Below, piece after piece: positions 1-64,000 of a stretch of 64,000 nt of DNA. This DNA comes from Williamsoniiplasma luminosum. GTDB lineage: Bacteria; Bacillota_I; Bacilli_A; Mycoplasmatales; Mycoplasmataceae. Location: assembly GCF_002803985.1 (NCBI RefSeq), contig NZ_CP024963.1, positions 930,001 to 994,000 of the forward strand, in the 5' to 3' direction. The stretch's first letter is position 1. Each line of letters opens with the position of its first letter. The notes under the pieces were generated by a model. The model was not told where the DNA came from. It did no database searches and saw only the letters and a program-made list of their open reading frames with translations. The translations under genes were made by a program, and so were the position numbers.

Positions 1-380
1 CTTTCTTTGAAATATGGATCATCCATTTCCATAAACATACTATAATAATTATTTGCAATCGTATGTACAGCAAATTCAGCATTGACTTTTTGGCTATTAA
101 TCATTTCCAAATATTCATCTTTCATCGCTGGATCTGCGGCAATATCTTTATGCGCTTCAAAAATGGCGGCTTTTTCTTCACCAAGTTTTTTTTCTGTTGA
201 TTGTCTTAAACTTTCTAATTCTTCAACAGAAATTGAAATTGCATTTTCTAATTTTTCAATTTCAGCTTTAATATCTGAAACTTGTTTTTGTTCAATGTTC
301 ATGTGTTCTTCAACAAGAACTAAGGCTTTTGCAACAGCAATTCCTTCACTAGCACCGATTCCTTTAATTTTTTTATTCAT
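1..380 (-). CDS. ptsI: PTS enzyme I, N-terminal part (runs off the window)
   Basis: Phosphoenolpyruvate-protein phosphotransferase, the first soluble enzyme of the sugar phosphotransferase chain, which passes phosphate from PEP to HPr. The visible 126 residues begin MNKKIKGIGASEGIAVAKA, the classic enzyme I start, followed by the helical HPr-binding stretch (ISVEELESLRQSTEKKLGEE, EAHKDIAADP). The active-site His domain lies outside the window. The ATG at 378-380 is preceded by AGGTGA six bases upstream. A TATAAT box lies very close to the ribosome binding site. It is divergent from the alanyl-tRNA editing gene. It would energise all the PTS permeases in this window. Confidence 0.95.
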   Translation of the reverse strand, partial: MNKKIKGIGASEGIAVAKALVLVEEHMNIEQKQVSDIKAEIEKLENAISISVEELESLRQSTEKKLGEEKAAIFEAHKDIAADPAMKDEYLEMINSQKVNAEFAVHTIANNYYSMFMEMDDPYFKE

Positions 381-398
381 TGTTTCACCTACTTTGAA

Positions 399-404
399 AT
401 TATA
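399..404 (-). promoter_or_regulatory. -10 box of ptsI
   Basis: TATAAT on the minus strand, 18 bases upstream of the ptsI start codon. This implies a very short 5' leader. No convincing -35 box is seen at 17 bases. Confidence 0.55.
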
Positions 405-504
405 TAATAAAAGAGGTGTTTTATGTAGGGTTCTAGGCACAAAAATTAGTAATTTTTTGTAAAATTAACAGACCACTATTATAAATATCGTTGTCAAAAT
501 TGCT

Positions 505-510
505 TATAAT
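505..510 (+). promoter_or_regulatory. Extended -10 box of the editing protein gene
   Basis: TGCTTATAAT, an extended -10 (TGN) form, lies 36 bases before the start codon. A TTGTCA at 491-496 is too close to act as its -35, but it could pair with the TATATG at 514-519. Confidence 0.5.
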
Positions 511-545
511 TAATATATGTGCAAATATCGAAGGAGAACATGACT

Positions 546-1910
546 ATGGAAAAATTAAGAAATTTTATTAAAGAACAAAATGATTTTAAATCTTCAGATT
601 TAAAATCTGAATTTGTTGGCGAAGAAAATTTAGAGGCAAAAGGGGTTAATGTCATTTTATTACATGATGGAATTAATGAAATCAAACAAGCTCACAACCA
701 AGTTGTTTATGCCGTTTTTGATCAAACACCATTTTATGCTGAAAAAGGTGGACAAATCAATGATCGTGGAACTATTCAATGAGCTGGAGGAAGTGGGATT
801 ATAATTGATGTCCAACCAACAAGTGAAGGGATTAATATTCACGAAATTGAAATCCAAGGCGAGTTAAAAGTTGGGGACAAGGTTGATGCCAAGGTTGATA
901 AAATTAAACGTTTATTAACAATGAAAAACCATACAGCCACCCATTTAACAACAGCTGCAGCTTACGAAGTTTTAGGACCAAGTTTAGATCACACAACCTC
1001 ATTTAATGATGAACACGGAATGCGCAAAGATTTTGCATATCACCGTGCTGTGACTCAACAAGAATTGGCTAAAATTCAAAGTCTAACTTTGAAAAGTATT
1101 CATGATGCAATCGCTAGAGAAATCCATTTCACAACCCCAGATGAAGCAATTAATAAATATCATGCGCTTTCTTTTGATGGTGATAAATTTGATGAAGATA
1201 CACTTGTTCGAATTATTAGATTTGGTAATTTTTCATGTGAACTTTGTGCTGGAACCCACGTGCCAAATACTAAAGATTTAGAAGATTATGTGATTACCAA
1301 TCTGGAATCTAAAGGGAATGGTCGATTCCGTATTAAAGCATTAACAAGCTATGAAACAGTTAAAAACCATTATGATAATTTGTTGGATGAACAAAACAAA
1401 AAACTTGGGTCACTAATTGCTAAATATAACGGCATGAAAAATGAAAACTGTAATAAAAACATTGATCATGCGATTAATGAAATCCAATTGATTGAACACA
1501 ATCGAGAAAATATTCATTTATTTCAAACTCAACTTGATGAATTGTCTGAATTGCTTCGAATTTTAGAAAAAGAAGTTGCGAAAAAAAATGAAGCCAATAT
1601 TTTTCAAGAAATTAAAGATCTTAAACCGCAATTAAATGCTGATGGCATCAATGAAATTAAGTTCGAAAAAGATAATTTAAACATCACCGTTTTAAGAAGT
1701 ATTGGTGAAGAATTCAAGAAAAATTATGCTGACCTGATTGTGATTTTAAAAAGCCAATCAGAAGAAGGTAATTTCATTTATGTCACAATTAGTGAATCAT
1801 TAAAAGGTAAAGCTTCAGCTGTTGAAATTTTAAGAAATCAAAAAGATATCGTGGCTAAAGGTGGGGGTAATGAATTAGCTGCCCAAGGAAAATACGAAGT
1901 TATCAAATAA
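546..1910 (+). CDS. Free-standing alanyl-tRNA editing protein with AlaRS C-terminal domain
   Basis: Resembles the C-terminal half of alanyl-tRNA synthetase without the catalytic domain. About 454 residues. An entry segment (DQTPFYAEKGGQINDRG) is followed by the editing site zinc motifs NHTATHL (around residue 129) and CELCAGTH (around residue 236). Then comes a coiled-coil region rich in Lys/Glu/Asn, and a DHHA1-like end containing GKASAVEILRNQ and KGGGNE. Known relatives (AlaX and AlaRS editing domains) hydrolyse Ser- or Gly-tRNA(Ala). The in-frame TGA at 780-782 is Trp. AAGGAG at 531-536 favours ATG 546 (9 bases away); ATG 540 is the alternative. A separate full-length AlaRS is expected elsewhere. 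Trans-editing is inferred from the intact zinc ligands. Confidence 0.88.
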
Positions 1911-1948
1911 CTGGAAACATTAAAAAGATTTGGAGAGATTTAAGCATT

Positions 1949-2044
1949 ATGAGCAATAAAAACAAATGAATAAATTGATCACTTTTTATTGTTGTCACCA
2001 TTTCGATCATTTTGATTATCTTAAGAAACTTGGACAAGATATAG
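1949..2044 (+). CDS. Small membrane peptide (31 aa)
   Basis: Reading frame of 31 residues starting MSNKNKWINWSLFIVV, with one hydrophobic helix (about residues 11-25) and a charged end (RNLDKI). GGAGAG lies 12 bases upstream of the ATG, which is rather far. It sits 38 bases downstream of the editing protein gene and before the shared terminator, so it could be cotranscribed. Both tryptophans are encoded by TGA. Too short to be sure it is translated; no family recognised. Confidence 0.4.
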
Positions 2045-2108
2045 AACTTATTTGCAAATTAGATTTCTAATCATCATTGAGGCAACAATATTTAAAATAA
2101 TATCTCAA

Positions 2109-2150
2109 ACACAAAAAGTAGCAATCCAATTGAATTGCTACTTTTTGTGT
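2109..2150. terminator. Bidirectional terminator
   Basis: Near-perfect inverted repeat ACACAAAAAGTAGCAAT ... ATTGCTACTTTTTGTGT with a short loop. It has A and T runs on both sides and lies between the convergent editing-protein region and the lipoprotein gene. Confidence 0.85.
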
Positions 2151-2169
2151 TGTTTCATCTAAATAATGA

Positions 2170-2745
2170 TTAAACGATATTAATCACGAATCAACCATTG
2201 AATCTAGTCGATTCCTTAGCTGTGACATATAAATGTCCTGCAACTATTTCGTCTCCTGAACCAGCCAATGCAGAACCTTCAAAAACAACGTCTTGTTCTG
2301 TAATTGGATTTTCTCCAATTCATCGTGCTGTATTAATTCTACTGATGATCATTGCTTTAGCAATATTTTTCTTTGCCCCAACAACTGGAATGTCTCCATC
2401 AGTTGTACCTCATAAATGATCAATATTTCTTTTTTCAGTAAATATAATTTTGATTTCACCATTTAGCTTTGAAGAAGTTGGTGTTGCCATAATTTTAACC
2501 CCTGTTCGATAATATAAAATTTCATAATCGGTTTTTTCAATAGCTCCAGATGCAAAAGCGTGAATTGCTTTTCAAATCCTTAGTTGATTTTCTATCTCTG
2601 ATATCTGAGAAAGCACAATTGGTTTTTGTTGTTCTGTCATTTGTGATAAATCTTTGTGATTTGTGCATGAAGTTACAGTTAACGTCGCTCCAGTGGTTGA
2701 CACAACCATTCCAACACTTCCCAAGATTGTTAGTATTTTTTTCAT
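2170..2745 (-). CDS. Lipoprotein of unknown function (191 aa)
   Basis: Starts MKKILTILGSVGMVVSTTGA and continues to a lipobox-like TVTSC with Cys at about residue 27, so it should be exported and lipid-anchored on the outer face of the membrane. The mature part has no recognisable domain. It contains motifs such as YEILYYRTGVKIM and KNIAKAMIISRINTARW. GAGAGGAA lies before the ATG. It ends NGWFVINIV with UGA as Trp. It is separated from thrS by about 190 bases holding a terminator, so it is probably a single-gene unit. Confidence 0.8.
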
Positions 2746-2892
2746 AATTTGATTCCTCTCACTTAATCATTATTATTGTTATCAATTTGATAAAACTTGA
2801 AGTTTTAAAAATTGTCCAAAATGTTTATAACATTTTTTTACCACTCACAAGAAATTAAACATAATATTTATAAAAGACTACAACCAAGTACA

Positions 2893-2926
2893 AAAAACCA
2901 CATCATTATTAAAATGATGTGGTTTT
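2893..2926 (-). terminator. Terminator of thrS
   Basis: Hairpin AAAACCACATCATT / AATGATGTGGTTTT with a five-base loop and a U run on the minus strand, 12 bases beyond the thrS stop. Confidence 0.9.
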
Positions 2927-2937
2927 TGGATTTTGCA

Positions 2938-4866
2938 TTATTTTTTTAGTTTAATTTCTTGTAAAACTTTGTTTAAGAAGTCGTTTTTTGAAATTTCAAT
3001 CAATTCTTCACCACCATATTGACGATAGTTAACAGAATTGTTTTTCACTTCATTTGGTCCTAAAACAAGTTGGTAAGGAATTTTGTGAATTTGAGCTTCA
3101 CGAATTTTTCAAGCCAAACGTTCATCTCTTGCATCAACTCGTGCTCGAATATATTGTTTTCTCAACATGTTTTTCACATCTTCAGCATACGCTTCAGATT
3201 CAGGACCACCAACGGCAATAATTTCTACTTGGTTTGGTGATAATCACAATGGTAACGCCCCTTTGTGTTGTTCTAGTAAAGTTGCGATAAAACGTTCATA
3301 AGTTCCAATTTGAGCACAGTGAATCATAATTGGGCGTTTCAATGATTGGTCAGCATCAATATATGTCACATCAAATTTAAGTGGTTGGACAAAGTCTAAT
3401 TGAATGGTTGCAACTGTGATTTCATGGTTTTGCACAGTTCTGATTTGAATATCAAATTTTGGTCCATAGAAAGCCGCTTCTCCAACCATTCTCTTGTATT
3501 CAACACCCATATCTTTTAACACAGCTTCTAATTGTGCTTCAGCTTCATTTCAGATTTTATCATCATCAAAGAATTTTTCTTTATCTAAAGGATCACGCAC
3601 ACTAAATGATAGGTAATCAATTTCAATGTGGAAAGTATCTAAAATTTCTTTCACCATTTTATAAATTGATTTAAACTCTGCTGCTAATTGGTCTGGTCGA
3701 ACAAAGATGTGAGTATCTGTAATTTCCATCGCACGCACACGTTCTAACCCTGTTAATGAACCACTTGATTCATAACGATGTTGGAAAGCATCCTCACAAA
3801 TACGCATTGGTAATTCTTTATATGTATGTGGTTCTTGACGAAAAACTGCAATATGGTGAGGACAGTTCATTGGACGAAGAATAAATTCTTCGTCATTTCC
3901 AGCTTTGAAAGGTTGGAACATATCAGTTTTATAATGTGCTCAATGACCTGAAGTTTTGTAAAGATCAACAGTTCCAATGACTGGTGTTGTTACTTTTAAA
4001 TAATCATATTCTCAACGTTTTTCATTAATAAATTTTCTGATTTCATCTTTAATAATTACCCCATTTGGTAATCATAATGGTAATCCAGCACCAATTAACG
4101 GGTCAAAACCAAATAGTTTTAAGCGTTTATTGATTTCACGGTGATCGTTACTTTTACGTTCTTCAATCATCGCTTTTTTCTCTTCAAGGATTTTTTTACC
4201 AGTCGCTGCTAGTCCATGAACACGTTGTAACATTTCGTTTTTAGCACTATCTTTTCAATATGAACCAGTTAATTGTTGTAATTCAATGGCTTTAATAAAT
4301 GATAAGTCTAATAAAATCACTTGATCAGTTACCACTTTGACACCATCTAATTCATAACAAAAAGCAATCCCATTTTTGGCAATATATTCTTTACCTAATT
4401 CTAAGAAATATTTGTTTTGGCTAAATTCTTGGTCAAGAATTTTGCCATCAATTGCTTTGTAAGCAATTTTATTTTTATCCATTAATTGGTTCACAACATT
4501 TTGTAAACTTTCAATTTGGTCTAATTTTCATCGTGGATCGGCAAAAAAAGTTGCGTTAAATTCCATGTCATTTTTTTTGTAACTGATTTCAGCATTAATC
4601 GCATTGCGATCAATTTTATTAATCGCCACCATTGTTAAAAACCCAGCAGTTGCATTGACAATTTCTTCAATCAACTCGGATTTGTTGACAACAATTTCGA
4701 CTTGAGCATCTTTTTCAACAATAAAATCACTTGGAACTAAAAGTCCATCGACTTTTCCAGCGATCACTGTTTTACCCAAACTAGTTGATAAATCAACAGC
4801 AATTTCTTTAATTGTCATTGATTTGTTGTATTCATTAATTGAACCATCTAATAATTTAATTTTCAT
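2938..4866 (-). CDS. thrS: Threonyl-tRNA synthetase
   Basis: 642 residues, the usual full length. The N-terminal TGS-like domain (KIKLLDGSINEYNKSMTIKE) is followed by the editing domain and then the class II catalytic core. Core motifs include FILRPMNCPHHIAVF, LPMRICEDAFQHRYESSG and, further on, GEAAFYGPKFDIQI. The C-terminal anticodon-binding domain (VVAVGGPESEAYAED region) completes it. It charges tRNA(Thr) in the cytosol. Expression is controlled by the T-box leader immediately upstream. The start codon follows AGGAGG, which is part of a sequestering hairpin. Confidence 0.97.
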
Positions 4867-5082
4867 ATAAACCTCCTAAAAATTAAATTCTATTTAATGT
4901 TTAGGAGCGATTTACACCGCGGTACCATCCTAATTCATAACTTACGTTATCTCAATTAAAGCTTTGACGCGCTTAACGTAACACCTTGGCAATTAGTAGT
5001 AATGTTTATCCATCCCTTATGTCTTGCACCAACCGACAATTCTCTTTAAAGTTCTGAATAGACACCGTGTCTAATAAATGTT
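4867..5082 (-). ncRNA. T-box leader of thrS
   Basis: About 215 bases of leader. The conserved T-box core AGGATGGTACCGCG is at 4918-4931 (read on the minus strand). Upstream is the Stem I signature AGAGAATTGTCGGTTGGTG. An ACT (Thr) codon followed by a purine (TTACTACTAATT), on the 3' side of the presumed Stem I, is a reasonable specifier candidate. T-box leaders sense uncharged tRNA, and the gene content predicts tRNA(Thr). The leader ends in a hairpin that holds the Shine-Dalgarno sequence. Confidence 0.9.
4873..4907 (-). promoter_or_regulatory. Shine-Dalgarno sequestering hairpin of the T-box leader
   Basis: On the minus strand CTCCTAA-AC-ATTAAAT is followed by a three-base loop and ATTTAAT-TT-TTAGGAG, an almost perfect hairpin. 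Its 3' arm contains the AGGAGG ribosome binding site of thrS. No U run follows, so it looks like a translational switch and not a terminator. Confidence 0.75.
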
Positions 5083-5088
5083 AATTCC

Positions 5089-5094
5089 ATTATA
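5089..5094 (-). promoter_or_regulatory. -10 box of the thrS T-box transcript
   Basis: TATAAT on the minus strand within TTGTCTTATAATGG. A weak TTCACC about 17 bases upstream may be the -35. The predicted start is near 5082, just before the leader. Confidence 0.6.
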
Positions 5095-5118
5095 AGACAA
5101 AAATTTTAGAAATTGGTG

Positions 5119-5177
5119 AAAATATTCCATCTTTTTACATAATTTGAGAAATAATTATCAATATGATGGAATATTTT
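5119..5177. repeat. Inverted repeat between the lac and thrS units
   Basis: Perfect 13-base arms AAAATATTCCATC and GATGGAATATTTT separated by 33 bases. It overlaps the region just upstream of the thrS promoter. It may be a protein-binding site or a backup terminator for the lac operon. No gene lies in 5095-5235. Confidence 0.6.
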
Positions 5178-5235
5178 TAACCACAAATGCTCTAAAATGT
5201 GCAATCAACAAGGATTTTTGGCCAAGAAATTAAAA

Positions 5236-5262
5236 AAAATTTGAGTTTAAAACTCAAATTTT
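5236..5262 (-). terminator. Terminator of the lac operon
   Basis: Palindrome AAAATTTGAGTTT / AAACTCAAATTTT directly after the lacB stop, with a U run on the minus strand. Confidence 0.8.
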
Positions 5263-5772
5263 TTAGTCGTGATAAAGTCCTTTATCTCATTTAGTTAATT
5301 CTTCATCAAATAAATTATCTTCAAATTTTTTAACTGTGATTAAACTATTTATTTTTTTAATTAGCTCATCTTTTGCAGGGGTTGGTTCATATTTAGTTGA
5401 AATAAATTTTTTAATTATTTCATAAATTAGGCCAGTTCCTGTAACAGCTCCACCAAAAGAAATTACATTTGCATCATAATTTTTTCTCGCATCAATTGCA
5501 GTAATTGCATCACGAACAAGAACAGTTCTTGCTCCAAATGTTTTTTGCACTGCGTTACTAATTCCGACACCAGTTCCACAAATTGCCACACCAAAGTCAG
5601 CTTTTTTTTCATTGACTTGCATCGCAACTTTGCGTCCAAAAATCGGATAATGTGTTCTTTCGAAATCGAAAGTTCCACAATCAATAACTTCATGCCCATC
5701 ATTTTCAAGCATTTTTTTTACTTTATCTTTCACATCAGTGACGATGTGATCACATCCAATAGCAATTTTCAT
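5263..5772 (-). CDS. lacB: Galactose-6-phosphate isomerase, subunit LacB
   Basis: 169 residues of the RpiB/LacA/LacB family. It begins MKIAIGCDHIVTDVKDKV and contains FERTHYPIFGRKVA, ICGTGVGISNA, ARTVLVRDAI and NANVISFGG-like NYDANVISFGGAV, ending KWDKGLYHD as LacB proteins do. With LacA it converts galactose-6-P to tagatose-6-P. The ATG at 5772 is one base past the lacA stop, so translation is coupled. The upstream in-frame ATG at 5787 lies inside lacA and is rejected because LacB proteins start at the K-I-A-I-G-C-D-H motif. The TGA near the end is Trp. Confidence 0.95.
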
Positions 5773-5773
5773 C

Positions 5774-6199
5774 TTAAACCAGTTCATTCAACATATCAAT
5801 TCGAACCATATGTCTACCAGCTGCAAAATCAGTGGCTACATATTGTTTGACAACATTATGAATAGTGTCCTTTCCTGTTAATTGAGAACCAATGACCATA
5901 ATGTTTGAACCATTATGTTCACTTGTCATGTGTGATGAATATTCGTCAGAAATTTGAGCCACAATGTTGCTGTGGAATTTAGCCAAAACCATGAAAGGTA
6001 ATGACCCAAAATCTTCAATGATCACTAAGCGATCAAATTTCTTAGTTTGAATTTCATCATTTATTTCAATTAATTTTTCAAAAGACATTTCTGCTTCTTC
6101 AACAATTAATTCTTTTTTTAAATCTTGGATAACTTTAGATAAATCTTCTTTATACGTAAAGTTATTTTTACCAAGTAAGAGTAATTTAATTTTTTCCAT
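5774..6199 (-). CDS. lacA: Galactose-6-phosphate isomerase, subunit LacA
   Basis: 141 residues, the usual LacA length. It belongs to the RpiB fold, with a diverged N-terminal strand (MEKIKLLLLGKNNF), YSSHMTSEHNGSNIM and the closing AAGRHMVRIDMLNEL. It is the partner of LacB in the tagatose-6-phosphate pathway. Its ATG overlaps the stop of the upstream lipoprotein gene in a TAATG junction, so all three genes are tightly coupled. The conserved Cys of the LacB-type active site is absent, as is normal for LacA. Confidence 0.9.
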   Translation of the reverse strand: MEKIKLLLLGKNNFTYKEDLSKVIQDLKKELIVEEAEMSFEKLIEINDEIQTKKFDRLVIIEDFGSLPFMVLAKFHSNIVAQISDEYSSHMTSEHNGSNIMVIGSQLTGKDTIHNVVKQYVATDFAAGRHMVRIDMLNELV

Positions 6200-6984
6200 T
6201 ATGATACTTGGAAATTAAATTGCACTTTATATCGGTAATCATAGACCTTTGATGTAAAGTGAATTTTTCCATCTTCTCCTTTTTTATGAGTTGTTGTTTG
6301 GTTGTAATACTCTGAATTCTCTTTGATTTCTTTTGAATAAAAATTATCAAGAGCATCTGCCTTATTGTTTTCTCCCACATTGATTTTAGCACCAACAAAC
6401 GGACCTGTTTCAACATTAAGAGGTTTAATTTCAATTCCCATACTAATAACGAATGCTTTAGTATCATCACGATATTTAATGGAAAGATCTTTATTTATTT
6501 TTTCATCTTCATCAGTTTTTACTGAATCTCAATCTGTTCCATCTCAAGTTGAAACTCTTGGTTGTTCTTCTTTATTTAAATCATAAAGACTAAATTCAAG
6601 ATTTTTAGCAAGTGCATCAGCTGTAAATTTATCAGCATCACCATCTAATGGAAGTTTTTGATTTGCAGTTTTGTTAAAGTCCTCTAACATGACTGCAATA
6701 AAAGGTTTATCAGTTTGTTTATAATCATTTTGAACAAAACTCAATAATGATGTTATTTTTCCAATTTTGAAACCTTCAGTTATTCCTAACATGAAATGTT
6801 CTTTATATTTAGCAGCGTTAATGGCATCAGAAGATCAAGAAGTTATATCATAAACATTTTTCTCTTTCATTTTAATGGGAGAGTTTGCCAATGAATCGAC
6901 TGGTCTGTCAGCACATCCAACAACAGTTGCTGCTGTTGTTGCCAACGCAGCAACGCTACTGAAAAGTGTTAAGAATTTTTTCAT
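6199..6984 (-). CDS. Lipoprotein inside the lac operon
   Basis: 261 residues with signal peptide MKKFLTLFSSVAALATTAAT and lipobox VVGC (Cys near residue 24). The mature part has no domain I recognise. It contains FMLGITEGFKIGKITSLL, a PRVSTWDGTDW stretch and a C-terminal beta-rich segment (VYDYRYKVQFNFQVS). It lies between lacF and lacA with a one-base overlap to lacA. A role in capturing or processing the transported sugar at the cell surface is plausible only by context. Confidence 0.85.
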
Positions 6985-7000
6985 TAATTCTTTCTCCTTT

Positions 7001-7309
7001 CTATTTTCGATAAACGTCTAATAATGTTTGGATTAGATCTTTTAATAGAACAGTTGTCATTAAATGATCTTGACCATGTACCATTATCATTGTTACATCA
7101 GAATATTTTTCTTGAGCTTCAGCTTGAAGGAGTTCTGTTTGAGCTTGATGTGCTTCTAAAAGCATTTCATCTCCCTCAGCTAGTAGTGTTTCCACTTCTT
7201 TTCATTTTCCTTCTTTAGCTTTTTTTAGGGCAATTAGATAGCTACTTCTGGCATCACCAGAATAACCAACTAAAACCATCCCTTTTTCACTCATTTCTTT
7301 TTTTGTCAT
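7001..7309 (-). CDS. lacF: PTS lactose-type enzyme IIA
   Basis: 102 residues, the size of LacF/CelC-type IIA proteins. It carries the conserved ELLQAEAQ helix and the phosphorylated His in MIMVHGQDHLMT; LacF usually has HAQDHLMTA. It accepts phosphate from HPr and passes it to the IIB domain of LacE as a trimeric helical protein. AGGAGAAC precedes the ATG. It is 16 bases from the downstream lipoprotein and starts 10 bases after the stop of the membrane protein gene. Confidence 0.93.
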
Positions 7310-7318
7310 TTTGTTCTC

Positions 7319-7816
7319 CTATCTATTTTTTAATTCAAATTCACCTGTTGTCTCAAGATGTTTAACACTTCTTGTGATGATGATTGAATAAACAATATTA
7401 TTGATTGAAATTAAAATTGGAACAAAAATATAAACTAGAATTTGGCCAGTTGAAACATTCATCCCAGTCATTGCCACACTAATTGCATAAAATATCGGAA
7501 CAATTGCAGCAGCAATGATTGGTAAAACAATGATTCATAATCATTTATACCAAGCAATTGCTTGCATTCATCCTCTTTCGAAATCTTGTGGATGAGCGGT
7601 TAAAAATGGGTATTTGGTTTTTTTAAATGATGTCATAATCAAATAAAAAGCTCAAAAGATTGCAAAATCTAATGCGACCAAAATCGCTCCATCTGTTTTT
7701 CATGATCAACTAGTTGAATTTTTAGACAGAATTGATACCAATACTATTCCAAAAACAACAATTAATGAAATCAATCCTCAATAAAAATTGATTAGTCTAC
7801 GTTTTTTAATGTTCAC
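7319..7816 (-). CDS. Unknown membrane protein between lacE and lacF
   Basis: 165 residues with about four membrane helices, starting (GTG) MNIKKRRLINFYWGLISLIV. Helices lie near residues 12-30, 42-62, 92-114 and 122-146, and the tail is charged (RSVKHLETTGEFELKNR). It contains several TGA-encoded Trp codons, so a standard-code scan misses it. GTG at 7816 is preceded by AGAAAGAAG at a good distance. I do not recognise a family. Its fixed place between the permease and IIA genes suggests a role in lactose uptake, but this is only context. Confidence 0.8.
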
Positions 7817-7836
7817 AATTTTCACTTCTTTCTATC

Positions 7837-9801
7837 TTATTTTTTTATAATTTCTTTGGCTGCATCCATAATAATATCAAATGCTATTTCTGGATTATTA
7901 GTTGCATCAACATATTTTTTACCATTTGTAATAACAATTTTGGTATTTGGTTGGATAGCTTTTTCAAAATCTTCAACATACATTTTAACTTGTGGAGATA
8001 AAATAACAATATTTGCAGAATTCATTTTAGTTAAATGCGCTCCATAAGCTGCAGAATCAATCACAAAGTTGTCCATTCCTTTAGCTTTGAATGCTTTTTG
8101 AGCAGAAGCTGCCATCATCGCTGATGAACCAGCACCATAACATACAACCAAAACATGAATTTTATCATCTTTTTCTTTTAATTGTAGTTCTTGAGTTTCT
8201 GGCTTAATTTTGCTTTTTTTATCAAGTTTTTCTTGAACCATTCTTGCTTTTTCTTCTTTTTTGAAAACAGCTTTTTCTTCTTTTTCAATTTTTAGATCAG
8301 CTGTAATTTCAGCTCCTAAAGTTGCATAGTTTAAACGTTTTTCTTTGTTTGGGGCCATCGCTTTACCAATGCCATACCAGACCCTCGTTCCAATTGCGTA
8401 GTGCAATGGTTGTGGAATTCCTTTTTCCTCGGCTGTTTTTACTTCATCAGCCATCACCATTTTGTCATGAATTAAGACAAATGGGAGATAGAAGAAGAAG
8501 TCTACTGTTACCATAATAATCCACAAGAGAACTGTTAGTGGATCAAAAGCGGAACCGATCAGTAATCCGACGACAGCCGGGATACTTCAAGGTACATCAG
8601 CAATCGCTGCATTCATTCCAAACACATCAATAAACATTTTATATAATAAAACGTTAATTACTGGTAGGATTCAGAATGGTAATAAGTAAACTGGGTTTAA
8701 AATCATTGGCGCACCAAATAGTGCTGGTTCATTTACTTGGAATCAAACTGGAATATATGAGGCAATTCCAACTGCTTTTAATTGTTTTGATTTTGCAAAC
8801 ACAATGAAGATGAACGGAATTACAAAGGTTGCCCCAGTTCCTCCTAGTGTTGCTGAGAAGTCATATGAGAACTCATATGTAAGTGCTCAGTGTGGGTGTT
8901 CTCCTTGAGCAAATAACGCTTGGTTATTTGCTAAATTTGAATACATAAACGGTGTTAAAAATGGTCTCGTAACACTTGGACCATGGACTCCAATAAATCA
9001 AGTCATGGCGGTTAAGAGCGAGACACCCGCTAAGAATCCATAACTATCTAGACCTGAAAAGATTGGGGCAAATAGTTGATATAGTGAATCTGTAAAAGAT
9101 ACCCCCAATGTTCCGATAAAGATATATCCAAATCCTCAATAAACCAAGACAGATAATCCATAAGGTACGATATCAGCAAATGATTGTGATACTCCTTGTG
9201 GTACTGCTTTTGGTAATCGGATCGTCCAATTATATTTAACTGGAATGTAAAATAGTCATGGTAATGTTAACCCGACAATAATACTTGTCATCATTCCTTG
9301 TGAACCAAGGTTACCAATTAAAATATTGGCAAAATTTTCAGTTGCTAATCCATCTGATGTTAAAGCAAATGATCCTGTCACTGACATCAAAAAGATTGAT
9401 GAACCAGCAGCAAATGCAACCATCATAATGTTCATTTTGCGACCAGCTGGTAATTCGGCGTTTAGTTTCTCAGCAAGTGATGTGGAAATCCCCATCACAA
9501 ACCATAATGAAACTAACCCCATTGTTAAGACATAAAGTCGATTTAGAAGTTGACGCATTACAAGTGGATATCATGACATATCACCTTTAATTGCTGGTGG
9601 TACTCACATGATAATTCCAATAATTGATGAAAACACAATAATTGGTAATGTAACGTAAAAACCTTCCATTAATGCACGTAAATATTTGTTTCCTGAAACA
9701 ACTTTAAGTACGGGCAAAACCTTATTATTTAAAAAGGTTTCGACTTTTTGACTTTTGTTTTTGTGTTCTACGACTGTAGAATTTTTATTTTTGTTAGTCA
9801 T
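7837..9801 (-). CDS. lacE: PTS lactose-type permease, enzyme IICB
   Basis: 654 residues, longer than the usual ~570. The IIC membrane domain occupies about residues 30-440, with conserved stretches FIGVHGPSVTRPF and FQVNEPALFGAPM. A charged Lys/Glu linker follows (about 475-545, ADLKIEKEEKAVFKKEEKAR region). The C-terminal IIB domain has the phosphorylated Cys in VLVVCYGAGSSAMM. It imports lactose or a related galactoside as the 6-phosphate. The long linker explains the extra length. ATG 9801 follows AGAAAGGAAA; the upstream ATG at 9837 is less likely. Confidence 0.94.
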
Positions 9802-9861
9802 TAAATTTTCCTTTCTATAGTTAAAAATAATAACCATGTATATATTTTAAAAAACAGCACC

Positions 9862-9879
9862 AAAATCAACAATGATTTT
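9862..9879. promoter_or_regulatory. Candidate operator at the lacE promoter
   Basis: Perfect inverted repeat AAAATCA-acaa-TGATTTT, about 60 bases before lacE. On the minus strand it includes TTGATT, a possible -35, and the TATATA further down may be the -10. Its position suits repression by the adjacent DeoR-type regulator. Binding is inferred. Confidence 0.55.
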
Positions 9880-9894
9880 AAATAAATAGCAAAT

Positions 9895-9922
9895 AAAAAA
9901 TGATAATTTTTTATCATTTTTT
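9895..9922 (-). terminator. Terminator of the regulator gene
   Basis: AAAATGATAA-tttt-TTATCATTTT hairpin that touches the stop codon of the regulator, with U residues following on the minus strand. It separates the regulator unit from the lac operon. Confidence 0.75.
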
Positions 9923-10691
9923 AAACATAAATAACATTTGTGATCGCTTCTAAATTTTGTTTTTGTGTTTCAGTTAAATTATCATCAATAATTAACGTGT
10001 CAGCTTTGCAAAGTTTCATCACACTTGAATAGCCAGCCTTCTTTATTTTAGTTGAATCCATTAAGGCAACGATTTGATTAGACCTTTGAGCAACTATTTG
10101 AATCAATTCGGATTCACCTTTATCGTTGTTATAAATGCTCCCGTCTTCTCATAAATTTGTTCCGGTTAAAATACAAACATCAAAAGTTTGTTGAGTTAAA
10201 CATTGAAAATAATTTTTATCAACAAAAGCTGTTGAAGCACCACGATATCGGCCCCCAACTAAATAAATATAATTCACATAATTGGATTTAATCGCAAGAT
10301 TAAAAATCTCCAGTGAATTGGTAAATAATTCATAAATTGGTTTTTTTAAATTTCTGATAAATTCTTCATTAGTGGTTCCAGCAGAAACATAAACCACTTT
10401 ATTAATCGGGATTTTTTTATTCGCAGCATTGGCAATTTTGGTTTTTTTATCAACATTAACATATTTTTTTTCATCACGAGTTTGTTCCAGATAATTGTTT
10501 CTTTTAACTACCATTATTTTTCCGAGATGATTAGAAATAATTTTCTTTTCTAAAAGAAAATTCAAATCTCTTCTCGCTGTTAAATTTTTAATTTCATAAC
10601 TATCGGCTAAAACGAAAAATTCTTTCTGAGTGATTACACCACGAGATTTGATTTCAGCGATGTAATTTTGAACACGTTCATCTCTTTTCAT
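9921..10691 (-). CDS. lacR: DeoR-family transcriptional regulator (LacR-like)
   Basis: 256 residues. An N-terminal winged helix-turn-helix (KRDERVQNYIAEIKSRGVIT, then LTARRDLNFLLEKKII, about residues 1-60) is followed by a sugar-phosphate sensor domain with VVYVSAGTTNEEFI, YLVGGRYRGAS, CILTGTNLW and ALMDSTKIKKAG. DeoR proteins of this type repress sugar operons and are released by a phosphorylated sugar, tagatose-6-P in the known LacR. It lies directly upstream of lacE. The ATG at 10691 is one base past the stop of the preceding lipoprotein gene. Confidence 0.9.
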
Positions 10692-10692
10692 A

Positions 10693-11532
10693 TTAAAATA
10701 CCGATGCAGTAAACATGAATCCAACACGAATATTTAACAAAGCATTTGTTGGCTCTTTTTGTTCATTTAGATTGGTTGAATAATATCCATCTTTTGAAAC
10801 ATTAAATTGATATGTTTTTCCATCAATTTCTTTTGAAATTGGTGTTTGATTATGATCTTGTTTGATAAAAAAGTGGATTGAAAAAGGTACTTGCACCGCT
10901 TCTGAAGCCAAACCTGATTGACTTAATTTTTTCATTGGTGCTAAAAAAGTATTTGTGTGTTCTTGTTTCTTTTCTTGGTCTGCTTTTTCCAAATATTCTG
11001 AATAAGTTTTTGGTACATATTCAATTTTGGCATCATTCATTTTTTGGATTGCTGAAGGTTCTCCAAATTTCGCAACTGCAGTGTTAATATCCAATCTACC
11101 ACTATAACCAATTTCGAAATTATCCATTATTAATTGATAATCAGTCAATATTAAATCCTCGCCTGATTGTTTTTGGTATCAAGAAAGCATACTTGGGGCA
11201 ACATATTGCAAGTTCATTCACATAGATGATCGATCACCTTTATTGTTATCAGACCCACCTGGTCAGTTTTTTGCAACCACTTCTGAAATACTCAAGAAAT
11301 TACCTTTTTCATCTAAAAATGGTGTCGACCCCTTAGCTGGATCTAAATAAACATTGTCTTTTCCAGCCGCAATAGCTTGGTATAAATTAGCATTGGATTG
11401 AAAAATAGTAGATACATCTCAATTAGATATATCTTGGCTTAAAATTTGATATTTTGGACCACAAGAAATAACTTGCGTGGCAAAAGTGGGGACCAACAAT
11501 GTTGGTACTAAAAATAATATTGTTTTTTTCAT
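10693..11532 (-). CDS. Lipoprotein cotranscribed with the lac regulator
   Basis: 279 residues, signal peptide MKKTILFLVPTLLVPTFATQ with lipobox VISC (Cys at residue 24). The mature part starts GPKYQILSQDISNWDVST and contains RSSMWMNLQYVAPSML and a beta-rich end (ALLNIRVGFMFTASVF). No domain recognised. Its TAA is followed by TATG, the start of the regulator gene, so the two are a transcriptional unit. It is the second lipoprotein tied to the lac genes, which is unlike lac operons of other Firmicutes. Confidence 0.85.
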
Positions 11533-11645
11533 AAAGTTTAAATACTTATTTATTCTATTCCAAACAACAATGAATGTAAATAAGATTTAAAATGTTTGGT
11601 TTAAAAAAAGTTTATGACTATAATTATTTTGTAATGGAGATAAAG

Positions 11646-12491
11646 ATGAAAGCAAATTTAAAAGAACAATTAATCAAAGCAAAACAAGGCAAGTATGCCA
11701 TACCAGCCTTTAATTTTGATGATTTAGAAATGGCCAAAGGGATTATTCAAGCAGCTGAAGAAGAAAAATCACCAGTCATTTTAATGAGTACAGAATCAGC
11801 TGCAAAATATATGGGATTGGAATATGTATTTGCCATTGGTCAAGCAGCCGTGGAACATTCAACAGTTCCAGTTATCTTACATTGAGATCATGGTTTTAAC
11901 ATTGAACTGATTAAAAAAGCCGTTGACAATGGTTACACTTCAGTGATGTTAGATGCTTCAAAAGAACCTTTTGAAGACAATGTCAAACACACTCAAGAAG
12001 TTGTGGCTTATGCTCATGCTAAAGGTGTACAAGTTGAATCTGAAATTGGTCATGTTGGTGGTAAAGAAGATGATCGCGTGTCAAAAAATGGTGGTTATAC
12101 AAGTGTTGAAGAAGCAATTAAATTTGCTGAATTAACCAAAGTTGATGCTTTAGCAATTGCTGTTGGAACAGCACATGGTGTTTACAACGGAAAACCTGAA
12201 TTACAATTTGATTTAATCAAAGAAATTAATGCAAAAGTTGATACTCCTTTAGTTTTACATGGATCAAGCGGGGTTGATTTAGAAGATTTACAAAAAGCAA
12301 TTAGTTTGGGAATTACTAAAATTAATATTGGAACTGATTTAAAAATTGCTAACGCTGATGCTTTTAGAACATGATTAAACAATAATCCAGATGGATATGA
12401 TGCCAGAAAATTTGGTCAAGCTGGAATTGATGCTGTCAAAAAAGAAGCAATTAAAAAAATTAGAGCTTTTGGTTCAAATAATAAAGCTTAA
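11646..12491 (+). CDS. fba: Class II fructose/tagatose-bisphosphate aldolase
   Basis: 281 residues of the class II ketose-bisphosphate aldolase family. Starts MKANLKEQLIKAKQGKYAIP. Zinc and active-site motifs are VPVILHWDHGF, SVMLDAS, VESEIGHVGG, AVGTAHGVY, LVLHGSSGV and KINIGTDL. It splits fructose-1,6-bisphosphate to DHAP and GAP in glycolysis. Family members can also act on tagatose-1,6-bisphosphate, so it may serve the adjacent LacAB pathway, which lacks lacD here. GGAG lies before the ATG. An in-frame ATG further upstream (11592) lacks a ribosome binding site. Confidence 0.94.
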
Positions 12492-12505
12492 TAAATTACT
12501 AGATT

Positions 12506-12548
12506 AAAAAATCCAAGCTTTGTAGTAATGCTACAAGCTTGGATTTTT
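12506..12548. terminator. Bidirectional terminator between fba and pyk
   Basis: AAATCCAAGCTTTGTAG ... CTACAAGCTTGGATTT with a single-base bulge and A/T runs on both sides. It serves both convergent genes. Confidence 0.88.
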
Positions 12549-12564
12549 GTTTTAAATTATGAAA

Positions 12565-14001
12565 TTAAACAATTGTAATTTCACGAATATCTGTGTTACG
12601 AACAACTAATACTTTTTCACCAGTTTTAGCTCCTCATAATTTAGCAATTTTTGACAATTCAGCAACATTTGTTTCTAAAGCATTTAAGTCTTTAGTTTTG
12701 TTCATGAAAATTGAATGTCAAATTCCAAAAGCAGTTCATAGACGATCTGATTCTGTCACTCCTAAAATTGCTGTGTTGGGACGGAATTTTGAAACCGCTT
12801 TCAACAATTCTCCAGTTCTTGATAAAACGATTGAGAAAGCATATTCTCCAGAATGAGTTTTATCAGCTAATAAACTAGCGATTTCAGCACGTGGTCCTGT
12901 TGATGATTTTTTAGCATTATCTAATTGTTTTTGGTAATACCCTTTATTGTAAAATTCAACTTCTGCACGTTTATTGATAGTTGCCATTGTGTTAGTTGTA
13001 ATGAAGGGGAAAGTTCCAGCAGCTGATTCACCAGACAACATGGTTGCGTCTGATCCTAATTCTGTTGCATAGTAAACATCAGTTACTTCAGCACGAGTTG
13101 GGCTTGGGTTATCAGTCATTGATTCTAACATTTGAGTTGCCACAATCACTGGTTTTCCAGCTGCACGACATTTGCGGATTAAAACTTTTTCTCAATATGG
13201 CACATCATAGTATGGGATTTCTAATCCTAAATCACCACGAGCAACCATAATTCCATCTGATGCTTCAATAATTGCATCGATGTTATCTAGTCCAGTTTGA
13301 GATTCAATTTTGGCAATAATTTGAATATCTTCACCGTTATTTGCTTTTAAAATTTCGCGAATTTGAGCAATATTATTAGCATTATTCACAAATGAAGCAG
13401 CAATATAATCCAATCCTTCTTTGCAAGCAAAAATGATATCATTTTTGTCTTTTTCGCTCATGAATTCCATTGAAAATTCGACACCAGGTAAGTTAACACG
13501 TTTGTTTGTTTTAACTTTATAAGTGTTAAAAGCTGTTGCTTGGATCACTCCAGGTTTAACAGAATCAACGATTAATTCTAATTTTCCGTCATCAATTAAG
13601 ATTAAGTTTCCGGCTTTTAAATCTTGGCTCATATCATAAGCGACAGTCATTTCACCTTGTCCACATTCTTTATTTTTGTATGAATCAGCATCAGTTAAGA
13701 CTGTTACTTTTTCCCCTTTGGTAAAGATTTGGGCTCCATCTTTGAATTTTCCAACACGAATTTCTGGACCTTTTGTATCTAATAAGATTGAAATTGGTTT
13801 TCCTAATTTTTCACGAATTTTTCTCGCCCCAACAATACGGTATCCTTGTTCAACTTGATCCCCATGTGAGAAGTTTAAACGAATAGTTGTCATCCCATTC
13901 ATATATAATTCTTCAATGTTTTCTGGTTCATGTGTTGATGGACCGATTGTTGTAATGATTTTAGTTCTTTTTAACTTTAAATCTAATTCTTTTTTGTTCA
14001 T
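12565..14001 (-). CDS. pyk: Pyruvate kinase
   Basis: 478 residues, full length. Conserved parts are RTKIITTIGPSTHEPENI, IRLNFSHGD, ISILLDTKGPEIR, the metal and K+ site stretch IIAKIESQTGLDNIDAII, MVARGDLGLEIP, VIVATQMLESM and the C-terminal regulatory-type domain (LSRTGELLKAVSKFRPN). It makes pyruvate and ATP from PEP and ADP. It is transcribed after pfkA with a 38-base gap, the classic Mollicutes and Firmicutes pfkA-pyk pair. Confidence 0.97.
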
Positions 14002-14039
14002 ATTTTTTCTCCTATTTTATTCTATTATGAAATCATTTT

Positions 14040-15017
14040 TTATTTTAAAAATTGTGCGTTTAAGAAACGAATTTTATTCGTTTCTTCAGTTTTGTCTTTT
14101 CTTGGCATATTTAAAGTTGAGTTAATATCACGAGCAACTAATTTAGTTCCATCTAATCCGATATATAATCCACCTTTACCAGCAATGATTTGATCAACGG
14201 CAAACATCGCACTAGTGACTGCTAAATGACGATCCATCGCACTTGGTGATCCACCACGTTGGATGTGTCCAAGCACAGTTGCGCGGGTCACATATCCTGA
14301 ACTTGCTTCAACTTTTTCAGCTAATGCATGGACATCAGGATACATTTTTTCAGATACGACAACCACGACACTTCTTTTACCAGTTTTGGCAATTGCTGTT
14401 ACTTGATCAACAATTTCTTGTTCTGTTAATTTTGATTCACTTGTAGAAATCACATCAGCTCCTGTGGCGATTGAAGCATACAATGCTAAATCACCACATT
14501 GGTTTCCCATCACCTCAATTACAGCAGCACGATTATGTGATTGCATCGTGTCACGAATTTTATCAATGGCTTGAACAATGGTATTTAAAGCTGTATCAAA
14601 ACCAATTGTGTAATCTGAAGAAACAATATCGTTATCAATTGTTCCTGGCAACCCCACACAATTAATTCCCATTTCAGTTAAGCGTTGAGCCCCCATATAA
14701 CTTCCATCTCCACCGATCACAACCAAAGCTTCAATCGCGTGTTTTTTTAAATTTGCCACAGCTTTTTCTCTGACTTTGATATCGGCAAATTCTGGTAAAC
14801 GGGCAGAACCAATCGCTGTTCCTCCAAGTGCAATAATATTTTGTGCATAATTAATATCCGCTTGTTCAATTCAATCATTGATCAAACCTTTATATCCATC
14901 TTTTATTACAAAAACCTCAATTTTATTTGAGGAAGCATATCTGATCACAGCAGATACAGCAGCATTCATTCCAGGTGCATCGCCCCCAGAAGTTAATACT
15001 CCAATTTTTTTAATCAT
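14040..15017 (-). CDS. pfkA: 6-phosphofructokinase
   Basis: 325 residues, ATP-dependent type. Begins [20 protein letters not shown] (glycine-rich ATP site). It has [14 protein letters not shown], the catalytic PGTIDNDI, the Ser/Thr contact stretch [23 protein letters not shown] and [14 protein letters not shown]. It converts fructose-6-P to fructose-1,6-bisP. Bacterial PfkA enzymes often accept tagatose-6-P, so it could also supply the lacC step missing here. A promoter is seen upstream, and AAAGGGG precedes the ATG. Confidence 0.97.
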
Positions 15018-15046
15018 AGGAACCCCTTTTCTTTTTCACTTATAAT

Positions 15047-15052
15047 ATTATA
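15047..15052 (-). promoter_or_regulatory. -10 box of pfkA-pyk
   Basis: TATAAT on the minus strand within GAATATATAATATTATAAG, 30 bases upstream of pfkA. Two overlapping TATAAT-like hexamers are present, and no strong -35 is visible. Confidence 0.6.
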
Positions 15053-15134
15053 TATTCTATTCACGACATATTACCTATAAAGTAAATTACTCCAAGAAAA
15101 GTAAGAAAATTAAGAAAAAATTATTTTTAAATTA

Positions 15135-15159
15135 CAAAAACAGAAACCAAAGTTTCTGT
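15135..15159 (-). terminator. Terminator of the ABC exporter operon
   Basis: ACAGAAAC-caaa-GTTTCTGT followed by a U run on the minus strand, about 30 bases after the permease stop. Confidence 0.8.
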
Positions 15160-15188
15160 AATTATTTGTATGATATGGGTAATTTATT

Positions 15189-16673
15189 TTAAATTTTTAA
15201 CTTTTTTCTAAAATGTAAATATGTTAACCATGAAGAGATTAAAAATATTAATGAATAAACTAAAGTCATGATTTCTATTAGCACTATTTTAGATGTTTTA
15301 ACATTTTTAATTTTCAAAATGTAATTCAAATTATCTATTTTCTCTGTTTCATAATCAATTTCATAATTATAATTTAATTGTTTTGTAAAAATTGGTCTAT
15401 AGGTCATTGTTAAATCATCATACAAAGCATTTGTTTTATTTTCAAAATAAAACAAATTATTCAAATGAAGCAAAGGATTTAAAAATTTATTTAACTTAAT
15501 TTTTTCATTCAATTCTTTGATTAAGGATAATTCCCTTATTTTTATAAAATCTAATTTGGCTCCTTTGTGAGTGAAAAGAAATGACTCAATTGCGAAACCA
15601 TAAAATTGATTAATCAATTGTTTTTGTACATCTGAAGAATTTCATTCATATATGGAATTAAGTAGTCCATAATTACTTTTAAAATCAAATTCTTCCATAA
15701 TTAGACCAAAATCTTTTAATATGACAATTTGACTTTTTTTCAAATCTTTCACTACTCCATCTCAATCAACCATTAAACCAAACTTTGTATTTTTTTGAGT
15801 AATGTCTAATAATTCTGAACTAGTGTTTTTGTACTCTGGAGAACTTTCTATTTTTTCAAAAAGTAAATGTGGATCATGCTGAGCATCATTTTCGTTTTCT
15901 AAAAATCAATTATTTAAATTAGAAAAATTTAATTCAATTTCTTTCCCAAAATTTAAATAATAATTAAAATTATTTGCATATACAAAAGCTTTTTTTTCAT
16001 CAATTTCAAATGGTCGTAGTTCAACATTTATATTACCTCGTTTTAATAAATTACTTTTTTGATGCTGACTTGTATCAATTTTAGTAGTGAAAAAATTTGC
16101 AGAAATCGAAGATAAAGCAATTACCAAAATTAAAATGGTTGTTGAAAATATTTGGGAATATTTTGAATTTATAAGAACTGTAAATAAGATATTTATGAAA
16201 AAGGATAGCATTGCAATAAAAACAATTCATGGCATTGGGGAAATAAAAAATCTATAAGCAAGGCCATTTTCATTAGATGAATTAATTCCATAAAATATAG
16301 CCATTATGAGAAATTGAATTCCTAAAAACATAAAAGTAAATAATAAAGATAATGAATAGCGATAAGAAAAAATGAATAAATTACTAAAACCACTACGTAA
16401 CTCCAATTTATTAATGAGTTCTTCAATGTCAACTTTATAAAATTTGTTTACCAAATATGTTGACATTATCACAATTAAAATTGAGTAGATAATTGTAATA
16501 ACCGCATAACATATAGAAATATCATTATCATTAATTCTATTGATTTGCAGCATTAAAAAAATATTAATACCAATAATCATTGTAAAGAATATTGTAAATA
16601 AAATGATGAAAAATTTACTTGATAGAATTTTAAAAGATCTTAGTTTTAAATAATTAAATTGTGTTTTTAACAT
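15189..16673 (-). CDS. ABC transporter permease
   Basis: 494 residues with about six to seven membrane helices. Five lie in the first third (around residues 18-38, 52-72, 100-125, 146-170, 172-190), then comes a large external loop (about 200-455), and one lies at the end (IVLIEIMTLVYSLIFLISSW). The ABC-2 or bacteriocin-exporter type of layout suggests export, not import. No conserved family motif beyond this. The gene overlaps the ATPase gene by seven bases. Its frame contains several TGA Trp codons, so a standard-code scan splits it into three pieces. Confidence 0.8.
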
Positions 16674-17380
16674 TTATTTGTCCCCAATTCTTGATTAATT
16701 GTTTTTAAAAAAAGTTGTTCAAGATTTTCATCTTTTACAGGTTTATTTAAAACAATGGTTTGGTTATTTAATATAATAATTTCATCTAACAAATGTTCTA
16801 CCTCTTTTATTAGATGTGTGACAATCACAATAATTTTATTCTGGTTTTTCATGTTTTTTATTTCATTTAAAACAATATTTTTATTGGAAATATCTAAATT
16901 TGCTGTTGGTTCATCAAAGAAAATAATATTAGGATCTAATATTTTGCACAAAATTATAGAAACTATTTTTTGTTGTCCACTTGATAAAGAATTAATTTTG
17001 GTTTTTTTGAAATTAATATCTTTTAATAGATAACTTTCTCTATTTATCTTTTCTTTGAATTGATCAAGATTGTTTTTATGCAATAAATATTGGATCTGTA
17101 AGTAGTCAAAAACGGTCATTTCTTTTGGTAAATCAACGTTTTCAGGAAAATAATGCATATCTTTCAAATCATCAAAACTAATTTGATGATCATTAACTAA
17201 AATTTTCCCTTCATTAATTTTGAATTCGTTGAAAATGCATTTTATTAGTGTTGTTTTTCCAACTCCATTATTACCTAACAAACCATAAACTTTAGATTCT
17301 TTTAAAGTCAAATTTATATTTTTTAAAATGACTTTATTTTTGATATTTTTAGATAAATTATTAATTCTTATTGTTTTCAT
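16667..17380 (-). CDS. ABC transporter ATP-binding protein
   Basis: 237 residues. Walker A GLLGNNGVGKTTLIK (around residue 34), signature LSSGQQKIVSI, Walker B IIFFDEPTANLD, and switch His in VIVTHLIKEVE. It is the nucleotide-binding half of the exporter made with the permease gene downstream. The start at 17380 lies inside the end of the upstream secreted-protein gene (20-base overlap), so translation is probably coupled. Confidence 0.93.
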   Translation of the reverse strand: MKTIRINNLSKNIKNKVILKNINLTLKESKVYGLLGNNGVGKTTLIKCIFNEFKINEGKILVNDHQISFDDLKDMHYFPENVDLPKEMTVFDYLQIQYLLHKNNLDQFKEKINRESYLLKDINFKKTKINSLSSGQQKIVSIILCKILDPNIIFFDEPTANLDISNKNIVLNEIKNMKNQNKIIVIVTHLIKEVEHLLDEIIILNNQTIVLNKPVKDENLEQLFLKTINQELGTNKC

Positions 17381-18539
17381 TTTGCTTTTCCATGTATACA
17401 TATGAAAGTGACTGCACTCCAACAAATAAACCTGATAAGTTAGAACTAGAATTATATATGTTTGTAGAAGCTAGAGTTGTCTCCACTCCTAAAATATTTT
17501 TGTGCACAAGTTGAGATAACAATACACCACCTGAATTATAGTTTTTAATAAAAAGTTTTGGCTTAGTGTTAAGACCAGTTTGTATCAATGTTTGTATGTC
17601 CAAAAATAATTCGGGAGTATTTAATAGATTCACCGTAACATAAGCAACATTTCCGTAATCAGATAATACTCCAGCACCAGAAAATTGAATTGAAGTTAAT
17701 GAAGCAAATTTTCAATGACTTTCTTCTTTTTGTTTATATATTTTTTTAGCTTCATCAATTATTGGATCAATATTAAAATCAATGATTGATGAAGATGTAT
17801 TATACATTTGTGATACTGGTTTAATTTCAGCACCAAATTTTAAAGTTTGATTTCCATTTGTGTTAAATCTATGCTCATCATCAAAACCGAATTTAGTTAA
17901 TGATGCATGTTGAACTCAACTTCCTCAATTTCATGTGTACGTGACACCCAAAGAAATTGATATATTCAGTCCTGAAGAATCTCATTGTTGATTATATGCT
18001 AGTCTAGATTTACCTTTTTGTGTTGATGCATTTTCATATTGAATATCTTGACTATAACTTGATGTGGTTAAATCCATAATTGTTGATGTATTTATTTTAT
18101 GAACATATTTACCTCCAACATGTTTTCAACCAGTGGTTGAATCTCAAGCATTAAATGCATAAAAATAGTTCATTGTAAATTTATTACCAATAATTTCAAG
18201 TAATTGTTCTTTATTTACTACATTAAAATCTTTAAAATTAAATTTTGCTAGATTAATTTTAACATCATATCATTTATCTTTTTCAACATAACCTAAGTTA
18301 AAATTTATCTTTCTATTACCTTCAGGCATTCGATCATTCAGTGTATCTATATACAATCTGTATTCAATATCTGTTCCGTCAACTTTAGTATCTTCTTTAT
18401 AATTAGAATCAACATCTTTTTGACTATATTTTTGAATATTAAATTGTGTTTTATTTTCAATTTTTTCATTCAAAATACCTTGACCAATGACAGGATTTAT
18501 ACCCGAGAACATGACGGGTGCTATAAATAATAATTTCAT
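17361..18539 (-). CDS. Secreted protein encoded with the ABC exporter
   Basis: 392 residues. A short N-terminal hydrophobic segment (MKLLFIAPVMFSGINPVIGQ) resembles a signal peptide without a lipobox Cys. The rest is beta-rich and polar, with YRLYIDTLNDRMPEGNRKIN, FYAFNAWDSTTGWKHVGG and VTYTWNWGSW. No domain recognised. AAGAAAGGTGA precedes the ATG. It is the first gene of a three-gene operon with the ABC ATPase and permease, whose reading frames overlap. It may be the exporter's substrate or an external partner; this is inference. Confidence 0.75.
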
Positions 18540-18903
18540 TATTCACCTTTCTTATTTTTTTATTGTTCTCACAAATATTATATAACTGTAGTCTAAGATG
18601 AAATGAGTTAAAAAGCTAATTTTAATTAAAAAACAACCTTTTTTAACTAAAAAACTGAATTTTGTCTCAAATACAAAATCTAAGGATTATTAATTCAAAA
18701 TTTTTCGCAAAAACGGTAAAACTAGGATCATAAACAAAGCATAGATTTAAATAAATCAACTATAAAAAAGTTCTTTGCTTTTTTACTAAAAAAAATCTAA
18801 AAAGAACAATAAGTTGGCAATTTTAGGAATTTTTAATCTTATTTTTTTCCATTTTGAGTTTTTTGGATGTTTTTAGGCATTAAATATGGACTTTTTAAGG
18901 TTT
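18540..18903. other. Intergenic region without a gene
   Basis: Very AT-rich, with no supported open reading frame. Bases 18799-18869 are similar (roughly 80 percent by eye) to 21839-21911 upstream of the second surface protein gene, so the control regions were duplicated with the genes. The region serves two divergent genes. Confidence 0.6.
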
Positions 18904-18935
18904 TTTACAAGTTTTTTTTTTTTTTTTAATACAAT
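18904..18935 (+). promoter_or_regulatory. Candidate phase-variable promoter with a T16 spacer
   Basis: TTTACA at 18904-18909 and TACAAT at 18930-18935 flank a spacer of 20 bases that consists mainly of 16 consecutive T (18912-18927). Loss of two to four T would bring the spacing to 16-18. Homopolymer spacers that switch promoters by slippage are known for Mycoplasma hyorhinis vlp genes. The assignment here is by analogy. Confidence 0.6.
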
Positions 18936-18980
18936 AAAGTTAAGAATTGAAAAATTCACACGATGGGAGGGATCCTGATA

Positions 18981-21365
18981 ATGAAAAAACTATTAAATAT
19001 ATTAGGAACACTTGGGCTCGTTTCAACTAGTGCAACTGCTATTGTTGCTTTTGCCAAATTACCAAGAACCAACATTCCTGAAGTTCTAAGTGCAATAATA
19101 ACTAAAGACCAATTAAATCAATTAATTACTGATGCTAAAACCCTAGCAACTCAAGAACAAAGTAAACCAATCAATGCATACAAGCTCTTGCATCAAGCCA
19201 TTGGACAAGCTAAAGGGGCGTCGGATATTTACATCAATGAAACAGAAAATTTCAATGTTTTAAATGAGGCTTATCAAAAATTGACAGCCGCAATAAATGC
19301 TTTTAAACAAACTGATGATGAAAAAGCCAACATAGAAAGTTTAAAAAATCGAATCACAAGTGCAAATAATGCTTTACAAACAAATACTAATAAATTAGAG
19401 ACAGAAAAACAAAAATTAAAAAAAGTTATTGGTGAAGCCGAGAATTTAGTTTCAAAAGTAACACTGCGCAAAGATCAAAATTTAGTTGATCAAGCTTTAT
19501 TAAACTTGCAAACTGGAATTGTGAACTTTTTGAATTCAACTAATGACTTGGCAAATTATGCAGATTTAACCAAAGCGATGGATGAGGCCAAAAAGGCTTT
19601 AAAAGATTACCCTAAAAAACACCCAGGAGTAATCCAATCCTTAACCAAAGCAATTGCTAATGCGCAAAAAGTTATTGAGCAAAAATATACAACAGCTGAC
19701 CAGAATATTGTTGATCAAGAAGTTGAAATCTTAAAAAAGGAAATTCAAATCTTTTTTGGTGCAAGTAAAGCAGAAGCGAATGTTGACGCATTAAACCAAG
19801 CAATTGTTGAGGCCAAAAAAATTGCTCAAGATTTTAAAAATAACCAAGCATGACTTAAACTTCAACAAGCAATTAAGCATGCTCAAGGAGTTGTCGATGG
19901 AAAACCATCAGTTGATCGACAAAATATTGTCGATCAAGAAGTTACAAATTTACAACAAGCAGCAAAAGATTTCAACAACATCTCAAATCAAAATGCTGAT
20001 TTAACATGATTAAATTCGAATATCAAAATGGCAGAAACAATAAATATAAAAAACAAGAAACAATCCGATTGGAATATATTTCAAACTGAAATACTTAAGG
20101 CCAAAGATTATGTTAAAAACCCACCTTTAATTGATAAACAAGATCAAGTTGATGAAATGACTGAAAATTTATGACAAGCAACTTATAAATTTTTAAATGC
20201 AACTGATCGTAAAGACATTCGTAGTACTATTTTTTGAAAAACATCAATTGGTAGCTTAAAAGACAATAAGCATGAAACAATTAAAAAACGTTTAGAAGAA
20301 ACATACACCCTTAAAGAAGGTAAAGACTACACCATCGGGGAAGTTAAGGATTACAATGGAAAATTTGGTGTGGAACTAACAGGAAAGAATGACTATCTTC
20401 AAAAAACAGTTGTTACTTTTGTTTTAGATATTCAAAACATCGAAAATGACATGGACATTCTAGCCACTTCAAAACAAGACCAATTTTGAACAGCTCATGA
20501 ATTACAACTAGCAATCGAAAAGGAAAATCTTGATAAGAAAAATACCTTAAAAGTAACCGAAGTTGCCCATGATCCAAATCTTAAAGTTAAACGTTTTAAA
20601 ATCAGAGCTGATGATCAATATGAATATAGTAAATATCAAGGTGAAATCATTGTCTCTCAAGTCTTGAATCGAGAAAATCAAGATAAAACAATTTATATAG
20701 ACCAAGATGGTACGATAAAATCAAATGACAATTCAGCACCAGAGGGAGTTAAAGAGGTTATTAATATTGGTTGAAGTTCAAATAAAAAAGTTCATGAAAT
20801 GCCTAGAAGTATTCAAAAAGTTCCACCATATATTAGTCCAAAAATAGAATCGCTATATCATTTGTTTGGTTGGGCAGAATCGTTTAATCAACCTTTAAAT
20901 AATTGAGATGTTTCAAAGGTGACTAATATGGAAAGAACGTTTAATGGGGCAGAATCATTTAACCAAGATATATCTAAATGAGACACTTCCAAAGTGACCA
21001 ATATGGTTTGAATGTTTAGTAATGCAAAATCGTTTAATCAGCCTTTAAATAATTGAGATGTTTCAAAGGTGACTAATATGAGTTATATGTTTTATTATGC
21101 ACATGCCTTTAACCAAGATATTTCAAGTTGAGATACTTCAAATGTAACAAATATGGCTAATATGTTTAATTGGACAAAACCATTTAATCAAGATATTTCT
21201 AAATGAGACACTTCGAAAGTGAACGATATGAGTTATATGTTTTACTCTGCAGAAGCATTTAATCAAGATATTTCAACTTGAAATGTTGATAGTGTGACAC
21301 AGTATAAAGAATTCGCTGGTGGTCGGGCAATACTTCCAAAAGAAAAACAACCCAACTTTAAATAA
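18981..21365 (+). CDS. Large surface protein: helical repeats plus DUF285 (BspA-type) repeats
   Basis: 794 residues. Signal peptide MKKLLNILGTLGLVSTSATA, with FAK where related proteins have a lipobox Cys, so it is probably secreted rather than lipidated. Residues about 30-400 are FIVAR-like helical repeats of roughly 75-80 residues carrying QNIVDQEV motifs. A middle region (about 410-590) is of unknown type. A linker EGVKEVINIGW ... VPPYISPKI precedes about six 25-residue DUF285 repeats (FNQPLNNWDVSKVTNM type), whose Trp codons are mostly TGA. GGAGG lies 10 bases before the ATG. The family is tied to the surface of Mollicutes and their hosts. The reading frame stays open beyond the TAA stop. 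Confidence 0.88.
20865..21335 (+). repeat. Six DUF285 repeats in the first surface protein
   Basis: Units of 75-78 bases encoding 25 residues with consensus F-N-Q-(P/D)-(L/I)-x-x-W-D-(V/T)-S-x-V-T-N-M-x-x-M-F. Copies at 20880 and 21040 are nearly identical in DNA over more than 40 bases, so they can recombine. Confidence 0.9.
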
Positions 21366-21767
21366 TCTTGAACTTGATATAAAGACGTACGCACGAATGA
21401 AATTAAAAAAATTGCTGATAAAGCTCCTGAAGGAACAAAAGAAATTGTCAACATTGGTTGAGACAAAAAGGGTGTAGCATATGAAACGCCTTCAACAATC
21501 GAGAGAGCGCCTAATAAGATTAGTCCAAAAATAAATTCACTAGTTAGTTGTTTTGCAAGTGCAGAATCGTTTAATCAACCTTTAAATAATTGAAAAACTT
21601 CAAATGTGACTGATATGAGTTATATGTTTTATGCGGCAAAAACATTTAACAACGACTTAAGTGGTTGAGATGTTACAAAAGTTGAAAAATACGACGATTT
21701 TGCTGGAGATCTTGGTTCTAATTCTCAATGAAAAGATGAATGAAAACCTCATTTTAATAAGAATTAA
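21366..21767 (+). pseudogene. Orphan DUF285 C-terminal cassette, in frame after the stop
   Basis: Directly after the TAA of the preceding gene the same frame continues for 133 codons without TAA or TAG. It encodes a second copy of the module: EGTKEIVNIGWDKKG, ISPKINSL, then two DUF285 units (SFNQPLNNWKTSNVTDM, TFNNDLSGWDVTKVEKYDDF) and its own end HFNKN-stop. It has no start codon context or ribosome binding site. It is either the severed end of a once longer protein or a silent donor cassette for recombination with the active gene. Confidence 0.75.
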
Positions 21768-21801
21768 AGATAAAACAAACAACCAAAATTTTAAACATAT
21801 T

Positions 21802-21833
21802 AAGTGTCATTACTAAAATAATGACACTTTTTG
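21802..21833 (+). terminator. Terminator after the first surface protein locus
   Basis: AAGTGTCATTA-ctaaaa-TAATGACACTT followed by TTTT. It lies after the orphan cassette and not after the first stop, consistent with the cassette being transcribed with the gene. Confidence 0.88.
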
Positions 21834-21974
21834 TGTGCAAAAAAGGAAGAATAAATTGGTAATTTTAGGGATTTTTAATTTTATTTTGCTCCATTTTGGT
21901 GCTTAATTTGGACTTTTTTTGGACTTTTTTTAACTTTTAAGGGGTGTGTTTTAACTTAGCATTGCTTTTAATAA

Positions 21975-21980
21975 TATAAT
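21975..21980 (+). promoter_or_regulatory. -10 box of the second surface protein gene
   Basis: TATAAT in TTTTAATAATATAATG, followed by a leader of about 90 bases that contains a small CACC-aaaa-GGTG hairpin at 22023-22034. No long homopolymer here, unlike the neighbouring two surface genes; only two T7 runs (TTTGGACTTTTTTT repeated) lie upstream. Confidence 0.55.
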
Positions 21981-22076
21981 GTGAATAAGGGTCGAATAAG
22001 CGAAAAACTTAAACGTATCCTACACCAAAAGGTGAAACTATAATCTGAATTAAATTCATCGGAAGGGATTTAAATT

Positions 22077-25000
22077 ATGAAAAGGCTATTAACATTACTT
22101 GGAAGTATTGGATTACTTACAGCAACATCAGCAACCGTTGTTGCTTGTGGAAATCAAAAAACCTCAATTTCCAAAATTGCAGATGATTTGCAAACGATTT
22201 TAAACGAAAAAATTGATCAAGCTTGAGAATTGGGGGATCTCCAAAAAGAAATTGATACAAAATATGGGGTAAATGTCATCACTGTCCAATCTAGTCATGG
22301 GGATCAACATGACCCAAATTCAAGTGAACAACAAAATAAATATAAATTTATTGGTCAGACAGGTAAGTTTGTCAACGAAATCATTTTAACCCATATTTGA
22401 TTTGCACCAATCATCGATACAACTTTAAATATTTCAGCGATTCAAAATGGGTTACAAACCATTTTGAATCAAAAACCAAGTTCAAGTTGAAACTTAGTTG
22501 ATTTACAAAAAGCTGTGGATGCAATTTATGGGGTTGGAGAAATTACAATTAAATCAATTCCTGTCGAACGCGCCAATGAAATAACTCCGCCTTTAAGTAA
22601 ATACAACTTTATTGGTAATGGAGTGATCGGGAATAATCACAAATGAAAAGGTGCCATTGCACTAACCCACACTTGAACACAAGTCATTGATCGCACAGAA
22701 GATATTTCAACAATTAAAACAGGTCTAGAAACCATTTTAAATGAAAAGACAAATGCAGCATGAGACTTAAATGCTTTACAAATAGCTGTGGATGCAGTTT
22801 TTGGGGATGGAGAAATTACTGTTCAAACAGTTGGACTTAAAGATCGTGCGTTTAATCTTGAAAATCATCTAGACCGATACAAATTTATTGGTCATGGAGC
22901 AGTCAATAATCAACACAAATATAAAAATAGCATCACTCTTGGTCATGAGTGACAAGAAATAATTGATCACACTGTTAATATCTCAGAGATTAAAGAACAA
23001 CTACAAATCCTTTTAAATCAAAAAAATGCTGAAGCATGAAACTTAATTGATTTACAAAATGTTGTTGATCAAGAGTTTGGGGCTGGAGAAATTAGGGTGC
23101 TACCAAGTGGTCTTCAAACTCGTGCTTTTGGAAACCAAAAGCACGTTAAGGATTATAGATTTATTGGTCTTGGTAACGTGCAAAACCAGCACAAATGAAA
23201 TAGTCAAATTAAATTAACCCATGAGTGAAATGAAAAAGTTGATCAAACTGTGGATATTTCAGCTCTTAAAACTGTTTTAGAAGCAGTCTTGAATGGAAGA
23301 CCAAATGAGGCTTGAACCATAGAAGAATTACAAGCTAAAATGGATACAATTTATGGAGTTGGAGAAATTAGGGTTCTACCAAGTGGTTTGAAAACCCGTG
23401 CTTTTGCTAACGAAAATCATGTTGATGAATACAAATTTGTTGGACTTGGTAACGCCCAAAACATTAAAAAATGAAGTGGTGAAATTAAACTAACTCATAA
23501 ATGAGGTGAAAAAGTTGATCAGACTAACAATATCACAACAATTAAAGATCAATTACAAACACTTTTAAATCAAAAAGTGGATGAATCATGAAGTTTGAAT
23601 GCTTTACAAAAAGCTGTTGATGCAGAATTTGGGGTTGAAGAAATTAGAGTTCTACCAATTGGTCTTCAAGCTCGTGCTTTTGGTGTCCAAAATCACGTTA
23701 AAGAATATAGATTTGTTGGACTTGGTAACATCCAAAACAATCACAAATGAAATAGTGAAATTAAATTAACTCACAAATGAAATGAAAAAGTGGATCAGAC
23801 TGTAAATATTTCAAAGATTCAAAAAGAATTACAAGCAATTTTGAATGAGCAAAAAAATCATGGTTGAAAATTAGCAGATTTACAAGCAAAAGTTGATAAA
23901 AAATATGGGGTTGGAGAAATTAAAGTTCTACAACCAAAACGTTTAAGACCTCGTGCATTTGTTGTAGAGAATCATGTTGATGAATATAAATTTGTTGGTC
24001 TTGGTAACATCCAAAACAACCGCAAATGAAATGATGAAATTAACTTGGCACATGAGTGAAGTGAGAAAGTTGATAAGACTGTAAATATTTCAGCCATTAA
24101 AAATGGTTTAGAAGTAATATTAAACGAAAAAGTAAATCAAGCATGAAATTTAAAAGATTTACAAGCCAAAGTTGATGCAATTTATGGCAAAGGAGAAATT
24201 GAAGTTCGACCAAGCGGTTTAAAACCTCGTGCTTTTGTTGTTGATAATCAAGTTGATGAATACAAATTTGTTGGTCTTGGTAACGCTCAAAACAATCGCA
24301 AATGAAATAAAGAAATTAAATTAGCTCATAAATGAAAAGCAACAGTTGATAAGACTGTCAATATTTCAGAGATTCAAAATGAATTACAAGCGATTTTGGA
24401 TGTTCCAGAAAAGGAAACTTCACCTTGAAGCTTAGAAACTTTACAAGCTAAAGTTGATGAAACATTTGGGGTTGGAGAAATCAAGGTTCTTCCAAGTGGG
24501 TTGAACGCTCGTGCTTTTGGAATGCAAAACCATCAAGATAAATACAAATTTGTTGGTCTTGGTAATGCTCAAAACAACCACAAATGAAATGGTGAAATTA
24601 AATTAGTTCATGAGTGAAGTGAAAAAGTTGATCAGACTGTCAATATTTCAAAGATTGAAAAAGACTTACAAGCGATTTTAAATGAACAAAAAAATAAAAA
24701 ATGAGACTTAAAAGCTTTACAAGCAAAAGTTGACAAAAAATATGGACCTAAACAAATTAAGGTTCAACAACAAAAACAATTAAACACTCGTGCATTTAGC
24801 GATGAAAATCACATTGATAAATACAAATTTATTGGTCTTGGTAACATGCAAAATGACCACAAATGAAATAGTGAAATTGTATTAACTCACGAATGAAGTG
24901 CAACAGTTGATAAAACTGTCAACATTTCAAATATTCAAAAAGCTTTACAAATCATTTTAGATGAAAAGAAAAATGAAGCATGAAAATTAGAAGATTTACA

Positions 25001-26807
25001 AGCAAAAATTAATGTAATTTATGGTGATGGAGAAATTAAAGTTCAAAAAATTGGTGTAAAAAACCGTGCTTTTGGAATGCAAAATCACAAAGATAAATAT
25101 AAATTTGTTGGTCTTGGTAACATCAAAAACAATCACAAATGAAATAAAGAAGTTACATTAATTCATGATTGAAATGAACAAATTGATAAAACTGGCAATA
25201 TTTCAAAGATTCAAAAAGATTTACAAGCGATTTTAAATGAACACAAAAGTCAAAGTTGAAAATTAGAAGATTTACAAGCCAAAGTTGATAAAAAATATGG
25301 TGCTGGAGAAATTATTGTTCAACCGATTGGCTTGAAAACTCGTGCTTTCGGAATCCAAAATCACAAAGACAAATACAAATTTGTCGGGCTTGGAAATATC
25401 CAAAACAATCACAAGTGAAACGGAGAAGTTCAATTAACTCATGATTGAAATGAGAAAGTTGATCAGACTGTCAATCTTTCAAAAATTGAAAAAGAATTAC
25501 AAGCAATTTTAAATGAGCACAAAAATGAAGCATGAAAATTAGCAGATTTACAAGCTAAAGTTAATAAGAAATATGGAGCAGGAGAAATTGAAGTTCGACC
25601 AAGTGGTTTAAAACCACGTGCTTTTGGAATGCAAAATCATGAAGATAAATACAAATTTATTGGTTTAGGAAAAATCGATAATAAGCACAAATGAAGTGGT
25701 GAAGTTCCATTAGTTCATAAGTGAAGTGAGAAAGTGGATCAGACTGTCAATCTTTCAAAAATTGAAAAAGAATTACAAGCAATTTTAAATGAACGTAAAA
25801 ATCAAGAATGAAAAATCAAAGATTTACAAACTAGAGTTAATAAAAAATATGGGGCTGGAGAAATTGAAGTTCTACCAATTGGTTTAAAACCTCCTGGTAT
25901 CATCTTCCCCAACCATGAAGATAAATACAAATTTGTTGGTCTGGGGAAAATTGATAATAAATACAAATGAAACGGACAACTTAAATTAGTTCATAAATGA
26001 ACTGATAAAATTGATCAAAGTGCAATTGATAAAGAAGTTAAGATTGCTAATAATATAAAAACACATAAACAAGCAGACGCATATAGAGATAAATTTGATA
26101 AAGGACAAATTAAAATTCCTGATGTTGATATTAAACTGGAATATAGAATCCCAGAAGAACGATTAGATGGTCTGTTCTATGTTACTTTTACTCCCAAACA
26201 TGGGGGAAAATACGAAGGCTTAACCCCAATAATGTCAAACAAAAATGTAATTGAATTTGATCCTCAAATTGCTTTTGAAAATGCGATTAAAGATGAATTT
26301 AATCGTGTTTCAAAAATCAAAACCCGTAAAGAGGCTTTTAAATACAATGACAAAAACCATTCAATGTTCGGCGTTCATATTGATGTTAAATATGAAGATG
26401 CAACACCATCAAGAAAAGGTGAGTTTTATGTAGTCTTTACACCAAACGCATTTAGAAAAGCAAAAGCAGTACAAACAAAAGTAATTAAAATTGATTACGT
26501 ACCATTGAGTGATGGCGAATTTTGATCAACAATCCAACCATTTTTAAATGAATGATTCCTTATCAAAACTGATAGAGATTTAATTAATTTTGGTAAAAAG
26601 TATGCCCCATTGGCCAATGTGATGCCAATTAATTTTACTAATTTTAGTGCTCTACCAGGGCTTGGAATTTCGGTTGAATCAGGGAAAAATAAATCTGGAA
26701 GTCGAGAAATTAGACTTATAATTGAAAAAAGAAGTGGTGGTTTTTATGACGTATTGAAAGGGGTTCCAAAATTCAATTTCTGAAGCAAAACAATCAGATC
26801 TAGTTAG
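22077..26807 (+). CDS. Giant lipoprotein with 14 tandem ~90-residue repeats
   Basis: 1576 residues. Signal peptide MKRLLTLLGSIGLLTATSAT and lipobox VVAC (Cys 24). Residues about 31-1315 are 14 tandem repeats of 85-92 residues. Each has NIS-x-I-x-x-x-L-Q-x-I-L-N, an amphipathic helix with LQAKVD-x-x-YG-x-GEI, an R-A-F motif, (D/E)-YKFVGLGN, and KW-x-x-E-I-x-L-THEW ending KVDQTV. The last about 260 residues are different, with two copies of a unit ending FYV(T/V)FTP and a basic end. I do not recognise the repeat family. Lipid-anchored at the cell surface by its lipobox. Almost every conserved Trp is TGA. GGAAGGG precedes the ATG. Confidence 0.9.
22167..26020 (+). repeat. 14-copy tandem repeat, period about 275 bp
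   Basis: Copies start at the codons for (I/L)-S-x-I before each L-Q-x-I-L-N motif; the first starts at 22167, the second at 22431 and the fourteenth at about 25752. Internal copies (for example those around 24600, 25440 and 25740) are the most alike, and the first three are the most diverged. That pattern suggests recent expansion of the 3' copies. Confidence 0.92.
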
Positions 26808-26873
26808 GATGATCCAACTGCTGGTTTCATAATTAAAATAGAATAAACACATTAATTAATTAGAATATGTTAA

Positions 26874-26908
26874 GGCACCACCATTTAAAAAAGGTGGTGC
26901 TTTCTTTT
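26874..26908 (+). terminator. Terminator of the giant lipoprotein gene
   Basis: GCACCACC-atttaaaaaa-GGTGGTGC followed by TTTCTTTT, about 70 bases after the stop. Confidence 0.9.
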
Positions 26909-27150
26909 ATGATGGAAAAACATAATTAAGATAAATTTAAGTAACCAATATCTTTCTCATTTGTATTTCAAATGAGGTTTTTAAATATGCCATTTAACGA
27001 AAAAGAAGTAATATTGAACGGTTGTTTTCTATCATGATCAATATTTCATATAAAAGATTGAAATTATGAAAAAGCCATAATTTTGGATTTTTTTTGGACT
27101 TTTTTTGTTTTTTTAATCACAAAAGGATTGATTTATCAAGCACTTCGTTG
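26909..27150. other. Intergenic region before the third surface protein gene
   Basis: No convincing gene. It holds a hairpin CTCATTTG-tattt-CAAATGAG followed by GTTTTT (26956-26981), which may be a second terminator. It also has a TTTTGGACTTTTTTT element like the one upstream of the second surface gene. A 74-codon frame from 26987 runs through the A17 tract but looks fortuitous. Confidence 0.5.
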
Positions 27151-27167
27151 AAAAAAAAAAAAAAAAA
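27151..27167 (+). promoter_or_regulatory. A17 homopolymer upstream of the third surface protein gene
   Basis: Seventeen consecutive A end 48 bases before the start codon. TTGATT (27128-27133) or TTGAAA at the tract's left edge could be the -35, and TTAAAT (27177-27182) the -10. Slippage would change the spacing, a known switching mechanism in Mycoplasma surface genes. The promoter assignment itself is weak. Confidence 0.5.
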
Positions 27168-27215
27168 GAATGAAAATTAAATTAAGCTGGATAGGCTTGA
27201 AGGGATTCTAAAATC

Positions 27216-29444
27216 ATGAAAAAGTTATTAACATTATTAGGAAGTATTCTAGTTTTTGGAGGAAGTGTCACAACAGTTGTTGCTTGTACAAGCCAAATTA
27301 TTTACTTTACTCCAATTACATCAATCGAAAATGAACTACAAGAAATTTTAAATATACAACAAGATCAACCTTGAAAATTGAAGGATTTACAAACTGAAGT
27401 TGATACATGATATGGAGCTGGAACAATTAAAGTTAATCAAATCAAAACCTCAACTTATAGTTCCAATTCTATTAATCACCCAGATAAATATCGATTTGTT
27501 GGGGAAAAAATCTATATCGGTTCAATTATTTTAACTCATAATTGAACCGAGCCAGTTGATAATACACAAAATATTTCCACCATTAGAACCGAGTTAAACA
27601 ATCTTTTAAAGGAAAAACCAAATACAGCTTGAAACGAAAATGAACTACAACAAAAAATTGATGAAAAATGGCCTTTGGGAGGGGTTAATTTTATAAAAAT
27701 AAGTTCTCCACGAGCTAGTCATGAACAACTATATTATGAGCAATATTTGTTTTTTGGCAAAGGTAATGAAGATAATCCATATCAATATTTTGGAGCAATC
27801 ATGTTGATACATGATTGAAGAAAAACAGTTGATGATACACTACCTATTTCAGATATCAAAACCAGTTTAAAAGCAATTTTAGATATGGAAGAAAATGAAG
27901 CATGAAACTTAAAGGATTTGCAAACAAAAATTGATGAAGTTTATGGTCTAGATGAAATTATCGTTGAATCAACTAGTTCAATTCGTAGTTCCAATCCAGG
28001 TGAGACCCATAATAACAATTATCTTTTTACTGGCAAAGGGAATGCAAATAATGAACATTGATATTCTGGCACAATTAGTTTAACTCATACTTGAAATCCA
28101 CTGATTTCAACTACACAAGATATTTCTCTAATTCAAAATGAATTAGAGAAGATTGTCTTATCTCAAGAACAATATTGAACAAAAGAAACATTAGAACAAG
28201 CAATTGTTGATCAAAAATTAGATATCAATGGTGGTATCACAGTTTCTGAAGTCGAATTGTCCAAAGAAGGCAAAATACCAGTTAAGCAATGAAAATTCAC
28301 TGGTCAAGGTAATGTCATTAACGAATATAAATATGATGGTTCATTAGAAATATACCAAGTCGAAGACAAAGAAACATTCAGTGAAACTATCTACGTTGAT
28401 GCTAATGATCACAAAATTAAAATGATTGATGGTAGTGCTCCCGGAAGCACTACAGATCCAGAAATAGGTACTATTTTAAGCGAAGGGACCAAGGAAGTTA
28501 TTCATATTGGTTGACATAAACCAACAGGGGGCACAGACGACTATAAAGCATATCAAATGCCACAAACAATTGAAAAAGTTCCTCCATATATTTCGCCTCA
28601 AATAAAACAATTGTTCCAAACGTTTGAATATACAAACAAGTTTAATGATGCTAATGTTTCAAAATGAAATACTTCAAATATCATTACTATGGAAAATATG
28701 TTTCGTGGTGCAAAAGTGTTTAACCAACCATTAAATATGTGAAATACTTCAAAAGTCACCGATATGAACACTATGTTTTATGGAGCTGATGAATTTAGTC
28801 AAGATTTAAATGGTTGAGATACTTCACAAGTGAAACTAATGGATTTTATGTTTGCATATACTCAAAAATTTAATGGTGACATTTCACAATGAGATACTTC
28901 AAATGTTTCTACTACAACTCACATGTTTCATGATGCAAGAGCATTTAATCAAGATTTGATCCATGATGGAAAAAAATGAAACACTTCAAATGTGGAAGAT
29001 ATGAATTATATGTTTTATGGCGCGAGGGCGTTTAATGGGGATATTTCCAATTGAGACACATCAAATGTGGAAACAATGGAATATATGTTTTCTGGTGCAT
29101 TACGATTTAACCCGAAAAAACTAAATTGAAATGTTAAAAAAGTCTGACAAATGTCAGAAATGTTTTCTGATGCGAAAAAATTTAATGGTGATATTTCAAA
29201 CTGAGATACGTCAAGAGTAACAGAAATGCATAGAATGTTTAATAACTCATTAGCATTTAACCAAGATATTGGAGAATGAGACACTTCGAAAGTCGTGGAA
29301 ATGGGTAATATGTTTGAAGGTGCAAGAGCGTTTAACCAAGATATTTCAAGATGAGATGTTGGAAGAGTGGGGTGGCATGGTTCTTTTGACGAAGATACTA
29401 ATCCCGAATGAACTGCTGATAAAAAACCAAATTTTAAAGACTAA
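27216..29444 (+). CDS. Hybrid surface lipoprotein: ~90-residue repeats plus DUF285 repeats
   Basis: 742 residues. Signal peptide MKKLLTLLGSILVFGGSVTT, lipobox VVAC (Cys 24). Residues about 33-390 are four diverged copies of the repeat found 14 times in the upstream gene (L-Q-x-E-V-D-x-x-YG-x-G, YLFTGKGN, LTH-x-W). A linker follows (EGTKEVIHIGW ... VPPYISPQI), then ten DUF285 units of about 25 residues (FNGDISNWDTSNVETM type), ending KKPNFKD like the first surface protein. It therefore joins the N-terminal module of the second gene with the C-terminal module of the first. AAGGG precedes the ATG by about 10 bases. Confidence 0.9.
28620..29400 (+). repeat. Ten DUF285 repeats in the third surface protein
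   Basis: 75-base units encoding 25 residues with M-F at each end; one unit carries a four-residue insertion (near 28960, IHDGKKWNT). The last unit is degenerate (W-D-V-G-R-V-G-W). Confidence 0.88.
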
Positions 29445-29525
29445 ATCATCACCAAATAATTTATTTAATTATTGGAAAACAAATAATAAACTAGTTCAAT
29501 AAATATTTTTACATAACCAAAATTT

Positions 29526-29554
29526 CACAACCAACAAGTTGGTTGTGTTTTTTG
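29526..29554 (+). terminator. Terminator after the third surface protein gene
   Basis: CACAACCA-acaag-TTGGTTGTG followed by TTTTTT, about 80 bases after the stop. Confidence 0.88.
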
Positions 29555-29670
29555 ATTTAACAAAGCTAATTTTATTTATCAATTTTAAAATTATTTGATA
29601 GTAATTCAAAATCAAGGTTTATATCGATGGCAAATTATGAGAGTATATATTTTAAAGGTAGGATCTAAAA

Positions 29671-31122
29671 TTGATAAATAAAGGCGAAAAAAGAGCATTA
29701 CAAAGTTTTGAACGGATTAAAAATCCTTATTGAAAAATTGAAAATTGAAAAGATATTTTACAAATGGCAATTCCGATTTTTGTCCAATTAGCTTTTAACG
29801 TGATCATTACACAAATTAATATTGTCGCGATTAATTATTATCAAGGTGGAATTTATTCAGATTCCGTTTCTAAGGCCGTTTTAACCTATACAACCCTGCA
29901 ATTTGTCCCAACCCTAATTGCTAGTGGGAGTTTGGTCGTTTGTGGTAATTTGATTGGTCAAGGGCGCAATAACGAAATCAGTAAGGTGATGGTCACTGGA
30001 ATCATTATTAATTTCTTAATCACGAGTGTAATTTTTGTTTTGGTTGAAATTTTTTCTGACAATATTTTATATTTAATGAATTCTTCACAAGCAACAACAA
30101 TGTTGCCAAATGGGGAAATGCCCCAAGACTTTATTCGTAATTATTATCGTTTATTAAATCTTCAATTATTAGTTTTAGCATTTTGCCAAGTGTTTATTTC
30201 TGGTTTACAAGCAATTAAAAAAAATATTCATGTCACAATTGGGGCAGTTGCCAGTAATATTGTTGATTTAATCTTTGTGGTTTTTGTATTATTTGTTTTT
30301 GATCTCAATCCACTTTGATCAGCTTTATCCATTGTTGTGGCTGGGGTTTTTCAACTCATTTACATGGTGATTATGAACATCAAATTTATTGATTATAAAA
30401 TCAATAAAGGGCATCAAATTAACTTAAAACTTGTCAAAGAAACAATCAAAGTTGGACTCCCAATTGCTTTGGAAATGGGAGTTTGAAGTTTATGTAATTT
30501 TGCCACTGGAACAGTGATTGCTCACTTAGTTCCAGATGGAGCTGGTGAAACCGGAACCAGTACTTGAATTGTCTTACATCGTTCAATCAATTCAATCAAT
30601 CAATTTTCATTTGCTTTCATGCAAGCAATGGGAACAGTAACTGCGGTCATGGTTTCAAGAAAGATTGGTGAAGACAACATTCAAGGGGCATATGAGGCTG
30701 GAATTAATTGTTGAAAAACAGCGATGTATGCTTCATTTGGATTTGGGATTTTTACAATTTCTTTAGCCTATCCATTGTTGCTACTTTTCAATCATGACAA
30801 TGCTCAAATTTTTCCATGAGGTTATACATTAATGGGAATTGTTGCTTTTAAATTAATTTTTGACACAGTCAATATGACCTTACTTAGAGCATGTTGGGCA
30901 GTTGGGGATTTATGGTATCCATTATTAGTTTCAATTGTGACCATGGGAATTGGGATGGTTGCTTTACCATTCACCATTGTTTATGGATTTAAAACATATG
31001 AAGGGGTTGGATTAATCTTAATTTATATTGCCGTCGTTCTTGATCCAATATCACGTTCATTTATTTATGCTTATCGTTGAATCAAAGGAACATGAACCAA
31101 ATACGCTGCGATGATTCAATAG
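29671..31122 (+). CDS. MATE-family efflux transporter
   Basis: 483 residues with about twelve membrane helices, the usual MATE size. Each half begins with a characteristic stretch: AIPIFVQLAFNVIITQINIV (about residues 33-52) and GLPIALEMGVWSLCNFATGT (around 265-284). The family exports drugs or metabolites using Na+ or H+ gradients. The start is taken as TTG 29671 behind AGGTAGGATC, which fits the charged N-terminus (INKGEKRALQSFERIKNPYW); an internal ATG at 29764 would cut into the first helix. Own terminator, no operon partner. Confidence 0.9.
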
Positions 31123-31125
31123 AAC

Positions 31126-31161
31126 AAAAAGATAGACAATCGCAATTGTCTATCTTTTTGA
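31126..31161. terminator. Bidirectional terminator after the MATE gene
   Basis: AAAAAGATAGACAAT-cgc-AATTGTCTATCTTTTT (with a shared base pair at the centre). It lies between the MATE gene and the convergent small gene. Confidence 0.88.
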
Positions 31162-31266
31162 TTATTTATTTTTAGCTTCTTTTCTTTTTGCTTTTCATTC
31201 TCGAATAACTCTGACTAAGCAGTATTTTCTTTGACAACATTTTTTTTCTTGTTTTTGGTTTTCCAT
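31162..31266 (-). CDS. Small Cys-rich basic protein (34 aa)
   Basis: 34 residues, start MENQKQEKKCCQRKYCLVR, then a basic helix (VIREWKAKRKEAKNK). It has three cysteines in CC-x3-C. A good AGGGG ribosome binding site lies about 9 bases before the ATG, and its stop abuts a terminator, both of which support a real gene. No family recognised. The CC-x3-C cluster is too small for a classical zinc finger but could bind a metal as a dimer. Confidence 0.55.
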
Positions 31267-31385
31267 GTTTTTATCCCCTTATAATTATAATTCTATTATT
31301 TAAGTAAAAAAATATTTTATCAGTAGGTTTTTTCAGAATCCACTTTGGTTCTCTCTAAAAAGTTTATTTTGTGTTTAAAATATGA

Positions 31386-32360
31386 CTATTTTTTGTGTTG
31401 TTTTTGTACTTTTATTTTAGTGATTATTTTTTGATACAAAGGAGCGATTTCTAATTTATATAAACCATAACCAGAAATAATTGTTCAAACGACATATTGA
31501 ATCATCATTGTGATCACATAGTTTTCATTCAATCCAACCGGACTATACATTAAAATTTTAAAAATATTTGTCAGTTCTCAAATTCACCATTGTTCCGTGA
31601 TAAAGGCAATTTGCATAAAATATGCAAACATATTTACCCCATTTGAAACTCCATCAAAAAAGTGTTGGGTTGAAGTCACAACCTTGGTGTATTCTAAACC
31701 AAACATACCTTCATAAGCCACGGGAATCATGTAATACCAGCCAAAACAAAATCCGATCATAATCCCCAATCCAAGAACTAAACAAACTATTTTTAATCAT
31801 CATTGTCTCAGATCTTTTAAGCTTCTGAATTTTTCTTCTTTATAAACAAAAGTAAACAAGCATCATCCAATCACTGCTCCAATAACAATCATTATTTGCC
31901 CTAAAAAATCACCAATGTATCCCGCAACAATCGCAAAAGTACCATATAAAATTCCATTGATAATGCCCCAAAATCATTGTGATGTTTTACCACCCACAAC
32001 CATTGCTACAGCCAGCAATCCAGAAAATGCAGCGATTCCATTAATTGAATAGAGAATTGATGAAGCTAATGCAATGCCAGCACCATGACGCCCAATTGGT
32101 GAACCGTTAATAAAAGATTCTGCATATTGTTTGAAGGGAGAAAAATGTGAACCAACCATGTATTTTAAATGTGTTGGAAGCTGATTTTCTGGATCTGTAA
32201 AGACTTCAATCGAAAAAAATCCGAAGAAAATTAAAACAATTCCCCCAACTAGTAAAAGAATTTTAAAGCCTTTGGATAATTCCTTAATATCTTTAATCAC
32301 GTTTTGGTAACCCATAAAATTAATGTTGGTTTTTTGTTTTGATTGAATAGTATTTGTCAT
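31386..32360 (-). CDS. PnuC-like nicotinamide riboside transporter, copy 1
   Basis: 324 residues with about seven to eight membrane helices. N-terminal cytosolic stretch (FMGYQNVIKDIKELSKGFK), then helices. The C-terminal part is typical of PnuC: a Trp-rich helix start FITEQWWIWELTNIFKILMY and a final YVVWTIISGYGLYKL. Members of this family take up nicotinamide riboside or related vitamins by facilitated diffusion. About 65 percent identical by eye to the next gene upstream. AGGAGAA precedes the ATG. Substrate not provable from sequence. Confidence 0.8.
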
Positions 32361-32502
32361 TAAAATTTCTCCTATTTGTTGAATTTTTAAAATGTAAGAT
32401 CAATATTTTTCGGATTTTTTGTCTACATTTATAGTATTACATAGAATATTTGATAATTCTTATTTTCAACTTTTTTGATGTTTAAGATGTTTCAGAAAAC
32501 AA

Positions 32503-32538
32503 AAAAACCAACAAAACTGATTCGTTTTGTTGGTTTTT
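32503..32538 (-). terminator. Terminator between the two PnuC-like genes
   Basis: AAAAACCAACAAAAC-tgattc-GTTTTGTTGGTTTTT just after the stop of copy 2, so the two copies are separate transcription units. Confidence 0.9.
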
Positions 32539-32543
32539 AGAAA

Positions 32544-33506
32544 TTAAGTTGATTGAATTTTTCTTTTCGCTTTTAACATTTCATAAATTGGAATTAGTTG
32601 TAATTTGTATAAACCATATCCAGATAAGGCTGTTCAAACTATGTATTGAATAATAATTGTAATTACATATTGATCACCCATTCCAACTGGACTGTACATT
32701 AAAATTTTAAAGATATTAATAAATTCTCAAATTCAAAACTGTTCTGAAATGAATCCTAATTGCATGAAATATCCAAACATGGCAATTCCATTCGCCACTC
32801 CATCAAAGAAATGTTGAGTGTCGGGAATTGTATATTCTAATTTAAATATTCCTTCATAAGCAGCAGGAATCAGGTAATATCATCCAAAACATAATCCGAC
32901 AATCACTACCAATGCTCCCAGCACACAAGCTAATCTTAATCATCATTTATCAAGATCTCGAATTGTTCTAGCGTGTCCTTCTTTATAAACAAAATTGAAT
33001 AAGTATCAACCTAGTGGTGCTCCCAGTACTAACATTGATTGACCTAGAAAATCACCAATGTTTCCAGCGACTAAAGCAAATGAAGCAAAGAGAATTGCAT
33101 TAATTAACCCTCAAAAGAATTGTGATGTTTTTCCACTAACAATCATCGCCACAGCAAACAAGCCTGTAAAAGCTGCAAAACCATTAATTGAATAAAGAAT
33201 GGTTGATGCCAGAGCAATTGTGGTTCCTGCTTCCCCAAGCGGTGAACCATGAAGAAATGCATTAATATATTGTTTAAATGGGGCAAAATGCGAGCCCACC
33301 ATATACTTTAAATTGTCAGGAACGATGAAACCTGCCTCTTCTTTGTAAACATCGATTGAAAAAAATCCAAAAAAGATTAAGACAATTCCACCGACTAGTA
33401 GAAGCATTTTAAACCCTTTGGATAATTCTTTCATATCTCTAATAACGTTTTTATAACCCATAAAATTTAAACTGGGTTTGTGTTTTTTCTCAATAATATC
33501 GCTCAC
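32544..33506 (-). CDS. PnuC-like nicotinamide riboside transporter, copy 2
   Basis: 320 residues, same architecture as copy 1. N-terminal LNFMGYKNVIRDMKELSKGF, helices, and the PnuC-type end (QFWIWEFINIFKILMYSPVG ... YIVWTALSGYGLYKL). Start is GTG 33506, seven bases after GGAGG; the upstream ATG at 33545 has no ribosome binding site. The tandem, separately terminated pair suggests duplication followed by divergence in substrate or regulation. A long inverted repeat lies upstream. Confidence 0.8.
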
Positions 33507-33573
33507 TTTTTTTCCTCCGATTTTAACCTTTGAAAATGTTACCACAATATTTTCGAGAATAAATTAAAAAATC

Positions 33574-33631
33574 GTTTTTAAAAGATTTTTTCCATGAATA
33601 AATTCATATTCATCAAAAATCTTTTAAAAAC
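33574..33631. repeat. Long inverted repeat upstream of PnuC-like copy 2
   Basis: Perfect 17-base arms GTTTTTAAAAGATTTTT and AAAAATCTTTTAAAAAC with a 24-base loop that itself contains ATGAAT-aa-ATTCAT. It lies 68-125 bases before the start codon. It could be a terminator of the small gene upstream, an operator, or a structured leader. Confidence 0.7.
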
Positions 33632-33698
33632 AAACTTAAAAAAATGCAAAAACACTTAAAACTGTTCTTGATGATTAATCCAATCTTTAATCATTAAA

Positions 33699-33818
33699 TT
33701 ACATCATTCTTCGCAGCAAGATTAAATCAAAATTGATGTGATCATTTTCATCAATCACCATTTGTTCATTCTTACTTTGTTTTTTAGTTTTTAAAGCATT
33801 TTTCTTTTGCTTTGTCAT
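33699..33818 (-). CDS. Small basic/acidic protein (39 aa)
   Basis: 39 residues. A Lys-rich start (MTKQKKNALKTKKQSKNEQM) is followed by an acidic and hydrophobic end (VIDENDHINFDLILLRRMM). GAGAGGAAACGAAAG lies before the ATG. It stands alone between the hpt terminator and the PnuC-like gene. No family recognised; moderately convincing because of the ribosome binding site and unbiased composition of the second half. Confidence 0.45.
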   Translation of the reverse strand: MTKQKKNALKTKKQSKNEQMVIDENDHINFDLILLRRMM

Positions 33819-33932
33819 TTCTTTCGTTTCCTCTCCCAGAATTGCTTTTTAATTGTAATTTAGTCAAACCAAATTTCAATTAAAAAGGGCAAAAAAGAAT
33901 AATTTATTTACCAAGCTTTTTCTGAAATAAAA

Positions 33933-33966
33933 AAACTTCAAAAACTCATAAAAGTTTTTGAAGTTT
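33933..33966 (-). terminator. Terminator of the PAP2-ruvX-hpt operon
   Basis: AAACTTCAAAAACT-cataaa-AGTTTTTGAAGTTT followed by a U run on the minus strand, seven bases after the hpt stop. Confidence 0.88.
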
Positions 33967-33972
33967 AGAGAG

Positions 33973-34539
33973 TTATCATTTTCAAGTTTTAAGTTTTGAA
34001 GTGTCACAAATTGCAACATATGGTAAGTTTCTTAATCTTTCTTCATAATCTAGACCAAATCCGATTAAGAATTCATCTTCGACTTCAAAACCGAATCAAT
34101 CAGCTGTAATTTTGGCTTGACGGTTGGCTGGTTTATCAATCATTGTAATGATTTTTACATCAGCAGCCCCACGATGATAAAAATCTTTTTTCACAAAATC
34201 TAAAGTTAAACCTGAATCAATAATATCTTCAACAAGTAAAACGTGACGACCTTTTAAATTAGTACTAATATCTAACACAATTTCAGGATTAGCATTAGCT
34301 TTGACCCCACCTTTATATGAAGACATGACCATATAATCGATTTCACATTCAGATTTTACATGATTTAATAATTCAGACATAAAAGGGACACATCCTTTTA
34401 AAATCCCGACCACTAAAACGGTGTTATCTTGAACTTTTTGCTGCTTGTAATAAGCATCAACATCTAAAGCCATCGCTTGAGAACGAAGGGAAATTTCTTC
34501 TCTTGTATGTAAGATTTTTTTAACTAATGGGTGTTGCAT
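33973..34539 (-). CDS. hpt: Hypoxanthine phosphoribosyltransferase
   Basis: 188 residues. Type I phosphoribosyltransferase with VVGILKGCVPFMSEL, the PRPP motif VLLVEDIIDSGLTLDFV, the mobile-loop start MVMSSYKGG and the base-recognition end WFGFEVEDEFLIGFGLDYEE. It salvages hypoxanthine or guanine with PRPP, central in purine-auxotrophic Mollicutes. It follows ruvX by 11 bases. Ends KTWKW with two TGA Trp codons. Confidence 0.95.
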
Positions 34540-34550
34540 TTGGCTCCTTC

Positions 34551-34982
34551 TTATTTGTTGTTTATTTGTAAGTATAACTCTAAAATCAATTGGGCTGCAA
34601 GTCCGTCTTTAGATTTTTTTTGTTTTTCTCGACTAATTCCGGCATCAATCATGATATTTTTGGCCATTTTTGTGGTTCTACGCTCATCAATGCGTACAAT
34701 TTGATTTTCTTGGAATGATGGATTATATGCTAAAATTCCTTCAATAAAGTAATCAACCATCTCAGCTCGCGATCCAATACTCCCATCCATATTTCGTGGA
34801 TATCCAACAACAATCACATCAGGGTGATATTGTTCGATTTCTTGACTTAATTGCTCTAAACCTTCATCAAAATTATATTCTTCAAAGCGAATGGTTTTAT
34901 ATGGACTAGCAATTTGACCATTGCTTGTGGCTAAACCAATTGTTTTGCTTCCGACGTCTAATCCTAAAATTTTTCTATCCAT
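34551..34982 (-). CDS. ruvX: Putative pre-16S rRNA nuclease / Holliday junction resolvase (YqgF)
   Basis: 143 residues of the YqgF/RuvX RNase H-like fold. N-terminal [16 protein letters not shown] carries the first catalytic Asp. [19 protein letters not shown] and [13 protein letters not shown] supply the other conserved acidic and basic residues. In E. coli the family finishes the 5' end of 16S rRNA. Its ATG overlaps the end of the PAP2 gene by eight bases. Confidence 0.94.
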
Positions 34983-35883
34983 GCTTTGTTACCTCCCATT
35001 TTTTTAATCAATTCTTTTTTAACATTCTGGCAGCACCTGCATAAAATAAAACCCCAAGAATCATTGACATTGTTACATCAGTGATGAAATGTTTCAAGAA
35101 AATAATTCTCCCAAAAGCAATTAATAAAATTACTAAACTAATCACTGTCGTTAATGTTCATCATTTTCAATTTTTATTTTTAAATAAAAATAAAATTGAA
35201 AGCAAAGACATACTAATCCCAACATGACCAGATGGAAATGATTCATTTTTCAAAGAAAAATTTTGATAAGAAATGTTTCATCATGCTTGATATTCTTGAA
35301 CAGAATTTGATAATAATGTAGCTTCAGGTCGTGGTCTGTTGAAAATAATTTTTAAGATGAAAACTGTGAAATAAACTCCAACACAAAAGATGGCCATCAC
35401 CAAAAGTGTTTGTAGATTATATTCTTGATTGATAAATTTTTGACGTTGATCTTTTTTATTAAAAAATCAAAAAATATAGCCAAAAAGGGTTCAATAAATT
35501 AACGTTGAAAAGACTCAAATTAATAAATAATAATTTGGATTATAACTTCGCATCACGGGAATTGAAGTCATTAAAGTTAAAGCAATAAAAACAATTAATC
35601 AAAAGGTAATTAATTTTCAACGTTGAATTCGATCACGTGTTTTTGGTTTGATTTTGCTAAATAAAAATCAATTATATAACACTGTTACAACAACCATTAG
35701 AGGGATTGTAAAAGTTGGAACTCCAAAAATATCGACAAAAACACCAAAAAAGTTTTTTTCATAACCATCTCTGACAAACAATTCAGAAAATTGTTTGTCA
35801 AAAAAAGTTCCCACAAGAAAAATGGTAATTAAAGAAGTTAAGATGACCATCACGGGGATGTGTTTTAAAAATATTTTATTCAT
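34975..35883 (-). CDS. PAP2-family membrane phosphatase
   Basis: 302 residues, about six membrane helices. It has the three PAP2 catalytic motifs: [20 protein letters not shown] and [13 protein letters not shown]. Such enzymes dephosphorylate phosphatidate, undecaprenyl pyrophosphate or similar lipids at the membrane; Mollicutes lack a wall, so a phospholipid substrate is likelier. No ribosome binding site is seen before the ATG, and the eno terminator ends only 19 bases upstream. Initiation may be leaderless or depend on readthrough from eno. Confidence 0.88.
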
Positions 35884-35901
35884 ATCTAATATTTTAAAAT
35901 A

Positions 35902-35926
35902 AAAAACCGTTATCGTACGGTTTTTT
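35902..35926 (-). terminator. Terminator of eno
   Basis: AAAAACCGT-tatcgt-ACGGTTTTT hairpin with U run on the minus strand, between eno and the PAP2 gene. Confidence 0.85.
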
Positions 35927-35970
35927 ATCTTTAAATTTTGATAAACTTCAAGATTAGTTCAAAGCTTGGC

Positions 35971-37347
<1,377 letters not shown>

Positions 37348-37368
37348 TCATAAAATAATTACTAAACT

Positions 37369-37374
37369 ATTATA
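37369..37374 (-). promoter_or_regulatory. -10 box of eno
   Basis: TATAAT on the minus strand (AGAGTTATAATAG), 37 bases upstream of eno. No clear terminator for the preceding permease gene is visible in 37375-37434. Confidence 0.55.
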
Positions 37375-37434
37375 ACTCTAAATTGTTTTTTGTATATCAG
37401 TTATCCTTTTCTTAGACCTAAAAATCATTAAAGT

Positions 37435-40400
37435 TTATGAATTGCCCAGAAGTGTATTTAATTTTATTTTTTTCACACCTTGCATAATCACAATGTAAGC
37501 AACAATAAAGATTAACAGACAAACAAGAGCAACACCGACAAATAACCACGGATTCACAATTAGTGGCAAGGCAATTTTAATTTTCACCAAAGCCATTGGA
37601 ATTGTATATTTAATAAACAATCACATTGTCAGCATTCCTAAACTCGTTGCCAGAACAGCCACTGGGGTAAAAATTCAGAGCATTAATGAGTGAAATTCGC
37701 GCATTGTATAACCTTGAATACGCATATAATTCATAAAGTTCTTATATCTTCTGATAAAAATATCAGTAATTAAATAAATGGTAATCACCCCAGTCACAAT
37801 AAAGATTGGAATAATAATTGTGGCAAAAACAAGGGCGGCTGAAATTAAATTTTGCATCGCCATTTTATTCATATCAACATATTCTGTGAAACCAATTCCG
37901 GTTTTGAAATATTTGACAATTCCAGCTGTGGCGTTATTACCATTAATTGATTGCAAAATTAGTTTTTGCAATTGGTCAGAGATCATGGGGTTACTACTCA
38001 TTTTAGCATTACTTCAAACATTTACATGCTGACCATCAGCCAACGTTTGAGTCTGATCAATTGCTTCTGAAATTCCAAGTAATTCATTGGCATATTTTTG
38101 ATCTAAATAAATTTTATCCCCATCATATAAATCTTCAATCGCGACAACTTTTAATTTTTTCGATGAACCTTGTTTAACTAATTTATTAGTGAATAAATTA
38201 TTTTGTAAAGCAATATTCATTCAATTATTAGTTCCTGAAAGTAATAGGTCTTGACCGATTTCAATTGCTTGCCCATCTTCATATTTAAGAATATCAAATG
38301 GGTAAATTCTGTTAGTTTTTTGTTTGTAAGTCTTTTTATTTGCATATTCTTGATATTGCTCATTTACTGTTTTAAATAATTCTTGATTGAATTTATTTTT
38401 ATCTAAATCTAAAAAGACATTTTTTAAGTTGTAATAAGGTTCATACCTCTTAGACAAGTAATCATAATAATAAAAATTATTTGAAGTTGATGGATCATTA
38501 TCGTATGTCATTTTAGTTAAATCAATATCATATAAATCAACAACATTATCTTTACCACCTAAATCATATTTTCATGCCCCAGGTTCAATTACTTCAATTT
38601 CACTTTTTTGATTTGAAAAGGCAAGTTTTTGTATATTCATATTTAGATTAAATGAATCACCAACTTTTAAATTTTGTAAAGCTAATTTTTTACTAATTGT
38701 GATTGGGATATAATCCAATGTTTCATTATGGGCAATGATTGATCGATTGTTTAGTTGCAGTTTAGGATTTGGATGCTCTGTATTAACTCCAAAACCAATG
38801 ATTTTTGTATCATCAGCATTATCAATTGTTCCTTCAATTTTGGTAAATAATTCATCTTCATTTGGATTGACGGGAATTGAAGAAAAGTTAAAACTAAAGT
38901 TTTTAATTTCTTTTGGGTCTTTATCTCATAGTTCTTTTGTCGCTGAAGGAAGTAGGTTATTGGACATATATTTAATATTTTCTTCATAACCTTTTTTCTC
39001 ATCATCAATCGGTTTTTGTCCTAACAACATTGGGAAAATTTTACTAGTTAATTGGTTGAATTTTTTTTCTACAATACTACGACTTTCTTCATTGATTTTG
39101 CTTGCATAATCTAAAACTTGATCCATCACACCAACAGAGATTAACCCACCTTTAAAGGTTAAGAAGTTTTTGAAAAGAATTGATTCAAAAACATTTCGAT
39201 ATTCTTCTCCATTATCTTTTTTTCAATACTCTAAATCCTTTTGATCTACAAAACCAACATATTCGTTTGCTTTTTCTTTTTTAGGAATATAAACATTAAA
39301 AATTGAAGCTTCGAGATTACTATTTTTAGGATCATTTTCATGAGCATAAAATGAGTATCTTGTTAAAGGATTATTTGAGAGTGTATTGATGTAAGAATAG
39401 TTATTATTATAGTGAATATTTCGATAAAATTCATTGGTCATGGAATTCAAAATCGATGGAATCGAAGCGGCAAAAAAGATTACTAAACTGGCAATAAATA
39501 AGACTGAGAAAAAGACTAATAAATCTTTTCAAGAACTGGCTAAAATTACTAATTTTAATTTTGAATTAAATCTAACAACCGGAATTTTAGAAAAGACTTT
39601 CTTTAAAAAGAGATTTGGCCGCATGCTTTTAGCTGGGGATAGCAAGATAATTGGTGATTGTTTAATCACAAAATAAGTAGTCATGAAAACCATTCCAATG
39701 ACAATCACAGCTAAAGCAAATAATTCGATTAATAACACTTTTCAATCAATATTAAAGACGCTTGGGATATTAAAATATCGTTCAAATGTCGTCATAAAGA
39801 TTGGTTGAAGTGCTAAACTAATTCCCCAACCAATTAAGGTGACAAAAATGACTGGAATTAACATATAGGAAATATAATTAACTAAAATTTTAAAATTAGA
39901 AACTCCTAAAGCTTTTAGATTCCCGATTTGACCTCGTTCTGTATTAATAACTTTTTTAAAGATTGTATAAATCACAAAACATAATGCAGCAATAAAGATG
40001 ACAGTAAAAATGATTGAAATTAACACAAATTTTTGAAGTGTTGATGGAAATAGTGTACTTCTAAAATTCAATAGTGGTGTTTTGGCATATTCTTGAATTT
40101 TAGTTGTTGTTAATTCATCATTTAATTGATGATTATTTAAGGCAGTTGCAACTTCTTTTAATTTCATGACATTATCTGCTAAATATGTTGAGAAAACCTT
40201 TTTATCATTGATTAAATCATGAGGACTACCAGAATTATGAATTAAATATGCTCGACTTACATCTTGAAATTTACCAGGATCAACTCCACCATTAAACATT
40301 TTAGAAAATGTGCTACTACTAATATAATAAATGGCTTCATTTTCTTGATTAGTTAAAATATCGTCTTCATAAATAATCGGATAAATGTTTAAGCTATCAG

Positions 40401-41793
40401 CTCCGGTTGCATCTAAACGATATTGAGCATTAGATCCCATTGATCCTGGAAAAATATTATATACTTGACCAAGTTTTAACTTGTTGAATTCAGCATATCC
40501 ATTTGAAACCATAAAACTATTTTCTGTAAAAAGATCGGGACTATCATTTTTTTTGAAAAATGAATAAAGATCTTCATTATAGAAAGTGACATTAAATTTG
40601 TCAGAATCTTCTAGTTTGTGATTGTAGAATGAAGAAATATACCTGAATTTATGTCCATTCGCATCTCACATAACAGCTTCATTTGTTGTTCTAATTTTAA
40701 AATTACTTAGATCACTCAATAAATTAAAATAACTTTCAAATCATTTTCTTTGAGTTAATGGATTATCATTTATATGGTATCCATTCACATATAAACCTGT
40801 TTTTAAAATAGTTGTAGCATCATGTTTTTTAATGTTAAAACTTGCATAATTTTTATATAAATTATACTCACTAGCATCAGAAATTGGATCAAAAATTTCT
40901 TTATAAAGATTAACATCTTCAACAAACTCATATTTTTCTATATCTTTTCCATCGGAATCTGTTGCTTTGATAATTTGTCCAATTCGCCCAACTGTTTCTT
41001 TATCATTTTTTGGATTATTAATATAATCTTCAACTGCTTGACTAGGATTGTTGCCTATATTTTTTTCATAAACTTTGACCAATTCTTGTTTAATTGAGTA
41101 AGTTAGTGAAGAGTTATTTAAAGCAAACATATAATCAAAAATATCCAAAGCTGATTTTGTTTGTTGTGGATTTAAACTACCTTCAAAACCATTGTTTTTA
41201 GCATACAATTGTCCGATTAAAGAATTTTTGAAATATTTTGAACCAAAGTTAAATTTATAAAAATCTCCAAATTTTCCACTTTTGACAACATCGATTTTTT
41301 TGGCTTCTGAGAATTTTAAAACTCGACCATCATCTTTGGGAGCGAATGGTTTATCTTTAGTTGTATCAGATTCTGTGTCTCCAAAATGGAAATTAAAATA
41401 TTTTTTATCACCATATTCAAAAATTGAAGATTTATATGAATTTACTGGACCAGTTACAAACTTATATTTAAGCAATGCTGAATCTTTTTCGTCACCAAAA
41501 GTTAGGGTTGGAAAAAACCCTAACTTTTCGTTTCCTACTAATTCTGTGTTAAATGAAAACCATGGCGTAAATGTTTGCGTATCATTACTTGGATATCCAC
41601 TTGAAGTGTATCTAAAAGAGTAATCATGCTTTTCATAATTTCTGTTAATTTGATTATTGATATTTTTTAAATTGACCGAAACAATTCCGAGCGTCGATGT
41701 TAAAACAACTGTAATTGTAATCAAAATTAAATATATGAAAAATTGCAAATAATCTTTTAAGAGTCGTTTTAGACCATTTTTAAATAAAAGCAT
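37435..41793 (-). CDS. Giant FtsX/MacB-type ABC permease (1452 aa)
   Basis: 1452 residues in one frame, broken only by TGA Trp codons. Layout is typical of a duplicated FtsX permease: helix near residues 15-38; a large external domain to about 600; three helices (about 600-720, including KFVLISIIFTVIFIAALCF and IGNLKALGVSN on the cytosolic loop); a helix near 760; a second external domain to about 1300; and three closing helices (about 1305-1330, 1372-1395, 1418-1440). In Mollicutes such proteins move lipids or lipoproteins or act as mechanical transducers, with an ATPase encoded elsewhere. It starts 16 bases after the lipoprotein stop. Confidence 0.88.
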
Positions 41794-41809
41794 TTTCTAT
41801 ATTGTTCTC

Positions 41810-44113
41810 CTAATAAATGTTAAAGAATTCCTTTCCATTTTGATCAAAACTTTTGATTGTTGTTATTACTCAATATGGGTTATTTGGATTGTCTGAGATA
41901 TTTTCTCAGGAAATTTTATATGTGTGATTAACATCTTTATAATCTTGGTAATTACCCAATCCATCATAATTCTGTAAATCTTTAGCGGCAATAACGTTTT
42001 GTTCAACACCTAGAACTTTTCCTGATTTTTTAGTTAAATCTAATTTATCTATTAGAGCTGTATTAGTTTCGCTGATAACATCTTTTTGATGTTCAATAAT
42101 TGTTTGGTATGGATTGAAATTTTGATCTACATTAACTTTTTTAAATTGTTGATTCGCAGTTGATGTAGTGTCCCCTTTTCCTGTGTAGTTTAAAGTATAG
42201 TGCATTTTTGCACCCTTTTGACTATTGCTAGTTGATTCGAATTTTACTTCTGTCATATTCCAAAAATTATTATCATATAAGTTTGATATAACGTTTTCGT
42301 GAGCTTTTTCCATCCCTTGACTAGTGCTATTTCCAAACTTACTAAAGAATTCTTTAAATTCCTTTTTTCCAGGAACTACAGATTCATTTTTAACTCCTTC
42401 ATACAAACCTTTTAAAACAGAATCATCAACATATTTGTCGCCTTTATAACCTAACAGTTCCAAAAAGTTAGATTGCTCATTTGAACTTAATTCTCTAAAA
42501 TATTTTTTGTCTTTAAATTTTTCAATTACAGCCAACAATTGATCTTGATAAGGTTTTTCACTAACAGCTTTATAAATATTTTTAGCATAATTTAATAAAT
42601 TGATACCAGCATCAGGTTGCTCCAATACAGAGTTTCAATCACCAGGAACCATTTTACTAATGATATTATGATAAACTGTTGCGAATGGAGTATTGTTTGT
42701 TTTTCTATCTTCAAAATATTTTTGATAAAAATTTTTTTTGCCTTCTGTTGTTGTATCAAGTTTAGATTCTTTATCCAATAAATTTATAATGTCAACAATG
42801 TCTTTAGCATTAGTTCCTGGATTGTTTATATCTCTTCCTTGTTTATTAAATAAATATTGTATATTAAGTTCTTTTGTTGGAGAAACCCCATTAACTGGTT
42901 CTGGCGCTTTATCTAATGCATCAATTTTAGACCATGTGTTTTCAGGAAACTCATTTCTGTGTTTTTTAAAGGTTTCTCAAATTTTGGTGATAAGCGAAAA
43001 GGTAATACCTTGCATAGTTTGAAATGTTGTTCCTGGAATAAATCCTGGAAGCCCAGGTATAATAATAGGGGGAAAATTTGGATCAACAATCATAGGTAAT
43101 AAAAAGTTACTAAATTCTGCTAAATTTAAAGCACCAGATTTTGTAGATGAAAAATTTTCAAGTAATGATGCCATTAAAGAAATTTTACCGTCAAGATTTA
43201 GTTTTCCTGCTGTCGCAGTTATTAAAGCTCCGGTCGAGTTAAATTTAAAACCATGAACCGTAGATTTAAAATCAGTATTATCATCAGCCTTTAAAAAAAT
43301 TAATCCTTTATCCAATTTGTTTTGAACACCCTGATCTTTATAATCTCTTGATTGACTAGCATTTCCAGCATATAAAATCGAATTATATCAAGCATATCCT
43401 GATCCATTGGTACCTTTATTATTTTCATTTGCACTTGATTTTGGACCTTCTGTACCATTAGTATTTGTTGGGTATGCTCCATCAAAACCATTGTGTAATA
43501 AGTAATTTGATAAAGCGCCAGTGTCTTGAATTCCTCATGCTAAATTACGTCTATTTTCATCAGCTGAAAGTTTTGCATTTTTACCTAAACCAGCAGCATA
43601 TCCCATTGCATTGTCTTTTTTCTTGTTGTATCCAACATTACCACCTTTAGAAAAGGTATCTTCGAAATACCCTTTGCTATCAGACCCTGGATTAAACATT
43701 TTTTGATAAAAGTTATCATCATACATTCCCATCACATAACTGGCAAACATTCCAGCATAACCATCTTCATCAAAACCTTTTATTCATGGAGCTAAAAGGT
43801 TTTTATAATTAGAAATTTTACTTCCTAAATTAATTTTTTGTTCATTATATTTATATGCCACAGGCATTTGCATCGCTGTTGCTTGAGGGGTTAGATACAT
43901 TGATAAAACTTCATTCACATTGTAATTTAAGTTTTCATGTCTCCCACCAATAATTAATCTTGAAATAAAGTTAGCCCCATCTAACATTTCGGCTTGAAGC
44001 GGTGTTAAATTACTGTTTTTATCTTCTTGGTTATTGTGAACACAAGAAACAACAGTTAAGGCTGAGGAGGCAACAAAAATTGTTGTCCCTAAAAAGCTTA
44101 ATAATTTTTTCAT
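41810..44113 (-). CDS. Large lipoprotein paired with the giant permease
   Basis: 767 residues. Signal MKKLLSFLGTTIFVASSALT with lipobox VVSC (Cys 24). The mature part is polar, with NAMGYAAGLGKNAKLSADEN, a proline-rich PNFPPIIIPGLPGFIPGTT and a beta-rich end. No enzyme motif recognised. It is the first gene of the operon, and its stop overlaps the permease's AGGAGAAC ribosome binding site. In related Mollicutes a lipoprotein is commonly paired with an FtsX-type permease, which suggests a surface complex. Confidence 0.85.
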
Positions 44114-44145
44114 ATATTTAATTTCCTTTTTTATAAGTTAAGACC

Positions 44146-44184
44146 TAATCAAATATTCAATTTCGCAAAAAAAATATTTGATTA
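44146..44184. promoter_or_regulatory. Inverted repeat upstream of the lipoprotein-permease operon
   Basis: Perfect 12-base arms TAATCAAATATT and AATATTTGATTA with a 15-base spacer, 33-71 bases before the start codon. The position suits an operator or a promoter-proximal hairpin. Confidence 0.5.
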
Positions 44185-44833
44185 AGGAGAGAACTTAATC
44201 CTATTTTTAAAAATGGATCTTTTTTAAAACCTATTTTAATAGATGATTAATCTATTTACATAGGTCAATCTCATAATATCTCAGAAATGACTAAAATAAT
44301 CTTTTTGGACCCAAAAAAGTGAAAAAAAATCAAAACTTAACATTGTTTTTGACCATAAAAGAGACATTAAACTTTGGCATAGATGTCGATTAAAACCTTT
44401 AACCACAAGCAAAAAGGTGGTAAATATGACAACGATACAAATCAACACAGTCAGCAATGACTTTGAACATAAAAGCTTTAAGTGCTTAATTAATACATGC
44501 ATTTACCACCTTTTTTGCTTGTTGTTAATTTATAAAATTATTTAATTCTAATCATTTAGAGCAGAAAGATGATGAAATTTAACAAACACATTTTTATTGC
44601 TAAAACTAAAGTTAAACTTCTTCCCAGATTTGAAAATGGAAAATTAATCAGACAAATGGAATAGGTTGAATTTGGTGTATTGATCTAAACGAAATCATCA
44701 GTCTTATGCTTTAATAAAATAGTCATTGATTTATTTTTTATTACTTGTGTCTCACTCAATTAGATAAAGATTTTATATTAAAAAATTTAAACGATGATTA
44801 TAAATTTGCAAGACATATTAAAAAACTCAAACA
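44185..44833. other. Gene-free region with decayed frames
   Basis: About 650 bases without a supported gene. It holds an inverted repeat pair (next entry) and short broken frames. One begins MMKFNKHIFIAKTKVKLLPR (44570 onward) and stops after about 31 codons, with hydrophobic and charged fragments behind it. It may be the remnant of a lost gene or small mobile element. I cannot name it. Confidence 0.45.
44405..44522. repeat. Inverted repeat with 75-base core
   Basis: Arms of 21 and 22 bases: ACAAGCAAAAAGGTGGTAAAT at 44405-44425 and its reverse complement with one extra T at 44501-44522. The core contains an incomplete inner stem (AAGCTTTAAGTGCTT). It could be a miniature mobile element or a structured RNA. 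No coding potential. Confidence 0.65.
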
Positions 44834-44869
44834 AAAAACTGCTTAAAATTAAGTTTTTAAGCAGTTTTT
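44834..44869 (-). terminator. Terminator of the first PTS-glycosidase unit
   Basis: AAAAACTGCTTAAAA ... TTTTTAAGCAGTTTTT hairpin, 20 bases after the glycosidase stop on the minus strand. Confidence 0.88.
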
Positions 44870-44888
44870 ATTTTATTAATTAATAAAC

Positions 44889-46337
<1,449 letters not shown>

Positions 46338-46360
46338 ATTTTATCCCTTATTCTTGCTCA

Positions 46361-49015
46361 TTAATTTCTATTTGTTTTTCTTAATTCTTGTTTTTGTAAT
46401 TTTGAAAATTTAACATCTTTTTTAGATGTAAATCCATAACTAATAAAAATTGAATTGATTGCATTATAATATTGATTATAAATTTTTTCTGACAGATTAG
46501 AATTTGTTAGTTTGTATAATTTATCTGCAATTTTTTTTGCTTTCAAATTATTTTCTTCAGTTAATTTCCCAACTTCAGCTTCAATTGGGTTATTGTTTTG
46601 TCGTGCTTGTTGTAATAATTTTTCTAATTCTTTAATTTTAGAAGCATATTTTGGTACATTAATTTGATCCACAATATTTTCCATTTTATTCATTAACTGG
46701 TCAGTGTTTTTTGTGTCTTCTAAATTTGCTTGTTTTTTAGAAAAACGTTTTGCTAAACTTTCTTTGCGTTCTAATTCTTTGCCTTCTAAGGTACTAATTT
46801 TGCTTTGTAATGTTTGCATTTTGCCCATGTTTTTTTCAAAAACTTTAATTTTATCAGTCACTTCTTTGTTACTGTAAAAAGTTTTTAATTCATCAATTTC
46901 TTGTTGCAATTGAGAATCAACAACAACATTTTGATTTTTTAAAAAATTATCTAAAGATCTTGTTGCTTTGTAAACACCAAATTTTTCGCTAGGTCTTTCT
47001 TTACAAAAGAACATGACTAATATGATCGGAACAGCAATACAAATAGCTCATCCAACTAATGTTGCTATCAGTGATTTAGTATCACCATTTGGACCATTTG
47101 CATTCAGAATTGAAAGTACTCCTCCCATTCCGGTTTGAATTCCAGCATAATATTTAGCTCCCATTATACCAGCAACAAACCCTCCAGCACCAGCTCCGAC
47201 ACAACCAAATATGAAAGGTCTAACTTTGGGTAAATTGACCCCGAACATATGCGGCTCTGGAACTCCGAAAATTCCTGCAGGAATACCTGCATAAAGTATT
47301 TGTTTAATAGTTGCGTTTTTAGTGATTATCAAATAACCAACAGATGCACCAACTTGACCCAAAACTCCAATTGGAGTACCAATGTTTAAATCGATTGTTT
47401 TCAACCCTTGAATATATGGGTCGGGATCATTCATCATTGGCATATGCAATATCATCCCTAATGCTCAATGAGCCCCTGAAATAACTATGATTTCCCATAA
47501 GAATGCAAAGATTCCAATTCCAAATCCATAAGGCACTTTGTTAAGCCATGAGAAAATATATCCGACACTAGATTCAAAAACAGAAATAATTGGTCCAACT
47601 ACAAAGAAGGCCAAAATAGAAGCTGCCAAAATAGTGAATGTAGGAACTGTTAACATTAAACTTCAATTTGCAAATCTTTTTTTAGCAAATTTTTCTACTT
47701 TAACAGCTATATATGCAATGATTGTGGTTGTAATGATTGAACCAGGTGATGGTCCTATTTTCATCCAAACAAAATCAAGACCTTGCATTTTGGAAGTAAT
47801 TAAAGGAAAGCTCCAAGGTGATGCACTAACACCATTAGTTAATGGGTTATAAACTAAACTCCCTTTATAAAGAAGTGGGGCTGTTAAAATCAACCCAAGA
47901 GCAACTCCGATTATTGGGGTGCCACCAAAATATTTAACTCCATTATATGTAAAGTAAATACCCATAAATACCAAGGCTCCACCAGCAATTAAATATACAA
48001 ATTGAGTTATTAGAGTATAAGAAGCAAAATTAGCACTTGGAGAGACATTTTGAATTGCTCCTGTTTGTTGCAAAATGGCTTGAACAGCATTTATTAATCC
48101 GACCCCAATCATAACCGGAATGGCCGGCATAATAATACCTTTGATTAAAGCTAAAATTGATTTACCCAAACCTTGTTTTTCAGCTTTAACATTTTTTAAA
48201 TCAAAATTTTGAGCTTGTTGGGCATGAAATAGATAGTTATCTAAACCATCTTTAATTTTTTCGACTTCTCCACCAATAATAATTTGCAATTCATTTTTAT
48301 TTCAATGAATTCCTTTGACAATATCGATTTTTTTTAGTGTGTCTATATCCACCAATTCTTTATCTTTAACAACAAAACGCAAACGACTAACACAATTATA
48401 GTATCGACTATAGTTATTTTTACCTCCAACTTGATCATAAATTTTTCCAGCCAATTCTTCTCACCGATTAGTGAACCTGATTCCATTTTTCAATGCTTCT
48501 TTGAAATTGATTAATTTTGGTTTGTCAACTTCCTCATCTATTTTTGGTTGTTCATAATGCAGTGTTGCAATTGGTTCACCTTGTTTTACTAATCCATACT
48601 TGATATCTTGAATTGTTCAACCAGGGTTGTCGTTAGCGTCAATAACCATTGGTGTTGAAGTTAATAATTTATGCTTTTTAATTTCAGTTCAATTAACTTC
48701 AACAATTTCGGTTTTGGCATCAATCTTTTGACCATTTTTAACCTTCATATCAAAAGGTTTGCCTTCTAATGAAACGGTTTCTAATCCTAAATGCATCAGA
48801 ATCGTTGGTCCTTGATTAGCTTTTATATGAATCGCGTGTTTAGTATCAAAAATATTAACAATTTCACCCTTAGCAAAAGGGCTAAAAAATTTTCGACTTT
48901 TAGGATCAATATAAAAACCATCACCAAGCATTTTTTCAGCAAAAACTGGATCAGATATTTTTTCTATCGGTTTAATCTCTCCATCAGCTGGAGAGTAAAT
49001 GACAATTTTTTCCAT
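46361..49015 (-). CDS. PTS beta-glucoside-type permease IIA-IIB-IIC with coiled-coil tail, copy 1
   Basis: 884 residues in the order IIA, IIB, IIC, tail. IIA (about 1-150) has DTKHAIHI and the phosphorylated His in ILMHLGLETV. IIB (about 185-265) has the Cys in RYYNCVSRLRF. IIC (about 280-665) has FTYNGVKYFGG and GVPEPHMFGVNLP. After ERPSEKFG a Lys/Glu-rich coiled coil of about 215 residues follows, which is not part of known IIC domains. Most diverged of the three copies. It imports a beta-glucoside or similar sugar as the 6-phosphate. AGGAGG precedes the ATG. Confidence 0.93.
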
Positions 49016-49094
49016 TCTTTTGATTATCCTCCTAAAAATATTCTATTATGGAGGCATTTTTTTATTTTCTTTTTTGAAACAAGAAGTGGGATTA

Positions 49095-49126
49095 AAAAAA
49101 TACTTTCTATTTTGGAAAGTATTTTT
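49095..49126 (-). terminator. Terminator of the second PTS-glycosidase unit
   Basis: AAAAATACTTTC-tattttg-GAAAGTATTTTT, 30 bases after the copy 2 glycosidase stop. The same stem sequence recurs after copy 3. Confidence 0.88.
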
Positions 49127-49155
49127 AAAAATATAGAATATAGAAATATCGAAAA

Positions 49156-50604
<1,449 letters not shown>

Positions 50605-50633
50605 ATTATTTCCCCCTATCTTTAATATAATTG

Positions 50634-53294
50634 TTATTTAGTATTTGTTGCTTTTAGTTCTTGTTTTTCTAATTTTGAAAATTTCACATCTTTTTTAGAA
50701 GTAAATCCATAATTAATATAAACCGAATTAATCGCATTATAGTATTTATTAGAAATTTTTTCTGTTAGTTCAGAATTTGTTAATTTGTGTACTTTATCAC
50801 CAATTTTTTTAACTTTTAAAATGTTGTCTTGAGTTAATCTTTCAACTTCTGCCTCAATTGGGGCATTATTATCACGTGCTTGTTGTAACATTTTTTCTAA
50901 CTCGGCAATTTTAGCATCATATTTTGGTGTGTTAATTTTATTTACAATTTGATCTAATTTTTTCATAATTTGATCAACGTTTTTTTGTTCTTCTAATTTT
51001 GCTTGAACTTTAGCAAAACGTTTTGCTAAAGTTTCTTTACGCTCTAAATTTTTAGTTTCTAAAATATTAATTTTATTTTCTAAAGTTTGGATTTTAGCCA
51101 TGTGATTTTCAAAAAGTTTAATTTTTTTTGTTACTTCTTTATTGTTGTAGAAAGTTTTTAAATCATCAACTTCTTGTTGTAAGTTAGCATCCATAGTAAC
51201 ATTTTTATTTATTAAGAAACGATTTAAGGATTTAGTTGCTTGATAAACACCAACTTTTTCACTAGGTCTTTCTTTACAAAAGAAGACAGTTAATAATATT
51301 GGAATAGCGAATGATAGAATAAATCCAACCAAGGTCGCTATTAAGGATTTAGTGTCTCCGTTCGGACCATTAGCGGCTAATAGTGACAAAACTCCTCCCA
51401 TTCCAGTATTAACACCGGCATAAAATTTTGCCCCCATTAAAGCAGCAACCCATCCGGCGATGGCAGCACCTGCACAACCAAAGAAAAACGGTTTAACTCT
51501 TGGTAAATTAATTCCAAAAATTTCTGGTTCTGGAATTCCAAATAACCCGATAGGAATACCTGCATAAAGTATTTGTCTAATTGTTGCATTTTTAGTAGTG
51601 AATAGAAACCCCATAGCTGCTGCAACTTGACCAAAAACCGCTGTTGTACCACCAACAATTATATCAATTGTTTTTAATCCTTGAATATAAGGATCAGGAT
51701 CATTTAACATTGGTTGAGTAAGAACAGCTCACAATGCGAATTGTGCCCCTCAAATAACTAGAATCTCTCAAAAAAAGGCAAACACAGCAACCGAAAGTCC
51801 GAAAGGAATCTTATTAACCCAAGAAAATATATATGCTATTATACCTTCAACAACTGACATAATTGGACCAACTACAAAGAATGCGGTAACTGATGCTATA
51901 AAAATAGTAAATGTAGAAACTGACAAAGTTAAACTTCAATCTGGAAATGTTCTTTTAGCAAATTTTTCTGCTCGAACAGTTATATAAGCGATGACAGAAG
52001 ATGTAAGAAGCGAACCTGGTGATGGTCCTATTTTCATTCATACAAAATCAAGGCCATCAATCTTCGAAGTTAATATAGGTAAACTTCAAGGAGTTGCTGA
52101 CATACCACCAGTTAATGGATCATAAGATAAATTGCCTTTAAATATAACTGGGGCTGTGAAAATTAGTCCCATAGTAAGCCCAAGTAAAGGATTACCACCA
52201 AAATATTTCACACCATTATACGTAAAAAATATTCCCATAAATAGTGTGGCACCACCCGCAATTAGATATACAAGTTGTGTTGCCAAAGTGTATGAACCAA
52301 AATGAGCACTTGGAGAAACATTTTGAATTGCTCCAGCTTGTTGCAAAACAGCCGCAAGAGCATTTAATATACCAACCCCAATCGTTATAGGAATTGATGG
52401 CAATACAATACCTCTAACTAAATTTATAATCGACTTACCAAAATTTTGCTTTTCTTTATGACCTTTTTGGTTTTTTAAAACAAAACCTGGCTCTTCTTGT
52501 AAATGCATTAGATAGTTGTCTAAACCATCTTTAACTTTTTCAACTTCACCACCAATTATGACTTGGAATTCACCTTTGTTTCAACTAGTGCCTTTTACAA
52601 CATCTATTTTTTTTATTTTATTTACGTTTACTAGTTTTTCATCTTTAATATTGAATCTTAAACGAGTTGCACAATTATAATATCTAGTATAATTAGTTTT
52701 TCCACCAACGAGATCATAAATATTTCTCGCTAGTTCTTCATATCGATTACTAAACCTGATTCCATTTTTCAATGCTTCTTTAAGATTGATAGGTTTGGCT
52801 TTATAAACTTCTTTTTTGATAATTGGTTGCGTATAGGATAGAGTTGCAATTGGTTCGCCTTGTTTTACTAATCCATATTTGACATTTTCAATTGTTCAAC
52901 CCGGATTGTCATTAGGGTCAATAACTATCGGAGTAGAAGTTGCTAATTTATGTTTTTTAATTGCAGTTCAATCAACATCAACTAATTCAGTTTTTAAATT
53001 AACTTCTTGACCCGTGTTAACCTTCACATCAAAAGGCTGGCCTGCTAAATTAATTGTGTCTAATCCTAAATGCATTAAAATTGTGGGGCCTTGATCAGCT
53101 TTTATATGAATTGCATGTTTGGTGTCAAAAATATTGACAATTTCACCCTTAACAAATGGGCTGAACATTTTTTTATTTTTAGGTTCAATATAAAAACCAT
53201 CACCGAGCATTTTTTCAGCAAAAACTGGATCAGATATTTTTTCTATCGGTTTAATCTCTCCATCAACTGGAGAGTAAATGATAATTTTTTCCAT
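50634..53294 (-). CDS. PTS permease IIA-IIB-IIC with coiled-coil tail, copy 2
   Basis: 886 residues, one frame with TGA Trp codons. IIA His in ILMHLGLDTI, IIB Cys in RYYNCATRLRF, IIC motif GIPEPEIFGINLP, then the tail from ERPSEKVG to the end (about 670-886). The DNA for the tail's last 110 codons is practically identical to copy 3 (50634-50960 against 54902-55228), while the membrane parts differ more. A 16-A tract lies in its promoter region. Confidence 0.93.
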
Positions 53295-53318
53295 TTTTTT
53301 GATTATCCTCCTGAAAAT

Positions 53319-53351
53319 ATTCTATTCTCGATACATTTTTTTTTTTTTTTT
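53319..53351 (-). promoter_or_regulatory. Promoter of PTS copy 2 with A16 tract
   Basis: On the minus strand 16 A (53351-53336) are followed by TGTATCGAGAA and a TAGAAT -10 box (53324-53319), then AGGAGG. The tract covers the place of the -35 box. The same arrangement (A17, then CAATCGAGTAC, TAAAAT) is seen upstream of the fourth glycosidase. Slippage could tune expression. Confidence 0.5.
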
Positions 53352-53370
53352 GTTGAGCTAGATAAAAATA

Positions 53371-53403
53371 AAAAAATACTTTCTACCACAGAAAGTATTT
53401 TTT
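53371..53403 (-). terminator. Terminator of the third PTS-glycosidase unit
   Basis: AAATACTTTCT-accac-AGAAAGTATTT, 20 bases after the copy 3 glycosidase stop, with a U run on the minus strand. Confidence 0.88.
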
Positions 53404-53423
53404 ATAATATAAGATAATCAGGC

Positions 53424-54872
<1,449 letters not shown>

Positions 54873-54901
54873 ATTATTTCCCCCTATCTTTAATATAATT
54901 G

Positions 54902-57562
54902 TTATTTAGTATTTGTTGCTTTTAGTTCTTGTTTTTCTAATTTTGAAAATTTCACATCTTTTTTAGAAGTAAATCCATAATTAATATAAACCGAATTAAT
55001 CGCATTATAGTATTTATTAGAAATTTTTTCTGTTAGTTCAGAATTTGTTAATTTGTGTACTTTATCACCAATTTTTTTAACTTTTAAAATGTTGTCTTGA
55101 GTTAATCTTTCAACTTCTGCCTCAATTGGGGCATTATTATCACGTGCTTGTTGTAACATTTTTTCTAACTCGGCAATTTTAGCATCATATTTTGGTGTGT
55201 TAATTTTATTTATAATTTGATCTAATTTTTTCATAATTTGATCAACATTTTTTTGTTCTTCTAATTTTTCTTGAACTCTAGAAAAACGTTTTGCTAAAGC
55301 TTCTTTACGCTCTAAATTTTTAGTTTCTAAAATATTAATTTTATTTTCTAAAGATTGAATTTTGGCCATGTGATTTTCAAAAAGTTTGATTTTTTTTGTT
55401 ACTTCTTTATTGTTGTAGAAAGTTTTTAAATCATCAACTTCTTGTTGTAATTTAGCATCCATAGCCACATTTTTATTGTCTAAGAAACGATTTAATGATT
55501 TAGTTGCTTGATAAAGACCTGTTTTTTCACTAGGTCTTTCTTTACAAAAGAAAGCAGTTAATAATATTGGAATAGCAAAAGAAAGGATAAATCCAACCGA
55601 GGTTGCTATTAAGGATTTGGTGTCTCCATTCGGACCATTTGCATTTAAGAGTGACAACACCCCTCCCATTCCTGTTTTAATTCCAGGATAAAATTTAGCC
55701 CCCATTATAGCAGCAACTCATCCAGCGATGGCGGCCCCTGTACAACCAAAGAAAAGTGGTTTAACTCTCGGTAAATTAATTCCAAAAATTTCTGGTTCTG
55801 GAATTCCAAATAATCCGATAGGAATACCAGAAGCTAATATTTGTCTAATTGACGCATTTCTAGTAGTGAATAAAAATCCCATAGCGGCTGCAACTTGACC
55901 AAAAACCGCTACCGCAATACCAACCATTATATCGATTGTTTTTAATCCTTGAATATAAGGATCGGGGTCATTTAACATTGGCTGATTAATAACAGATATT
56001 AATGCGAAATGCGCCCCCCAAATTACTAAGATTTCTCAAAAAAAGGCAAAGACGGCAACTGAAAGTCCATAAGGAATCTTATTAACTCAAGAAAATAAAT
56101 ATGCTATGATACCTTCGACAACGGAAATAAGTGGACCAACTAGAAAGAATGCCAATATTGAAGCTACAAAAATAGTAAATGTAGAAACTGTTAAAGTTAA
56201 ACTTCAATCAGGAAATGTTCTTTTCGCATATTTTTCTGCTTTAACAGTTATGTAAGCAATAATGGAACAAGTAAGAAGCGAACCTGGTGATGGTCCTATT
56301 TTCATTCATACAAAATCAAGACCATCAATCTTCGAAGTTAATATAGGTAAACTTCAAGGAGTCGCTGTCATACCACCAGTTAATTGATTATAAGATAGAT
56401 TTCCTTTAAATATAACTGGGGCTGTTAAAATTAACCCCATAGTAAGTCCAAGTAAAGGATTACCACCAAAATATTTCACACCATTATATGTAAAAAATAT
56501 TCCCATAAATAATGTAGCTCCACCCGCAATTAGATATACAAGTTGGGTGGCTAAGGTGTAAGAACCAAAATTAGCACTTGGAGAAACATTTTGAATTGCT
56601 CCAGTTTGTTGTAAAACGGCTGACATAGCATTTAGTATACCAACCCCAATCATGATCGGGATTGATGGCAATACAATACCTCTAACTAAATTTAAAATTG
56701 ATTTTCCAAAACTTTGTTTTTCTTTATAACCCTTTTGGTTTTTTAAAACAAAGTCTGGTTCTTGTTGTAAACGCATTAGATAGTTGTCTAAACCATCTTT
56801 AACTTTTTCAACTTCGCCACCAATTATGACTTGGAACTCACCCTTATTTCAACTAATACCTTTTACAACATCTATTTTTTTTATTTTATTGACGTCTACT
56901 AGTTTCTCATCTTTGATAGTGAATCGTAAACGAGTTGCACAATTATAATATCTATTATAATTAGTTTTCCCACCAACAAGATCATAAATATTTCTAGCTA
57001 ATTCTTCATATCGATTAGTAAACCTGATTCCATTTTTCAACGCTTCTTTTAGATTGATAGGTTTGGCTTTATAAGCTTCCTTATCAACTTTTGGTTGGGT
57101 ATAAGATAGCGTTGCAATTGGTTCACCTTGTTTTACTAATCCATATTTGATATCTCCAATTGTTCAACCTGGGTTGTCATTAGGATCGATGACCATTGGT
57201 GTTGAAGTGGGTAATTTTTTCTTTTTAATTTCGCTTCAATTGACTTCAACTAATTCATTTTTTAAATTAATTTTTTGCCCGTTTTTAACTTTCATGTTAA
57301 ATGGTTGTCCTGCTAGATTTACAGTTTCCAACCCAAAATGCATTAAAATTATCGGGCCTTGATCAGCTTTTATATGAATTGCATGTTTAGTTTCAAAAAT
57401 GTTAATAATTTCACCATTTTCAAAAGGGCTAAAAATTTTATTGTTTTTAGGTTCAATATAGAAACCATCACCGAGCATTTTTTCAGCAAAAATTGGATCA
57501 GAAATTTTTTCTATTTGTTTAATCTCTCCATCAACTGGAGAGTAAATGACAATTTTTTCCAT
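54902..57562 (-). CDS. PTS permease IIA-IIB-IIC with coiled-coil tail, copy 3
   Basis: 886 residues. IIA with ILMHFGLETV, IIB Cys in RYYNCATRLRF, IIC with GIPEPEIFGINLP, then the coiled-coil tail. It lies 59 bases after the fourth glycosidase gene, with a hairpin in the gap but no U run, so it may belong to that transcript. AGAAAGGATG lies before the ATG. Nearly identical to copy 2 in the tail, less so in IIC, which may alter sugar specificity. Confidence 0.93.
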
Positions 57563-57582
57563 TTTTTTATCATCCTTTCTAA

Positions 57583-57609
57583 AATACTTTTAAATTTGAA
57601 GTATTTTAC
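57583..57609. other. Hairpin between glycosidase 4 and PTS copy 3
   Basis: AAAATACTT ... AAGTATTTT, resembling the AATACTTTCT terminator stems of the other units but lacking a U run on the minus strand. It may be a weak terminator or processing site. Confidence 0.5.
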
Positions 57610-57621
57610 AATGTTTATTAT

Positions 57622-59025
57622 TTATTTTATGTTTTTCCCGTTTGTCTTAATGACTTCTTTATATCAATAAAAAGACTTTTTAGGATAACGTTTCATGTCC
57701 TTTAAATTATCATCAGTTCGATTAACAAAAATAAATCCATAACGTTTTAGCATTCCTTGATGACTAGAAACAAGATCAATTGCGCTCCATGGATTGAAAC
57801 CAATTAAATCAACTCCCATTTCCATAGCTTCAAACATTTGTTTCAAATGTGCTGTATAAAAATCAATTCGATATTGATCATTAATTTCATTATTTTCATC
57901 TAATTGTTCAAGGGCTGCAATACCATTTTCTGTTAATAACAATGGTAAATGGTATTTAGTTGTCAATTCTAGCATAGTAGTTTTAAATCCTAAAGGGTCG
58001 ATTTCTCATTGAAATTGAGTTTTAGGTAAGTTGGAATTATCAATTCTTTGGAACCAATTCTTAATTCCAAATAGAGATTGTTGATCACTTTTAACTGATG
58101 AATTTGAACTATCATCTTCACTTAAATCTCAAGCTTTAACAGTTGCTGTTGTGTAATAATTAAAAGCGATAAAATCTGGTTTTGATAAAGGGTCAGATAG
58201 AATATCCATATCTCCTTCTTTGATGTCAAACATTGAATTATTTTTTGCTAATAAATCTAACACAATTTCATTGTATCTACCAAATACTGGTACATCTAAA
58301 TAGTATCAATTTCTAATATTGGCAAAATTTATTGCTGCTAAATAGTCTTCAGGTTTATTACTGTTTGGATAGATTGAATTAATATTTGGAGCAGGGCCAA
58401 CTAAACTATCGCTTAATTGGTGAACTATTTTGATAGCTTTTGCTTGTGCTAAAAACATATGGTGATTACTTTGATAAGTTTCTTTCATTATAGCTTTTTT
58501 ACCATAAAGCGCCTCAGGGACAAGTGACATCATATTTTGTTCATTGATTGTTAATCAATATTTAACTTTTTTACCAAAAGTTTCAACTAATAATTTAGCA
58601 TATCTTTCAAATTCATCAATCGTGGCCCTCGATAATCATCCACCTTGTTGTTGTAGATGATCAGGTAAATCAAAATGGTACATCGTAATAATTGGTTCGA
58701 TTTTATATTTAATTAATTCATCAATTACGTCATTATAAAATTTAATCCCTGGTTTATTTGGTGCATTATTTTTAAAACTCCAAACTCTTGATCATGAAAT
58801 TGAAAAACGATAACTCTTAAAGCCAGCTTCACTCATTCATTTTATATCTTCTTTTCAATGGTGATAATGATCAGAGGCCACTTTAAAATCTGTTATATTT
58901 TTTGGAATATCAATTTTTGTATCTAGAACAGATGGTTCTCTACCGTCTGCATCTCATCCACCTTCAATTTGGAAGGCGGCAGAACTACCTCCTCAAAGAA
59001 ATTTTTCATCAATGGTTTTTTTCAT
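57622..59025 (-). CDS. Diverged 6-phospho-beta-glycosidase (GH1), copy 4
   Basis: 467 residues, clearly GH1 but distant from copies 1-3. [20 protein letters not shown], acid/base in YWLTINEQN, nucleophile in [12 protein letters not shown], and the phospho-pocket [17 protein letters not shown]. It is placed just downstream of the RpiR regulator and upstream of PTS copy 3. AAGGAG precedes the ATG. The start MKKTIDEK is well supported. Its distinct sequence suggests a different aglycone or sugar. Confidence 0.92.
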
Positions 59026-59156
59026 ATTTACTTCTCCTTTTTAAAATCTAAGCATCGCTTAATTTTATTTTGTTAAATATATTTTGTTTTTGTTCAATTG
59101 CAATAAGTTGCAAAAATTTCGAAATTTTCTCTCACGATTATTTTAGTACTCGATTG

Positions 59157-59173
59157 TTTTTTTTTTTTTTTTT
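59157..59173 (-). promoter_or_regulatory. A17 tract upstream of glycosidase 4
   Basis: Seventeen T on the plus strand (A on the coding strand) are followed on the minus strand by CAATCGAGTAC and TAAAAT, a possible -10. Same layout as the promoter of PTS copy 2. The leader to the ATG is about 120 bases. Otherwise 59026-59311 holds no gene. Confidence 0.5.
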
Positions 59174-59181
59174 AGGAAAAC

Positions 59182-59218
59182 AAAAAAAATCTTTCAATAT
59201 TAGAAAGTGTTTTTTATA
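59182..59218 (-). terminator. Probable terminator of the RpiR regulator
   Basis: CTTTC-aatatta-GAAAG hairpin with eight U following on the minus strand, about 100 bases after the regulator stop. Confidence 0.6.
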
Positions 59219-59311
59219 AAATTTTTTTTAGAATAAAAAAAATAATTGATTTTTAAAGTGTTTTACTAGGTGATTTTAATTACTTCATCGTAAATATATA
59301 TATTCACTACC

Positions 59312-60088
59312 TTATTTAGAAAGTGCTTTGTATTCTCGCAAAATCAAGGTCGCAATCATATCGAGTAAAATACTGCGAGAATAATATGTTCCAGTCATTT
59401 TAGTTGATGGGGTAATCATATATTCTTTAAATAAAGGGACTTTTTCCATTTGTGATTTAGAAGAAACTAAAAATAAATTATTCTTTTTAATTGCATTTGG
59501 AATCCCTAGCTTCAAAATTTCGACCATAAAAGCATTATCTTGACCAGAAATCAAAGTTAAAATTGTTCAATTTTCAAAATCTTTTTTACCAATTAGAACA
59601 TCATTGGCACGAATATTTGAATAACGAATTTCAATGTCTAAAGGACTTAACAATTGCACTAATAGATCAGCATTTCGGTGAGTTTGATAAGAACTAAAAA
59701 TCACCAATTTTTTAGTTTTTGCTAAATGTTTAGCAAATGCATCGATAAACGGGGCGTTTTGTAAGAGAATATTACGATAAAATTTAGTTTGATTCAGAAT
59801 GTGAGTTTCTAAATCTTCATCGCTATCTTTGTAACCTATAATTTGTCCAGCGTATTGTTCATTTTCATATTTTAAAGAAAACAATAATTCTCGATAACCT
59901 GTAAAACCAATTTTTTGAGCAAATTTAGTAATGGTTGACATACTTGTATACGCCTTTTTACTTAATTCTTGTTGGCTCATAAAGTTACCATTATAATATT
60001 CTTTAATAATTTCTTGAGCAATATGCTGTGTTGTTTTGTCAATCGAATCACGAGCAATAATATCTAATACTTCTTTAATTGATCCCAT
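59312..60088 (-). CDS. RpiR-family transcriptional regulator
   Basis: 258 residues. N-terminal helix-turn-helix (FMSQQELSKKAYTSMSTITK and FAQKIGFTGYRELLFSLK, about residues 36-75) and a C-terminal SIS sugar-phosphate domain (KKLVIFSSYQTHRNADLL, about residues 125-240). Such regulators sense phosphosugars and control adjacent PTS or glycosidase genes. It is upstream of glycosidase 4 and the three PTS units, so it is the likely regulator of the block. Confidence 0.9.
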
Positions 60089-60147
60089 AATTTACTAATC
60101 CTTTTTTATATTTTACTTTATAATTCCAAAAACACCAAAATAAACTA

Positions 60148-60193
60148 AAAAAATTCCATTTTACACGCTTTTTGTGTGTAAAATGGAATTTTG
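60148..60193 (-). terminator. Terminator of typA
   Basis: AAAATTCCATTTTACAC ... GTGTAAAATGGAATTTT with a nine-base loop, about 18 bases after the typA stop. Confidence 0.9.
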
Positions 60194-60210
60194 ATGCAAA
60201 TTTTTTAAAA

Positions 60211-62037
60211 TTATTTTTTATCGCTACGGTGTTGTTTACGTTCGTTTTGTGTTAATCATTTTTTACGTAAACGAATATCAATTGGAGTGACCTCAACTAA
60301 TTCATCTCATTGGATGTATTCTAAAGCTTGTTCTAAAGTCATTTTTTTGAATGGGGTTAATTTTACTGAATCATCAGTTCCACTTGAACGAGTGTTGGTT
60401 AATTTTTTTCCAGTTGTTGGGTTAACATCTAAATCGTTGTCGCGTGAATGTTGACCAACAATCATCCCTTCATAAACTTCAGTTTGAGGAGCGACAAATA
60501 AAATTCCACGCTCTTCAAGATTTCCTAAAGCATAAGCTAAAGTTTTTCCATTGGCCATTGACACCATCACCCCGTTTAGACGTGATTCAATTTCACCTTT
60601 ATAAGGTTCAAAACCGTTGGCACTACGCACCATAATTCCTTCACCATGCGTATCATTGGTAAATTCTGATCTAAACCCTAATAATGAACGTAAAGGGATG
60701 TTGTAAGTTACTTTATCTCTCACCCCATCACTGTCCATATCAAGCATTAAACCTTTTCTTTGGTTTAGTTTATTAATCACAGTTCCAGAATATTCCACTG
60801 GGACGTTAACAATTAATTTTTCCATGGGCTCAAGTAAATTACCTTGAGCATCATTGTGCATTACAACTTCAGGTTTTGAAATTCCTAATTCAAAACCTTC
60901 ACGACGCATGGTTTCAATTAAAACTGATAAGTGAAGTTCTCCACGTCCTAAAACTTTAAACCCTTCAACACTTGAATTTTCTAATGGTTCAACTTTTAAT
61001 CCGACGTTAACTTCTAATTCACGTTCTAATCTTTCTTTGATGTTTCTTGATGTGACAAATTTACCAACTTTACCAGCAAATGGTGAAGTGTTAACTAAGA
61101 AATTCATTGACATAGTTGGTTCTTCGATGTGGATGGTGTCCATTGCTCGAATGTTATTTGGATCAGAAATAGTATCACCAATCACGATATCTTCAATTCC
61201 GGCAAAAGTAATAATATCTCCAGCATAAGCTTCACTAACTGCAACTCTTTTCAAACCTTGATAAACCATTAATTTAGAAATACGAGCATTTTTAACTGTT
61301 CCATTACTTCTTGAAATGGCGACAGTTTGGCCTTCTTTGACCACTCCTTCATAAATTCTTCCGATTCCTAATCTTCCAATAAATGAATCATAAGCTAAAG
61401 TTGAAACTTGCATTAATAATGGTTGTTCAGCTAATTTAATTGGATAAGTTCCAACTTGAGTGACGATTGTTTCAAACAATGGGTTCAAGTTTTCACTTGG
61501 TGTGTCCATATTAAATTGGGCAATTCCATTTTTGGCAACTCCAAATAAAGTTGGAAATTCCAATTGTTCATCATTGGCACCCAATTCAATAAATAGTTCT
61601 AAAACTTCATCAACCACTTCTAAAGCACGTTGATCTTTTTTATCAATTTTATTGATAAATAAAATTGGTCGTAATCCTAATTCCAAAGCTTTATGTAACA
61701 CAAATCTTGTTTGTGGCATTGGCCCTTCACTTGAATCGACAAGTAAAATAACTGTATCAACAGTTTTCATAATACGTTCAACTTCACTTGAAAAATCAGC
61801 ATGGCCTGGAGTATCAACAATATTAATTTTGATGTCATTATATTGAATTGATAAATTCTTTGAATAAATTGTGATTCCACGTTCTCTTTCTTGATCATTT
61901 GAATCCATTACTTGCTCAACCATTTCTTGGTTCTCTCTAAATACTCCACTTTGTTTTAGAAAAGCATCAACTAAAGTTGATTTACCAGCATCAACGTGAG
62001 CAATAACTGCGATATTAATTATTTTTTGTCTTGTCAT
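60211..62037 (-). CDS. typA: Ribosome-associated GTPase TypA/BipA
   Basis: 608 residues, standard length. G1 [15 protein letters not shown]2/G3 region [12 protein letters not shown] and [16 protein letters not shown]4 [11 protein letters not shown]. Then the EF-G-like domains and the BipA C-terminal domain ([35 protein letters not shown]). It is a translational GTPase that helps 50S assembly and stress growth. The two final Trp positions use TGA. Own terminator; GGAG ahead of the ATG. Confidence 0.97.
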
Positions 62038-62146
62038 TTTGTTCTCCTTTATTTTTCATAATTTTTATAACCTATTGATTATACAAGAAAAAAACCACTA
62101 ATCACCTATAATAAATTAGCGATTAATTATTTTAGCTTATCTAAAA

Positions 62147-62184
62147 AAATTTTGTTGATTAATCTCTTAATCAACAAAATTTTT
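62147..62184 (-). terminator. Terminator of the accessory gene cluster
   Basis: AAATTTTGTTGATTAA-tctc-TTAATCAACAAAATTTTTT, about 26 bases after the stop of the 180-residue protein gene. Confidence 0.88.
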
Positions 62185-62209
62185 TAAATATAGAAAGCCT
62201 TTCAAATGT

Positions 62210-62752
62210 TTAATAAAAATTATGTGTGTACTCAGATAGCGGAGCAATCGTGATTTTTTTATCTTTGTCCAATAGCAACTTGATATAAGCTTCTTTTCTG
62301 AATTCTACTTCTTTAATAAATGAGATAAGTGCTTTAAAACTTTTTTCTAATTCTCCAAAAGAAGTATTAAATTTTGTTGAAGATTCTTTTTCCATTTCTG
62401 CAATAGTTTCTAAAATTAAATTAGATTTTTCTTTTGAAACCTTTTTAAATTTTTTTCTAATCAAAACGATGTCAACAAAATATTGTCTATCTTCGCTATA
62501 AATATGAATACATTTTTTTAACTCTAAAATTGCAAGAATTCTTATAAGTTTGTTTTCTTCTGTTTGAGAAATTTCCGGTTTTTTCCTATTTTTTACAACA
62601 TTTAGTTGTGTTTTCATATAATTTAAATTTTGATAATAATTTTCTAAAAAATTTGCAACAAAATATGAAGTGATCTTATTTCATTCATTTTCGTTATTTG
62701 CAAAATTATCAATTAAAAATGTATCAAATTCATCAAATTTTCTTTTTGTCAT
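62210..62752 (-). CDS. Unknown helical protein, paralog 1 (180 aa)
   Basis: 180 residues, starting MTKRKFDEFDTFLIDNFANN. Predominantly helical and charged, no membrane segment. Two parts can be seen: a first half with NEWNKITSYFVANFLENYY and RKKPEISQTEENKLIRILAI, and a second half with MEKESSTKFNTSFGELEKSF and FRKEAYIKLLLDKDKK. Ends EYTHNFY. No family recognised. It is a clear paralog of the next gene upstream, with the same length. Confidence 0.8.
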
Positions 62753-62793
62753 ACTTACTCCTTATGGCTTTTTTACAAATTTATTTTAGGTCT

Positions 62794-62815
62794 GTTCAAA
62801 ATTATTATTTTGAAC
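62794..62815 (-). terminator. Hairpin between the two paralogs
   Basis: Perfect GTTCAAAAT-tatt-ATTTTGAAC hairpin 16 bases after the stop of paralog 2; only a short U-rich stretch follows. Probable terminator. Confidence 0.6.
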
Positions 62816-62830
62816 AAAAAGTGAAAATAT

Positions 62831-63373
62831 TTAATAGAAATTATTTGTATATTCATATGAAGAAATTATTTTTGTTTCTTTTTCTTTTTCTAATAGTAAT
62901 TTAATATAAACTTCTTTTCTGAAATCGATTTCTTTGACAAATGTGATAAGTGTTTTGAAGCTTTTTTCTAATTTTTCAAAAGAAGTATCAAAATTTTTCA
63001 ATGATTCTTTTTCCATTTCTGCCACTGTTTTTGAAATTAAAACAGATGTTTCTTTTGATGCTTTTTTGAATTTCTTGTCAATAGAAACTATATCAATTCA
63101 ATATTGTTTGTCTTCATTATAAACATGAATACAATCACTCAAATCTGCGATGGCTAGAATTCTAGTTAATTTCCTTTTTTCTGTTAAAGAAATTTCCTTT
63201 TTTTTCCTATTTTTAAAAACATCTAGTTGTGCTTGCATATAATTTAAATTTTTAAAAAAATCTTCTAAAAAATTGGAAGCAAACAATGGAGTAAATTTAT
63301 TCCATTCGCTTTCATTATTAGCAAAATTATTAATTAAAAATAAATCAAATTCATTAATTTTTTTTTGTGCCAT
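62831..63373 (-). CDS. Unknown helical protein, paralog 2 (180 aa)
   Basis: 180 residues, MAQKKINEFDLFLINNFANN, ending EYTNNFY. Aligns end to end with paralog 1 without obvious gaps: ESEWNKFTPLFASNFLEDFF, RKKKEISLTEKRKLTRILAI, MEKESLKNFDTSFEKLEKSF, FRKEVYIKLLLEKEKE. ATG 63373 is chosen because AGGTGA lies just upstream; an in-frame ATG at 63382 is also possible. Function unknown. Confidence 0.8.
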
Positions 63374-63430
63374 TTTCATCACCTTTCTAACATATTTTTG
63401 TTATATCTATTACAACTATAGTATACAAAA

Positions 63431-63853
63431 TTATTTTGGTTTCATTTTACTTCGCTTTAATGTTTCTTTAATTATTGAAGATGTGGTTTTAAATTTTTTA
63501 TAATCTTCATGAAATTGAGAATGTGTTCACATTTCTTCAACTTTTTGAAGAATTTGTTCTTGAAATCGCTGATGAGATTCATTTCTTTCAGATAATATCG
63601 TCACCATTTTTTCGAATGAATTGCCTATTTTTTTATCGATAATTTTAGACATTGTTTTTGTGTTTTTTTGATCTAATTTTAAAATTTTTAATTGTTCTTT
63701 TTCCAGGTTTAAATAATTTTCTTCAATTTCATTTTGTTTTTGAATAATTTTGTCCTTTTCCTTTTTATCAATAAAATACTTTATTATTTCAAATAAAGCG
63801 ATCAATATTGAAAGCGATAAAGACAATATCGCTATTATGTTTGATGTTTCCAA
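63431..63853 (-). CDS. Membrane-anchored coiled-coil protein (140 aa)
   Basis: 140 residues. One N-terminal membrane helix (NIIAILSLSLSILIALFEII, residues 4-23), then a long coiled coil (DKIIQKQNEIEENYLNLEKE through QRFQEQILQKVEE) and a basic end (KETLKRSKMKPK). It resembles small phage or accessory membrane proteins in outline only. AGAAAGGTGG lies before the ATG. It belongs to the same minus-strand group as the two paralogs. Confidence 0.75.
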
Positions 63854-63876
63854 TTGTAACCACCTTTCTTAGATAT

Positions 63877-64000
63877 CTAATTTTTAGGTTGATCAGAGAT
63901 CATTTTTAACATTTCTAAACGTACTTCTCTTTCTTCAACAATTTCATAAAATTGTTCTGTTAATTCAATTCCTCTTTTTTTGTCTTCAACAATTGCAAAT
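63877..64000 (-). CDS. C-terminal end of an unknown gene (runs off the window)
   Basis: About 41 codons at the window edge, helical and acidic (RGIELTEQFYEIVEEREVRL), ending MISDQPKN-stop. It is 23 bases upstream of the membrane-anchored coiled-coil gene, so the two are probably in one operon. Cannot be identified. Confidence 0.6.
   Translation of the reverse strand, partial: FAIVEDKKRGIELTEQFYEIVEEREVRLEMLKMISDQPKN

Follow-up and report, generated by a model that had tools for sequence, protein, structure and literature searches.

The locus considered here raises the question of whether three adjacent large genes for exported proteins act together as a surface-variation system, as a first-pass annotation had proposed on the basis of module swapping, repeat expansion and switchable promoters in one place. 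The genes lie in the analyzed window, a stretch of 64,000 nt (positions 930001–994000) of the 1,031,560-base genome of the mollicute Williamsoniiplasma luminosum. Williamsoniiplasma is a wall-less, firefly-associated genus. Open reading frames were read with genetic code 4, under which genes 1, 2, and 3 are all intact. An LP_plasma signal exceeded the cut-off in each of them, and the annotated arrangement of three neighboring exported-protein genes held. The identified neighbors of the three genes are transporters and housekeeping genes. Unless genome positions are indicated, coordinates refer to the window, and all features described lie on its + strand.

Gene 1 (18963–21365, with a likely start codon ATG at 18981) encodes an exported protein of 800 aa, which had been described as FIVAR-like plus DUF285. 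The DUF285 part was borne out (PF03382, 218 bits with a cut-off of 25; TIGR02167, 129 bits with a cut-off of 30; approximate limits 20847–21317). The FIVAR-like stretch (19176–19376) scored 23.9 bits with PF07554, i.e. below the Pfam gathering cut-off of 29.2. A FIVAR identity of the framework is only suggestive, and the label is kept as FIVAR-like. The described composition also turned out to be incomplete, as a diverged repeat of the 92-aa type (approximate limits 20418–20687), a homolog of repeat 4 in gene 3, precedes the linker (INIGW...VPPYISPKI, 20760–20846). Since a repeat profile derived from gene 2 alone weakly matched residues 489–533 and blastp aligned this stretch with repeat 4 in gene 3, gene 1 is best described as a FIVAR-like framework followed by one diverged repeat, the linker, and DUF285. 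Its signal is of the lipoprotein type but lacks the lipobox Cys, a feature shared with its relatives.

Directly after the stop codon of gene 1, and in frame with it, lies an orphan segment of 133 codons (21366–21764) comprising linker and DUF285, without start codon or signal. This segment was absent from the first-pass description. Beyond gene 1 and this segment, a terminator-like hairpin is located at 21802–21829. At two other places in the genome (genome positions 92357–94141 and 107825–109582), FIVAR-like relatives are found that have no DUF285 tail. Frameworks without a tail, together with a tail without a framework, would be expected from exchange at the linker, although simple deletion would give the same picture.

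Gene 2 (22077–26807) encodes a lipoprotein of 1576 aa, whose signal has the lipobox Cys. As annotated, it consists of 14 tandem repeats (22158–26024; exactly 14 units of ~92 aa by profile) and a unique end (26025–26807), which matched only itself among the proteins gathered in the analysis. Because the units share 46–82% DNA identity with one another and the longest exact match between them is 44 bp, the array is judged old and displays no sign of recent expansion. Gene 2 was not above the cut-off for DUF285 (PF03382) or TIGR02167, and no relative was found when it was used as query in a search for related loci. A kinship with Spiralin (NF038030) was rejected: the score was 23.2 bits with a cut-off of 140, and only the first 63 residues (signal and start) of gene 2 matched. 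A terminator-like hairpin is located at 26879–26899.

Gene 3 (27216–29444) encodes a 742-aa lipoprotein, also with a lipobox Cys, consisting of four repeats (27312–28373), the linker (IHIGW...VPPYISPQI, 28500–28604), and DUF285/PARCEL repeats (approximate limits 28605–29420). The annotated four gene 2-type repeats plus DUF285 were fully recovered. The gene 2-only profile detected all four units (domain E-values of 2 × 10−27, 1 × 10−26, 5 × 10−21, and 2 × 10−8), compared with a best value of 2 × 10−3 among 400 shuffled proteins, and DUF285 reached 304 bits (PF03382, cut-off 25; TIGR02167, 115 bits, cut-off 30). Over 220 bp, a cassette comprising promoter and signal peptide (approximate limits 27067–27287) shows 82% identity to its counterparts in two genes for repeat lipoproteins, located at 342 kb and 348 kb of the genome. 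A further terminator-like hairpin follows at 29526–29547. Promoter region and terminator-like hairpin are individual to each gene, and genes 1–3 look like separate transcription units. Genes 1 and 2 have a common 82-bp upstream element with 80% identity.

DUF285 corresponds to the PARCEL repeat (PMC2996958). Homology between genes 1 and 3 is not confined to the linker but extends through repeat, linker, and DUF285 over a block of ~300 residues; the two genes have diverged from one another. That both carry the same linker before DUF285, as pointed out in the annotation, is correct. As proof of recent swapping between the two it was rejected, since the linker is a family-wide feature occurring in 17 of the 19 DUF285-family proteins of this genome. 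It also matches a motif published for Mycoplasma feriruminatoris upstream of DUF285 repeats (PMC10634449).

The ~92-aa repeat, searched for in relatives as the first-pass annotation had suggested, was found in 11 of 60 related genomes belonging to four genera, with up to 87 matches in one genome. It gave no Pfam match at cut-off, no NCBIfam match outside the signal region, and no useful match in a PDB sequence search. An AlphaFold2 model of one repeat, built from the window's own repeats only, predicted with moderate confidence the order H-H-E-E-E (mean pLDDT 79, pTM 0.68). Comparison of the model with PDB folds returned no match with an E-value below 0.2. The alpha-alpha-beta-beta-beta repeat is thus a building block undescribed in Pfam, NCBIfam, and PDB.

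The claim of switchable promoters was sustained in so far as a long tract precedes genes 1 and 3, but not for gene 2, whose promoter has no long homopolymer tract. In front of gene 1, a T16 tract (18912–18927) between TTTACA (18904) and TACAAT (18930) is a candidate slippage switch. It has no adjoining TTG, and with the hexamers chosen in the analysis the spacer measures 20 nt. In front of gene 3, TTG is directly followed by an A17 tract (27148–27167, A17 at 27151–27167). Within the window, the number of A/T runs declines up to a length of 9 nt; none of 10–15 nt but four of 16–17 nt are present, with ~0.2 expected for runs of at least 15 nt. The whole genome contains 13 A/T tracts of 15–17 nt, and nearly all tracts in the stretches examined sit shortly upstream of an ORF. 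Besides genes 1 and 3, tract-bearing genes comprise the tandem repeat lipoproteins at 342 and 348 kb, further lipoproteins, a C5 methyltransferase, PTS, GH1, an RpiR-type regulator, and a methyltransferase-like ORF. Most DUF285 genes of this genome, including those of a cluster at 81–115 kb, are without tracts. A consensus promoter scan of the region performed no better than on shuffles and was not used as promoter evidence.

For 25 tracts pooled from this genome and three related ones (G001, G002, which belongs to the same genus, and G004), a TTG occurred within 2 nt upstream of the tract in 17 cases (10% in controls, p = 8 × 10−12), and a 5/6 match to the −10 element within 3 nt after the tract in 7 cases (6.7% in controls, p = 0.001). 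The simplest reading is that the tract serves as the spacer between −35 and −10 elements. In G001, five of eight tracts head groups of repeat or PARCEL genes; the enrichment of tracts at such genes, based on rough gene counts, corresponded to p ~ 2 × 10−4 in this genome and p ~ 4 × 10−7 in G001. Orthologs of different species retained the tract, with lengths one base apart: A17/A16/A16 for the methyltransferase, T16/T15 for PTS, and T15/T16 for a repeat lipoprotein in two other species. Exact lengths may be off by one owing to sequencing error, whereas the positions recur in independent assemblies. A/T runs of at least 15 nt occur in 52 of 60 genomes from the taxonomic family. The mere presence of a tract is therefore unspecific, and the argument is carried by geometry and association.

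Paralogs elsewhere in the genome display patterns of module exchange. Four of the genes concerned (109928, 99776, 105409, and 97266) belong to the 81–115 kb cluster. The frameworks of genome genes 109928 and 99776 are unrelated, with only 82 nt alignable (76% identity), but their tails are 89% identical over 353 nt. For 105409 and 97266, the frameworks are 93% identical over 1830 nt, while the tails fall to ~60%, with the change located near the linker. Between 109928 and 112595, identity drops from 86% to 70%. Furthermore, three consecutive 276-bp units in a repeat array at 338–342 kb are identical, and in the two genes at 342 and 348 kb a stretch of 350 bp covering promoter and signal is 98.6% identical, while their mature parts are much more diverged. 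At the level of these alignments, past tail exchange across the family and recent unit duplication in a paralog are shown; genes 1–3 themselves may have recombined in the same manner.

The genomic site varies as well. In this genome, ~19 kb holding genes 1–3, a MatE transporter, and others separate phosphofructokinase (PFK) from hpt. In the related genome G001, hpt follows PFK immediately with nothing between; in W. lucivorax, whose PFK is the best named match to the one of this genome (81%), four different lipoprotein genes lie between PFK and MatE. The interval behind PFK thus shows gene turnover between species. A further related genome (G003) has other genes in this interval, and neither the ~92-aa repeat nor long A/T tracts were found in it.

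Taken together, we regard it as likely that genes 1–3 are dispersed members of one modular, slowly recombining, promoter-switched surface-protein repertoire of this Williamsoniiplasma species. Under this explanation, the conserved signal peptide would carry each protein to the membrane. The exposed part would consist of a framework, either FIVAR-like helices or ~92-aa alpha/beta repeats, to which a DUF285/PARCEL tail behind the conserved linker would be added in genes 1 and 3. Fast variation would arise by polymerase slippage in the T16 or A17 spacer tract; the altered promoter spacing would raise or lower the expression of gene 1 and of gene 3 independently of one another, and tract length may in this way switch expression. 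The long-array protein of gene 2 appears to be stable and available at all times. Slow variation would proceed by homologous recombination among paralogs, exchanging tails or frameworks and duplicating repeat units, and the orphan cassette 3′ of gene 1 could either have been left behind when a tail was exchanged or act as a donor of tails. The proteins probably mediate adhesion to the insect host and its microbes or phages, or shield the cell from these. The annotated reading as a surface-variation system is partly supported: comparisons within this genome and between species back module exchange, repeat duplication, and contingency-type promoters in the wider family, but not as events among these three genes. 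All effects seen are between paralogs or species.

A more far-reaching version, which we consider doubtful, would be a coordinated contingency programme of firefly-associated mollicutes, whose hosts lack antibodies. In it, the design of TTG, 15–17 A/T, and −10 element would independently toggle the genes for modular surface proteins and for sugar uptake as well as a DNA methyltransferase, the latter as a possible phasevarion. Exposed tails would be replaced by recombination that is guided by the linker and draws on orphan C-terminal cassettes such as that 3′ of gene 1. At the other end, the genes could form an ordinary family of paralogous lipoproteins evolving by slow duplication and divergence, with tracts acting as spacers in which slippage is rare or has no consequence, and no switching within the lifetime of a host. 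The age of the gene 2 units and of the modules of genes 1 and 3 would fit such a family, as would the abundance of long A/T runs in the taxonomic family and the fact that no effect was seen below the level of paralogs or species. It accounts poorly, however, for the gap in run lengths between 10 and 15 nt followed by four runs of 16–17 nt, for the TTG-tract geometry, for the differing tract lengths of orthologs, and for the identical 276-bp units, and we judge it unlikely.

Two further explanations concern the mode of rearrangement and the site itself. The systems Vsa, Vpma, and Mpl rely on inverted recombination sites and a dedicated recombinase. A site-specific inversion or shufflon system of this type could be suspected from a multigene surface family with common 5′ cassettes, but in 15–34 kb the promoters are not flanked by long inverted repeats that match well, the neighbors that could be identified are not recombinases, and the genes have separate promoter regions; such a system is extremely improbable here. 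The locus might instead be mainly a site where surface genes are gained and lost horizontally between species, without a dedicated variation mechanism. The differing content of the interval behind PFK (nothing in G001, other lipoproteins in W. lucivorax, genes 1–3 here) speaks for this, as does the proposed horizontal spread of PARCEL ORFs (PMC2996958). Because it leaves the promoter tracts and the tail exchange within the genome unexplained, we consider it very unlikely as the main account, noting that horizontal gain and loss is compatible with, rather than opposed to, a modular, promoter-switched repertoire.

Such a repertoire resembles several known systems. PARCEL lipoproteins behind homopolymer tracts are already known (PMC2996958), and promoter switching of the Vlp type is classical (PMC10502178). 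With the PARCEL/DUF285 lipoproteins of the Mycoplasma mycoides cluster, M. agalactiae, and M. bovis, the proteins described here have in common (i) 25-aa tandem PARCEL repeats with a conserved upstream motif; (ii) signal-bearing surface proteins in large variable repertoires; and (iii) tracts of a homopolymer or dinucleotide that precede some of the members (PMC2996958; PMC10634449). They differ in that the part to which the tail is attached, either ~92-aa repeats or a FIVAR-like framework, has no database family at cut-off, and in that the organism is of a firefly-associated genus. Features in common with Vlp of Mycoplasma hyorhinis are a homopolymer promoter tract (at every Vlp gene; at genes 1 and 3 here), lipoprotein signals, and coding repeats, the number of which can change in Vlp and may do so here (PMC10502178). 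Regarding such changes in repeat number, we observed identical tandem units in a paralog and an old array in gene 2. Unlike in Vlp, the tract here consists of A or T, its targets include a DNA methyltransferase, PTS, and GH1, and the genes are dispersed. Similarity to Vmm/Vmc of M. mycoides and M. capricolum lies in the signals of genes 2 and 3, whose scores with the Vmc-like model NF045726 are only slightly above the cut-off of 19.3 (19.6 and 19.4 bits, respectively), and in the proposed switching through the promoter spacer, as described for Vmm (PMC10502178). The proteins here differ in being long and modular, and the TA-dinucleotide repeat of the Vmm/Vmc type was not found upstream of genes 1–3, where homopolymers or no such repeat are present. 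Overall, the repertoire fits a known style of surface variation, of PARCEL/Vlp type, with an undescribed ~92-aa repeat.

The list of promoter tracts is open to a direct check by re-sequencing. Phase and antigenic variation of mollicutes is mostly attributed to pressure from vertebrate antibodies. If a genus associated with insects has a similar toolkit, other selection, such as phages, adhesion, or niche switching, would be indicated.

The interval between phosphofructokinase and hpt that surrounds genes 1-3 (window 15017-33973) is empty in the related genome G001, and its surface genes differ in W. lucivorax. Next to an ABC transporter, the reverse strand encodes a 392-aa protein (window 17361-18539) that had zero matches in Pfam and NCBIfam searches and is probably exported. 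The GGACTTTTT/TGACTTTTT element recurs 5′ of the start region of genes 1-3, the modular surface-protein genes, and also of the genes at 342 and 348 kb of the genome. The 337-349 kb region of the genome (L042 with L079) carries a pair of tandem repeat lipoprotein genes whose promoter/signal cassettes are almost the same; one contains identical tandem units, and in the other a two-unit block is present as a duplicate. In G001, a large array of repeat genes lies at 316-349 kb (L103 and L104), within which a ~5-kb unit occurs in several near-copies.

Also within the window, three GH1 glycosidase-like/PTS transporter gene pairs stand in tandem together with one extra GH1 gene (44889-59173). Two genes of this group are preceded by sense-strand tracts (A16, 53336-53351; A17, 59157-59173) and share an ATCGAG-containing stretch ahead of the -10. 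Elsewhere in the genome, the promoter tract of a C5 DNA methyltransferase (L045:4056-4072, genome 659055-659071) is kept across three species (17, 16, and 16 A in L045, L109, and L105, respectively), and this gene may constitute a phasevarion. A T16 tract also precedes a methyltransferase-like ORF overlapped by a second ORF of DUF262-type appearance (L039:6535-8208, genome 508534-510207); possibly, the two form a switchable defence operon.

Finally, tandem DUF285 genes occur at genome 81-115 kb (L036 and L037), where lipoproteins are interspersed with cysteine-less FIVAR-like proteins. This cluster is devoid of long tracts, and it is a possible donor reservoir.
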